Shown: one piece after another, positions 1-64,000 of the stretch
How the letters are laid out: every line of letters starts with the position of its first letter
Position numbering within the stretch: the first letter of the stretch is position 1
Source: Plazaster borealis
Lineage: Eukaryota; Echinodermata; Asteroidea; Forcipulatida; Labidiasteridae
DNA: 64,000 nucleotides
Assembly (NCBI GenBank): GCA_021014325.1
Contig: CM037472.1
Span: 4,588,001-4,652,000, forward strand
Direction of reading: 5' to 3'
The notes under the pieces: generated by a model
The model's input: only the letters and a program-made list of their open reading frames with translations
Databases searched by the model: none
Told to the model about the DNA's origin: nothing
Translations under genes and position numbers: made by a program

Positions 1-689
1 TTCGATTAGCTTCCAAATTCTTTCCAAATTTAAATGTAATATGTATCAGGCAGTTGAAGTCAATGACTATGTGACACCGTTCCATTATCATGAACTGCAC
101 GTTTACTGTTAAAATAAACCATGTAAAAAAAGTCTCGCATGAACACAAAATAATTGCATAATGTTTGCATTTTTTGCTACAGCCATCTTTAACTTGAAAC
201 TATAATTTCTCAGATTATCGGTTTTCAGAGATAAGACCCTACTTCCCGACTTTAAGTCACTTGCAATCTGGTTGAATTCAATTAAAAATATCTTCAAATC
301 TGGCTTCTACCACTTCAAAAAAAAATGATTACGTTCGCGATACATTTTTTTTAAACCAGTCAATTTACAAGTTATGTCTCAAGTGTGTCAAGCGTTGTGT
401 GTAATGGCTTGTAGAAATGTGTGCTGTTCGAGATTACCTATTTAGTCTCATTACCACAAGGTTTTCTTGCAATAATGTCCACAACTGTTTTTCATTTCGC
501 AACGTTGTTAAATAATACAAACACAATAGTTGACTCACTTTATGAGTTCCAAAGTGTTTCCGAATATTAGTTCTTACGCAAATATTATTGAATATTGCAT
601 AAAAGAATTTTCATAGGCCTAGTACTTATAGATTTTTATATTTTACTCACAGTACCTTAAATTTCGTTTTTTAAATATAACAGAATGGG

Positions 690-950
690 AAAATGTGTGT
701 GATTAACTCGCAGCGTTCTACCAACTGTGCCATCCAGCCCTAATGTTGGCAGTCTCCCTATTTTGTAAATATCTTTAATCGGGGGTGCAAGTCAGAAGCC
801 ATTCAACCTGTAACTGCCGGTTAACCAGGGATCACACCCAAGTTGGTGATACAACCTGGGAAGTGGCATCAGAGGGATCAACTTAAGGGGATGCAACTTT
901 TTATGTCAAATATCTTGTAATAAGCCAAGGGAAAATGACTGGGTACATTT
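690..950 (-). repeat. tRNA-headed SINE-like element, reverse copy
   Basis: The reverse complement contains the block with CAACATTAGGGCTGGATG.. and CAGTTACAGGTTGAATGG seen in direct orientation at 29190-29460 and 42840-43190. The tRNA-like head is degraded here. Confidence 0.5.
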
Positions 951-989
951 TTTTCTTCTTAACTCTTCCATGTGCAAGTCTCTAGCGAC

Positions 990-1150
990 CAGTTAAAATC
1001 CCTTCAAAAGAATAGTTGTAAAACAAAAAATAAAGATCGCACGGCCACACAGTTTTTAGAATGGGAAAGAGGACTCTTAAGGGTGCTATTGTGACCTGGT
1101 ATTGTATTTTTATTTTATTTTTTGGGTGGGGGTCGCCCTTTGCAAAAAAC
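990..1150 (-). repeat. Inverted copy of the 2590-2870 repeat
   Basis: The reverse complement gives AAGAGTCCTCTTTCCCATTC, CTGTGTGGCC, CTTTATTTTTTGTTTT and GAAGGGATTTTAA, the same order as 2640-2730. It makes an inverted pair 1.5 kb apart with the tandem block at 2658-3001. Confidence 0.6.
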
Positions 1151-2657
1151 TAGTCAACAATTAATGTGTCCATATGATCAATTTATCACTAAAATAAATG
1201 GTGCATGAAAGAGTTAATGTACAAAATTCACTGTCATTTCACATCCGGTACACACCGCAGAGTCATAATTAAGAAACCGATCAAACAGTGGAGTAATCAC
1301 CATCAGGAAGTTTCATCAAGGAACTAGTTTTCTGTTGTGTATATATCAAAAGCTAAAATGATGTAAGGGGCCCCAGTTTCGGTTGGGGTCAAATATTTGA
1401 GTTGTGTAACAGGATACCGTCCTGACTTTGAGACAACCTCTTGGGAAATTACAACAGATTATGGAGGTGGGTGGATTGGGGTCCGGTTCCTCTTGTAACC
1501 ACTGAATAAATATGATTACTTAAGAGTAAGTTGACAAGGAGATGGGACTCTTCCTCTTGGGTCTTATGTTGATGAACACATCCAGCAGTTTTTTAAGACG
1601 TTACGAAATTGCCAAAGAATCCCTTGAAATGGAAACATCAATCTGAAAGGTGTTACAAAATGCCGTTTTTTTGTTAAATCAAGTTTCTGACAAGCAATCC
1701 TCCACCCACCTCTTGTTTTGTGGGAAGATCCACTTTCAAATGTCATTTGTTTTTGTTTTTTATGAAGAAAGAAAACTCTCGAAATGTCATATGAAACTTA
1801 TGAATTTTTAAACACGGATTGAAGTGAAGCTGCAGTGGAATGAAACTGATACACGTGCAAGCTTACACTTACAGGCTGTAAAGACACTTGATAGCTGGAA
1901 AGTAATACCCGTTTGTTTTTATTCTTACAAAATGGATCATACTATATGTGGGAAATATTTTCAAGTTCCACTTATACATGATTTCAACTTTTTTTTTAAA
2001 TCAGTTCAACTTTGAGTATCTCCTTAACAGTGGCATAACCAGAGTGGTTGAGGGTATGGCAAAAATAGTATGGTTCATCAACTAATATAATAGACTGTGC
2101 AAGTCTCACACATATCAAAAACGAGAAACAAACTCGAACGAAGACTATATTTTTCTATGAAATCGAATCTTCTTTTTAAATTATATTTATATGAAATTCT
2201 TGAAAATAAAAATACCCATAGCAAGTTGTTATAAATAAATTTTAAATTTTTGTATAATACAATTAATTTCTTCAAATTAACATTGAAACAAAATTAAAAC
2301 TTGGGACGAGGATGCTTATTGTTAGAAACCACATTTGCCAATCACACCAAAATGTGTGCGTAACCGGAAATGGAGGTCAAGTCTTATTCTTAGGTTTTCT
2401 TTGTTATTTTGTTGAATTGATTTTACTTTCATATTGTTAATCTTTAGTATTACATTCCCAACAACATTTATAATTTTTGTAGCCATAAACTACGTTAAAC
2501 TAAAATAAATAACAAAACCAGATCCCGCCCATGTAAAAACGCCATATGGTTGGGGCCACAATGGTCCCGGAAGTTCAAATATGCGCGAGACTTGCACAGT
2601 CTATATTTTGCAAATGGCGACCCCCCAAAAACGGGTCACAATAGCACACTCAAAAGA

Positions 2658-3001
2658 GTCCTCTTTCCCCTTCTATAAACTGTGTGGCCTTGCAATCTTT
2701 ATTTTTTGTTTTTCTGAAGGGATTTAAACCGGACGCTAGCGAGCGGTCGGCACATGAAAGAGTTGAGGCATCAGCAGCAATCATGAAGAGAAACATTATC
2801 CCCTCTCCAATTATACGCCATGAACAATCTTGTCCTCTTTCCCATTCTATAAACTGTGTGGCCATGCAATCTTTATTTTTTAGTTTTACATCTATTTTTC
2901 TGAAGGGATTTAAACCGGTCACATGAAAGAGTTGAGGCATCAGCAGCAATCATGAAGAGGAACAATATCCCCTCTCCAATAATACGCCATGAACGATCTT
3001 G
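2658..3001 (+). repeat. Tandem duplication (~172 bp x 2)
   Basis: Two direct copies (about 2658-2831 and 2832-3001) share CTCTTTCC..TTCTATAAACTGTGTGGCC, GAAGGGATTTAAACCGG, GAAAGAGTTGAGGCATCAGC and a shared end CCATGAACRATCTTGT. The second lacks a GCTAGCGAGCGGTCGG segment and has a small insertion. Confidence 0.75.
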
Positions 3002-3416
3002 TCTCATACCCGACCAATCTCTGTAAAAAACATTCATGTGATTGAACATGGAATTGGGGGCAGATTTGGGTGTTCGGGTTGTTGTTGTTATTGGTTTTGT
3101 TCAGGGGGTTTTTTTTGAGGGGGGATTGTATATAGACTCTCTTTGACATGATTCATAGTTAATCCTATATTCTGAAATAAGATAGCGTTCACTTTACATT
3201 AATGGTGTGGTACTATATGGACCATCAAAAGATAAAGTGATTCAATTGTCGTGTCGTGTCCTCCCAAATGAAGCGAGGATATGGATGGGCAGTCAACCAT
3301 GTAATCTAGCGGATTCAAGCCCTCTGATTGTAAAATTGACACGCCGTTAGAACATCGACCAATGAGATAGCAGGAATTTACCATACACTTATCTATGATG
3401 TTAGGAGGGCTGACCA

Positions 3417-3610
3417 GGGCACAATTTCATAGAGCTGCTTAAGCACAAACAATTGCTAAGCTCAACAAATTTATGCTTACCAGAAGAAGGTTACCAGCCA
3501 AACTACCAGGTCACATGTACAAATTGTGACTGATATCCTGCTCATTTCTACTAAGCAAAAACAAAAAAAAGCAATATTTTCTGCTTGAGAAGTTTTATGA
3601 AATTGGGCCC
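3417..3610 (+). mobile_element. Non-autonomous element, GGGCCCAATTTCATAGAG family
   Basis: Begins GGGCACAATTTCATAGAGC and ends TTTTATGAAATTGGGCCC, imperfect terminal inverted repeats, with interior GGTTACCAGCCAAA and GTCACATGTACAA shared by copies at 3747, 44199 and 59867. No coding capacity. Confidence 0.75.
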
Positions 3611-3746
3611 AGGTGGCGGCAGAAAAACCGCATGATAACTTTCCATTGTTGTTGTGGTGTTGAATGAGCGCACATTTCCAAACCCAATAAATTTACATCT
3701 CCTGCCACCTCACTAAAGGTCTGCCATTGAGTGTTAACATCGCACG

Positions 3747-3936
3747 GGGCCCAATTTCATAGAGCTGCTTAAGCAAAAAAAAATGGCTAAGCACAGAACA
3801 ATTTTCCCTTCAAGAATAAGGTTACCAGCCAAAAATACCATTCCACATGTACTGACTATGACTGGTATGCTGCTCGGTTTTGCTTAGCAGAAAAAAGGCT
3901 TACTTTTGTGTGTAAGCAGCTCTATACAATTGGACC
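3747..3936 (+). mobile_element. Non-autonomous element, GGGCCCAATTTCATAGAG family
   Basis: Second copy 136 bp after the first, same orientation, with GGGCCCAATTTCATAGAG at the left and AGCAGCTCTATACAATTGGA at the right, and the same interior GGTTACCAGCC. Confidence 0.75.
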
Positions 3937-4037
3937 ATGTAGGACTTCACTTGCATGATTAGCACAACTTTCTCTTCTCTGTTTTTTGGTGGGGGTTTTT
4001 TCTCTATGTGTTGTATGTACATGAATTTGTGACACTG

Positions 4038-4062
4038 TGGTGGTGGTGGTGGTGGTGGTGGT
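4038..4062 (+). repeat. (GGT)n microsatellite
   Basis: About eight perfect TGG/GGT units in the intron upstream of the 4187 exon. Confidence 0.95.
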
Positions 4063-4186
4063 GTAATTACACTAAACAAGTTAAACAATCAATCGCACCA
4101 AAGGGGGAAATTATCAATTGTGTAAGCTGACATTATCAGCGGACCCTCCTCCTAACCTTCTTATCGTATTGTGTTTGATCCGACAG

Positions 4187-4252
4187 CTGAAGATGCTGAG
4201 CTTCTTAACCAAGTCCCAAAGGTGAAAGTACTACGCAACAAGAAGAGAGAAG
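4187..4252 (+). CDS. GALNT: GALNT exon: N-terminal catalytic half, ending ..KKRE(G)
   Basis: A 66-nt internal exon between acceptor GACAG and donor GTAAAG. The first 2 nt finish a codon, then [21 protein letters not shown] follows, and the last base starts the Gly codon finished in the next exon. It matches the GALNT segment PED..LL..(I/L)PKV..LRN..REGL just before the DxH region (recalled family sequence). In the enzyme this is part of the GT-A nucleotide-sugar binding fold. The exon before it, which should end in a VDDxS-type motif, was not found between 1 and 4186, so it lies upstream. The small size makes it easy for gene finders to miss. Confidence 0.88.
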
Positions 4253-7200
4253 GTAAAGCATGAGTAACACCATCCAATATAACCCAGACCGGCCCATTAC
4301 TCATCATGTCAATTTAGTTTATTAGCACGATTGGCGACACTGGCTCATGCTTGGCCAGATTGCGTGCAAATGTCATTTATGTCCGGAAACTTTTCAAATA
4401 TTTGTCTTCCCCTCTTAATGATATTAATCAAAAGGACTACAGGAAATAAATGTTATGGGTTTACTTGACACACTTTGTTCTGGTCTAATGAAGCTTCTGG
4501 AAATAAATTGTATGGGTTTACCGGACATATTTTTTTCTAGTTTAATGAAACTTCTGGAAAATAAATGTTAGTTACACAGAGGCAGCATAAATCATTCCCC
4601 TAACCTGTGTAGTTATTAGTCTGGCAGATGATTAAAAGTAGTAGGGTATAAAGCTTCAAGTACAAGTTAAAGGGTCTTTATACGTTTGGTAATGACTCTG
4701 AAAATTAATGGCAATAAAAACCTATTTGGTAAGAAGTATAGCAGCTTTGGATAGTATAATGCATTTTGAGAAACTTTTGACTTCGAAGTACTGCAGGTAT
4801 GAACAAAGATATCAGTTTCTATCCAAAACAAATTTGAATCTGAGAAGCATTTCTGTCGAAATGTTTCTCAGATTGTTTATTCCAATTGCAGATTATTCTT
4901 CCTGCGTGGACATAACCGCTCCAGATTTTCGGCAATATCTAAAAAACGCTTCCACCGTTTGAAATGTTAGTTTTATGTCTACAACTATATAGGATTGAAA
5001 CAAACAGTGGGTTCCAATTACCAAACAAATACAATCCCTTTAATGATATTAATCAAAAGGACTACAGGAAATAAATGTTATGGGTTTACCCAACACATTT
5101 TGTTCTAGTCTAATGAAACCTCTGGAAAATAAACGTTAGTTACACAGAGGGAGCATAAATCTTTGTAGTTATTAGTCGGGTAGATGATTAAAAGTCGTAG
5201 GGTATAATTTATAAAGCTTCAAAGTACAATATCATGAAAGAAGTTCACCAGGCTGGTAAAATATCAACTTATCAAATGAATTTTCTACAAAACACAGCCA
5301 AGTTAAAGACTTTTCTTTTCAAGGAGTGATTTATTTCTTGTGGTCTTTGTAAAAAGGTTTTCAAAAAGGTGAAGAACTTGTGTATTGTTACAAATGCAGC
5401 TAAGAACTTTTTACATTGGGAAATATTGATATCCAAACCCTTTCATGGTTGTTTTTCCTTGTGATATGCTTTTTACAACAACAACAACAACAACATTTAA
5501 TAGTCACTCATGTTATGTAGATTTGTTAGTGTTTGAACAAGCCTTTGCTTGTTGGAATAAGAACAGCATGACCAGTCAAGACTGAAAATGTTGTAGGAAA
5601 AACGTTTAGCCAAATTAACATAAGGACTTATAGCAGAGATTTTCTATGAATTAGTTTACTTCTGCTATACTTCAAATATAAAATGCCAAACTGAAACAAA
5701 AAATAAGTTAACAAAAACTTGTTGAAAGACCTGGGATCAGCTCTCCCTCTTTGTCAACATGTTTGTCATGTGGTGCAATTTTTCGCCAGAATTCCGGTTC
5801 AATTTATAGATGCCACGCCGCGCTTTCTGAATGTAAACTCAGATGGGCTTTTGATCTGTCAGTGAAGACTCTCAGCTGCGTCCTCATGTAACAACTTTCA
5901 GTTTCCTGTGATTTTCTACCCCAGAGGGGATCAACTAATTTTACCCCCAAACTATGGCCAGATATAAATAAATTGAGTAAAGCCGGTAGCGTGTGCCGCG
6001 ACGGAACATAACAAGAAAAAATAACATATACTGATTCAAACACTTTCACTCTCGCTCAATTAAAGTTTGTTTTTTTCCTTATTCTCAAAAGAATACTGCC
6101 TTTGGCAAAGGACCCCCGGGTCTGTGAAATTAAATTCCCATTTCAAAACATCAACTGACAGACGGAAGTTCCACTGTACTTTTGCTCTGTCTTCCTTTGT
6201 GGTGGAGTCATCCAAGATTGATCATGTGACTGTAAATGTTGTCGCTTCGGTTGTTGACAACCTGTAGATTTATAAACTTGCAAATACGGTATTAAAGGGA
6301 CACGTTGCCTTGGATTGGGCGCTTTGGGCCATAAAACACGTTTGAAAGCATTTGTTATGAAATGAATGTGGTTGGAAAGATGTTCTAAAAGTAGAATATA
6401 ATGATCCACACAAATATGCCTCAAAATTGCAGGGTTTTCCTTTTATGTCGTGAACTGACACGGTCCGCCATTTTGTGGAACCAAATTTTTGGACTGTCAG
6501 TTCACGAAGTAAAAGGAAAACCACACAGTTTCGAGGCATCATTATATTCCACTTTTAAAACATTTTTCCAACCATATATTTATTTCATAAAAAACGCAGT
6601 CAAATGCTTCATGTACCTTTAAGTGAATTATTGTTGTTTCAGAACTATGTGATACAAAGTTAGGCTTTTTGTTGTTTTAAATGCATGCCTCCATATGTAT
6701 GATGGGCATGTTTTTAATGTAACATCATTTTGACACCTCTTTAGTATTTTATTTTGAACTTAAGTATTTGCCTTTATTTTAAAATGCACATGTATCCATT
6801 TTTTAGTATATCTTTAATTTTTAGAAGAGTACAGTCATTCCAATCCTCTAGGTTTCAAGAAACTTAATACACAAATAACCACTTCATAACAAATTATCGC
6901 TCTAATTTCCCTGAAAACAACATAAACAATATATAAATATTTTTTTATTTTATACTTTTGCTTAAAAAAAATAACAAAAACAGCTGTTGCACAAGTTCCT
7001 GTGTAAAATATTATTTTTCTTGGACAATCTCAATCACTGTATTTTTATTCAGCTTTTCAATCAATTTGACAATTCTTGTATCTTTAGTGTTCTAAACAGC
7101 CGATAATTTAAGTGACAAGCAATTTAATTCTTAATCATATTATAGTTTTTGCATAAATATATATTTTGTCAATTCCTTTCAGGTCTAATACGCTCAAGAG

Positions 7201-10200
7201 TACGAGGGGCAGATGCAGCAGGCGGCAGTATTTTAACATTTCTTGATAGTCATTGCGAAGCAAATGTAGACTGGCTACCTCCGTTATTACACAGAGTCAA
7301 TCAGGTTAGTCTGGGCATGGACCCATTAGCAGTGGTGTAATTTGATAATGGATGGATGTTCACACTCCATTGATATCGGTCTATATTTAAGGCTGTTCAC
7401 AGGACTCGACAGGAACTATAAACCATAGAATTCATTCACAGGCTATAGACCGATCCATACGCGCAAGTGCTGCACGCTGCCATGGCTGCGTCGCCATTGC
7501 TGGGGTGCTGGCAGCGCAATTTATTGTACACGAAGACATGGAAAACCCGTTGTCTGTTTTACTTTTTATGCGAATTAAGTGTCTTCCTCAATGACTTACA
7601 CACTTTCCCTGACAGGACAGCATGATCAAATAATGTAGAATATACTAATTAAATATTTGAAACTAAACAGACAGTGAATACTGAAATTCTGTCGAAAGAC
7701 CTTGCCGGTGTAACACATTTTTAAACCCGACCGTGCAGTTTCCGCGTCTATCACACTTAAACTCACCTATTGTATGCGCTGTTTTCAGGATTCAGTTTCT
7801 GTTTAGTTGTAAATATTTATGGTCAGTGTTCTGTACATCGTTATGTCATGCTGTCCTGTCAGGGAAATTGTGTAAATCGTTGAGAAAGACACCTAATTCA
7901 CATAAAAAGTTAAAAAGATGACAATTTGTCCATATCTTCGTGTACAAAACATTGCGCTGCCAGCGACCCAGCAATGGCGGCGCAGCCATGGCAGCGTGCA
8001 GTGTTGCGCACCTCGGATCGGTCAATACTACCTCGCAGATAGAAATGATCTCGATTGAATGTCCGCATCATTCTGTGTGCTGCCGACTTCTGAATTGCAA
8101 ATATGATTTCAGAGGGGAGTTTGTCCGGGAGTTCATGCATAAATTCCTATGAAATTGTATTATTTTAATGGATTCTTATCTTTTCTATTTGTCATGTGGC
8201 TTTGATATGTATCATCCGTGGCTTTGATTTTTCCATGACATTGTATGGAATAGACTCGTCTAGAAGAGCAAGCTTGAGGCATTAGTACTCTCCTTGTTAA
8301 ACCGAACTTGAAGCTGTAAAAATGTTCTGTTTAACCAGATTAAAGGGACATTATTTTTTTGAAGAGTGAATTTAATTTCATCCTCTAGTTAAGTTTTCAA
8401 TAAACAGACAATACAACCAACAATGTAATAATGCTAAATTAGATGGCCATGTTTTTGTCAAAAACAACCAAATACATTGGGTTGTCAGGGATTTTGTGCA
8501 CGATTAAAATATCTGCTCTTTAAACAAGCGAAGATGAAACAGTTGAACTTGAAACGATCACAAGGTTTGACCTACTATACTTGCACTCAATGAAAAGAGG
8601 TCATAGTAAAGGTCATGCTCTGAATTGACACTCATTTGTTTATGGGTAAAAACAAATATTTTCTCTAACCCCGATGCATATTTAACACCTATTAAATATT
8701 GTTGCAGTACCCACTGTTTAAAATATAGGATTCAAACTGCCTGTAGCTACTGGGCAAGCTCGGTGGTCTAGTGGTATGACATCTGCTCTAGAATGACAAA
8801 GGTTGTGGGTTTGAGTCCCACCTGAGTAATATGCATGTGTATTTTTGTTCACAGGACTCTGGAAAGTACCAAGTATTCATGTACAATGCTTAATGCACAT
8901 TGGTGTTAGGGTACCCTGATGTAAATTTAACATCTATTAAAAACAAAAGCCATGTCTGGGTGAATGGTGACGATTATTCAAAACAAAAAATGAATTGTCT
9001 CCAAACAAAATGGTTAAATATGCAACACTGTACATTTGCAGTGCAGCTGCTATAGAGAATTTAATCTGACATTTAATGTTTTAAAATAACAGCTGAATAT
9101 ATGATACTTATGTATGATTCATAATATTGATTTTGGGAAGAGTACATTCATTCGCATTTAAAAGGAAAAAGTCATCATACAACGTGTTTTGTTCATGTTC
9201 ATTGTGTGCTTGTTTGAGTATGGCAAATTTAACTACGAACAGTGACTGTTGGCGGACAATTTTCTCACACGCGGCTGTATTGCAGACAGAATGGTTTCTC
9301 AGCAAAGCAAATGATGCTGGTGTCAAGTTTATGAGAAAAAAAGAGCTTACAGAAGTATCTTCATATTATCTTTTTATGATCATTACCAATCGTGTATCAT
9401 ACCTTTAAAGAGCAGGTGGGCTGATATTTGATAGATAGGCATTGCAAAATTCCAGACAATTATTATTAGGTTGAGTTTTGTGGGATGTTTGACGTCAATC
9501 AGTCATCTACCTTCTCTGTGAATGTGATATGGCTGTACAAGAATGGTTCTTTATTATTATTACCTGCACATATGACAAAAAGTGTGACAAAAAGCGTGTT
9601 GTGGGGTGTCGTGGCTGAGGGAATAAGAACACCGCAGTCAAGCTCTGGTGTTTCTGATCAGCAGAGTGTGGGTTTGAGTCCCGATCGTGACACTTGTATC
9701 CTTAAAAGGACACGTTGCCTTGGAATGGACGGTTTGGTCCAAAAAAAGCGTTTGTAATCGTTTGTTATAAAATGCATATATGGTTAGAAAGACGTTATAA
9801 AAGTAGAATATAATGATCCACACAAATATGCCTCAAAATTGCGTGGTTTTCCTTTTACTTTGCGAACTAACACGGTTGGCCATTTTGTGGAGTCAACAAT
9901 TTGTCGACCGTGTTTGTTCACGATGTAAAAGGAAAACCACGCAAATTTCGTAACATATTTGTGTGGATCATTGTATTCTACTTTCAAAACATCCTAACCA
10001 TATGCATGTTATAACAAACGGTTATAAATGCTTTATATAGACTAACTCGCCCGATCCAAGGCAACGTGCCCTTTAAGCAAGACACTTTAACCATTATTGC
10101 TGCATCCTTCGGATGGGACTTAAAACCGTAGGTCCCATGTGTTGTGTAGTGCACTTAAAAGAACCCAGTGCACTTATCGTAAAGAGAATGGGTTCGCTTC

Positions 10201-13200
10201 TGTGTTCATGGTTTGATCGGCAGCATATTGCGCCACAGCACCTTGTAAACCATTACATCGTGCTATACAGGAAATAGGTCTCATACTTCAACACGTAGCT
10301 CCGCATATCCTTGCAGGAAAAAATACTGAGCGCTTGGATATGCCCATCGGGTGTGATAAAGCGCTATATAAGAACTCAGTATTATTATTATTAAAAAGTA
10401 TTCTGTCAAAATTTCAACAGAAAAGCCAATTGGGAGAGGGAGTACGGCCTCCTCTTGTCTTAAAATTGTGTAATAAATCTATGTTTTTCAAAAGAAACAT
10501 GCTAATTGTAAAACATCCAAAATAACTAGACTATCCTCACTTAATGGTGAATTGTTCATAGAGTTTAACAACTCGACTCAGTTTAGCGCACCAGACTCGA
10601 GCTCTGGTGTTTCTGATCAGCAGAGTGTGGGTTCGAGTCACGGTCATGACACTTGTTTCCTTGAGCAAGACACTGCTTTGTCCTTGGATGCTGGCAAGTA
10701 AAGTCGTAGGTCCCGTGTGTTCGCGTAAATGAACCCAGTTTACTTATCGTTAAGATAAGGGGTTTGCTCTGGGGGGTTTTCTGGCTGAAAACAAGTCTCC
10801 ATAACTCCATATATCTTTCGTAAAAACAATGTGAATATCAGCACCATGAGCGCCCATCTGTGGGGGATACCAGTGCTATATAAATGTTCATAAATAACAG
10901 TGAGACCAATTAAGAACTCACTCCGCGGCAGTGAAGTTAATAACGAGAAGTACCCCACGATCCACTAAGCAAAAGTAGTAGTCCCGACCTATTTCCTACC
11001 TTCCGCCCAAGTAGTAGTTAAGAAGCAGGACAGTTCTTTTCAGAACTTGGTAGTCTTCCGAAAATTCTACTCTGCGGCAGTAGAATACATAGCAAGACAA
11101 GTTCTCAAAGAACAAAAATCTACACAGCAAAGTAGATATCCCCACATGGTGTTCCAGCAAGCCAAATAGACATTGATACCCCACCATGCAATGCCTCAAA
11201 ACCTAAAACAGTAAACCTGTTAGTTGTTCATCAGTGATAATAAGTACAGTCACATTGCTAAAGGTGTGCCATGGAGACATTGTTGTAACAGCTGATCTCA
11301 CAAACTTGGCAAATAAGCAAGGCTTTCAAAGCTGTCTGTCATGTTTTGAGATCACTTGTGAAAATCGTGATCAATAAGGAATAGAGTTTCCACGTACAGT
11401 CTTGAAATAGTGTGAGTGTGCTGTGAAAATTGTGTTCTACATTCGGAGGAGTGAAATGAACAAGCAAACACGGTGCCTGTCACCTATGTGAAGAATTTGG
11501 ATGTTTGTTTTCTGAGCGAAGGGTGCATTACGTATCTTTCATGTGGAGATTATTTAGTCTCTTAAATAAAAAATGTTGAGAAAGCAAGGTGTACTAAGGT
11601 GTAGATCAAGGACTTGCATGAGATGCAAGTGAAATTGCTGCTAGTTTGAAGTAGCCGGTTATACAATCAAGCTTTGTCATTGAAAGCTATAACTGAGGTT
11701 ATTTTGCCATCTTACTAAAATGCCCCAAAACAAATATTACTGCATATGAACTTTTCATTCTCTAGATCTTGGAACTACTTGTAATTTGTAAATTACAGAA
11801 AGGAATGGTATTTAAAGGGTCTGTATACATTTGGTAATGACTCTGAAAATTAATGGAAATAAAAACTTACTTGGTAAGAAGTACAGCAGCTTTGGACAGT
11901 ATGATGCATTTTGAGAAACTTTTCCCTGAGAAGTACTTCGGTTATGCAAAAAGATATCACTTTTTATCTTAAAATATTTGAATCTGAGAAATTGCAGATT
12001 ATTCTTCCTGCTTGGACATCGCTCCAGATTTTCGACAAAATCTAAAAAAACGCTACCACCTTTCGAAATTAAATTTTAACAGGTTAGTTTTATGGTATAT
12101 ATCTACAATTATATAGGATTGAAACAAAGAGCGGGTTCCAATCACCAAAGTATACAATCCCTTCAGGCAATACTCCTTATTTATTTCAGATGTAGAGTTT
12201 TGACCTCGGGGAAAAGATCAGTAACAATTTTAAGATAGCACAAAAACTGATAATTAAACTTTAAGAATCCTTCACTGTTTTTTTCAGGAGCCTACAACCA
12301 TTGTGAGTCCAGCCATTGATATCATATCAATGCATACGTTTGCTTACACAGCTGCAATGGCCGACTTACGAGGAGGTACAACTTTACAAACAATTCAAAC
12401 ATCTCACTCAATGACTTCATTAACACAATCGCAATGCTCATCATGGGTCGCTTGTCAACCTAACTAATAATACTATCTCAATGCAGGTATACTTTTACCC
12501 TGACATCTTCTTCTCATACCATCTTTTCTCATAAAATAAGATCTTTTCCCGGCAGTGCATACTTCATATCATCGGTTCATAGTTTCTCATCTTTTGATCA
12601 TTTCTCCAAAGTTCTTTTTTCCTATTAACTTCTTATTGTTCCTGTCAGTTAGCTGATTTAATTGTTTTTTTCATAGAGGATAAAGACCAATCAGAATTAC
12701 ATCAAGTTGTTTGTAGTACCCACTGATTATGAAAGGATTCTTGTTACCAGGCGAGCTCAGGAGTCTAGCAGTTAAGACTCTACACTACAGAAGTTGGTGG
12801 GTTCAAATCCCTCCCAAAGTCCCTGTGGGTTTGTTGTTTCCGCATGACTCGGAAACCACTGAGGATACAGTGGTTATTGTACACCAGTGTAGGGCAAAAA
12901 TTTTGAACAATATTGCTCTCAAAACATACAGCCCTCTCATTCTTAAAATCAATGACAATTACATTTCCAGAATAAATCAAAACAGACCCACCAGGTCCAA
13001 TTTCATGGCTCTGCTTACCGTAAGCAAAGAATCGGCGCTTACGGAAGCAGGGAATTATTATGTCAAGCGTATTTCATGGGTTAGCAGATAATTTTTGCTT
13101 GTGCGCGTGCGTACCCCACGTTACGAGGCATTATTCGCTTACACAGCTAGCGCAGAATTTTGGCGCTTGTACATTAATCGGAGAATGGTGATCGTAAGCA

Positions 13201-16200
13201 GGGAATTATTATGTCAAGCGTATTTCATGGGTTAGCAGATAATTTTTGCTTGTGCGCGTGCGTACTCCACGTTACTAGGCATTATTCGCTTACACAGCTA
13301 GTGCAGAATTTTGGCCTTGTACATTAATTGGAGAAAGGTGATCGTAAGCGCAGAATTGGGCGATAAGCAGAGTCATGAAATTGGGCCCAGTTTGTGAACT
13401 GTCATGCAGGTGGCCATGTTTTATTAGTGACCTGCACTAACTGCTTGATCATACTTTAGACCTTTCTTTTGTGACGTCACAGCTGCGAGTTTTGCCAAAA
13501 GTACAGGCGACCATCACTGCCAAAAAAGAAGAAGCATTTTATCATTTATTCAAAATTCTATAAACACTGATGAATCAATGGTTTCCACCCAAAACAAATC
13601 GAAAGTACTTGATATTCTTCAAACCAAAGGGTTTAAATGCTTGATTAATAATGGGGAAATGTGTTCCAATCCAGGTATAGATTTTGTGCTACTAAAAGGC
13701 TGCCCATACAAAATGATTGTCAAAGTTTGAAAAAACAGGAAAACAAGTCTATGTGATAATGAAAGATAATTAGGGACGTGTATTTGTATAAAACATTTTT
13801 AATTTCAGCTTTATATGAAATACTATGTGATGCACTCAATTAGATGTCATGGTAGCAGCAGATGCCTTTGTACTCTACTGTAAAAATGTCATAATAGAGC
13901 AGGAGGAGAAACGAATCATACAAAATTTAACAAATTGCATCTGCCTTCTCTTCTGTTCCATAAAAACGTGGGTTTCTTAAAAATCGTTGCAGACTTACTA
14001 TTGATTTTTACTTCTTCCAGTGTAGGCCTAATGCATACTAATACAGATAATGCAGTATTTTACTTGAAGGTATAGTATGAGCGCCTGATATCTCACCATA
14101 CACGGCCTGGAATTTCTGAGCGGGAAACGCTTCAGTGACATTGAAACTCTCTTATCAATAACTGTCATCGGAATCAATCGGGGGAATTAAATGAGTGTAA
14201 TCTAGACTCTTGATGGTAGCTGCTGATAACTTCATATCCCAGGGTCTCAGAAATTTCAGGGCGTTCAAACTGGAGAGGCGTACATGATGACAGACGACAA
14301 AGGGAATTCAACAAGAAGAAAAAAAATCTTTCAAATGAGAGAAGCAAGCTGAATTTGTCCAGAATTTTGCAGAGTGTAACTCAAACGATCATGTTTCTGT
14401 TAAAGGAATGGACATTCTTTTGGTTGAATTTTCATAGTTTTCTTTTGGTTGAATTTTCATATTTTTCTCTGTGCTTTTATGGAACAAAGGGATGAACACG
14501 TATTTTAAGAAATGCCTTACATGTTATATCTGCATCAGAAGATGTCTACTGATAGTGTGTTAAAGTGTGGCTAACGCTTTTAACCATTCCTTTGTTGATA
14601 TGAATCAGGAAATGCTGTTCCATTTGATTGTACATACTTTTTTTCAATTAGTTTTTTTCTCATAAAGACAGAACTGACATCGTACAGCAAAATCTGGACA
14701 GTTACACTGATTATAAAGTATATATCACTACCAATTCTCAAGAGAAATGTTTGCAGCACTCTCAATGTTAAAGACCTAAAAATAATCACCGCTTATTTTG
14801 ATTGCTGTAATTTGAAATAAGCACAATGTGTGAGCGTGCACAAAATCCCTAAATAGATATGAATAACTTTCAGAGGTTTTTTTACCGCTAAAACAGGATT
14901 GCCCTTTTTGATGCCCTTTTTCTGATTATAAAGTAAATATCACTACCAATTCTCCTGAGAAATGTTTGCAGCACTCTCAATGTAAAAGACCTAAAAATCA
15001 TCACTGCTTATTTTGATTGCTGTAATTTGAAATAAGCACATTGTGTGACCGTGCACAAAATACCCACGAAAACATGACTAACTTTCAGAGTTGTTTCCCC
15101 CGGTAAAACAGGATCGCACATTTTCACAGGTTGTCTGTATGGTGTGTTTATTGAAAACTAGAAAATGGGAACTAATTTTCTCTTCAGAAAACAATGATGA
15201 ATTTTCCTTTTAACTGACGTCTTGCCAAGCATGAAACATTCTCATGTGGATATTCGTGCTATATTTCATTTACAGACATTATCCTTTGCTACCCAAAGGA
15301 TCTGAAAAAATATCCTTTATCTCGAAACCCCACCCCCCCCTCACTATCGACCCACGTGGTCAAAAGGTCACACTATTTCCCCACCATTTCTCTGTTAAAA
15401 TAACACAAATATATCTTCCAAATTACAACAAGTCAACAGATACAGCGTCACTGGATGGGATAGCACCAACATTTATTATCCTTAATTGGTGTCTATGGGC
15501 TTTTTATTAAACACTAACCGGTTTTCTGTCTTCTCTCTTTCTCTTTTTCCATCAACATGTCAACTCTTTGGGCTGCTTAACTTCTGACCAACTAACAAAC
15601 CAATCAACTGACTTTGAAAATCAACACATGCTACAATTGTGCAACTCATCACCTGTTCTCCAAACACTTCTTGAAACTCAACGCGATCACCTCACCGTGT
15701 TAACTTCATCTCATGTGATACTCCTAACACTCACTGTGTGTGCTTCAAATCTGGCGACACTCGACGTGTCAAAACTCCTCACATCTGATTTTCTCGGACA
15801 CCGTAACTCATCATGCGTGCCTCCATCACTAACATCTCATGAAACTCATGTTGCAAAATCGCACCTGTTACTCCTGAACCTTCGTGTACAACTCGGTGTG
15901 GCTCACTAACAATTTGATACTCACGGGAAACTCAATTCGCACTGTGAATTTCATCCCGACATTTAACCACCGCCAACATGCTGTCATGGAACTCATGAAA
16001 CTCACCTCGCTCCTGACGCTCATGTTGTGGGTATAACTCATCCTTACCTTCTAATACTCATCATGAACACTCGCCAGGATTCTACTCGAGTTGTGAGTCC
16101 AATCATAGATGTCATCAATATGGATACTTTTCAGTACATTGGGGCTTCTCCAGATTTACGAGGAGGTAACATAAAAATAACCGTATTTGTTTACCTCAGG

Positions 16201-19200
16201 AGGGCGCTTTTTAACAGCTAATTTCATTGCATCACAATCACAGGGGGCAGCTCGAAGCTCCCCTTTGTTGTTTTGTGTTTGGGGATTAGTTTTTTCTTCT
16301 TCTTCTTCTTCTTTTTTGGGGGGGTGTTGTGTTTTATTATCTTGTCTGAGTTGAATTTTTCTATAATTTCTTTTAGCTGAGTATATCTATTATTTGTTGA
16401 ACTCGCCTGTTAGGTTTTTACTCCCTCCTCAACCACTTTTGTCAACCATCGCTAAGAAACTTTAGCCAACCCTCATTCTTTGATTTGACTGAAAGCAAAA
16501 TGTTGTTTCTAGGACCTGGTCAGATTACAAGATTTTTCACATCCCTGAAGTTGACATTTGTAAACCAACACCACATTTTGTGTACAGGAGGTATCCATGT
16601 AAAGGGATTCTACACTGCCTTAAAAGAAAGAGAAAAAAATTCTTTTCGATATCTGGTTCCCATGTATGTAAATCAGGATGGATATTTCAACATTTGTAAA
16701 ATAAAAAAATAAAAACTGGGGAAAAAAAAAACACTCTGGTGTAAAACTAAACCAGAGAAAGTTGAAGGGCTTGCGAAATTGTCAAAGATAGGGTTGTTTT
16801 GGAATATCCGTTTAGCATCAAGGGGATTTGATTGACATTTGCGTGGGAGAAGTATATCAAGATCGAGCGGTTATATCGTGGATCACCTGAAAAATATTGT
16901 TTTTGTTGGCGCTGAAGTCAAAAGATATCATGTTGTTTCGAATGTTTATTATTGTTTTCTATGTTTTTCTGGAAGTTTCACAAAGTTGTTGGTGATGTTT
17001 GGGAAATCAAATATGTTGATGCCACAGAGCATGGTAAAGCAATCGTGTATTTCAGTAATTATAATCAGAGTACCCAAACCAAGGTTGGCAAGCTAGACAG
17101 TCTGGTCTCTTTTTGGTTTGATGAAAATTGACATACATGGTTGTGAATGCACATAGAGGCCTATCACAATATTTGTTGAATTTTTGTATTCATATTTGTA
17201 CCAAATAGCATCAGTACTATTGTCATAATTGAAAACAAGAAATTGTAATCAATAACAGAGTCAGCAAAGTTAAATTTGTGAAAAAAAATCACAATTTCTT
17301 TCAAGAAGAGAAACTCCTTTGAATTTGTGATTGTTTTCAGTTACTCCATTTTTCTACCGCCTCAAAAAAGAGAATGGAGAAAAAGATCAAGAAAAAAACC
17401 CAGCAAATTGTGGTTTGGTTTTAAATTCAAAATATCAATAGCTGGTTGTACAATTTTCTTTCAAGAAGTGAAACCCCTTTGAATTTGTGATTGTGAGTTT
17501 TCAGTATACTCCATTTTCTACCTCCTCAAAAAGCGAATGGAGAAAAAGAATAAGGAAAAAACACAGCAAATTGTGGTCTGGTTTTAAATTCAGAATATCA
17601 ATAGCTGGTTGTACAATTTTCTTCCAAGAAGAGAAACCCCTTTGAATTTGTGACTGTGAGTGTTCAGTTACTCCATTTTCTACCTCCTCAAAAAGCGAAT
17701 GGAGAAAAAGAACAAGAAAAAAAAACGCAGCAAATTGTGGTCCGGTTTTAAATTCAATATAGTTGTTTACAGCTTATTTGACCAGTGACATGAGAGAAAC
17801 CAGCTCTAATATAGCTTTGCACTCTGGCATTCAGAGCAAAACCGATGGCCACACCGGGCTCATCATTGAGATCCTCCGTTTTATTAAGGAGCTGTTTATA
17901 CAGCAATAATCAGCATCGATCAGAACAAGAACAAATTGGAATGTTGTTTTCCTGTTTGAGCTGCTGATGTATTTAATTGTGGACGCAGCTTATCATTCTT
18001 TTTGTGCGTCACAATCAGCCTGGGATTGCTAGACACTCGCAGCCAACATGCATCTGGCAAAATAAACATTAGTCTTGCTAACTCATCATGGTTTATCAAT
18101 TTACAGGGGGAAAAAATTTGCTGAGTGATGTGGATTGAGACATGCAGTTTATGTAAACATTGCAATATTATAAAAAATCAAGGCAGGGTTAGGCCGGAAA
18201 TCCATGTGTCCGTAATGCATTGTGCGTAATTATGCGTAGTGTGCAATCCTTTAAAATGAAAATACACGACAAGCAATGCACATAATTTGTACGGATAATG
18301 CAGTTGGCAGTATGGATACATGGAATGTGCGTTAATTGCTTGTCAAGTACTTTCATTTTTACGCATTGCGCTCTATGCATTCCGCACAACGCATGACGGC
18401 CACATGGATCTCCGGCCTTATTTGAACGTGACAGGTTATGTATGATAAGGAAAGTGGAAAGTTTCAAAAATGTATTTAAAAAAATTCCCTGTGTATAAAT
18501 TACTTATGGGTTGCCATAGCACATGTCAAGTGGTAGAAATGCAAGTGTGAAGTGTGCTGTGAACAAGCTTGTCTGTCAGCTAATGATGTGCAATCTTTTG
18601 ACCTCAGCGAGGACACGTTTTGCACTTTTGCTATAGCATCCTGTCACTACGCTGTGAATGTACACTGCAAAAAAACTCTGGTGTTAATTTGGTTCTTTCC
18701 AGTATCCAATAATGTGCCAACAGCAAACACAGACACTGTGTTTAACTATTACCAAATACTACATTGTTTGTAATTAACACAGTGGTTAAAGATATTCAAG
18801 TAGAAGTAACAGTGATTTATGGGGGTCTTCAAATGCTATTTTTCTCAACTTTAGACAGTCATTTTGGAATATAGTGCATGAGAAGTGCTCAAATAATAAT
18901 ACGCGGTGTGTCTGCACGATGTACACACACATGACATCAACGCACAGCTCTGTGTTGCATACACTCTGTGGACATTCCTTTTTTTCTGTGCACTTAAGAA
19001 AAAACATATTCTTCATCGCTGTAAAAAACAGTGTGTGGACGTGTGTAAGTCCACATAGTGTTTCAAGTTCCTACATTATGCAGACTTTTTTGTTTTCAGG
19101 TCCACACTTCATATGTAATGCTAAAACGTGTATTCGACCTCTAACGCATGATCGAAACAGTCTTTTTCATTGGATATGATTCACTGCCCTGAAAAATGGC

Positions 19201-22200
19201 GAGTAGTTATGATTTACCAATCACCATTCATGTTACACCAATGGAAAGAGAAAAATATTCAGCTCAAAGAAGCTGTTTAATCCATAAAGCTGCGTTGTGC
19301 AGTACACAGGCTATGGTAATTCAGGTTGCATGAGAAGGCTTAAGAAGGAAAGTTAACTTTTTTTAATAAAGAAAGGCAGCTTGTTCCCCAACAACAAATA
19401 ACTAATAACAGGTATGAATTCCAAGATGCCTCGTTGTAAAAGTGCATGATCCATAGAATTTGCTTGTAGTGAAATTGAGACGCTTCTGGGTTTTTTATAC
19501 AAAACATCGGGCAATGCAAACGAGCGCAATGTTACATTACGTTTCGGACAGAAATATTTCTCTGGAGGATTGGTAGTGGCATGAACTTTGTAACCATTGA
19601 GTTTTCTGATTGAAATATCAATTTTTTTGTTGGTATAGTCTACTTGTCTTTAACCCTTTCGGATATTAGATCAATTTATCAATTGATTATTAATTATTTA
19701 CAACAGAAATTTTGCACAGCACCCAAATCTGTCAAAGCATGACACTTGCAGTGCAAAAAAAATAAACAATTATGAAGACTTCTTTTGACAAATCTTGAAG
19801 GGGAAAGATACACCCCAGTCACAGTGACTTGGAATTTATCCAAAATGTCTTCTAACTTAAGACCCCACTGACTTATCAACCAGAGTGCAACTGCACTGTG
19901 CTGTGTATAATTTTAGCCTCGGACAAAATAATCCAAACCTCCCCACAATGGGAAATCCCAGCTGCCTCGAAAGAGATGCTTTGATATGGGCTTCTCTGCT
20001 GATAGACTAAGCCATGATTCACTGCCCTCGTCTAGCCAGCCACTAGAGGAAATCCTTTACATATCAAAGTTTTGGTTCAGCGCAATTTCATGTTCGGCCT
20101 TAGTCAGGTTCCAATTTCCTCTCCCTGTCTTTCTTACGCCCGTCCAACAGCTCAAGTTACTTGGACGTGGACTTTGGGGGGTCTTGAGGCTCTCTGATTA
20201 ATCCCTCACCGGAAATGAACAAACAAAATTTAAAACGGCTGACTTTGATGTGGTGACATTTTCTGTTGTTGACAGGCCTGATTGATGGCTACTTCCTTTG
20301 CTAACAGCAATACTTTCAATCATTTTATCTACTGTTTGTTTCTAGAAAGTCGTCCTTTTTCCTAAACCTGTATACATGTTTAATATTCTAAATGAATCAG
20401 TTGTACCATGAGGATGAGAATGAATGCACTGCTAAAAATTGTATTTTTTTTAAATAAGAAACAAAATCATATTTCAAGACAAAAATTCTTGTGTCACTCC
20501 CTAGAAAATTTGTCTTTGAAGTTTTTGGGGGAAAATAGCCTACAAAAAAGACTCTGCTAGGGTCGAAACGTCAGGCCATTAACTAACTTTTGCAAGATTT
20601 TGGGGAGTGACACAAGAAAAGTTTTCTTGAAACAAGATTTTTTCTTATTTCAAGAATACCATTTTTAGCAGTGTGTCTTATCCCTTTCAGGGAGAATGTC
20701 CTCTCCTTGTTATGTTACTTCAAGATGCTGGAAGCATGGAGGAAGGAACTCTCCACGCTTCAAGCAGTAGTAGCAATATAGTAGTACTATAGGGCATTGA
20801 CCAGACCACAACCGGTGAAACTAATGAAGGTTTATGTTGTCACCCAAGGGCTCCCTCGTTTGGGGACCAATGATATCTTCATTCGGAGAAGAGGGTTTTC
20901 GTATTGGGGTAAAATGATACCCCAGTTGGGGTAACTTTTATGAAAACGATACAAATCCCACATTAATTCATTATATCATTCTTCATATTATCATTGACTT
21001 GTCTTGGACTAAACTACCTTGAAGCAGGATTAAGATAGCTCACTGAATTCCCACAGGTTCCCTAATAATATCCTGGGTAGTAGGGACTTGATTTTTACCA
21101 CGCATTAAGAATCAACCTTAGATGGATTGTCATTTTTGCCATTGCGATTTGTATTGCGACATCACACATTGCTAGGTAATTAAGATTGATACACACAGTT
21201 CAAGATCAATCTTAGCTCTTTGTGAAATCGATCCCTTGGTTCTAATCAGGATAAATATATATCCCAATCGGGGGTGTAGGTTAGATGACCACATCCCTTT
21301 GAATAATGCTAATGTATCATAGCTTTTTTTTCTTCTTCATTGGCTTGTCTGGGATTAAACTACCTTGAAGCAGGACTTAAAATAACTCACTGAATTCCCA
21401 CAGGTTTCCTGATTAAGGACCTTCAATGACCTCAGTTGGAGTCTGGGTTCTCATCGGGGTAAAAGTATACCCCAATTAGGATTAGATGACAGCAACCCTT
21501 TGAATGATATATTAATGTACACATCATTTCATTATTACTAACATGCCTCATTTTCAATGCTGGCTCGCCTGAGCTGAGACTTAAACCGACTTAAAATAAC
21601 TCACTGAATTCCTCCCTTTGCGAAGGATTACAAGCTGGCTAAACGGCCTACAGTGTATAGTCCTATGTCACGCAGACATCATGCACTGAACCACTTCATA
21701 ACACACGATTAATTACCGCACTGTAACCAGACAAGTCGCTCTTGAGGGCATTCTGGGGTGGCATGACTTGTTCTCCTAGTCCTAGTGTTTCATGGAAATT
21801 TCCGACTTAAAGTTAATACTTAATTACTAATTTCAGTCTTTGTTTTCCCTCTTTTTTGTTAACGAGTGGAGAAGGGGGATTGAAACAAAATGTCGCAAAT
21901 TGCCCAAGCAATGAAATTACCAGTGAAGAAAACAAGTCATAGGGCCTTGTCACACGAGGCAACTTTTACAGGCAACTGAGACAACCAGCAGTGCATTTAC
22001 AGGACCACTTTGATAGCACATGAGTAATTTTTCAAACAGTGTCTTACGATCCACAAGAAAAATATGTGAACATTCAAATGTGAATGCCTTTTCTTCGTGG
22101 AGATTGCCTGGAACTGGTTGGCTGTAAATTGCCTCGTGTGACATGGGCCATAGGCTATGGAAACACACATGAAAATCTTCTGTTCTCAATCCCCTGGAGT

Positions 22201-25200
22201 TTAAACATCCCTAGATGCTTGGAGTTTAGACTGAGAGTGTGCAATGTACAAAAATAAGGGTCTGAAAGAAAAGTGGTTCAATTTCTCCCCTCACCTTTAT
22301 CCCCATTAGTACTTGTATGAAAATCGAATGAGATTTTTATAGAACTATACTGACGTTTGATTGTTTGTATTTTTGTCATGCAGGGTTTGATTGGAGTTTA
22401 CACTTTAAGTGGGAGCACATGCCCGTGGACCAGAGATCAAAAAGAAAAAGCTCTCTTGAGCCAATCAGGTATGTGCTTTCATTCTCTGGCTCGACCAATG
22501 GAATGCTTCCTTACCAAACTGGTAACCAATACGGATGCTTGTTACAATTGTGTCGTGTGTTCAAGCTACCTCTTGGCAAAGACTGTAGTCTTATTGTTGT
22601 TTGTTCACATGAAAATCATGCTACATGCAGGACTGAATTGAGTTTATAACGTTGACAACAAAATAAAAAATATTAATACAAAACGTTTAAAAGTAAAAAA
22701 TAAAAATATTAAAAAAGCAGGGTCAATTTCAAAAAGCTGGTAAACACACAAAAAATTGCTTAAAGAGGGGTTCTAGGATCAAATTCAGTTTTGTGATGTA
22801 CTCATTTTCTAATAGATAGGGTCCTTGTTGAAAGTGGGGGAAAACTACAAGTCTATAACCTCTTGTTAAAAGGGAGTAACAAACTATTTTATTTGATACT
22901 GTTTAAGAACAAAATTTGAAACATGATGTAATTGGATTTCATAAAAAAGGGATCCACACAGGAATTTGTCATTAGTCAAGAGGTCAACTTCAACAACGTT
23001 GAGATTAAAAAATCAAAACAAATCCAAGAATGAACAGAAAATTCCTCATACACAAATTGACAGACCCATGTATTTGAAATGTGACATCGTTGGATGATAA
23101 CAAATTTCACACTGGACGGGTATCAAATACAATGGTATTATACACCATTTCAACTTGAGGTTAGAGACTTGTCAGTTTTTCCCACACTTTCATAAGGACT
23201 CTTGGGAAAATGAGTGCTTCACAAAATAGAGTTTGACCTCAAGCCCCTCTTTAAGAAATATCTTTCTCTCTCAGCAGAAACCTGTGACCAGCCAAAATGC
23301 CATGTAGTCTACAGTGTTGTGACTGATGCACTGCTATTATTTCTTTGCTTAGCAATTCAATTTGTTGAGGACCATTTCCTGATTAATTGCTGTCATCAAA
23401 TTGATGACGTGTTTTACTCTCGAGGGCCAAATTACTTTCACATTATGCTTAAAGGCACTGGACACGTTTGGTAATGACTCAAAATATATATTAGCATAAA
23501 AAATTACTTGGTATCGGGCAACGGAGAGCTGTTGATAGTATAAAACATTGTGAAAAACAACTCCCTCTGAAGTAACGCAGTTTTTGAGGGAAAGGTAATT
23601 TCTCACTAAAATATTTGAATCTGAAAGCCTTTTTCAGGCAACTGAAAGCACACAAATTAATTGTGCAGCAAGGGTGTTTTTTCTTTCATCATTTTCTTGC
23701 AACTTGACCAATTGAGCCCAAATTTTCACAGGTTTGTTATTTTATGCATATGTTGGGATACACCAAGTGAGAATACTGGTCTTTGACAATTACCAAACAA
23801 GTCCAGTGCCTTTAAGCAAAGTTTATTCCTTTAAATAATAAATTTCTTTCTGCAAATACTAGCTAATGTCAAATTATGCTTACTGGTGAGGGGCAAGTTC
23901 CCCTCTTATAGGTACTGGCCAGAGATTTTATCTATTTAGCCAATCAAACAAGTGGCAATTCTGTCCAAACATATATGGGAAAAGGCGCAATGACACATCT
24001 GATCTGTAAATGCGAAAAATGCTGAGTGAGGAAATTGATTATTGATTCTGTGTTTTGCCACTGGCGTCAATTTTCTGGCGAGCTGTTGGGGATGTTTTCA
24101 TTTCACGAAACTGTATCCACTAGAGATTTGCCATCAACCTGCATGACTGCAGTAATCCAATACAAACGACTCGGAAATGGGAATTAAAGAATTGTCATGG
24201 AATAGGCAGCTATTTGGGAAAGCGCCAGCGTGATAAAATGTGATTGAAAAGTAGGAAGATAAATTGTACTTTAAGTTGTACAAGTTGGACAGGATGGTGA
24301 AGTTGGGAGGGGGAAAAAAACCATGGCGGTTACTCAAAAGCATTGCGCTGTTACAACGGCAGGGGGCAATCCCAATACTTAAGGTTGTATTCTTGATAAT
24401 CTAAGTAATATAAATCTTTTTTTTAAACCCCTTGTGTAGCCAGTGAACTGGTGGCCGGCATGGTCAAAGAAACAGTTATTAATTTTCCAAATTACATATC
24501 TTACCAGAAAACTACCCTAGTAAGATTGTCTTGAACAAACAAGTTTTCAGTTCTGGTCTTGAAATCATTCGCTAATAAATAACTTTGAGGTGGTTTTTTT
24601 ATGGAACATATGATTTTGTATAAGCCCAAGGCATTACTGAAAACACCTAAAAAAAATTCCACTGGGAACTTCTGATCATAGTATTTCTTTCAACCCTTTA
24701 ATGCAGACCATTACAGGTTGCAAGCAGCTTCGACTAAAATGCCCGTAGCAGCTGCAGACTGCTGCAGCATTTGACCTACTTCCACTCAACCAAAAAGGGT
24801 CTCCACAAAGTTCTAGTCCTGAAGTGATATTTTTCTCAGGTTTTCTTTGTTAATATTAATAATGCTTTCTACAATTGTAGTAAACAAAACATCATTTCTA
24901 TTTCATATCATTTTTTCCGGACATTTTCACTGGAAAAGAGCAAACAAATTGCTTTTTAAAAGGAGACCAAGGGATTGTAAATAACTGTTAAAAAAATAAA
25001 AACAGTTGCTCCGAAAGTACTTCACCACTTTTGACACTATAGTAATGTACTGTAGGTCACTACCCCCTCATGCACCCCAATTAGGAAATCCTCTTGATTA
25101 TTTGTGGCCTTATGTGTAGGAAAGACGCATTATTCTGTGACTTGGGTGATTGAAAGTGATAACATCAGCATTGTGTGATAGATTCAGGCATTTCAGTTAC

Positions 25201-28200
25201 GAACCTCTGTCATCAGACTAAAATAGAAGGCGTTAGGCTAGAGCACTAGAATGATTATTTTTGTGCTTTCAGGAAGTGTTGTTAATTTACTTTAAAGTTG
25301 GGGGCAACTTTGAATATTTTTTAAGGTATATTGTTTTCCTCCAGCTCTAAAACAGGAATGTTAGGGGGCCTACAACTTTTAGCGTGTGATATTAGCTAAC
25401 TCAACTTGCTACATTAAAATTTTAAAAAACGTATAAGTGACAAGAAGAAGTAAATGGAGGACTTTCATTATTTCGTGTTTTACCCATACACCGATGTGTT
25501 TTAAAGGGTCTCTACGCCTTTTGAAATGAAATTTTCACAGGTTAGTTTTATGGTATATATCTACAACTATTTAGGATTGAAACAAAGAGTGGGTTTCGAA
25601 TTACCAAACATGTACAGACCCTTTAAGCACTGTATACTCGGTACTTTCCAGAGTCCTGTGAAAACAAAATCAACATGCATTTTACTCTGCTCAAATCTCA
25701 ACCGAGTAATATGCCTGTTGGTTTTGTTTTCACAGGACTCGGGGAAAGTACTTCGTAAACAGTGCTGTGGGTAAAACACAAATAATATTCCTTATCCCCG
25801 AGTCAAATTTCACATCTGATAAAATTTGTGTATTTTATTTTGTTTGAACTTTTTTGTTTTAAATTTAGAACACCCATGATAGCTGGTGGACTGTTTGTTA
25901 TCAACAAAGACTGGTTCAACAAACTTGGAAAATATGACACAGAGATGAATATATGGGGAGGAGAAAACTTTGGTAAGTAAATTTCATTACTTTAGTTATG
26001 TGCCATCCCTCAGGCTCAAGGTTTTAGCCAGGATTTGGTAAAAGGGTGTCCAAATTTGCTGGAAATTTAAACACTGGGTGTCCAAAAGACACACAGACAC
26101 CCCTCTGGCTAACACTATGCTCTGGGTCAATGTTCCCACAAGTCGTACTAAGTCTCTGACACACCGGCAAATAAGCTATAGTACTTATTCTGTGTGAGAG
26201 CATTCTTCTATATGGAGCTGAAACCTGGACCATGAAGAAAAGAGCTTCAAGATCGCCTTGATGGTACATACACCCGGTTTCTTATGAGGGTGCAGAATAT
26301 CTCATGGCATGAGCACAAGACCAAAGAACAAGGTTTGCGGAGACATTCCACCAATCTCTGCAACTGTTGCTCAACGCAGAGTACAGCTGGCTACTGCTAT
26401 CATGCTGAAGACCAGGTCATACCTGATGTGTTATGTTGGAGACTTCCGTGCCCTATTGAGGTCGTAGACCTCTCAACTACATTGATGTGATTGGCAGAGA
26501 CACAGAATCTTAAGATGAGGACCTTCCAAACATGATGATGTATAAAGACTCCTGGCGTGATGTTGTAGTGAATGGGATCTTGGTTCGACGGCTAAATGAT
26601 GACGATGACTTATTCATCTTATTCATTGGTTTGTCAGATTTAGTTTAGCTCATTTTTTGGTATGTCGACTAACTGATAAGACTCTTCTTTGCAGATGTAA
26701 GGCTTCGCAGGGTATCTGAGTCCAGTTTCATCTAGTATACCCTCATCAATTTGAATAAATGAATCTTTCTAAAACGAAGAGTTGACAATGTCTTTAAAGC
26801 AGCTGATATGCAGTGCTTAAGATGTTCTCCTTTTTCATTTCATAGCTAGCCACAAAGCATGAAGTTGTTCCAACTTGCCATACATAGTTAGGCCTTGTCC
26901 GAATTGGTGGCTACAGCTATGGCTACGGCTAGATTTCCACATATCATGCATTGAAATGTATGTCTTTAACAACACCCTTAGCAACAGTCGTATCCGGAGC
27001 TGTAGCCGCCAATCCGGATAAGGCCTTACTTGCAAATGAGTAACACAAACATTGCACAACAGCCTTATACTGAAATGTTTATGCTTTGAGATCAGAATTT
27101 TTATTTCACAGCTTTGTTAGCACAAAAGGCAGCGTGCAAACCTGCTGCTATATTGTGCACTTAATTAGTGCAACATAACAAAGCCTTTGTGAATGTGCAC
27201 CCTAAATAGTTTGTTTTAAAATACTTTATTCGGGCGTATCACAATACATACAAAAATACACACAGTTTGTTTCTGTGAAATAATGAAAGGATTGTGTATT
27301 GTTGAGCATCATAATAATTTCACTGCTCCACCACCGGTCTATAGTCACTGAGGGACAACTACAACACCCTGAAACTAAAATAAGCATTTGGTGAATTTCG
27401 ACTCAGCTGCAAATCATTTGGGGAATTGAATTATTGTGGCTTGACCTGAGCACTCTCACACTGTAAATTCCTCCTCACTCACGATGAGGAAAGCAGACAT
27501 TTCTGCCATGACTTTCAATCAGAATTCAACCATTATATTCAAAGTCCAGAGAGGTTGGTAATCTAATAAATCACCGGTGTCCTTAAGGACTTGACCTGGC
27601 TAGGGTTGACTTACGATCATGCAACAATTGGACCGGCTCGTTTTTTATTCAAGAACATTCAAAACTCCATTGCCAAGGGGCGAATTATGTTTGAATTCAC
27701 AGAACCTTCAAAAAAGTTGTTCACTAAGAAATCTTTAAAATCTAATTATAAAAAGAATACATGCTAACAAGTACAACCCCAACCTAGTAGTATGCATGTG
27801 GATTTTTGTTTTGTACAGGACATGGGGGAGCACTGAGTATACAGTGCTTATCACAAAAGGTGTATGGTAAAACCAAAAAATAGTAAAGATCAGTTTTTGG
27901 AAGAGTTCATTCATTTTCATCCTCTAGTTTTCAAAAAACACACCATCCATTTATCAAATTCAGTGGTAAAAACATTGACAAAACAAGGAAAAACTGTTGT
28001 TTTGTCAAGGATTATTGTGCATTTATAATGTGCTTATTTCGATTGGGAATGGTGACTTTAAGGGTCTCAATCTATTTGCTTAACTTTTGGCAGTATCTCA
28101 GAGGGACTCAGAAAATGGTCGATAATGCAATTGCTTCTTTGTTGGACATCCACCTTAAGTCAATTGCACTATAATCAAAGGGCCTTTTATTTTGACAAAA

Positions 28201-31200
28201 AGTGACCTCCGCCTATTATGTTCTAACTTCCTGGCGAAATACAGAGGGGACTTCATTTCCATCCATAAACAAGAAGTACACTGCAGGCCCCATAATCAAA
28301 ACATAAGTTTACTTGTGATTTCCTACTGAAAACATGAAACATCACTACCTTCCCGCTTTTGGCAATTCCATTGGGGACAAATTGTTGTGAGTGGTTCCAC
28401 CCATTCTGATGATGTGATGACTGGAAGTTCCATTGTCATTGGAAGGTCTTTGCCCTTTTTGGGGTGGGGGGGTGGCATTTGCTGTTGTTGAGAGTTGATT
28501 CCCTGTAAAGCACCACCATTAACACAACTTAAGGTATATTCAGATACAAATAATGCAAAGCGGGATACAGAGTCAACAGTCCTAGATTGTGAACTACTTC
28601 CAACAGATTAAGAAGCAAGATGCCCACAAGCAAAAAAAGCAATTGTTGTCTGATATATTCATCAACAACAACATCACAATACAAACCTTTTTTCTGCATG
28701 TTCTTCTGATAGAAATCAATGGGCATTGAATAGAATGTTCATATTCTCTGCAAATTTTCTTTGCAATCGCTGTAGGGACCGTTCAGAGTTTTCAACAACA
28801 TCTTCAAGGTCATTTGAGAAGGAGTTGAGAGAGGTTGTCAGAGGCTGTGTACAACTTTATAAGCTGTTAAAGTTCTGGATATTTCCACAATAGAATCAAT
28901 GCAGGAAACACTAAAATTGTGGGGGGGAATAACAGAACAATCTAGCATGCCCTCAAGTTGATTATGCTGTCTGTTGTTGTTGTTGTTGTTTTTGTTGTTG
29001 TTAGGGGTTTTTTGGAGGGGAGGATTTTGAACATTGTATTAATAAACATTAGTACTGATGACCACACAACTGGGGAGAGAGGGAGTTCTACATATTGATG
29101 AAACATTGGATGATCCTTTAAAGCTATTAGTTATAGTTTATATAGTTTTGGGTTGAGCTAAGACAAATCGACTAGAGCGGCCACTTCCTAGGTTAAACTT
29201 GGGTATGATCCCTGGCCATAAAGCAGTTACAGGTTGAATGGCTTCTGACTGGCACCCCCCCCCCCCCCCGAACAAAGATAATTAACAATTAGGGAGACCG
29301 TCAACATAGGGCTAGATAGCTCAGTTATATAACGCCGGCATGTCAAGCCGGAGGTCGTAGGTTCAAGTCCTGCTCTAGTCAATTTTTCTTTGTTCAACCC
29401 CAAATTATTAAAAAATTTACCCAGTCAGTTTCTCTTGTGGTTAATCACTTGACGGTTTATAAAAACAGGTACTCAAACATGTGGCTGTTATTCACTTTTG
29501 AGAAAGGGTGTTTTCCCGTTACTTAGTCATCATTTGTTTATCACCCTTTTACCATGTGCCCCTCTCCTTTCATGTCAGTTACTCATGGGTCCTCTTTGAA
29601 AAACAAAATTTAATAAGAACATTTGTTTTTAAGGGCAAGTTCATGAAAAAGGTCCCCTTATAGTCCCATCAGTAACACACCGTGGGGTTTTTTCAAGACA
29701 TCATTTCTTGTTGGTATTCTGTTTTTCAGATGCCCAGCAATATAATAAAAATTACTGAAATCATTGACTATTGTAATTGCTTTTCAGACAGTTAAACTTT
29801 CTGAATGTCCCATACCTGACAGCGCAAATTCTTGGACTTGCTCTTTAATATAGGAAAGCTGATTAAATCATTACTTATCAAGTCCCTTGGTTTATTTCTA
29901 CAGTATCTGGACATTTTTGAAGGAGACAAACGAAAAAATATATTTTAGTTATCTTTTGTTTTCTTTCTTTCAGAAATATCTTTCAGAGTATGGCAATGTG
30001 GCGGTTCCTTGGAGATCATACCTTGTAGTCGAGTCGGCCATGTTTTCCGCAAGAAACACCCGTATACCTTTCCAGATGGAAATGCTAATACATATATCAG
30101 GTACTCAGCCTCTGCAAATAACTGCTACAATAATTGTTCCATACAAGTTACTACAAACTAATATTGCTTTGATTTATTTTTTATTTTTTGGTCAAAGTAA
30201 CATAATTGTTGTCTGCAATTTAAAGACAATTCATGAAAGCCAATGTTTTATAACATTTATTATTTAAGAATCTTTTAAAAACTGGGGCGGATTGCAATAA
30301 AATGGTCTTAGGCAGCTGTCTAACAGTTACTTATAGCCAGCTATCTGCCTTATACCATGGAGGTAGAAATAGTTATACAGTCTTAGCTTAGTCAATCGCT
30401 TTGCCTGTTGCAATAAGCCAGTCTTAGATAAGTCAGTGAGGAGTAGTGAAATACATGTACGAACAAGCATTCCTAAGCTTGGTTAGTTACGATGGCCGCC
30501 ATTATCCATAGCACACTGAGACAGTGACAATGGCTTTGAAATGTAAAACAAAGATCAAACATTAGGCGACCAGCCTGCAGTCAAACAAAGAAGTTGGCAC
30601 TTGTAGAATACATGGTGTGTTTGTTGAGAAATACAGACTAGTTGGATGTGTGTTTGTTGAAAAATGACTCTTCCAACCAACGTTGAACTTTTCCTTTGAG
30701 GTGAGCATAACAAAACATGCAATCAGAGAGGCCTAACCCAAAGCCTGTCCTGGAGAAAGACTGACGTTTTTCCAACAATCTGATTCCCCTCCAAAAAACA
30801 AAGTCCCTTCCAGAAACTGAATAATATCCCGTATCTTATTAGATTATCAAAGCCATCTGATTGCCCTACGGATGAGATGAACACATGCCATCTCCTGATT
30901 GAACACAATCCTTACAAGGATTCCTTTGTCTCTACACCCCTAGGGTTGCGTCTTCGCACTATGACCAGAGTCATGTCCCAGACGCCAAATTTCCAGTGGG
31001 AAAAAATATGCAGTGCTGCACGAAAACAATTTTATAACAGGGGTAGACAAAAAGCACTCTTTTAACTGGAGAGACAGTACTGTATATACAATATGCTCCA
31101 GCATTTAAGCTCTGAAATTATTCACCATATATTTAGTTTTCACAGAATACTGATAGTATCATCAGTGGATTCTATAGCATTGTTTCTTTGTATCAGCCTC

Positions 31201-34200
31201 CATCTTCTTTCAAATTTAAGACATGAAGAGCAAATAATTTTGAAGCCACGTGAGTGCGTCCATGTTTGTGCACAAGCCTGAAATTAATTTGTACAGTTGT
31301 TGCACAGCTAGTGCATATTAGTGCTTTCATTCATTTCTGTGCATTCAATCATCTGTAAACAAATAGTAAATGTGCATTTACTGTTGCGTGCATCTCTATA
31401 TGCATGTGACTAAGTTTCAGCAAGAACGAAAGTTCTCTAAAAAACAACTTTGTTCCGCAGTCATAAATACACCTTGACCTTGCCTCGAAGGAACAAATTT
31501 GCGGAAAACTATTGTTTTGGAAACGACACTGTGAACATGTCTAAAAGGACCACTACTAGATCCCATTACAAAGTGTAAATTTGAACTATTTGGACTGAGC
31601 TGGATTGTGCATTTTGTGGTGGCTTGAAGATCGAAGAGCGGGGCAGGCTGATGGCCACAAACAAGTCTCTTATAAATGCATATGTCGGATTAATAAGCAC
31701 ATTAAACTTTGGAGTTTCACGGCAGTATTCAAGGCAAAATAAAGGATGACACATGATGCGTGTTCCACCAATCAAATGATAAAGATCTCTGTGTGTGTGC
31801 GGTATATAAATAGGTCTATTACTGGAAGAGTTCTGTCAATTGAACAAAACCAACCAATTTAATGAGTGGCAATCGGAAAAGTTGATGGTTCCGAATGCAA
31901 ACTGCACTTAAGATTTAAACCCAACCTTTTTGGAAAAAGGAATCCATCGTCCGTGTCCCTGTGGAGGATACAAGGGATCATACATGATGGATAACATCAC
32001 CTGATGGTGTGATAGTGAAGACAGACTTGGGGGGGAAGCTCTAAGCTAGTTGTTTTCAATAGAGGAAAGACCGCAACGGGTGGCAGCAGGTCACCTTCCC
32101 AAGAGATGACCTGGATGCAAACACATGCAAGGGTTCTCAGTCATTTCTTTCCTTGATGGTGATGATATTCACCTTTAGAGTCACATCTGATAATGACGGC
32201 TTATTTATTTGATGTAGAGAAACTTTACAAACTGCGATTTATTCCCACGAGTTATGGCTTAATCAGGAAATAATGAACAAATAAGTCTCATTCCACTGGC
32301 GGATCTAGGGGGTTTGGAGTGCGGCGCGCAACCCAACGGCAAAATTAATCCGACATATACATTCATGGTAGAATGGTTTGTGGCCCTCAGCCTGCCCTGC
32401 TCTTTGATCATCAAGCCACCAAAAAATGCACACGGCAGCTCAGTCCAAACAGTTCATTTATATTTTGTAATGAGATCTAGTAATAAGTCAGGCTTTTTAA
32501 CGCATGTGGCTGTGATTGGTCAACACCTTTAGGGGTTGAGCTTGCAGATTGGTCTCTTACAGCTGATATCCCTCCTTAAAAGGCGGGAAACTTTTCATGG
32601 AATTAATATTGTATACTTTATCACACAGATTTCCGCAATTACCTTTGAATTTATTGGCGTTTTTGTTTTTTTCAGAAATACGAGAAGGACGGCTGAAGTA
32701 TGGATGGATGAATATAAACAGTACTTTTACAATGCCAGGCCCTCAGCCAGAGGAAAACCCTTTGGAAAGTAAGCAGTTATAAAATTGTTTGATTTTTTTC
32801 AAATATTGGATTTGATGAGATGAGATGAGAATGCTGTATATTTATGGTATTTTCATATGGGATATGAAGAATATGACTTTCGAATATGAATATGAACATG
32901 TAAGTGCGCTGCGCGTCTTGCAAGGGGTCAATACAGGTAAGGATCTATGAATTTATGTTGGTGTTTGCTTTTATGGCATTGTCTCTTGCATGATTATTCT
33001 CTAAATATGTTTTTCTCTGGTCAAGTTCGATTAAACTTTGCTTTCAATAAAAAATTTGTATTTTAATTCATAATGCTTTTTGTTATACTTTCCCTAATAA
33101 CAACATGATATTGACAAGATATTAGTTTTTAACATCATAAACCGGGTCGGAAGCTAGCTTGGAAAATGTTTGTTGATATTTTGACACTTCCAAACTTCCA
33201 AACAAGTCATATCCCTTGCTTTTGTGTTTGCATTTGGAAATGTGAGAGATTTTTTTTTTTAAAGATGTGATTTTCTTTTTATGCAGTATTTAGTAACTAT
33301 TCACACATTTTCCTCTCAAAATTTCAGTGTGGAAAGCAGAAAAGAATTGAGAAATCAATTACATTGCAAGTCATTCAACTGGTATCTTAAAAACATCTAT
33401 CCAGAGTTAAGGTGAGTAGAAATGGGAGCTGTCAATTGTTTTTACATTATCTTCAAGCAAACTTGAATCCTCGATTCTGATTGGTTGATCCATGGCAACA
33501 ACAGTGTAGGGATTATATACATCTATATATAAAACTAGTAGGGGAGATGGCCTTAGCTTTCGATCCAAACCGGACCTTCATCGAAGGCATAAGCAAACAC
33601 AGACACAAACATATCTATTTGTAGCAAAAAGAGGAGCAAAGGATTTTGGGAAGGTATCCAGGAAAAAAGCGGGGGAAATAATATGCTTTTTATACAACTT
33701 CTGGTGTCAGCCTTTCGCCTTTTTAAAAAATTGTTTTAATGTGGTCATTTGTTGTGGCTGGAACATAACTTTGTTACCTTCACTATTTAGTAACTGTTTA
33801 CTTTGTTTTAGTGTTTTGCATGTATCTTTTGTACCATTTTAATTTGTTTTATATATTATTGTAACATTCTAGCAATTCGGCCTGTGGCCACAGATGGAAT
33901 GTAAATAAACCAACACCAATATCAAACCATATTGCAAGGTCCACATCACATCCCGTTTATTGCACTGTTCTTACTCTGCGTATTGCGCTATTTGAAGCTG
34001 TGTGTAGTTAAGTCTGCAACGTAGTAAGAATACGGAAAAATATAGCAGGTCTGCATCCCATCCAACTCGGCCTTTAGCCTCATTGGATATGGGACACAGG
34101 AATTGTATATGTTTCCATATTCCACGAGTGCACGTATGATAAATAATATTAAGCATTAAGTTTGTTTTAAGACCATTAAACAGATAGTAATTTCCTCTTA

Positions 34201-37200
34201 TAATGGGGAATTTTCAGGTACTCTAGGTGGCAGCAGACTTACTGGGTAATTCCATTATTCAAAACTCTGATGTTTCTGATCAGCAGAGTGTGGGTTCAAC
34301 AATCTGGTCGTGGCACTTGTGTTCTTGAGCAAGATCCATAATTGCTTTGTCCTTAATGGGACATTAAGCAGTAGGTATAGGTAGTAGGATTGGTAGCACA
34401 TTAAAAGACACTGATTCTTATTAGTTGGCAGATTTGACTCTGGATGCCCTTGGCCCACTTGATTTAGTGCTTACCATTTGCTGACTAAGGCTCAAATAAC
34501 ATTTTGATATTTTAACATTTTTATATCTGAATATGAATTTATTTAATGTGTACTGTTTGTTATCATCCATTTTTATGAATGTCTTTTTGTATTTGTGTAT
34601 TTGTTGTCTTTCTGGGGGTTTTGTTTTGTACAATTGATAAAACTAAACTCTTAATCTCTGAATATTCTATTTATTTTTGATTCAATGCTCAAGTGACTTA
34701 TTTGTATATGCTGTTTATTCTATTCTCTCAATTCTTTTTCTTTATAATTTAGGTGATCAATTTTTTAAGTTTATCAATATTATTTTATGTAAATTCAAAT
34801 TGTATCAGCCCTCAAACTGTTTTTATCAAATATGATTTTCGGTAAACCATTTCAATTCAATTAAAACAAATACTGAATGAGAAAAACATGATGGTTCACT
34901 TCACCCTTGAGCTTTATTTTGTTTAGAGAGCTCCATTTTGTTTTAGAGAGCTCTATTTTGTTTTAGAGAGCTCTATTTTGTTTTAGAGAGCTCTATTTTG
35001 TTTTAGAGAGCTCTATTTTGTTTTAGAGAGCTCTATTTTGTTTGAGAGAGCTCTATTTTGTTTTAGAGAGCCCTATTTTGTTTTAGAATAGGCCTATCTC
35101 ATGTAAAAAAAATGTATGTCAATGGAATTTTAAAGCACTGTAATGATAAAGCAATGTGTAGCCCACGTCTGTAATAGTTCGATGACTACTAAAGATTAAC
35201 AAGCTCTTCTCAACTTTTTTCTCTCAACTCCTGATTCGCAGAATTCCTGCTCCAGGAAATGTGCAATATGGAAAGCTACAGCAGGGGGAGTTATGTCTGG
35301 ACTCGGCCCCTAAAACTACCGGAACCACGTGGGCTCCCTCTATTATACCATGTGAATTCCAAGACGAAAACCAGGTTGGTTTTAGCTGCTCACTTTTTTG
35401 TGACAGAAAATTCTTTTCTTTCTTTTTTTCTTGGGGGGGGGGGGGTTGACACTTGCTGACCAGTGTTGACTTCCTGTCTGGGACACTTGTCATTATTATA
35501 CTGTAAATTGTTCGGACATGTTATCTGGGATTAAGATACGTGAGTGGATATGAAATACTTAGGAGTGTTTGAAAATCTTAGCATCTTTTTTGTCAAAGTT
35601 TATTCTGATGAATAAGTATATGTCCCGTGGTAGTTTCACTGATTAGGGACAAATGACTCCAAGGTTGAACTTGTACAGTTCAGGATCGTGCAATGTGTAT
35701 GTTTGAACCTGCCTGAGGAAGAAGTCCACAAAGTTTGACCAAATAGCCCAAATAGTACTTCACATTTAAAATATATACGATAGCAAAACTGTTTTTGAAG
35801 TGAATCGTTCAAATGATTTATTCATCCAATATTGTCAAGAGAATATAAACAACCACTAAAACCATGGGTTGCAACTTTATTCATTTTATTTATTTAGTTA
35901 TGATTATTATATCTTTTCCAATTTGTAGGCGTGGTCTTTAACGAAGGAAGACACCGTTCAGCAGCAGTTCAAGTGTCTTACAGTCAGCTCGTCTGTGCCT
36001 GATACTAGAGTTTATCTTACTTCTTGCCAAAGCAATGAAATCAAACAGGTACTTCCATTCTGTCATCCTAACTTGACCCTTAAAACTTCCGGTGAACTTG
36101 AGACAGGACTGTGTGGTTCGTCACTGTCCAATTTTATGCTTGACAGGCGTGGCTGGGTTAAAAACTCATCAATGCATCAAGGTTTTTTGTGAGTGGACAA
36201 ATTAATGAATTGATGTAATGATCATATCATCTTGTGCCCAGAAGGACGTAAAAGGTACCGGAGAACAGCGTAAGCAATGAATGTGCAATATTTGTGGAAG
36301 TGTCGTGGCCGAGCGGTTAAGAGCACCGAATTCAAACTCTGGTGTTTCTGATCAGCAGAGTGTGGGTTCGAATCCCCAGCCGTGACACTTGTGTCCTTAA
36401 GCAAGACACTTAACCATTGCTTTGTCCTTCGGATGGGACGTAAAGCCGTTGGTCCCGTGTGTTGTGTAATGCACGTAAAAGAACCCAGTGCACTTATCGA
36501 AAAGAGAAGGGGTTCGCCCCGGTGTTCCTGGTTGTGGCTGCTGAATGCGCCGTAGCACCTTGTAAAAAACATTATAAGGTGCTACATAATTGGGTCTCAT
36601 AATTCATAACTTCAATAACCCATCTTTCTGTTTAAAGTATATATACTAAGTGCCTTGAGTACCTTGTTTGGTAGATACGTGCGCTATATAAGACTTCGAT
36701 CTTATTATTATTATTATTGTGTTTCAAGAAAACTGATCGTGAAAGTTTGATCGGTTTTCTGCCATTCTTAAGTCATAATAGGAAGCTTAAATTTGTGTGA
36801 GAATGGGAAAACTTGTCTTTGGGGTAATTCTAGCAACAAAAATGCAACAGTAATGCTATATATATTTTAAAGGAGCGATTTTTTCGTTTTCGGTCATTTG
36901 TTGTTGGAGAAAAGTACTTTAAATGCCTGGAAGAAGGGCGTAGGGCCTTACGCCCCTTTTTGGGGCATTCAACGTTATCATGTACTGGTTTTAAATCATT
37001 TTTACCTTGATCATTGTAAATTTGAAATCCAATTCGAGCTGTGAAATTTTTAATGTTTAATTAAACGAAAAAATCTGCACCAAGGCCTGAAGACAATGCC
37101 TGAATAGATTATTCTATCATTGGTTATCAGTAGTTAGTTATCATGGTTTTTTTAACCTCCTGAGAAATACAACAAAGAGCCAACAGCTTTAATCCATGTA

Positions 37201-39758
37201 TTGCATCTCTTTGAAACTCCTTGCCTGATGCATTTTTCCCTCCATCCTACAATCTAGACTGGTTTAAGAGGAAAAACAATTCCTACCTTCACTTCCTCTG
37301 TGTGCCGTAGGCCTACAGTTATTTGATGATATTTGCTTGGTGTCCTGGTACTTCTCAAATCAATGAAGAAAATTAGGCTAGTAATTTACGTTTGAGTTAC
37401 ACCCCTAAGATCTTGGGGCCACACCCTAAGATCGTAGGGCCACACCCCTAAGACAAACATAATTTTGATGGGCATTATGATCTGTTGTGTTTCACCTGGA
37501 GAGACTCTTTGAATGTCTTATTTTTTGCTGAAGCAATGAAACTAAACATCATAATGATTGACACAAGGCACACACCCCCGAGACTTCTTATTACTGTATA
37601 CATTTTGTATCACTATGTGTCATAAAAGCTCTCCAGTCAGATTTTCTGCTATGTTACAACTTGTTGAAACATTGTAGCTAGCCAGGGGTAGCGCTATGAT
37701 GATTCATCCTCAACCCAGAGACAACACAGGGAATTCTAGGCATTGTTTTATTGCAACTTATCTAGTAAGAATACATTATTATATAAATGCTAGTTAGAAC
37801 ATTGTAGTTGGCCAGGGTAGTGCTATGACTTCCAACCTCAACCCAGAGGACAACACAAAATAGAAAACAGGCATAGTGTAACTGGCAACTCATCTAGTAA
37901 GAATTTATTGCAATTATGAATGCTTGTCAAAACATGAAAGTTAAACCAGGGTAGCACTCTGGCATTCAGCCTTACCCCAGAGACAACACATAATAGGGAC
38001 ATTCTTGAACTGCAACTCATCTAGTAAGACCACCTCAGGGACATATCCATTGAGCATAGTTTATCAATGTATCATCTAGTGAGGATGTTATGATGACTTT
38101 TACATTGTGGCAGAGTAATCAATCTGGGCCCAATTTCATGGCTCTGCCTACCCCCGAATTCTGCGCTTGCGATCACCACTCTTCGCTTACACGGCAAGCG
38201 CTGAATTTCTGCGCTAGCTGTGTATTAGGCAAAGAATGACTAGTAACGTGGACTACACAAGCGCACAAGCAGCAATTCCCTGCTAACCTGTGAAATATGC
38301 TTGACGTTAGCGTGAAATTCCCTGCTTCCATAAGCGCAGATTCTTTGTACGGTAAGCAAAGCCATGAAATTGGGCCCAGAACAGCTAATGCAATGGTAAT
38401 TGGGCGCATGGACAGTGCACAATCAACTTTCAGTTTTACAGCAAAAACATTTGCACAAACATTTTCTTATGTTTGCAAAAAGCAAGCGGAATACACCCCA
38501 CACTGCCAAAAGTCGGTGTTAAAATTTACACCATGGGTGATGTCACATGTAGATAACCAAGAGAGAATCAAAGTTAACATCGTATGGTGTTAAAATAACA
38601 CCAATATAATTGTGTTGGCAGAAATTTCCTCCTAACACACTATGGTGTAAATTTTGATTCTTTTTTCCGGTATATTTTTGTGACAACACCTATGGTGTCA
38701 ATTTTAACACCTCAGTTTTTGCAGTGCAGGTATACATTCCTCAACACTGTCTTCCCGCCTAAAGTATCCATTGTTTTAACAAGCTCAATGTATATGTCAC
38801 TGGCCTTATTATTTTCATAGAGATATATTTAATGAATGTTAACTTTGCATCAGGGTAAAGAATATTATTTGGTTTTTGCCCTTACACTGATGTGTATTAA
38901 CACTGTATACTCGGTACATTCTTGTGAAATTATTCTCCTGCCTCTAGCCACCAGGACAGCTCAGTGGTCTAGTGGTAAGATATCTGCTCTATCATGGCAA
39001 AGTTCGTGGGTTTGAATCCCATCCGAGTGATGTGCCTGCAGATTTTTTCACAAAACTCTGGAAAGTACTGAGCAACATTGCTTACTACACATCGGTGTAT
39101 GGACAAAAACCAAATAATATTCATATAAATATATATATGAAAAAAGTGTATATGACTCAACATTTTTAAAGATCAATTTGTCATTTAATATTTTCTCATT
39201 GCTTGTGCTCATCCGTGAGATGACGGGGGAATTTGTCAAGTATGCAATAACATGATGAGAAAGGCAGATGCAATCTCAATTAACTGATGGCTTTTGCACA
39301 TGGACTACTCATGGATTTATTTTGACAGGATAACTGGCAGGCTTAATTATAACAAAGATTTTTATTCAATCTAAAAAATATCAAAGCAAAAATTGAGGAA
39401 GTCTGTTAATACTGTTTCATAAATTTCTGTCAAGTCTGTGTTTAAGATGTTATTCAATGAATGCTTTAATAGTTAAAAAAAATCCTTACAAATGGTTTTT
39501 AAAATTGTTGAAAAGTCGGTAAGATTTTACTTTTTTGTTTAAGTGCATCAAATTTCTGGCCCTTATGTAAAAGCAATGTTCTTTACCCTTTTTTCAACTT
39601 GACAGAAATGGACAAGAGAGGGCAGCAGATTGAGGCATCAGTTGAGTGGTCTGTGCTTAGACCATCTACCACAGAGGGGGCTAGTTGTCAGGCACTGCAG
39701 CAGTGACTCTGATACACAAGTGTGGACCTTCAAACCTTCAAAGACAGCAAAGCACTGA
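4187..39758 (+). CDS. GALNT: Polypeptide GalNAc-transferase gene, 3' part (whole-gene span)
   Basis: Span of a multi-exon gene for a Golgi type II membrane enzyme that moves GalNAc from UDP-GalNAc to Ser/Thr, the first step of mucin O-glycosylation. Coding segments: 4187-4252, 7183-7304, 12288-12375 or 16078-16165, 22384-22468, 25869-25972, 29974-30100, 32676-32768, 33328-33411, 35242-35374, 35929-36048, 39606-39758. Joined with one of the two alternates they give 390 codons and a stop with no frame break. Visible motifs are DSH (metal), WGGEN, the VGHVFR loop and three QxW lectin repeats. Against recalled vertebrate sequences it belongs to the GALNT2/14/16 group: the catalytic half is closest to 14/16, the lectin half to 2, as expected of a gene older than the vertebrate split. 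The cytosolic tail, anchor, stem and first ~180 residues lie upstream of the window. Confidence 0.95.
4415..5229 (+). repeat. Direct duplication flanking a TTAA element
   Basis: The ~250-bp block 4415-4665 (TTAATGATATTAATCAAAAG .. AGTAGTAGGGTATAAAGCTTC) recurs at 5040-5229, directly on the other side of the element at 4668-5042. The second copy lacks an internal ~60-bp near-repeat. Confidence 0.8.
4668..5042 (+). mobile_element. TTAA-flanked MITE, family 1 (AAAGGGTCTGTATACGTTTG)
   Basis: Left end TTAAAGGGTCTTTATACGTT, right end ATTACCAAACAAATACAATC then CCTTTAA: terminal inverted repeats inside TTAA. Same family at 11812, 25501, 40775 and 54897. No transposase frame. Confidence 0.8.
6292..6622 (+). 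mobile_element. TTAA-flanked foldback element, family 4 (GGGACACGTTGCCTTGGAT)
   Basis: Starts TTAAAGGGACACGTTGCCTT and ends CATGTACCTTTAA. The two halves are largely complementary (AACTGACACGGTCCGCC.. against ..GGACTGTCAGTTC; GTTTTCCTTTTA against TAAAAGGAAAACC). The related copy at 9702-10076 is inserted in a SINE. Confidence 0.75.
7183..7304 (+). CDS. GALNT: GALNT exon: DxH metal-binding segment
   Basis: A 122-nt exon after TTCCTTTCAG and before GTTAGT. Two bases complete Gly, then 40 codons begin [12 protein letters not shown], contain [13 protein letters not shown] and end LLHRVNQ at phase 0. RSRVRGA is a hallmark of animal GALNTs. In DSH the Asp and His are the DxH pair that binds Mn2+ and the UDP diphosphate (D224/H226 in human GALNT2, from memory). 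The phase-0 end fits both downstream alternates at 12288 and 16078. ADAAGG with WLPPLLHRV lies between GALNT2 and GALNT14/16. Confidence 0.97.
7448..8023. mobile_element. Foldback element with ~240-bp inverted arms
   Basis: Left arm starts GACCGATCCATACGCGCAAG and includes GCACGCTGCCATGGCTGCG; right arm ends CGCAGCCATGGCAGCGTGC .. GGATCGGTC. GTACACGAAGACATGG pairs with CCATATCTTCGTGTAC and TTCCCTGACAGGACAGCATG with CATGCTGTCCTGTCAGGGAA. Confidence 0.75.
8755..8940 (+). repeat. tRNA-derived SINE, family B
   Basis: A-box TGGTCTAGTGG and B-box-like GGTTTGAGTCC at tRNA spacing, then the body shared with 38950-39122 (ATATGCATGTG..TTCACAGGACTCTGGAAAGTAC). These are internal RNA polymerase III promoter elements, so a SINE rather than a functional tRNA gene. 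Confidence 0.75.
9603..10393 (+). repeat. tRNA-derived SINE, family A, interrupted by a TTAA element
   Basis: The head (GTGTCGTGGCTGAGG.., B-box GGTTTGAGTCC) runs to CTTGTATCCTTAA at 9705. The body resumes at 10073 with TTAAGCAAGACAC and ends in GCGCTATATAAG and (ATT)n. The intact copy at 36299-36720 reads across the join. Confidence 0.85.
9702..10076 (+). mobile_element. TTAA-flanked foldback element inserted in a SINE
   Basis: Inside TTAA repeats at both ends: AAGGACACGTTGCCTTGGA at the left and TCCAAGGCAACGTGCCCT at the right. Comparison with the uninterrupted SINE (..GTCCTTAAGCAAGAC.. at 36392-36406) shows TTAA was duplicated on insertion, the hallmark of piggyBac-type transposition. Confidence 0.85.
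10587..10897 (+). repeat. tRNA-derived SINE, family A, diverged
   Basis: Shares GCTCTGGTGTTTCTGATCAG, GTGTGGGTTCGAGTC, the GTCGTAGGTCCCGTGTGTT block and the GTGCTATATAAATG end with 36299-36720. The A-box end is degraded. Confidence 0.75.
10905..11160 (-). mobile_element. Penelope-like (PLE) terminal fragment, reverse
   Basis: Contains GACCAATTAAGAACTCACTC, CGGCAGTG, GTAGTAGTTAAGAAGCAGGA and CTACTCTGCGGCAGTAG, the reverse complement of the order at 56290-56560. The sister copy carries the CAACGTTTCGACTAG..TCTAGTCATCGTCAGGA motif I associate with Penelope-like elements; the assignment is from memory. Confidence 0.4.
11812..12165 (+). mobile_element. TTAA-type MITE, family 1
   Basis: Left end TTAAAGGGTCTGTATACATT, then GGTAATGACTCTGAAAATTA and the same interior as 4668-5042. 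The right end ATCACCAAAGTATACAATCC then CTTCA has lost its TTAA. It ends 120 bp before alternative exon A. Confidence 0.8.
12288..12375 (+). CDS. GALNT: GALNT alternative exon A (GALNT16-like version)
   Basis: An 88-nt exon with a strong acceptor (a T run then CAG) and donor GTACAA. It reads [18 protein letters not shown] then [11 protein letters not shown], phase 0 in and phase 1 out. The FAYxAAxADLRGG ending is like vertebrate GALNT16 as I recall it. It encodes the strand and turn just before the FDW segment that contacts the acceptor peptide. It has the same length, phases and position in the protein as the exon at 16078-16165. Since 88 is not a multiple of 3, including both or skipping both shifts the frame, so the two should be mutually exclusive. 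It is intact, with no stop or frameshift, so a dead copy is unlikely. Confidence 0.92.
12753..12895 (+). repeat. SINE family B, partial and diverged
   Basis: GGAGTCTAGCAGTTAAGACT and GGTGGGTTCAAATCCC look like A and B boxes, followed by the GACTCGGAAACCACTGAGGA body. Confidence 0.55.
12992..13390 (+). mobile_element. GGGCCCAATTTCATGGCTCT element with internal 151-bp duplication
   Basis: Ends GGTCCAATTTCATGGCTCTG and CAGAGTCATGAAATTGGGCC. The block starting GCAGGGAATTATTATGTC at 13047 repeats at 13198 with few differences. Relatives lie at 38126-38380, 41906-42162 and 44148-45029. Confidence 0.8.
14707..15130 (+). repeat. 215-bp tandem duplication
   Basis: CTGATTATAAAGTA at 14707 and 14922 starts two copies sharing AGAAATGTTTGCAGCACTCT, TTTTGATTGCTGTAATTTG and TAAAACAGGAT. 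Confidence 0.85.
15641..16074 (+). promoter_or_regulatory. ACTC-rich intronic tract upstream of exon B
   Basis: About 17 ACTC in ~430 nt against about 1-2 expected by chance, nearly all on the sense strand. Many are ACTCAT or ACTCAC, including four in the last ~110 nt before the exon B acceptor. ACUCAY resembles the RNA motif of STAR proteins such as GLD-1 and is near the Quaking motif ACUAAY (family knowledge). A splicing enhancer for the weak exon B acceptor is an inference. A simple degenerate repeat of no function is the alternative. Confidence 0.4.
16078..16165 (+). CDS. GALNT: GALNT alternative exon B (GALNT2-like version)
   Basis: An 88-nt exon after CTCGCCAG and before GTAACA. It reads [18 protein letters not shown] then [11 protein letters not shown], phase 0 in and phase 1 out. 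The INMDxFQYxGAS core is like vertebrate GALNT2 as recalled. It is identical to exon A at 16 of 29 residues; the 13 differences include H/D, A/Q, T/I and MA/SP near the C-terminal end, next to the acceptor groove. Its acceptor lacks a clean pyrimidine tract and is preceded by the ACTC-rich tract at 15641-16074. Exons A and B are 3.7 kb apart, too far for simple steric blocking of double inclusion. Confidence 0.93.
17291..17760 (+). repeat. Three tandem copies of a ~160-bp unit
   Basis: CAATTTCTTTCAAGAAGAG-type starts at about 17291, 17450 and 17613. Each unit carries CCTTTGAATTTGTGA, TACTCCATTTT, GAATGGAGAAAAAGA and GCAAATTGTGGT. Confidence 0.85.
18192..18419 (+). mobile_element. MITE with GGCCGGAAATCCATGTG ends
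   Basis: Terminal inverted repeats GGCCGGAAATCCATGTGTCC and GGCCACATGGATCTCCGGCC. The interior is rich in GCAT/ATGC-type words (GCGTAATTATGCGTAG; CGCATTGCGCTCTATGCATT). A second, interrupted copy is at 57175-58281. Confidence 0.8.
20429..20675. mobile_element. Foldback element around a GGTCGAAACGTCAGG core
   Basis: Left end CACTGCTAAAAATTGTATTT, right end ATACCATTTTTAGCAGTG. TTGTGTCACTCCCTAGAAAA pairs with GGGGAGTGACACAA. The core CTGCTAGGGTCGAAACGTCA recurs in part at 42463-42490. Confidence 0.65.
20880..21625 (+). repeat. Three degenerate direct repeats with an inserted element
   Basis: AAACTACCTTGAAGCAGGA, ACTCACTGAATTCCCACAGG and GGGGTAAAA.TATACCCCA recur in order near 20910-21065, 21300-21415 and 21430-21610. 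A piece related to 42969-43119 (..CTTTGTGAAATCGATCCC) interrupts the first two at about 21080-21236. Confidence 0.55.
22384..22468 (+). CDS. GALNT: GALNT exon: FDW acceptor-site segment
   Basis: An 85-nt exon after TCATGCAG and before GTATGT. Two bases complete the Gly started by either alternate exon, then [18 protein letters not shown] and KRKSSLEPI, with AG left over. FDW is conserved in the family; in human GALNT2 its Phe and Trp (F280, W282, from memory) help form the pocket for the acceptor peptide proline. The stretch DQRSKRKSS is the variable surface loop seen in all members. SLHFKWE is closer to GALNT14/16 than to GALNT2. Confidence 0.96.
22760..23254. mobile_element. TTAA-flanked element, AGAGGGG ends
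   Basis: TTAAAGAGGGGTTCTAGGAT at the left, GACCTCAAGCCCCTCTTTAA at the right. Partly palindromic interior (GACTTGTCAGTTTTCCC and GGGGGAAAACTACAAGTC). A separate family from the others. Confidence 0.7.
23449..23815 (+). mobile_element. TTAA-flanked MITE, family 2 (AAGGCACTGGACACGTTTGG)
   Basis: TTAAAGGCACTGGACACGTT at the left and CAAGTCCAGTGCCTTTAA at the right, with interior CAACGGAGAGCTGTTGATAG. Relatives at 47511, 53020 and 58730. Confidence 0.85.
25476..25790 (-). repeat. SINE family B 3' part, reverse then forward, broken by a TTAA element
   Basis: TTTTACCCATACACCGATGT then (after the element at 25501-25626) GCACTGTATACTCGGTACTT and TCCAGAGTCCTGTGAAAACA read as the reverse SINE. From ~25700, ACCGAGTAATATGCCTG..CACAGGACTCGGGGAAAGTA reads forward. 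A similar head-to-head arrangement occurs at 38862-39122. Confidence 0.7.
25501..25626 (+). mobile_element. TTAA-flanked MITE, family 1, internally deleted
   Basis: A 126-bp copy: TTAAAGGGTCTCTACGCC joined to the 3' half (GAAATTTTCACAGGTTAGTT) and ending CATGTACAGACCCTTTAA. The unoccupied counterpart GTGTATTAACACTGTATACT at 38892-38911 shows a single TTAA. Confidence 0.85.
25869..25972 (+). CDS. GALNT: GALNT exon: IAGGLF / WGGEN catalytic core
   Basis: A 104-nt exon after TAAATTTAG and before GTAAGT. One base completes Arg, then [27 protein letters not shown] and IWGGENF follow, and a G is left for the Glu codon. The AGGLF and WGGEN(F/L)E motifs are diagnostic of polypeptide GalNAc-transferases and make the Gal/GalNAc-transferase region that positions donor and acceptor. 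All key residues are present, so an active enzyme is expected. Confidence 0.97.
26203..26600 (+). pseudogene. Non-LTR retrotransposon relic, C-terminal end of reverse transcriptase
   Basis: Across several frames the strand reads [12 protein letters not shown], then [18 protein letters not shown] and HEHKTKEQ, then [18 protein letters not shown], then [16 protein letters not shown]. This matches the (A/S)ETWxL...LDGxYTRxLR..xxWxDHxTN..LYG.LP..S..I..RRL pattern after the reverse-transcriptase domain of non-LTR elements. Frameshifts (near 26256 and 26332) and stops break it, and the 5' part is gone. It is a dead, 5'-truncated copy inside the GALNT intron following the WGGEN exon. Confidence 0.7.
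27775..27882 (+). repeat. SINE family B fragment
   Basis: AGTAGTATGCATGTGGATTT, then GTACAGGACATGGGGGAGCA and GTATGGTAAAACC match the body of 8755-8940 and 38950-39122 without the tRNA head. Confidence 0.55.
29190..29460 (+). repeat. SINE family C with tRNA-like segment
   Basis: Shares CACTTCCTAGGTT, GGGTATGATCCCTGGC, GCAGTTACAGGTTGAATGGC and CAATTTTTCTTTGTTCAACC with 42690-43190 and, reversed, 690-950. The tRNA-like segment at 29310-29380 is described separately. Confidence 0.65.
29310..29380 (+). tRNA. tRNA-Asp(GTC)-like sequence inside a SINE
   Basis: 71 nt that fold in part as a tRNA. The acceptor stem GGCTAGA/TCTAGTC has 7 pairs (one G-T), the anticodon stem CCGGC/GCCGG is perfect with loop ATGTCAA (anticodon GTC), and the T arm GTAGG/CCTGC has loop TTCAAGT. 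A T5 run follows at once. The D arm does not close properly and the sequence is part of a repeat, so I favour a SINE head over a working tRNA gene. Confidence 0.3.
29974..30100 (+). CDS. GALNT: GALNT exon: catalytic flexible loop ([10 protein letters not shown])
   Basis: A 127-nt exon after TTTCTTTCAG and before GTACTC. It completes Glu and reads [30 protein letters not shown] and [11 protein letters not shown], leaving AG. The His of VGHVF is the third Mn2+ ligand (H359 in human GALNT2, from memory), and the following loop closes over UDP-GalNAc during catalysis. [11 protein letters not shown] matches GALNT2, whereas DGNANTYI matches GALNT14, so the exon mixes paralogue features as an unduplicated orthologue would. 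Confidence 0.97.
30101..32675 (+). other. GALNT intron with foldback element
   Basis: Main content is the inverted-repeat element at 31552-32490. Between 30280 and 31540 I see only unassigned AT-rich sequence. Confidence 0.7.
31552..32490. mobile_element. Foldback element, ~150-bp arms
   Basis: Left arm ACTAGATCCCATTACAAAGT .. TTGTGGTGGCTTGAAGATC .. GGCAGGCTGATGGCCACAAA matches, inverted, TTTGTGGCCCTCAGCCTGCC .. GATCATCAAGCCACCAAAAA .. TGTAATGAGATCTAGT. The centre has no frame. Confidence 0.7.
32676..32768 (+). CDS. GALNT: GALNT exon: [12 protein letters not shown] segment
   Basis: A 93-nt exon after TTTTTTTCAG and before GTAAGC. It completes Arg, then [18 protein letters not shown] and [12 protein letters not shown] follow, with AA left for the Asn codon finished by the next exon. 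The [11 protein letters not shown] motif is conserved in nearly all animal GALNTs at the end of the catalytic domain. Confidence 0.97.
33328..33411 (+). CDS. GALNT: GALNT exon: end of catalytic domain ([12 protein letters not shown])
   Basis: An 84-nt exon after AAATTTCAG and before GTGAGT. It completes Asn and reads [18 protein letters not shown] then YLKNIYPEL, leaving AG. The LxCKxFxWYLxNxYPEL signature ends the GT domain and leads into the linker before the lectin domain. The GNVES start is GALNT14-like. Confidence 0.96.
34260..34400 (+). repeat. SINE family A fragment
   Basis: ACTCTGATGTTTCTGATCAG, AGAGTGTGGGTTC and TGGCACTTGTGTTCTTGAGC match the head of 36299-36720. The remainder is decayed. 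Confidence 0.6.
34916..35088 (+). repeat. 20-bp tandem array, ~8.5 copies
   Basis: Unit TTTTAGAGAGCTCTATTTTG repeats at exact 20-bp steps with few changes (one TCC, one CCC, one GAG). Each unit contains the self-complementary AGAGAGCTCT core. It lies 150 bp before the first lectin exon. Confidence 0.95.
35242..35374 (+). CDS. GALNT: GALNT exon: linker and lectin alpha repeat
   Basis: A 133-nt exon after GATTCGCAG and before GTTGGT. It completes Arg, then [30 protein letters not shown] and [14 protein letters not shown] follow, ending at phase 0. ELCLD is the CLD motif of the first ricin-B-like repeat, whose Asp normally binds GalNAc on partly glycosylated substrates. Y/FGxLQQGxxCLD matches GALNT2 (recalled). 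The intron falls directly after the Gln of the first QxW motif. A 20-bp tandem repeat lies ~150 bp upstream in the intron. Confidence 0.94.
35375..35928 (+). other. Short GALNT intron
   Basis: 554 nt with a G-run (about 35431-35448). No other feature seen. Confidence 0.8.
35929..36048 (+). CDS. GALNT: GALNT exon: lectin beta repeat
   Basis: A 120-nt, 40-codon symmetrical phase-0 exon after ATTTGTAG and before GTACTT. It reads [30 protein letters not shown] and [17 protein letters not shown] finishes the first QxW repeat (Q|AW) and is GALNT2-like; KCLTV..C is the second repeat, with CLT in place of CLD, as in GALNT2. It ends on the Gln of the second QxW. Skipping it would keep the frame and remove one lectin repeat. 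Confidence 0.94.
36299..36720 (+). repeat. Full-length tRNA-derived SINE, family A
   Basis: tRNA-like head with perfect A-box TGGCCGAGCGG and B-box GGTTCGAATCC (Leu/Ser-type look), then a ~300-bp body ending GCGCTATATAAGACTTCGAT and (ATT)n. It serves as the unoccupied reference for the copy at 9603. Confidence 0.9.
37674..38031 (+). repeat. Three tandem copies of a ~125-bp unit
   Basis: CCAGGG.TAG.GCT, CC..ACCCAGAGACAACACA and GCAACTCATCTAGTAAGA recur in order three times, moderately diverged. Confidence 0.75.
38126..38380 (-). mobile_element. GGGCCCAATTTCATGGCTCT element
   Basis: Both ends GGGCCCAATTTCATGGCTCT and AAGCCATGAAATTGGGCCC. Its interior is the reverse of 12992-13390 without the internal duplication. 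Confidence 0.8.
38502..38729. mobile_element. MITE with CACTGCCAAAA / GGTGTTAAAATT ends
   Basis: Left CACTGCCAAAAGTCGGTGTT then AAAATTTACACCATGG; right ATGGTGTCAATTTTAACACC then TTTTTGCAGTG. Confidence 0.65.
38862..39122 (+). repeat. SINE family B, head-to-head pair
   Basis: 38862-38945 is a reverse 3' fragment (AATATTATTTGGTTTTTGCC). 38950-39122 is a full forward copy with A-box TGGTCTAGTGG and B-box GGTTTGAATCC, ending AAAACCAAATAATATT. The ends are complementary and could form a long stem. Confidence 0.75.
39606..39758 (+). CDS. GALNT: GALNT last coding exon: lectin gamma repeat and stop
   Basis: Acceptor TTCAACTTGACAG, then 50 codons and TGA at 39756-39758: [31 protein letters not shown] and [19 protein letters not shown]. 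It finishes the second QxW (Q|KW) and carries the third repeat with CLD and QVW, so the lectin domain is complete with three QxW motifs. The short C-terminal tail is typical of the family. Strong donor-like sites follow within 50 nt of the stop (see the 3' UTR entry). Confidence 0.95.
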   Translation, partial: KWTREGSRLRHQLSGLCLDHLPQRGLVVRHCSSDSDTQVWTFKPSKTAKH

Positions 39759-40110
39759 TGTTGGGCCAGTTGGCCTCAGTGAGGTAAGCCCCAGTGAGGT
39801 GAGAGCCTCATGTGGTACTTGAGCTGCAGTGAAGGTGAACCTGAGCAAGGGTTATCCACAATACAGTCTTGAGTCTTGAGTAGATTAATTCCTATACAGC
39901 TCACTTGAGGATAAATGAGGTAAACCTCGATGAGTTAGACCTATACCAACTGAGTATGAGTAACCCTCTCGTATTAAGCCTCAACGATTTCATCCTTGAT
40001 GAGGTTAACCTCGGGGAAAGAAACCTCGGTAAAGATGGCCAAATCTTGAGGTATATACCAACCTCAGTGATGTGGCAGTGAGGTACCCATTTCCCTCACT
40101 TCACTCATTA
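39759..40110 (+). other. Start of GALNT 3' UTR, rich in CCTCA/TGAGG
   Basis: The sequence after the stop is dense in AACCTCR and its complement YGAGGT (for example 39776-39800, 39910-39935, 40004-40035, 40069-40085). Complementary motifs on one strand could fold into many short alternative hairpins. Two strong 5' splice-site-like sequences, GTGAG|GTAAGC and GTGAG|GTGAGA, fall in the first 45 nt. The UTR end is uncertain: ATTAAA occurs at 40164-40169 and AATAAA at 48362 and 48403. Confidence 0.5.
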
Positions 40111-40351
40111 CCACTTTTGCTCTGAAATGAATTGTACTAAAACATGAAAGGTGATTTTTCTAAATTAAATATGAAATAATCATGAGATATTTAAAGTAAG
40201 ACATTTTGTATGTGGTATGTTGATGTTTTTCTTAACTTTCATCAAACCAGCCCCGCCCAAGACCTAAGGCTCCACAAACAAGCTTAAAACACAACAATAA
40301 GCTTATAGCAGTGGATTTAAATGGGTAAAACGTTGCATCACAATTATAACC

Positions 40352-40700
40352 TATAAAGAAACTGCACTTTCTCGATCAAGCAATGAACATGGTGTCAGGT
40401 TTCCTGTGTACCAAATATCGACTTATTCAATGTTTCTCATGCACAAAAGAGACCTGTCTATTTTTCCCATGTAGCTCATTTTGACATAAGCATTTTGCGG
40501 TAAAAATTATAATGGCCGAACTTAATTATTATAAAGAAACTGCACTTTCTCGATCAAGCAGTGAACAACGTGTCAGGTTTCCTGAGTACCAAATTTGACT
40601 TATACAATGTTTCTCATGCACAAAAGAGACCTGTCTATTTTTTTCCCCTCTAGCTCGTTTTGACATAAGCATTGTACATTAAAAATTTACAATGGCCAAA
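40352..40700 (+). repeat. ~179-bp tandem duplication
   Basis: ATAAAGAAACTGCACTTTCT at 40352 and 40531 begins two close copies sharing GTGTCAGGTTTCCTG, CACAAAAGAGACCTGTCTAT and TTTTGACATAAGCATT. Confidence 0.9.
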
Positions 40701-40774
40701 CTGGCAATGCCCAAACAGCTGAATAACAAAATGGAGGTGAGAAATATTTCTACCTCCATGATTGAAGAGTTAAC

Positions 40775-41158
40775 TTAAAGGGTCTGTATACGTTTGGTAA
40801 TGACTATGAAAATTAATGGCAATAAAAACTTACTTGGTAAGAAGTACAGCAGCTTTGGATAGTATAATGCATTTTGAGAAACTTTTCACTTCAAAGTACT
40901 GCGGTTATGGAAAAAGATATCACTTTTTATCCCCAAAAAATTTGAATCTGAGAAACGCTTCTCAGATTGTGTATTCCAATTGCAGAATATTCTTCCTGCG
41001 TGGACAAACCGCTCCAGATTTCCGGCAATATCTCAAAAACGCTACCACCTTGTGAAATGAAATTTTCACAGGTTAGTTTTATGGTATACATCTACAACTG
41101 TATATGATTGAAACAAACAGTTGGTTCCAATTACAAAACGTATACAATCCCTTTTAAG
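40775..41158 (+). mobile_element. TTAA-flanked MITE, family 1, full length
   Basis: TTAAAGGGTCTGTATACGTT .. ACGTATACAATCCCTTTTAA. The cleanest copy here; interior as at 4668-5042. Confidence 0.85.
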
Positions 41159-41792
41159 CAACTTTTGTTAATTCTAATTTGTCCAGAAACTTTTGCCTTT
41201 GCATAATTTACACTTACAATGTATGTGTGTGTATAACAGTAGTAATATTGTGTTTTGGTAACAGTGTTTATTTTTATGCAAATGTAATATGCATATTCAT
41301 ATGCACACAAAATCATACACAGTTATTTTTAAACAGCGTGTATACTGTATGAGTATTGCATTGCAGGTATATGAGTATATCGTGGGAGGATACTTTTTTT
41401 GCAAGTTCACATTTGCCTAAAATAACATTTTTGAAATGTTGTATTCATTTGTGAGGGAACAATCCCTTGGTGTGACCTTCTTTGCTTTGAATAGCGCCCT
41501 CTATTCTTCAACAGTGTTGCTTGTTTTTTTAGTGAAATCTCAGCAGGGTGCTAAGAAATTTGAATTATAGGCCCCTATGGTTAAGGGATTGTATCATTTG
41601 TTCCTGTCATTTTCATCTCACATTGAACTTTTCTAGTTATTGGTTTCGATGACATGAAACTGGGCGGAATTTAATTGACTCTGTGGTCGTTTTCATCAGT
41701 TGTCTACAACAGGTGCTCTCACTGCTGTTGATGTTTCATGAATGAATTCTCAGAAATGTATTGATCAAATTATGCATTATTTCAGACCTGGG

Positions 41793-42247
41793 CCAAATTT
41801 TGTAGAGCTGCTGGAAAAAAGCTAAACAAAATTATGCTAAGCACAACAAAATAAGTCCACCCCAAAAAAGGTTACCATTGAAAATACTGTCTAGTCTACC
41901 TTGCCCAATTTCATTGCTCTGTACTGCAGAATTCTGCATTAATGGTCACCGTTCTCTGCTCACAGGGTCAGTGCCCAGTTTTCTTCGCTAAGCTGTGAAG
42001 AAATGAATAAGTGAAGAATGCTATGTGTGAAGTATGCACTGGCACCAGCAAAATTTTCTTGCTAACCTGTGAAGTGAATTACACTTTTGTTAAGCGCGGA
42101 ATGTTCTGCCACCGTTACCAACTTTTTTGCTTACAGTAAAGCAGCCCATAAAATGGGCCGTTTTTGTGACGAGTTCTCAGCTTGCTGTCCTGACAGAGTT
42201 TCTAAAACAGTATTTTCTGAATAAGCAGCTCTATGAAATAAGGCCAT
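41793..42247. mobile_element. GGGCC-family element split by a second element
   Basis: Left part CTGGGCCAAATTTTGTAGAG .. (to 41899) and right part ..GAATAAGCAGCTCTATGAAA (42163-42247) belong to the family at 3417. Between them, 41906-42162 (CCCAATTTCATTGCTCTG .. GCAGCCCATAAAATGGGC) is a diverged member of the 12992 family. Confidence 0.65.
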
Positions 42248-42689
42248 GACACTACTTTCTCCCTCGTGGGAAATTTAGAAGTCCGAGTTGTTGTAAACAT
42301 TTTAGAAGCCCTTCACAGTCACTTTTACTTTTGGCATGAAGAAAGTTGTTCATGAAGAAGTAAGCTGCTTTGTAATAATGATTGATTTCCAATTACAATG
42401 TTCGCTTCTAGTTGTGTCGACAATGGTATCTCTTTCAAATTTTGTTCTGTTTTAGAAAAACCCTGCTAGGTTCGAAATGTGAGGCCATTATCTTCTTCTT
42501 CTTTTTTTAATTGAAAGATAAAAGGAGTTTTAAAAAGAAACCAAGAGGCTGGTTAATCTACAACAATCAGTGATAGATTCAGACAAAAAAGGAAAAGATT
42601 ACATTTATGGTACTCCTGTTACATCGACCACAGGTGGGAGAAAATTCTGATTTTCTGAAGAGTGTTCATGGCTTATATGTTAAGATGTT

Positions 42690-43190
42690 AAATGTTTTTA
42701 TTGTATAAACCACAAGGGAAGCTGACTGGGTAAATTTTAAATAATGTGGGGTTGAACAAAGAAAAATTGATGAGAGTGGGACTTGGTTTATTACGGTACT
42801 TGATATTTGGAATGAAAAGTCACATCCCCTTAAGGTGATCCCTCTGCTGCCGCTTCCTAGGTTGTAACAGAAACTTGGGTGTGATCCCTGGCTATAGGGC
42901 AGTTACAGGTTGATTGGCTTCTGACTGGCACATAGGGAGACTGCCAACATTGGGGCTAGATAGGTCAGGGGTCGATTTCACAAAGCACTATGATTCGTCT
43001 TAAGATGAGTTATCAGTATTTACCATAGTGATTTGTATTGTGACATCACTCTTTGCTAAGCAACTGCGATGGATTTGCAGTTACGATCAATCTTAACTCT
43101 TTGTGAAATCGAGCCCAGGTGGTAGAGCGCTGGCACGTTGTTCTGGAGGTCGAAGGTTCAAGTGCGGCTACAGTCAATTTTTCTTTGTTT
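42690..43190 (+). repeat. SINE family C interrupted by a small element
   Basis: ACTTGGGTGTGATCCCTGGC, CAGTTACAGGTTGATTGGC and GGGGCTAGATAGG match 29190-29460. 42969-43119 (GGGTCGATTTCACAAAG .. CTTTGTGAAATCGAGCCC) is inserted in the tRNA-like head, which resumes with TGGTAGAGCGCTGG. Confidence 0.7.
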
Positions 43191-44147
43191 AACCCCAATT
43201 TATTCTTTGTGATAATGCCAAGTGTTCACATAGATCTAGTCACACAAACCACACAGAACACCAGATTTCTGATGCCTGAGATCAATTAACGTGAGAAACA
43301 AATGAATTAGCTGAAATGGTTTTTTAAAAATGTAAAAGAAATCAGTACTATTCACATTCGTTAGTATCGGGTATTAGAGTATAATTATTTTGTATGTGAC
43401 CTCAGTTGTTTGTAATTTTATGTGGGCCCATTGCTGCCTTGCAAAGCCTAAATGGGCTGTCATAAGTTCGCACTTTATCAGCAGTTGAATTCAGGGTCTT
43501 ATCAGCATGCATTTCATAGATTTTGTGTAAAGTTTTAAAGGTGTGAAACAAGATTGGTACTGGTCAAGAAAACATAAACTTGATACCAGTACCATTTGCC
43601 CAAAGAAAAAGTTCCCATCTAAACTGCAACCGTGTGCAAGAAGGTTGTCCCCAAAATGGTCATTTTGATTACCGTTTTCAACATTCCCGACAAGGGCTTA
43701 ATTAAACCGGTATTTTGTGTTTCTTTCAAAAGTGTGACCACCTAAATTGAATTGGACAGAAGTTATTTTTTGCAGTGATGTTTTACACCTTTAAGCTGAT
43801 TAGACTTGTACCATGGATGCATCCATCTTGTGTGTCTCATAACTCAGTGTCAATTCCAAAATGGAGGATGGATGGGGACATTAGTCTGGCCACTTTCTAT
43901 AAATGGACAAGAAGCACTGTCATTCTTGTTGTGTATACAGGGGACTATCCAACAAATTCAAATTAAAGGTGGTTAAATTCAAATTACGGTACATAGACCT
44001 TGACAATGCTACCAATATCTGTGTTGTGCTTCGAGTATTCAACAATACTTATTCTCATGATAGATAAAAAGGAGGCCAAATTATCATCCATTCTAGCTTC
44101 TCATTGGTTAATCGATTTAAATTGTAGAGTAGTAAGATGGCAGCACC

Positions 44148-45029
44148 CTTGTAATTTGTCATAGTTCTGCTCACCGTAAGCAAGAAATTGGTGCATATGG
44201 GCTCAATTTCTAGAGCTGCTTAAGCACAAACATTAGCTGAGCAAAACAAAATTATGCTTACCAGAATATGGTTACCAGCCAAAATACTATTCTACATGTA
44301 CAATCTGTGACTGGTATCTTGCCATTTCTTAGCAGAACATTTTTAAGCACTGTTTTCTGCTTAAGCAGCTCTTTGAAATTGGGCCCTGATAGTAGACAAA
44401 TTCATGCTTATCGTAAACCTATAGTTCATCTAAACTGCTCACAAAAAGTTAGGAAACTTTTTTTAATCGAGTATATTTTTATTATTTATTACTCTTTTTG
44501 TATATGTTATATATCAATGCAAAGCTGAAGTGTTCCTCTTTAAAATGATACCACATTTGCAATGATTACATGTTGCTGAATTTGGCTACATGAATGACAA
44601 TGAGGCAAAGTCACAAATCAAATGTGCCAAAATTACCGCTTGTTTGATTTACAGTGTCAATTTGTTTGTTCACACAGTAACACAAAAAGGCTAATTTTGG
44701 CACATTTGATTTGTGACTTTGTCTCATTCTCATTAATGTGGCCAAGTCCAGCAACATGTCATCATTGCACATGTGGTATCATTTTAAAGAAGAACACTTC
44801 AGCTTTCTATTGATATGCAACATAATACAAGAGGGTAATAAATAATAAAAATATACATGATTAAAAAAAGTTTCCTAACTTTTTGTGAGCAGTTTAGTTG
44901 GCAAGTAAGTTTTTGCTTATGCCAATTCGTAAACAGCTTGTGTAGAAGAAGTGGCAGTAATCCTGTAAGCGAAAAATAGTGACAGTAAGCACAGAATTTT
45001 GTGGTAGGCAGAGCCATGAAATTGGGCCC
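44148..45029. mobile_element. Element of the 12992 family carrying two insertions
   Basis: Left piece GTTCTGCTCACCGTAAGC (to ~44194) and right piece GTAAGCACAGAATTTTGTGG..GAGCCATGAAATTGGGCCCA (44897-45029) flank a GGGCCC-AGAG element (44199-44386) and the palindrome at 44431-44896. Confidence 0.6.
44431..44896. mobile_element. Palindromic (foldback) element, ~205-bp arms
   Basis: Left arm TAAACTGCTCACAAAAAGTT .. CACAAATCAAATGTGCCAAA; right arm TTTGGCACATTTGATTTGTG .. AACTTTTTGTGAGCAGTTTA, with ~57 nt between. The TA at both ends fits a Tc1/mariner-type target. No transposase frame. Confidence 0.85.
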
Positions 45030-45497
45030 ACCTATAGGGGAAGGGGTTGGATATGACAAAATAAAATGAAATCGGGAACAAAACATTGCAATTGTGATGA
45101 AAAAGGTGCTACTTTGTGTGAGGGTCGGGTTGCAACTGTGTTGTTCAGGTATGTTGTAAATGTATTCATTACAATTAATTGTAATTGTTTATAGATATAT
45201 TATTATTGCAGTGGTAATTTATTCTTGCATTATCACTGAAGAGAGTGATGTTTGCATTTCGAACTGAATGAGTTTAGTCATAGCTATTTTATGTGTTGGC
45301 TCTTTCGTGTACAAAAACCCAAATTTTAAATGCCTTATATTTTCACAAAACCATAAGCTGGGAGTGCCGGGAAACTTTAAGGGCACCATGTTATAAGGTG
45401 GGGTTTTTTTATTGAACAAATGAATTTCCATGGTTAAAGGTACGATACATGATTGTTAATGGTTGGACAAATGTGAATAATTAGTTTTTATAAACCA

Positions 45498-45858
45498 GGG
45501 CCCAATCTCATAAAGCTGTTAAGCAGAAAATACTGCTTAGCAGATTTCTTTGCTAAGCAAAAAATGAGTTGGAATCAGTGGCAACAATGTAAACTTTATG
45601 AAATTTTAGTTGGTAACCTGTTTCAGATAAGCAAGATTTTTCTGTGCTTGGCAAGTTTTTATACTTACATTACAGGCTTTATCAAATTGGGCCCCAAAAC
45701 TTGCTAACCACAGAAAAGTATTGTTTAGCAGAGACAGGTTACCAAGCAAAATTACATTTAGTTTGCATTGTTGTGACCGGTGCTCCACTAAATTTTTTGC
45801 TTAGCAAAGAAATTTGTTAAGCGGTATTTTCTGCTTAAAAGCTTTATGAAATTGGGCC
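45498..45858. mobile_element. Two GGGCCC elements sharing a border
   Basis: 45498-45694 (GGGCCCAATCTCATAAAGC .. TTTATCAAATTGGGCCCC) is followed without a gap by a related copy in the other direction (45689-45858, ending TTTATGAAATTGGGCCC). Confidence 0.65.
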
Positions 45859-47414
45859 CTGATCCTTAACCAGGAAAACGTTTTTGTTTCAGAATTGTTA
45901 CCATGTGCACACATTATTCAAGAGTGAGAAATTTCAGACTTTTATCTGATTTCAGACTTCTTTATGTCTGCCTGGTGAAAAGAGTATGCTGGGGTTTTTT
46001 TGTTTTTTTTTCTGAAGAGAAATCATGGTCTTTGTTCTGCTTCTCTAAATGCTGAGGATGTTGCCTGATCGCCTAAAATCTGATCACTTAGTTTGATGAG
46101 TATACCTGCTGCAATTGCTGCTTATTGGGCCCAAATGTCTTCAGGATAAAGTTAGTGCAAGTAACAAATACATACAAATTGTCAATGCCTCGTTGGCAGA
46201 TTAGGAGAGAATGTAATGTGTTTTGTGCAACCTTTTTAAATGAGTTCTTGATGAGTAGATGGAAGTTAACATTCAAGCGCACATTATCAAAATGAAGAAG
46301 CTTGACTTAGACTTGGAGGACAGAAACTTCCACATGTTCGTTAAAAAATACGCAGAATTATGGACGAGACGCCTTTAAATCATCTGGACATGTTTGTTTT
46401 CACATCCCGTCAAGTGTGTATTAATAAGTCTCTTATCCCGTCCAATCTCGCAGGTGTTTTGTGGATTGCTTCTGCGCTTGGATCAATGTCTGCCCGTTGG
46501 TAACCATCTCTCATTTGCTCTGTTTCACCTGCGCAAATTTATTCAATTTCGTTCATTTCACTCAATTTCCATGGATTTGCCATGCAAATCTAACAGCCAT
46601 AATCGGATTAGGAGTATCTTGTTAGATTCTTAGGAGGGAATCTTGGGGAATTATACCCGAAGCGGTGTTTTGTCCCATATACACTTGTCGTGCAAATAAT
46701 ACCTGGGTCCTCTTTACCTTACTTAAGGTGTATTCATTCTTGCACCATAAACTGGCATGCAAGTCATGCGGTGAATTTTATGTGCACTAATGATTCACTA
46801 CCAGTATACAATCTATGGTTCAAACGTAAAATGGTGGAAACAAGTCTATATACCCGAAAGTGATTGTATTATAATGAACCATAGCCACAACACAGTAGTT
46901 TCTGTACATGGAATAACTGAAATGTCAGGCTATTGGAATTAAAAGACTCAGTAGCGTGCTGGGGACAGACTGGTGAAAAGTCTAGCTTTATTTATAGCAA
47001 TATTCTATGTCTACATTCTAGAATGTACCAACAGCTGTTTTTCCGCATCCCATAACCAACAAAAGATCAATAGGTTAAGGAATGGGAAATTAAAAGTCAC
47101 CTTTCATTTTTTTTTAAATCAGACTTCAGGTTTTATCAACCAGAATCTGGTTCACCAGAATGTATCCTTCTGAGAGATTTGTAACCTGGGGTTAAGATCA
47201 TTTTATGACAGTTTTATCAATAACACACTTCAAACAAGCAAGGTGAACCATTGCCAATGAATTTTACGTCATTTTGATAAAGTCTGTTATAGAATTAAGT
47301 TGCAGAAACAAACTTTGAACCCTTGAAAGTTTCAGTTCTTGTATTTTGTAATTGTTGCCAGTAACTTACACTGTTGTCTCATTATTCAAAATGTCTTGTC
47401 CAAATTGCAAACTA

Positions 47415-47491
47415 GGGCCCAATTTCATAGAGCGTAATTTGAATGCGCTTAGCTACTTGTTGTGCTTAAGCGGTTCTATGAAATTGGGCCC
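47415..47491. mobile_element. Short GGGCCCAATTTCATAGAG element
   Basis: A 77-bp miniature: GGGCCCAATTTCATAGAG joined almost directly to GGTTCTATGAAATTGGGCCC. Confidence 0.75.
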
Positions 47492-47510
47492 AGCTCTTAT
47501 CATCAAGCAC

Positions 47511-47887
47511 TTAAAGGTATCGTACACAGTTGGTAATTACTCAAAATATATATTAGCATAAAAACCGACTTGGTAACAAGCAACGGAGAGCTGTTGATAG
47601 TATAAAACATTGTAGGAAACGACTCCCTCTGAAGTAACGTAGTTTTTGAGAAAGAGGTAATTTCTCACTAAAATAATAAAAACTTCTTGCAAGAAGTTTT
47701 TTATTCCTCCATCTGAAAGCACACAAATTTGTACAACAAGGGTGTTTTTTCTTTCATCATTTTCTTGCAACTTCGATGACCAATTGAGCCCAAATTTTCA
47801 CAGGCTTGTTATTTTATGCATATATTGGGACACACCGAATGAGAACACTGGTCTTTGACAATTACCAAACGAGTACGATGCCTTTAA
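47511..47887 (+). mobile_element. TTAA-flanked MITE, family 2
   Basis: TTAAAGGTATCGTACACAGT .. CGAGTACGATGCCTTTAA, interior AACGGAGAGCTGTTGATAGT as at 23449. Confidence 0.8.
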
Positions 47888-48361
47888 ATTGCTAAGAGTG
47901 AATTTGTTTTTGTAAAACTTGTAAAAGTCATGTCCTAAAAGTGGTCAATGTTAGCCATATGCATTTTTGGCAAAGATTTGTGGGTAGTATATATACGGCG
48001 AATTTATTACGATAAATATTTGCTTGTAGACGTGCAATGTCATTTTGATCATAAAGTTTATTTCAATTTTTGTTCATGTTTTATGATTTGCTTTTTATTA
48101 TCAAAGCTCTTGCTATATTGGCTAGAAATTATTGATTGTATGGTATATTTTAAAACAAGTGCATTTGTACAAATAACTAGTTTGTATATAAAAGCTCCTA
48201 AAATGTACATTTATATATGTAAATTGAAAAAATAATAATATGCTGAATGTGCCATATGCTTTTTAATTTTCTTTGAATTACATAATTAATTTGATTACAA
48301 TGTGAAGATACCGTTAAAATATTTACTCAAAAGAATTCAAAGCCTCAATTCGACCTATTTA

Positions 48362-48497
48362 AATAAAGTAATGTTTATGAACTGACATTTATTGGTTTTG
48401 TCAATAAAACAAAACAAACAAAAAATTCAAAAAAGCCTGAAAACACATGACTTATGGTTTACAAATGGTCTGGTTTTTGTTCTTCCTCTGTCATTTT
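48362..48497 (+). terminator. Candidate distal polyadenylation region
   Basis: AATAAA at 48362-48367 and again at 48403-48408, with a T/GT-rich stretch at about 48469-48497, in AT-rich DNA that looks less repetitive than its surroundings. If used by the GALNT gene, the 3' UTR would be ~8.7 kb and would contain the palindrome at 44431-44896. Transcript evidence would decide; the nearer ATTAAA at 40164 is the alternative. Confidence 0.25.
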
Positions 48498-50529
48498 ATA
48501 ACAATGTAGCCTTAAGGGTCAATATTTGTTCTGCACTTTATGACACAATTCACCAGTTTGATTTTCCTTTATAATTCGTTGATAGCTAAGAGGATGGTGT
48601 AGCTTTTCTATTTGGGAAAACAATTTAGAACGAGTTTATGGGGTATCTAATGTTTAGGTAAACTTTTTTCCCCATACGAACGAGCATCATGAAGACGAAG
48701 AAAACGTCAACATTTGCTGTATAATTATGATACGTTGTTATAAAATAAGCTTTAAAAAATTACGGATGTTTTTGTTTTTTGTAGTGTTCCGTACCAAATT
48801 GAGTCTGCCGTCAATCATCATGAGCCTATATCTCTGTTATAAGTAATCCTTTAGCCTGAAAGGTACGGTCATACTTTGGTAATTTAACCCCCCCCCCCCC
48901 AAAAAAAAGCACAAAAAGCCTACCGTACTTGTTATAAAGATATGTAGAAAGCATCCTGCCAAATTACTTCCTCTGAAGTAACCCCGTTAAGTAGGAATCG
49001 AAAAAAGATAGAAAAAGTATGTCCAAAGAGCGTCTAAAAGGCGACTTTTGGAGATTCGAATTTCAGTGGTGTCCAATTGTGAATGCTGCGGCCAGAGATG
49101 CGTTTGGTACCAGCCCAGTGTCACCTCGCGTAACGTGAATTCGACTTTCTTTATGATAAAAACATGTTTTTCCTGTTTTCTAAGTATAAACTGTATTCAA
49201 CTGAAACTTTCACAGGTGTCTTTTTTGTATCTATCTTAATAACTGTGCCTACAAATCAGCATTGCGTTGACAAAAAACAAACGATGGTCCTATCTTTAAA
49301 TAAAAAAGAAAAACAATAGAAACGGAATAATGTCGACCTGGATTTCAAGTCTGAGGGGGGAGACAAAGGGAAAAATGCTCGTTTCTCTTCGTATATGAAA
49401 ATTCAGGTGAGGTGAGGGCTGTAGAGGGAAAAAGAGCGGGAATTTCAAATCAACGTAGCGTGACGTTGTGTAATCACGGACTCTGAACCAGTTAGTGACG
49501 TCATCACGAACATGACATCGTCTGGTACCAATTGCTACCTCAGGGGCGCGTTTTTGGCGACCCCAAACCCGAAGAGACTTATTTGATCTTCGGTCATTTT
49601 ATCACGTTTTCCCGTGCACGATTCAACCTCGTTAACGCAGCTGTTCTGACCAAACCGTAATCGAGTTGTCGGCTCAGTTATTAGGCTAGGTTTCAAAATG
49701 GCGGATTCTACAAACTAACGAAGAAGTTGTTTACGAAATTCTTATTAAAATGACAAAAACCTTGAAGCATACCAATCCAATAATGTTGATAAAATTACAA
49801 AGCCTAAGTTCTATTAAAAATTAAAAATAAAGGTTGTATGCTTTTTAGAACATTAATTTTCAAGAGATGCACCTGCTGCTTACGTCATAAACTGTTTCTT
49901 GTTACCAACCCGTTCTTGCGTATAGCTCTCGAAAGTTGTTTTGGTCGGTGAATTCTACGTCATATACAGAAACTTGTTTTTGGTCAGGGTCGCAAAAACA
50001 CACCTCGGGAATTCTTTATGACTCGAGGGAATTTACAGACTGTATAACAGCAATCATGGAAAAAAATATTCATAGAGGATTTGCTTTGCAAAACCAAACT
50101 GTATTACCATAGGTCATAACAAAGATAGGGTATCCCTTTGCGGTGTGGAGATGCACGCACTACAAATAAATTACTTGTGTTATCCACAAGATAAAACATT
50201 ACTGGTCAGAAAGCGCTATTTACCATAGAATAAAGTTATATACGTGTTTTTCTCGACTCTGTATAATAACGTTTACATAGGAGAAATCAATTCCTCCTTT
50301 TTTTCAGCCCGTGGGGGTGGACTTAAATTGATTTGTTTCAGAAATCCACTCGAGTAGTTGGACAAGACGTGACCCGCCCTGCCCTCGAAAAATGCCCACG
50401 GGGAAAAAACATAACTCCCATATTGAATCGCCCAAACCACTGATAAGTTCAAAATACTTCCTGGCGGGCGCCAAAGGGGCCGATTGCAAGAGATGCTTGT
50501 AGCACAGACGTTTGCTTAGCGCAGAAAGT

Positions 50530-50692
50530 ACAGGGCCCAATTCCATAAAGCAAAACAACAAAAATTACTTAATAAAAATAACGCATGATATATTTTGGCT
50601 GGTTACCTGTTTTCGCTGTGCAATATTTGTTCTTCTTCTAAGTAAGTTATTTTGTGTGCTTATTAATATTAGATTTATTAAATTAAGCCCTG
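50530..50692. mobile_element. Degenerate GGGCCC-family element
   Basis: AGGGCCCAATTCCATAAAGC at the left, AAATTAAGCCCTGG at the right, with GGCTGGTTACCTG inside. Confidence 0.45.
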
Positions 50693-50908
50693 GTTGGAAA
50701 AACAGGTGGGCCAACCACACGGCCTAGCTATACATGCACGTTGTTTGAGTTCTCGCTATAGCTGTGACACAACTACAGTAGCCGATATAGATAGAATTGC
50801 TTTTCGTGTATTATAGGATTCGTATTAATTTTTTTAAAGCATATTTTACAAAATAAGAATGGGAATTAGTTTACTCGTAGAAAAACTGATGTTTCCACTC
50901 GATGTTTT

Positions 50909-50917
50909 TTTGTTGTT

Positions 50918-50961
<44 letters not shown>
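50909..50961 (+). repeat. (GTT)n microsatellite next to a G-rich run
   Basis: About 16 GTT units, followed by a T-run and a G-rich stretch to about 50990. Confidence 0.95.
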
Positions 50962-50962
<1 letters not shown>

Positions 50963-52579
50963 TTTGGGGGGGTTGGGGGTGGGGGGTGTTGGTCCCCCAA
51001 GTATGGTTTGTTGACAACATGTTGTGATGAATGACTTATTATACAAAATAATAGGCATCGTGACATGATGAAATAATCACGACAATGAAGCAAGAATGTT
51101 CATGTTTACATCGTGTATACCCTCAAGCAGATTGAATTGTCAATGAGTATTTCGCCATTTGATCGTGTGTTCGGTGCACGAAGCGCTTCTTATTATAGTA
51201 TTTCATGTAGTATCTTAATTGGTGTCACTAATTAATATCTTGTATTGTCATTTCAATTAGAACTCGGTTCCAGTCAACATTTATTTCATATAGGCCTATA
51301 GTACTCTTCTCGAAATAAAAACAAAATAATACATAGATAGGTAAAATAACAGGAAGAGAAAATGGAGGGAAAGAGTTAATCTATTTATACTAAAACAAAA
51401 GAGAGTACGAGGCTGTCGGACCAAGCCAAGTCTTCTAGAAGACAGCCCACAGACAGACAAACTAAAAACGTAAAGACAAGACAAACAGGTAACATAAAAC
51501 AACAACAACAGACTGGTTGCAATGAGAGAAATATTTCTTCACCGTAATGAAATGACTACAAATCAAATTGTTTCGGTTGTTGTTTAGTTACAGTTTGGTC
51601 AAGTTGACTGTTTTGTCTAATCTCTCATGGCAAGACCCGCTGCACTTTGTCTTTGACGGTATAGTTCATTACATCTTGCTCTCCCTCCACATGGGGTTTT
51701 CAGTAGCCTTTTAGCCTGGGACCTATACTTGTTCTCTATATCGTTTCAGTGTGTCCTACGGGATACCACATCTTGTAGTCCGGATAGCTTGATGCCCTCA
51801 TGGATGAGGAGAAAGTGCAAATATTTGATGCTCGCCAATTTCCATCACATGCGTCGGTTAACATGTCGGTGACGGAAAGGATGAGGGAAGCTCACGTGTA
51901 CGAACGGTAGCTCAGGATTTCACAATGAACCATGCTGCGTATACACACTTCAGTGTAAACTGATCCAACCGAGGCGCTCGATGTCGATCGCTCGTCGGAT
52001 CGCTGTTAATTTGTTGTGGTCTTGCTGCAGTCATCGCCAACCTCCGTTGCCTATCACATGACGATGACACTTTGGCCTACTTGGACGTGACACCAATCCA
52101 CGTGGCCGGCTGTTATAGCTTGCTGCAAATTAGACACACGTAATCTGAAATGGTAATTAAACACTGTGTTATGACAGCTGTAATTTTGCACTGGCGTATA
52201 TACGACAAGCAGCAGTCCTTTTTATTTTGGTATGGTAAAATGTAACCATGCAATGGTACATAAAAACACAGTGCATGATTGTGTTTTCAATTCGGAGGTC
52301 ATTTGGTGACTGGCAGATTTTATTGGCCACGTTTTTTTTCTTCTCAGAGTTTTCATAATGAAAACAATATAAGTTGTAAACAAGTGTTGGAAACTACTGA
52401 GACCAACATGTGCTGGATTTGTGGCACAGAATATGACGCTAGTCTCACGCCAAAGTCGAATTTTGCTTAATTTGACTTTCAGCCTGTACATGTGCACGGG
52501 CTTTGCTCGTTGGTTGAACGCTTCATCTTGAAGACTTGTATCTCACCTCGCCTGGCCCTGACCGATCTAGAGTTCAAGT

Positions 52580-52981
52580 ATGAGCTTGGAAAATAGCTCA
52601 TCAGAGAACACCGAGACTGTTCAATCTTTCCGTGCCCCTTCCTCTTCTCAAGTCACCGATGAAACTCTGTACAAACTCCTCACAGATCCGCCGGGAGAAT
52701 CGCCCCAGTCATCGGGTGACCAGTGGGTCAACGCATCGGAACCTGCAAGCAACAGCTCCGCTGCGACCGGCGGGCCCCTCCCACCGAACCACTCCTGGAA
52801 CCTCGTTGTGGGTATCATCGCATCCGTTGTTTTCCTTCTTGTCACGGCCGCCGTGCTGTTCGGCTTGACTGCATTCAGGAACTACATGAAGAAGAGGAAC
52901 AGGACCCTGAGCGCGGACACCGGGGTTTTCTCGCCTAGGAGGGGCAGTAAAGCAGGGCTGGACATGATCGACAACACAGTG
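52580..52981 (+). CDS. Small single-pass membrane protein, first coding exon
   Basis: ATG with A at -3 opens 134 codons and ends at donor GTG|GTAAGC, phase 0; read through, it stops after VSH (52993). I do not recognise the family. The protein has no signal peptide, no cysteine and a Ser/Thr/Pro-rich N-terminal part (residues 1-73) with sequons at N5, N51, N58 and N70. A hydrophobic segment follows at ~74-98, then the basic flank RNYMKKRNR and a tail with SPRRGS. The positive-inside rule predicts a reverse signal-anchor (N outside, C inside). Codon use and GC are clearly higher than in the flanks, supporting a real exon. The Ser/Thr-rich ectodomain is the kind of sequence GALNT enzymes modify, but a link to the neighbouring gene is only speculation. 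The start is the first ATG of the open frame. Confidence 0.75.
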
Positions 52982-53019
52982 GTAAGCCATTAATATTTTG
53001 TAACATTTTTGTAATTCCA

Positions 53020-53420
53020 TGGACTCGGACGGCAGTTTGGTAATTACTCAAAATATATTAGCTTAAAAACTTACCTGGTAACGAGCAACGGGGAGCTGTT
53101 GGTAGTACAAAACATTGTGAGAAACGACTCCCTCTGAAGTAACGTAGTTTTTGAGAAAGAGGTAATTTCTAACTAAAACATTTTAATCTGAGAAAGACTT
53201 CAGGCCTGAAGCCTTTTTCAGGCATCTGAAAGCATAGAGAAAGGACAGAGAAAGTAAACAATTTGTGCAACAAGGGTGTTTTTTCTTTCATTATTTTCTT
53301 GCAACTTCGATGACCAATTGAGCCCAAATCTTCACAGGTTTGTTATTTTATGCATTGTTGGGAAACACTAAGTGAGAATACTGGTCTTTGACAATTACCA
53401 AACGTGTCCAGTGCCATTTA
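53020..53420 (+). mobile_element. MITE family 2, right beside the first exon
   Basis: Left end decayed (ACTCGGACGGCAGTTTGGTA), interior CAACGGGGAGCTGTTGGTAG, right end AACGTGTCCAGTGCCATTTA. Starts 38 nt after the splice donor. Confidence 0.75.
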
Positions 53421-54896
53421 GATTCTTTCTAAGACTAGTGTTTTGGGATAGGAATGTGATCACATTGCTCCTTGTTTCTACCTCGTGTCTACAATTTCAA
53501 TGGCACTATTTTAATAATGGACTAAAGGGGAGGTACCAATTTAAGTCGCGTTTAAACTAAACCGGTGTGTGCGGGAGGCCGGTGAGCGTGTCTACCCATA
53601 CACATCGAGGACGTTATCTACGTTCTCGGTTAGCTTTTGTGTACACAACCAATGGGGACGTCGCTTTTTCATCAACTGGAAATCGTGTACGTGTGCGTTC
53701 AAAACACCTGAGTTTTATGCTGGACGAGAGTCCTTGTTCTAATTGATTGATGCTTCACTTGTTTCGGCGGTGCAGCAAATCAAGCGAAGAGGTCATTTCT
53801 TGAGCCCCGCACCCTCAATGTATATTTCTAATGTCTTATTTCAAAGTAAAATCGTTTTGAAATATACAGAAGGGGACAGCAAACGAGGGAAAATCCAACC
53901 TACACCTTTATTGCAGATTTAGGTTGTGTTAACCTAAATAAAACCTCGATCTGAAAGCAGTAAGACCACTCACCCACGCCATCAACCAACCCCACCCTAT
54001 ATAGCAGCACCACTGTATGCTCTTCGTTCAATGTCCAGACCTAAGAATGTCAATGAAAACTTAATCACTGCCATGACGTGTCAAAAACAATAACACACCC
54101 CAATAGATTGCTACAATAACACCCACCAATAAGTTTGTTCAGCAATTGTCGTTAATGTGACGGACGAAGTCTTTAACAGTTTTCTGTCCTTCAAAATTTC
54201 GTAATCTAGTTCTTTTCTGATAATTTGTGGTAAAAAGCAATAAGCGACTTCAAGCAGACCGACGCGTGCTAATCCTGCGAATCTGTCCAGCTATAAACAA
54301 TGAACCAAAAAAAGACCAATCAATCAAGCGAGGCGAAACAAACAGCAATTAAAGTCGGTGTTTTACTCAAGGCTATGACGTCATCACCCGCAAACTCCAT
54401 CAGCGATTTTGTATGTAAATAATGAAACAGCTGATTGGATGTGCAATCAAAGCTGGCACCATTAGCTGCTAATCACCGGCAGCGCTGAGCCACTTTCTGG
54501 ATTCTTCTCTCCAATTTACTTGTTTATTAAGCGGCGGTATGAATGCATTGCAGATGGCCGTAGTCTTCTTTCCTTAATATAGAACACTTTAATGTAAAAA
54601 GCGTCTTTGATAGATGGCCGAACAGCCTTGTTGCCGACAGTGCTTCTGCCATAAAATGAATGCACACGGCCAACTTCACCTTGATGTTAAAGTCTACCCA
54701 AATTATCTCTTAGTATTTCAGCAATGGCACGTAAACGAAGAAACAAAATTGAAGGTAATTTCTTTTAAAAGCATTTATCATCGGGGGTAATGACTTAGTT
54801 TCATTAAAGGTCAGTGACCCCATGACGTCACAAACCAAATTAATACCTGATCAACCAAGCACCTGAGAGGAAAAAAATAAAGCCTCAATGAAATCG

Positions 54897-55280
54897 TTAA
54901 AAGGATGGTATACGTTTGGTAATATGAACCCACTATTTGTTTTAATCCTAAAGTTGTCGATATATACCATAAAACTAACCTGTGAAAATTTCATTTCAAA
55001 AGGTGGTAGCGTTTTTGAGATATTGCCGAAAATCTGGAGCGGTTGTGTCCACGCAGGAAGAAAAATCTGCAATTGGAATACACAATCTGAGAAACGTTAC
55101 TGTCAGTAACGCTTCTCAGATTCAAATTGTTGGGGATATTTTTCCATATCTGCAGTACTTCTAAGTGAAAAGTTTCTCAAAATGCATTATACTATCCAAA
55201 GCTGTTGTACTTGTTACCAAGTAAGTTTTTATTGCCATAAATTTTCAGAGTCATTACCAAACGTATACAGGCCTTTTAAA
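54897..55280 (-). mobile_element. TTAA-flanked MITE, family 1, reverse
   Basis: TTAAAAGGATGGTATACGTT .. CAAACGTATACAGGCCTTTT then AA; the reverse complement matches 40775-41158. Confidence 0.85.
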
Positions 55281-55618
55281 GGAACTATACAGGATTGGTA
55301 GAGCTGACAAAACAGTCGCAAACAAAGTTCATGTTCTGTGTGATTAACCATATACATGAAATAACAAACCTGTGAAAATTTGAGCTCAATTGGTCATCGA
55401 GGTCACGAGAAAATAGTGAAAAGAGACCTTATGTGTTTTCTGTTTTTCAAACATCGAGTTTATTATCACGCGTGATAAAAACTATTGTTTTACTCATTTC
55501 TCAGAAACGATAGCATTTTTACCCTTTCTACCATTACTTACTTTAAATCATGTTAGTAATGTGTGAATCTGTGAATATTTGTGTTTTTCGATCTTACCAA
55601 TAGTGTACAGGGCCTTTA
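55274..55618 (+). mobile_element. TTAA-type MITE, family 3
   Basis: TTTTAAAGGAACTATACAGG .. CAATAGTGTACAGGGCCTTT then AAG, adjoining the preceding element with overlapping TTAA. The interior TATCACGCGTGATAAAAACT and AATAACAAACCTGTGAAAAT is shared with 60040-60391. Confidence 0.75.
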
Positions 55619-56289
55619 AGTTCCGTTTGCATAGAACACATACCATAAGAGAAGGAGTACATAATGACAATAACTACGAGAGTGGCATGCGTGGAATAGG
55701 CCCAAGTGCGTTGTTTCTTCTTCAAGGGATTAACAACATTATGAGAGCCGTTTTCGAGCTGCGAACTGAGTTGTCTCCATTGGGTTTCTTGGCAGCGTTT
55801 TCAAGGAAGAATGTTTTTTAAGATAAACATTTAGTGGGAGTGACATTATGGCAACACGGTGGATTTATTGCATGTTTACAACATACTCCTTAATTTCATA
55901 GATCCTCGTAAGGAACAAGCCTAGGGCTAGTACTTGGTCCTGCGTGTTCATCTTGCTCAGCATATGCGCATAGATTGACGCAACATAACATACATCCCTA
56001 AGTTTAGAAAGTTTGAAGAAAAAAAACATCAATTATGTAGGCTTACGCAAACAATATTATTTGAAATACATAAATGTGATTCCTGGAATAGCTACAGGCA
56101 GTCGTGCGTAAGGGGAAATCCCTCCACCTCCCCCATTCTTCCATAATACATTCATCCTTTCATCAACTTGCTGCACATCTGTCTGTATTACAACTCGGGT
56201 ATCGGTGACGGTATCTACGATTAAATTATTTATGAAATTGAGAGCTTATTTTGAACAGTATATATTTGGTTTGCGGTAACACTATCTAC

Positions 56290-56560
56290 TTGCTAGGTAG
56301 ATTTTGTTCTTAGAGAACTTGTCTTGCTTTTTATTCTACTGCCGCAGAGTAGACTATTGGGAATTCGGGAGGCTTCTCAGTTCTGAAAAGAACTGTCCTG
56401 CTTATTAACTACTACCTGGGCGGGAGGTAGGAATTCGGGCGGGACTACTACTTTCGCTATGTGGATCGGGGGGACTTCTCGTTTATAACTACACTGCCGC
56501 GGAGTGAGTTCTTAATAGGTCTCAACGTTTCGACTAGCTTGCTCTAGTCATCGTCAGGAA
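56290..56560 (+). mobile_element. Penelope-like (PLE) terminal fragment
   Basis: CTACTGCCGCAGAGTAG, GAACTGTCCTGCTTATTAAC, CTGCCGCGGAGTGAGTTCTT and GGTCTCAACGTTTCGACTAG then TCTAGTCATCGTCAGGAAAC. The last motif is typical of Penelope-like element ends as I recall them. No reverse transcriptase is present. Confidence 0.45.
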
Positions 56561-57174
56561 ACTGAACAGCTTTCCCACATAGGAATCATCACTTTGCGTT
56601 GTATAATTGTACCATGCATTTAAGCTATAGGTAGTCGAAATTACGAAACTATTTCAGCACTGATGATCCTTTAAACTTGCGGGTATTAGAACTGGGTTGT
56701 GTGTGGGGGTGTTTTGGCTTTAGGTTCCCACGTACATTGCTTTACCGCAACGTTTGAATACACTCGAGACTTGCATAGTCAATTCGTGTGAAGATTTTTT
56801 TTCGTAAACTTTTGGATCCAAGCCACCGGTTGGGTTGGAGACTTTTTGAAATAACAGATGCGATAAAATAAAAAATAGTTATGATGTTACCGCTCTCTCT
56901 GACGCCATACCAAAATTATGTAATAATTGCGGGTCGTGGTTGGGGAGGGGGGGTGGGGTTGGACCTCCGTCCACGTCGGTGTAAAAAAAAAGATGGCCGT
57001 CCAACCCTCGCTGTATACGGTCCAACCAGGGCTACATAAAGCCCGAATAATGTACTTTTTAATGTGTCAAGACTATTTTTAGCTTGTGGTCGTGGGCGCT
57101 TGTTTCTCATTATTTTTAAATGTTCTAAGCTGAAACATATCAGAATGAAACATGTTTTTTTGTGTTACCGTCAA

Positions 57175-58281
57175 AGGCCGGAAATCCATGTGTGCGTAGT
57201 AATGCGTACTGCGCAGTCCTTTAAAAAATGAAAATACGCGCAAAGCAATGCACATAATTTCTTTTACGGATTAACGTAGACTTGATTCAAGTCCCGTTCT
57301 CGTGCGAGATCCCCAAGCATATCGCGCCAACTAGCAAACAAGCCATATACAGTGCGCGCTCGCCGTCAAAATGTGGTCCCGAGAATGGGACTTGACGAGG
57401 TCGTTTCTTACACTGCACGTTGTTATTGGAAAATCTCCCCAAATGGGGAGATGCACAAAACCAATGGGAGCGTGGAAGCGCTGCCCCGCCGGTAAAATAT
57501 TCATTACACTCTGTGACATCACAGTGCAAGACATTGTAAGTGCACGCGTCTAAACGCGGTGACACGTGGGGGCGGGCAAACTCATCAGCAGGCAAGTGGG
57601 TGTCGGTACCAAAGTCGTTGAATTGCACTTCCCAAAGTTCAAGTTTTGCAAACAAAACCGACCCAAATGTATGTTACAACGTATTAACTTAAATTTTAAT
57701 GAACATTCAGTGCTTTCTTTTATAATTAATTGGTTATTCAAAAATGTATTTCAATCCTCATCTAAGTACTTAACCCCCACAAATAACAAATGAACTAGTC
57801 TTCTTTTTGAATGCGTTTGATTGGACAACACGTATAACGCAGCAAGTTTACATATTCATAAGTGAATACATTTACATATCAGGCGACTGCGGCATCGTCA
57901 AGTCCCTGTCCCGCGTGCGGAACAGGTTGGGGAATGCAGACCATCACAAAACAATAGTTTTCTGGCGATGGCACGGGATTGGGACTTGAGTCAAGTCTAG
58001 GATTAACGCAGCACGCAATACGGACCTTATGCATATGACGTCATTTGAGTAGGGCGCCCTCGCCTAGAGGTCAAAAGGACGTTGTTCATTGGCCAGTCCT
58101 GTGCGCCGCGCGTACAAATATGTGCGTTTTCCATTGTTTCATCGTCGGTTTACCTCCAAGATGGCGGCTGGATGACGTCAATGCATAAGGTTATGCTTTG
58201 TTTGGCGTGTACCTTTCATTTTACGCATTGCGCTTACGCATTACGCATAACGCATGACGCAGGCACATGGATTTTCGGCCT
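57175..58281. mobile_element. GGCCGGAAATCCATGTG MITE hosting another element
   Basis: Left AAGGCCGGAAATCCATGTGT to 57276; right, GGATTAACGCAGCACGC.. from 58000 to CACATGGATTTTCGGCC. The break falls after GATTAACG, repeated on the right. The complete relative is at 18192-18419. Confidence 0.75.
57277..57999. mobile_element. 723-bp TA-flanked element (TAGACTTGATTCAAGTCCC)
   Basis: TAGACTTGATTCAAGTCCC at the left and GGGACTTGAGTCAAGTCTA at the right. No transposase; the open frames inside lack family motifs. Confidence 0.75.
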
Positions 58282-58729
58282 AAGAGATATGATGTTACAA
58301 GTGAGTCCGTAGTGTGAACCAAAATACTAACGTGTCTGGTTTAACTTTGCCTTTGAAACGTGACTCCCCCTTCTCACACCCTTGCCAAATTCTGCCTGCC
58401 GCTCGCACGCCATATGCAAATTACATATGGGCCTATCTGAAGGACCGGTAAATATTTTCATGCTGCTGAAATTTTTAGAAACAAACTGGGTTATATTTTT
58501 TTTTATCGCGGGAACTCAATCACCACGCTGATCGTATTTTTAGATTTAAAATAAGAGATCTCCGGACTTCACGCGTGCCTTTCGTGTTTGCACTTTACAG
58601 GCATCTTCAATGTTGTGCGAAGGATGACTGGCAACAGAAGGTTTGTTTACGTCATCAGTCGCCAACACTTTATGTAAAGTAAAGAGTGATCTTTCCAGGT
58701 ACCATGCAAATTTCAGAAAGTAGCTCTTA

Positions 58730-59092
58730 TTAAAGGCACTGAACACGTTTGGAAATTGTCAAAGACCAGTGTTCTCACTTGGTGTATCTCAACATATGCA
58801 TAAAATAACCTTGGGCTCAATTGGTCATCGAAGTTGCAAGAAAATGATGAAAGAAAAAACATCCTTGTTGTACAAATTTGTGTGATTTCAGATAGGAATA
58901 AAAACTTCTTGCAAGAAGTTTTCATTATTTTAGTGAGAAATTATCTCTTTCTCAAAAACTACGTTACTTTATAAGAGGGAGTCGTTTCTCACAATGTTTT
59001 ATACTGTCAACCGCTCTCTGTTGCTCGTTACCAAGTCAGTTTTATGCTAATATATATTTTGAGTAATTACCAAACGTGTACAGTACCTTTAA
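58730..59092 (-). mobile_element. TTAA-flanked MITE, family 2, reverse
   Basis: TTAAAGGCACTGAACACGTT .. AAACGTGTACAGTACCTTTA then A; reverse complement of the 23449 and 47511 copies. Confidence 0.85.
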
Positions 59093-59866
59093 TGTACCAG
59101 TATACTTTATAACATTTTGACCCAGTCCAAATCAAACGCAATTATTTTGCCGGTTACCGATAGAGTCTCTATATATTTGTTGATCATGTTGTTGTTGATA
59201 TGAAATTGTTTGAGAAACAATAATGTTTTTTGCACTTTCACTTTATCTAAAAGGTTGTTGCGCCATTTAGAGGAGGTGCTACGAGTTAAATTTAAACCCT
59301 GCATGATTGCGAACGGTCGCAAATCTTTACAACGATTTTAAATATAGGCCTTAAAGGATTATATTTCACAAACTCGATACCTGGACAATTTATCCCGAGA
59401 AGTATTTCTGCATGAAATTTGCGATTTCTTATTTCTCGTTGGCCATTGAAGAAAGCATGTCAATAAACGTGCACTAAATCCTTGGCTTATGAGCTAAACC
59501 AGTAGGCTTGCTCGGCGTTCTCTGAAAAACATGACCACGTAATTTGGTGAATCATCAAAATAATGCATCTATAATGCAAGGCTCGGTCCCTCTGATTCCT
59601 GCATATCCCATCCAGGGTTTGAGTTATATAGTCTGTGCTGTTCATTACATGGCTTGCATTGTGGTCAAGCCACTGGGAATTTTATGATGACAAGGAAGTC
59701 GAGTTCATTTCGGAAACAAATAGTTCGTATGATAGTTTTCTTTATATTGTACTAAAATGGTTAATTGGCAAACAAACGGTACAATTAATTGGTTCTCTGT
59801 ACTGTCATGTCAACCGAGTCTTTGATTTCAACTCGTATTTTGAAGTGACGAGGATAGGCCAGTTCA

Positions 59867-60413
59867 GGGCCAAATTTCATAGAGCTACTTAAGCACCAAA
59901 TAAGTAGCTGAGCACAACCAAAATTATACTTACCAGAATATGGTTACCAGCCAAAATACTATGTCACATGTACAATCTGTGACTGGTATGCCGCTTTTTT
60001 TGTTTGCTTAGCAGAAAATTTTAAAGCACTGTTTTCTGCTTAAAGCAAATGTACAACATTGATAATTGTCAAAGACCAGTATCCACACTTGATGTGACCC
60101 AAAATATACATGGAATAACAAACCTGTAAAAGTTTAACCTAAATCTGTTCTCGGAGTCACAAGAAAACAGTGAAAAACCCCATTATATATTTTCAGTGTT
60201 TTCAAACATCGGATTTTATCACCAGTGATAAAGACTAATTGTTTTACTCATTTCCTAAAACCTATAGCCTTTCAAGCAAAACTATTTCAACGAAGGTTTT
60301 CCACCATGATCATCTTTATACCATGTAAGTTACGTGCAAATCTGTGTTCATTTATATTTTCAACCTTACCAATGTTGTACACACCCTTTAAGCAGCTCTA
60401 TGAAATTGGGCAC
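59867..60413 (+). mobile_element. GGGCCC element split by a TTAA family 3 element
   Basis: GGGCCAAATTTCATAGAGCT .. TTTTCTGC, then TTAA and the family 3 element (60040-60391), then TTAA and GCAGCTCTATGAAATTGGGC. Removing one TTAA plus the insert restores the CTGCTTAAGCAGCTC seen in intact copies (44371-44385 here has CTGCTTAAGCAGCTC). Confidence 0.85.
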
Positions 60414-61248
60414 AGCCAAACTATTTCAAGGAAAGTTTTCAACTATGACCATCTTTATACCCTGTAAGTTATGTGCAAATCTGTGAACATTTATATTTTC
60501 AACCTTACCAATGTTGTACACACCCTTTAAGCAGCTCTATGAAATTGGGCACAGCCAAACTATTTCAACGAAGGTTTTCCACCATGATCATCTTTATACC
60601 ATGTGAGTTACGTGCAAATCTGTGTTCATTTATATTTTCAACCTTACCAATGTTGTACACACCCTTTAAGCAGCTCTATGAAATTGGGCACAGCCAAACT
60701 ATTTCAAGGAAAGTTTTCAACTATGACCATCTTTATACCCTGTAAGTTATGTGCAAATCTGTGAACATTTATATTTTCAACCTTACCAATGTTGTACACA
60801 CCCTTTAAGCAGCTCTATGAAATTGGGCACAGCCAAACTATTTCAAGGAAAGTTTTCCACCATGACCATCTTTATACCCTGTAAGTTATGTGCAAATCTG
60901 TGAACATTTATATTTTCAACCTTACCAATGTTGTACACACCCTTTAAGCAGCTCTGTGAAATTGGGCACAGCCAAACTATTTCAAGGAAAGTTTTTAACC
61001 ATGACCATCTTTATACCCTGTTAGTTATGTGCAAATCTTGGAACATTTATATGTTCAACCTTATCAATGTTGTACACACCCTTTAAGCAGCTCTATGAAA
61101 TTGGGCAGAGCCAAACTATTTCAAGGAAAGTTTTCCACCATGACCATTTTTATACCATGTAAGTTATGTGCAAATCTGTGAACATTTATATTTTCAACCT
61201 TACCAATGTTGTACACACCCTTTAAGCAGCTCTATGAAATTGGGCACA
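60276..61248 (+). repeat. 139-bp tandem array, exactly seven copies
   Basis: Units start at 60276, 60415, 60554, 60693, 60832, 60971 and 61110; 973 bp in all. Each unit joins ~115 bp of family 3 element end to the 24-bp terminus of the GGGCCC element. Units 1 and 3, and 2 and 4, share variants (CAACGAAGGTTTTCC with GTGTTCATTT against CAAGGAAAGTTTTCA with GTGAACATTT), showing a 278-bp dimer step. Units 5-7 are a mixed type. Confidence 0.97.
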
Positions 61249-62487
61249 GTACGTGTGTATTTTTCGCACTTACTCCTCGAATAAAATCTTATAAATGACC
61301 TCACCGGGCGTTACATCTTCATGTGACCCACCAATTTGATCAGTGTTTGGCAGAGTCCAAAGCAAACAGAAATTTGGTGGAATCGTGTGAATACATAGAC
61401 TTTCTTACTTTGAACTAAATGAAATATTTGGCATGGCGTAAATGTATTTGTACATTTTTTGTTGACATGTGGAAATTTCCATCGTAAAGACGACAAGTTA
61501 AACAAAATTATCCAATTATGTTTATTTTGTTTTCCCACAGCCGGTCGTTTATTCAATTCAACTTACAATCAGCAAAACACCGTTACCAGTCCCTATGTGT
61601 TCATTTTAAAATCTTCAATAAGTTGTTGCATTTTCGCTGAGATAATTTTAGCTTGGGAGCAATTAGAATATTACAGCACTTTATTTATGAAGTCCTCACA
61701 TTGTAGGACTATTTATAGTTCTATTGGTATAATCCAATTGTCATTTAGCATACCATGGGGTACACACGCAGATGACGAACGGGTCTGTATCCGTACTAGT
61801 GTACGAGTATATTTACATTAAGATATTATCAATAATTTCTGTTAGTTGGATTGCCAGAGGGGTAAATAACACACCCTTTGGTACTACACGCCAATGGGTG
61901 AAATGTATTGCGCACGCAACGTTTATAGCCTGCGGACCGGCTGCAGACAAAACGCGGGAGGAACGAATAGGAAAATAGCTCCACGCTTGATCACAACATG
62001 ATAAGCCAGAAGTGCAGTGGAGAAGAGTTACCGTAGTCATGCAAACACACATAATTTCTATGGGGGCGATGTGACTAATTTGAATAGAGTGACACTGTCC
62101 AAACATTGTTCACATGAAAATGGCTTCGTAAAATATTTACCTTGTTGAATTGTTGTTTGTTGGAATATCAAGCTCTTAAAAAAGTTCTCGTTTTAGATAA
62201 GGTATAAACAAAGGTTAAATTTAGACCTGCATTACGAAGTAGGCCTATAGGAAAACAATTTGCGCACTATACAGAAAACAGGGATCCTATATAGGTAAAC
62301 TCCAAGTTCAATAGCTTTTTAGATCAATTAATCGTTATTTGGGGCCGGGAAATGTAAATAATTGTCTCTACCTTCTCCCTTCGAACGTGAGCAGCCCTGC
62401 AAATAAAATTTCCCAAGAGTCTCAAGACACTTAAAGTGACCTTTGATTACCATCAAAGCAGCTGACAATCTCCGTGGTGGTGCATTT

Positions 62488-62715
62488 AATGGGGGGGGGG
62501 GTAGCTTTTTATAATGGCGAACGGCAAATGCAATTGTATACGGTAATTGTTATGCCCACTTCTCCATTTTGGCGGTAAGGTCCAGCATGGTTTACCGTCA
62601 GCTCTTATTAGATCAAGATGGGGAACAGACAACCGTGCCTTTGCGTGACAAGATTCCTTGAAGATTTTTTCTGCCGACATGGTGTGGCATCCCTGACCCC
62701 CACCCCCCCCCCACA
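62488..62715 (+). repeat. G-run and C-run in otherwise unassigned DNA
   Basis: A G-run at about 62491-62501 and C-runs near 62697-62712 flank sequence with no recognised gene. Confidence 0.8.
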
Positions 62716-63803
62716 CCCGATCGATCTTTGAAGTGACCTCTATCAACTCAAGTCAACACAATAGCCGTTTTCATTTAATGTGGCCACTTTTCGGTATTGC
62801 TTTTCTGATTTCTGGCTCTTCGGAAAGTGTATATTCCCGTTGTTCGTTTGCAGTTGTATTAAAAGCAGTGTTTGAAGTGAAATCAAGGCATGTTGTGTGA
62901 GGATAAGGAGACCTGAATAGCAAGTCTTGGCAGAGGCTTAAACTGAAGAGTCAAGAAATTAAGTTCAGGACAGGTTATCTTAAGGGCATTTATGCTATTT
63001 ATTTTTTACAATATAACTTCTTTGAATGAATCGTAGACTACTCGTTGAGAAAACCTCCAGATAAAAACACTTATTCGAAGGACCTTAAGGAATATGCACA
63101 CTCTCAATGGTTTTTCTATGGCATTAAAACCAATAACTTACACAGTGGAGTCGCTGGCTCATACTCTCTGTATAGATCCAAAACGGCATGGTAAAGGGCA
63201 GGGGTGATAGCCTTTGCTATTATCTTCTTTATGCTGGAGTGACCTGACCATCATCTGAAAACCCACTTGGGGTTGAACTTGCTATATATTAATAAGCGAT
63301 CACACCGAAGGCTCCTTTTTTCCCTGCAGGACGCAGCACTCTAATGATTTCCCCTTGGTGGGATTTCAACTTTGGGCATCACATTTTCATCCGCAATCAT
63401 TCTGCAAGATAAAGGGCATAAGGGGGAATCTTTGTGGAGGTATAAAGAATAGGGGAAACTCCATCCACTTGGTTAAAATCGTTTTAACAAACCTGAAAGA
63501 AAAACATAAGAAACTAATCCATACAAAATGGACGGTCTTTGAGGGCCGGTGGCCCTTTCATCTTCAACTTCTCCCCATCCACATTACTCCATTACCCCTT
63601 CTCCTAACTCCACCCCTTCTCAATCTTTACTCCTCCCGGCAAGTGTGCAAATTCTCCCCAATCTTCTCTCCTTACCCCTTCCCGTATACGTTGTCGATCA
63701 TCTTGAGATGACATTTTATAAGGAATGAAAACCTCTGATTTTGTTTTTATATTATGAAAACGATATTGAGGCAGTTCTTTTGTGTATTCCTATCTCACCA
63801 CAG

Positions 63804-63878
63804 GTCATGACTGCGCACAGTTCATTACAGAGAAGTGGCTCGATTCGCAAGCAAATCCAGAAGTTTCTCTCCCGATGA
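63804..63878 (+). CDS. Candidate last exon of the membrane-protein gene
   Basis: After acceptor TATCTCACCACAG, a phase-0 reading matching the donor at 52981 gives VMTAHSSLQRSGSI then RKQIQKFLSR and TGA at 63876-63878. Joined to the first exon this would be a 158-residue protein with a basic cytosolic end. Against it: another frame stays open from here to the window end (about 65 codons), the intron would be 10.8 kb, and intermediate exons cannot be excluded. Confidence 0.35.
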   Translation, partial: VMTAHSSLQRSGSIRKQIQKFLSR

Positions 63879-64000
63879 GAAAACAAGGTTCACAATCAAC
63901 GCAAGGGACTACTCGAACAATGCATGAACGGTGTCTACATTTTATACAATTGCTCTCCGGTGCATTTTCAGGCACGTCGATGGAAGGGACGATGTTAAGG
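63879..64000 (+). other. Window end, downstream of candidate last exon
   Basis: Would be 3' UTR if the phase-0 exon at 63804 is right. A different frame (from the third base of the exon) is open to the window edge, so it could instead be coding. Confidence 0.3.

Follow-up and report, generated by a model that had tools for sequence, protein, structure and literature searches.

The GALNT14/16 gene of the sea star Plazaster borealis probably contains a tandem-duplicated pair of mutually exclusive exons, designated A and B, which would tune the choice of peptide substrates. As judged from the DNA sequence, the gene can probably produce two enzyme forms whose substrate grooves differ slightly. 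The gene was found on the forward strand of the window, i.e. the whole 64,000-nucleotide stretch analysed here, and the following coding exons were assigned.

4187–4252, forward strand: coding exon of the GALNT14/16-like gene (66 nt, flanked by AG and GT)
7183–7304, forward strand: constitutive exon before the pair (122 nt, flanked by AG and GT), reading ...LLHRVNQ and containing the metal/UDP motif DSH
12288–12375, forward strand: alternative exon A, the divergent form, as in Asterias amurensis isoform X2
16078–16165, forward strand: alternative exon B, the conserved form, as in Acanthaster isoform X1 and Diadema
22384–22468, forward strand: constitutive exon after the pair, with the residues matching Phe280 and Trp282 of GalNAc-T2
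25869–25972, forward strand: coding exon
29974–30100, forward strand: coding exon, which we take to be the region of the catalytic flexible loop
32676–32768, forward strand: coding exon
33328–33411, forward strand: coding exon
35242–35374, forward strand: coding exon in which the ricin-type lectin domain begins
35929–36048, forward strand: coding exon, lectin domain
39606–39758, forward strand: final coding stretch with lectin domain and stop codon, no donor behind it

Exons A and B are both 88 nt long, are preceded by AG and followed by GT, and have the same entry phase (0) and exit phase (1). They are identical at 57 of 88 nucleotides, and their 29-residue products at 16 residues. The intron between them is 3,702 nt, and the initial annotation, which had reported two intact exons of equal length and phase about 3.7 kb apart, was correct in this respect. 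Either exon fits between 7183–7304 and 22384–22468 to give a single open product of 390 residues, counted from the first exon in the window (4187–4252), and the frame closes at the stop at the end of 39606–39758; the exons preceding 4187–4252 are likely to fall beyond the window. Because 88 is 1 mod 3, double use or skipping breaks the frame, as had also been claimed: the product without A and B ends after 93 residues with six junctions downstream of the stop, and the product with both ends after 122 residues with seven. A and B are thus neighbouring, homologous exons of equal length and phase, with the frame broken by the use of both or neither, as in tandem-duplicated pairs. The intact exons with their splice signals and the early stops well ahead of the remaining junctions favour the mutually exclusive pair. 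In the mechanism that we propose, 7304 would be spliced to either 12288 or 16078 and then on to 22384. Transcripts with both exons or neither carry a premature stop and would probably be destroyed by nonsense-mediated decay, and the one-or-the-other readout would thereby be enforced by itself.

The resemblance between A and B is specific. When exon A was compared with 88 stop-free segments of the form AG-88 nt-GT from both strands of the window, B matched at 16/29 residues and the next best segment at 4/29, and a tblastn search of A against B inside the window gave E = 1e-7; chance similarity was therefore dismissed. A third copy of the exon was sought within the window, and nothing better than E 0.17 was found. 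Nine of the ten other exons were searched in the same way (the last, 39606–39758, was left out on account of its stop), and none had a duplicate in the window at E 0.05 or better. In the 1,000 nt on each side of A and B, no shared match better than E 0.5 extended beyond the exon, and we dismissed a recent duplication that included the intron flanks. The absence of other duplicates and of shared flanks also speaks against an assembly or annotation artefact in which a paralogue's exon was misassembled into the intron. Such an artefact is highly improbable, since protein P0001, a record of different origin, carries the A form within the same surrounding sequence.

P0001, a database prediction from NCBI ("GALNT16-like isoform X2 [Asterias amurensis]"), represents the same gene and matches exon A at 27 of 29 residues. 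Over the full window-encoded part, it is identical to isoform A at 382 of 390 residues, the differences being 2/29 in exon A and 6/361 elsewhere. The presence of the A form in a full-length annotated isoform favours the exon pair, which in P. borealis was read from genomic exons. The label X2 implies another A. amurensis isoform; no B form of this species was found among the records retrieved. P0001 contains A alone, and the predicted Acanthaster isoform X1 (P0002) has the B form alone. Among the 240 retrieved records, whose clustering at 90% can conceal isoforms, P0001 was the only one with the A form; the next best reached 21/29, and B fitted those equally well or better. A profile search built on four segments (two of the A form and two from sea cucumbers) likewise yielded no A form among the 120 matches listed of 291 proteins (459 candidates). 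The rarity of the A form weakens the case for the pair. A literature search on the pair found no text describing it, in agreement with the initial claim of novelty, which must be qualified in that the A form already exists in the NCBI isoform of A. amurensis.

The splice signals of both exons are weak in part. Exon A has a polypyrimidine tract of 13/15 and a weak donor (gag/GTACAA), and exon B has a weak tract of 8/15, the poorest of 12, and the donor gag/GTAACA. Among the 11 donors scored, that of A ranked lowest and that of B fourth lowest, and these low ranks favour alternative use of the pair. Exclusion by a too-short intron was dismissed, since splice-site crowding cannot account for exclusivity across 3,702 nt. 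U12-type incompatibility was set aside because the A and B donors, judged by eye, are unlike the U12 consensus. In a search for elements that could base-pair, inverted arms of 31 nt (71%) were seen to surround exon A at 12189–12219 and 12540–12570, and arms at 8392–8517 pair with 14820–15159 across exon A and appear repeat-like.

The swapped segment aligns with residues 244–272 of human GalNAc-T2, which we take to be a strand and a loop bordering the peptide groove. Each isoform would be a full GalNAc-transferase with this one strand and loop exchanged. Val255 and Leu270, two of the eight hydrophobic groove residues listed for GalNAc-T2 in PMC4432651, fall inside the swapped exon. Relative to the conserved form, exon A replaces Val255 with isoleucine, retains Leu270, and differs further at positions 259, 262, 264, 265, 267, and 268; the direct change in groove contacts is therefore small, which weakens the case for the pair to some extent. 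The segment had been described as leading straight into FDW acceptor-site residues. FDW does open the next exon, but the peptide contacts there are Phe280, Trp282, and Tyr284 in GalNAc-T2 numbering, as given in the same source (PMC4432651). AlphaFold models of the A-form protein P0001 and the B-form protein P0002 had overall mean pLDDT values of 71.4 and 72.4, respectively, and the segment was of low confidence in both. A change of peptide preference between the isoforms is plausible, since the exons encode a catalytic-domain portion in contact with the peptide groove. This location, together with the splicing precedents in flies, favours the pair.

Thirteen of the 29 residues of exon A are replaced relative to B. 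Seven columns of the segment (P, I, D, I, F, Y, and G) are invariant among 36 aligned homologues, which include the A form of P0001; exon A of the window has the same seven letters, and B likewise keeps them. The dN/dS ratio between A and B was 0.37, with dS of about 1, and dN was smaller than dS in 465 of 477 usable bootstraps (500 run), the interval of omega extending up to 1.01. The retained columns and the low ratio favour two functional exons. At the same time, exon A deviates at two nearly invariant columns (248 and 259 of GalNAc-T2), a point against the pair, and the constraint on A may be looser, as suggested by the omega interval and by the 2/29 against 6/361 differences from P0001.

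These observations bear on two other explanations. If only one exon were truly used, the other would be a duplicate that is decaying or silent, the simplest versions being a rarely used A or a B lost in Asterias; the weakest donor in A, the poorest polypyrimidine tract in B, and the lower conservation of A with its two altered columns fit this view. We consider it unlikely, because both exons have kept their reading frames and splice dinucleotides at a dS near 1, the invariant residues are present in both, and each form occurs in an annotated isoform, A in A. amurensis and B in Acanthaster X1. Alternatively, the pair may mainly be an abundance switch whose skipped and double products feed nonsense-mediated decay, the protein differences being neutral. 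The length of 1 mod 3, the early stops in both aberrant products, and the weak splice signals accord with such a switch, which we regard as quite unlikely: the seven invariant residues survived the 13 replacements, dN/dS was below 1 in most bootstraps, and a lone 88-nt exon would presumably suffice for a decay switch by skipping. We prefer a mutually exclusive pair that would alter the enzyme itself.

The gene has the GT27 architecture, a GT-A catalytic domain (its initial part lying outside the window) followed by a ricin-type lectin domain, and PF00535, PF02709, and PF00652 scored above the Pfam cut-off, nearly equally, in both isoforms. In a midpoint-rooted tree of 28 chosen rows, it grouped with GALNT14/16 and away from GALNT2; GALNT2, a cnidarian row, and three unnamed rows split off with support of 100/99, and the order among the echinoderm, hemichordate, amphioxus, and vertebrate 14/16 members was weak (62/42). 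A sea urchin has a separate GALNT2 (P0150; 73% to human T2 and 64% to the starfish gene).

These results disagree with the proposal in the initial annotation that the two exons mirror vertebrate GALNT16 and GALNT2. On average, B outscored A against all three families (mean BLOSUM62 scores of 108 and 92 for GALNT14, 107 and 92 for three distinct GALNT16 segments, and 109 and 78 for GALNT2-type segments), and exon A is hence no closer to GALNT16 than B is. The best single match of B was of the T2 type (26/29, compared with 23/29 for T14 and 22/29 for T16); in the averages B has no real preference for GALNT2. Exon A is a divergent form leaning to GALNT14 (best matches of 21/29 for GALNT14 and 18/29 each for GALNT16 and the GALNT2 type). 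The suggested lean thus held insofar as A is nearer to 14/16 than to 2, but it is strongest toward GALNT14. A shares Ala262 and Ala265 with the consensus lines of both GALNT14 and 16, Ile255 with 14, and Ser257 with 16; it fitted better than B in five of the 240 records (P0001, the fish proteins P0033, P0051, and P0058, and the unnamed P0200), and a grouping of A with vertebrate 14/16 was not rejected (AU p = 0.365). In spite of these points, a correspondence of the exons to GALNT16 (or 14) and GALNT2 is very unlikely, given the averages, the place of the gene on the 14/16 side, and the separate sea urchin GALNT2.

In the exon tree, an origin of A confined to asteroids is disfavoured (AU p = 0.036; the KH and SH tests do not reject it), and there is a weak lean toward sea cucumbers. 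Support was 89.5/95 for the two A rows and 49.8/59 for A with the sea cucumbers. It is a doubtful but conceivable idea that A is an old alternative exon predating the split of starfish and sea cucumbers, with a descendant still present in sea cucumber proteins. This split occurred several hundred million years ago, and a splice choice at the GALNT14/16 groove would then have been retained over a very long time.

Should A and B both be in use, GALNT14/16 would join the pgant5-type genes and pgant9 as another GalNAc-T gene that tunes substrate choice by swapping, here at the groove wall, and would extend the pattern of recurrent exon swaps among these enzymes. It would also provide enzyme variety in an animal with one 14/16 gene so far found (vertebrates have two), as well as a compact 13-residue experiment on the determinants of GalNAc-T peptide preference. 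The likeliest use would be tissue-wise tuning of which mucin-like peptides are glycosylated, as has been reported for fly pgant5.

Exon swapping in the GalNAc-T family is already known. According to a preprint (PMC12776162), the PGANT5A and PGANT5B forms of Drosophila pgant5, a GALNT1 orthologue, differ both in their expression in glands and in their kinetics on peptides. As in the starfish gene, one GalNAc-T gene exchanges a homologous catalytic-domain piece at the peptide site; the pgant5 piece, however, comprises residues 398–457, the catalytic flexible loop and a helix-turn-helix. It belongs to another paralogue, and its expression and kinetics have been measured, whereas the starfish pair is known from sequence. 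In Drosophila pgant9, the tissue-specific choice between exons 8A and 8B alters substrate preference (PMC6115407). These are also two versions of one exon of about 30 residues, but they lie in the lectin domain and switch the charge of a loop. Tandem-duplicated exon substitutions are listed for vertebrate GALNT13, fly Pgant5, and nematode gly-5 in PMC9741552, where shared substitutions are described as mostly convergent. The starfish pair is of the same kind, but those genes are not GALNT14/16, and the Pgant5 exon differs from the starfish exon. What is new here is the paralogue, GALNT14/16, and the place, a segment with two of the eight listed peptide-groove residues; within the portions of the literature covered, the groove wall is not described as spliced.

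Two intact 88-nt exons, exon A (12288–12375) and exon B (16078–16165), present as the initial annotation had proposed, lie in the GALNT14/16-like gene for a polypeptide GalNAc-transferase; both have AG on the 5′ side and GT on the 3′ side and run from phase 0 to phase 1. They are 3702 nt apart and share 57 of 88 bases and 16 of 29 residues. The rest of the gene was rebuilt with a human GALNT2 probe and by reading exon borders, which gave ten more exons between 4187 and 39758, all preceded by AG and the first nine followed by GT. With either A or B there is a single open product of 390 residues (isoforms A and B), and the Pfam GT2, Glyco_transf_7C, and ricin-lectin models score the two isoforms nearly equally. 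The first part of the protein was not found in the window by the same probe and border reading, and the N-terminal part of the gene should lie to the left of the window. Counted from the window's first exon, skipping both A and B leads to a stop after 93 residues with six junctions left, and including both leads to a stop after 122 residues with seven junctions left. The frame thus breaks in both cases, as previously claimed, leaving A alone or B alone as the sole productive splice choice. The exon pair is genuine, and its members are most likely mutually exclusive.

Protein records, clustered at 90%, contain both forms. Residues 58–100 of isoform A as the query matched one protein from one candidate, P0001, named "polypeptide N-acetylgalactosaminyltransferase 16-like isoform X2 [Asterias amurensis]". 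It carries the exon-A form with two changes and differs from isoform A at 8 of 390 positions overall. The label X2 implies that a further A. amurensis isoform exists; NCBI alternative isoforms are built on transcript evidence. The isoform B query found 6893 proteins among 7971 scored candidates, of which the best 120 were examined; Acanthaster isoform X1, the second match among those listed, and a protein of the sea urchin Diadema both have the B form (25/29 each). The matches listed from three protein searches comprised 240 records, and in 236 of them some segment agrees with A or B in at least 12 of 29 residues. A fits better than B in five of the 240. The A form was found in P0001 only (27/29); no other record exceeds 21/29 against A.

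A chance resemblance of A to B was ruled out: among the 88 stop-free AG–88 nt–GT segments that the two strands of the window contain, the runner-up to B (16/29) matched A at 4/29, and tblastn within the window gave E = 1e-7 for A against B. The same search found no third copy in the window (next best E 0.17). No shared flanks were detected beyond the exons within 1000 nt on each side (next best E 0.54), which points either to an old duplication or to a duplicated piece without flanks. The NG86 estimates for the pair were dN 0.37 and dS 1.01; codon bootstrapping (500 rounds, 23 failed or saturated) put dN under dS in 465 of the 477 usable rounds, with an omega interval of 0.12–1.01. These values, from 29 codons only, provide moderate evidence of constraint.

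Eleven donors were scored with a simple weight table. That of exon A was the lowest (−1.23) and that of exon B the fourth lowest (1.85). The polypyrimidine tract of B is the poorest of 12 (8/15), and that of A is good (13/15). The weak donors and the poor B tract fit regulated exons without proving regulation. Inverted short-repeat copies (77–87% over about 30 nt) lie on opposite sides of exon A, at 8392–8517 and 14820–15159, the latter arms in and beside a 215-nt tandem duplication (14707–15114); their pairing would loop exon A out. A closer inverted repeat around exon A (12189–12219 / 12540–12570, 31 nt, 71%) might be a splicing hairpin or due to chance.

In a whole-protein tree of 28 chosen rows with a midpoint root, GALNT2, cnidarian, and three unnamed rows were separated at 100/99, and the starfish gene grouped with other echinoderms, hemichordates, amphioxus "16-like" or "14" rows, and vertebrate 14/16; the branching order inside this group was weak (62/42). 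A sea urchin fragment, P0150, bears the GALNT2 signature FDWNLVFKWDYM and is 73% identical to human T2 and 64% to the starfish gene, indicating a separate GALNT2 in at least one echinoderm. Among the 120 matches listed for isoform B, no sea urchin protein other than that of Diadema was found by name, while a GALNT2 of Lytechinus is present among the matches of another search; the 14/16 gene may have been lost in other urchins, or may be missing merely from the matches listed.

The exon segments were compared by BLOSUM62 with 33 distinct GALNT14 segments (54 rows chosen by name), three distinct GALNT16 segments (23 rows chosen by name), and 34 distinct segments of GALNT2 type (human T2 and 49 rows containing FDWNLVFKW). 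The mean scores were 108, 107, and 109 for exon B and 92, 92, and 78 for exon A, respectively; the best matches of exon A reached 21/29 in GALNT14 and 18/29 in both GALNT16 and GALNT2-type. Judged from these scores, exon B is the conserved form and exon A a divergent form leaning to GALNT14 above GALNT16 or GALNT2-type. The earlier proposal that the pair mirrors vertebrate GALNT16 and GALNT2 therefore fails, B outscoring A against all three sets. The lean of exon A is real, although the mirror is not.

A study of human GalNAc-T2 attributes peptide specificity mainly to hydrophobic contacts with Val255, Phe361, His365, Leu270, Phe377, Phe280, Trp282, and Tyr284 (PMC4432651). The swapped exon corresponds to T2 residues 244–272 and includes Val255 and Leu270; exon A has Ile at 255 and keeps Leu270. 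Thirteen residues are changed in exon A, including 259, 262, 264, 265, 267, and 268. All seven invariant columns of the segment (36 homologues, P0001 included) are kept, and two nearly invariant columns, T2 248 and 259, deviate.

In an exon tree (17 rows, 29 columns), the two A rows formed a clade (89.5/95) adjoining two sea cucumber segments, with a support of only 49.8/59 for the grouping. In a topology test picked after the sequences had been viewed, placing A with asteroid B gave an AU p of 0.036, with KH (0.076) and SH (0.166) not rejecting it; A with vertebrate 14/16 was not rejected (AU 0.365). The observed likelihood difference was 7.17; across 100 simulations that assumed an origin within asteroids only, the largest was 6.96. 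An old origin of exon A is treated here as a lead. It is weakened by the long branches of both the A rows and the sea cucumbers, and by the fall of the likelihood difference to 3.1 or 3.7 when a shared Met or Pro column is removed. Moreover, the sea cucumbers group with Diadema in the whole-protein tree, so that the hint comes from this exon only. The likeness is possibly convergence following loosened constraint. The sea cucumber GALNT14-like proteins P0005 and P0006 (the latter assigned by the 28-row tree) have FSW where 90% or more of the 36 relatives in the alignment have FDW; their exon segment has Pro and AM.DLRGG in common with starfish exon A.

Other features of the window are as follows.
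8757–8829, 29310–29381, and 38958–39030, + strand: three tRNA-like sequences, all within introns of the GALNT gene
52571–52993, + strand: ORF of 140 codons with a Ser-rich stretch, one hydrophobic span, and then a basic stretch
60275–61249: satellite-like array of a 139-nt unit, seven copies, 93%
The Ser tRNA-like sequence, with the lowest score of the three at 34.6 bits, could be a SINE or a pseudogene. The predicted ORF product resembles the end of a membrane protein with one transmembrane pass; searches of Pfam and PDB at E 0.001 gave no match.

A literature search, judged by titles and abstract openings among the matches listed, found nothing on the exon A/B pair, and a text search of PMC13317027 found no mention of GALNT. 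Exon swapping is known in fly GalNAc-transferases. GALNT13, Pgant5, and gly-5 are also named among genes with substitutions of tandem duplicated exons in PMC9741552, where convergence is the favoured account of most such shared events. In pgant5, a single residue in the swapped piece alters activity on salivary mucin peptides, and the gland is partly rescued by 5A but not by 5B (PMC12776162). In pgant9, the choice of exon 8A or 8B alters charge preference (PMC6115407); that swap sits in the lectin domain, whereas the starfish swap covers T2 244–272. This kind of system is thus already known; as far as our searches go, it is new in this paralogue and at this site. The starfish exon pair is ordinary in kind and new in place.
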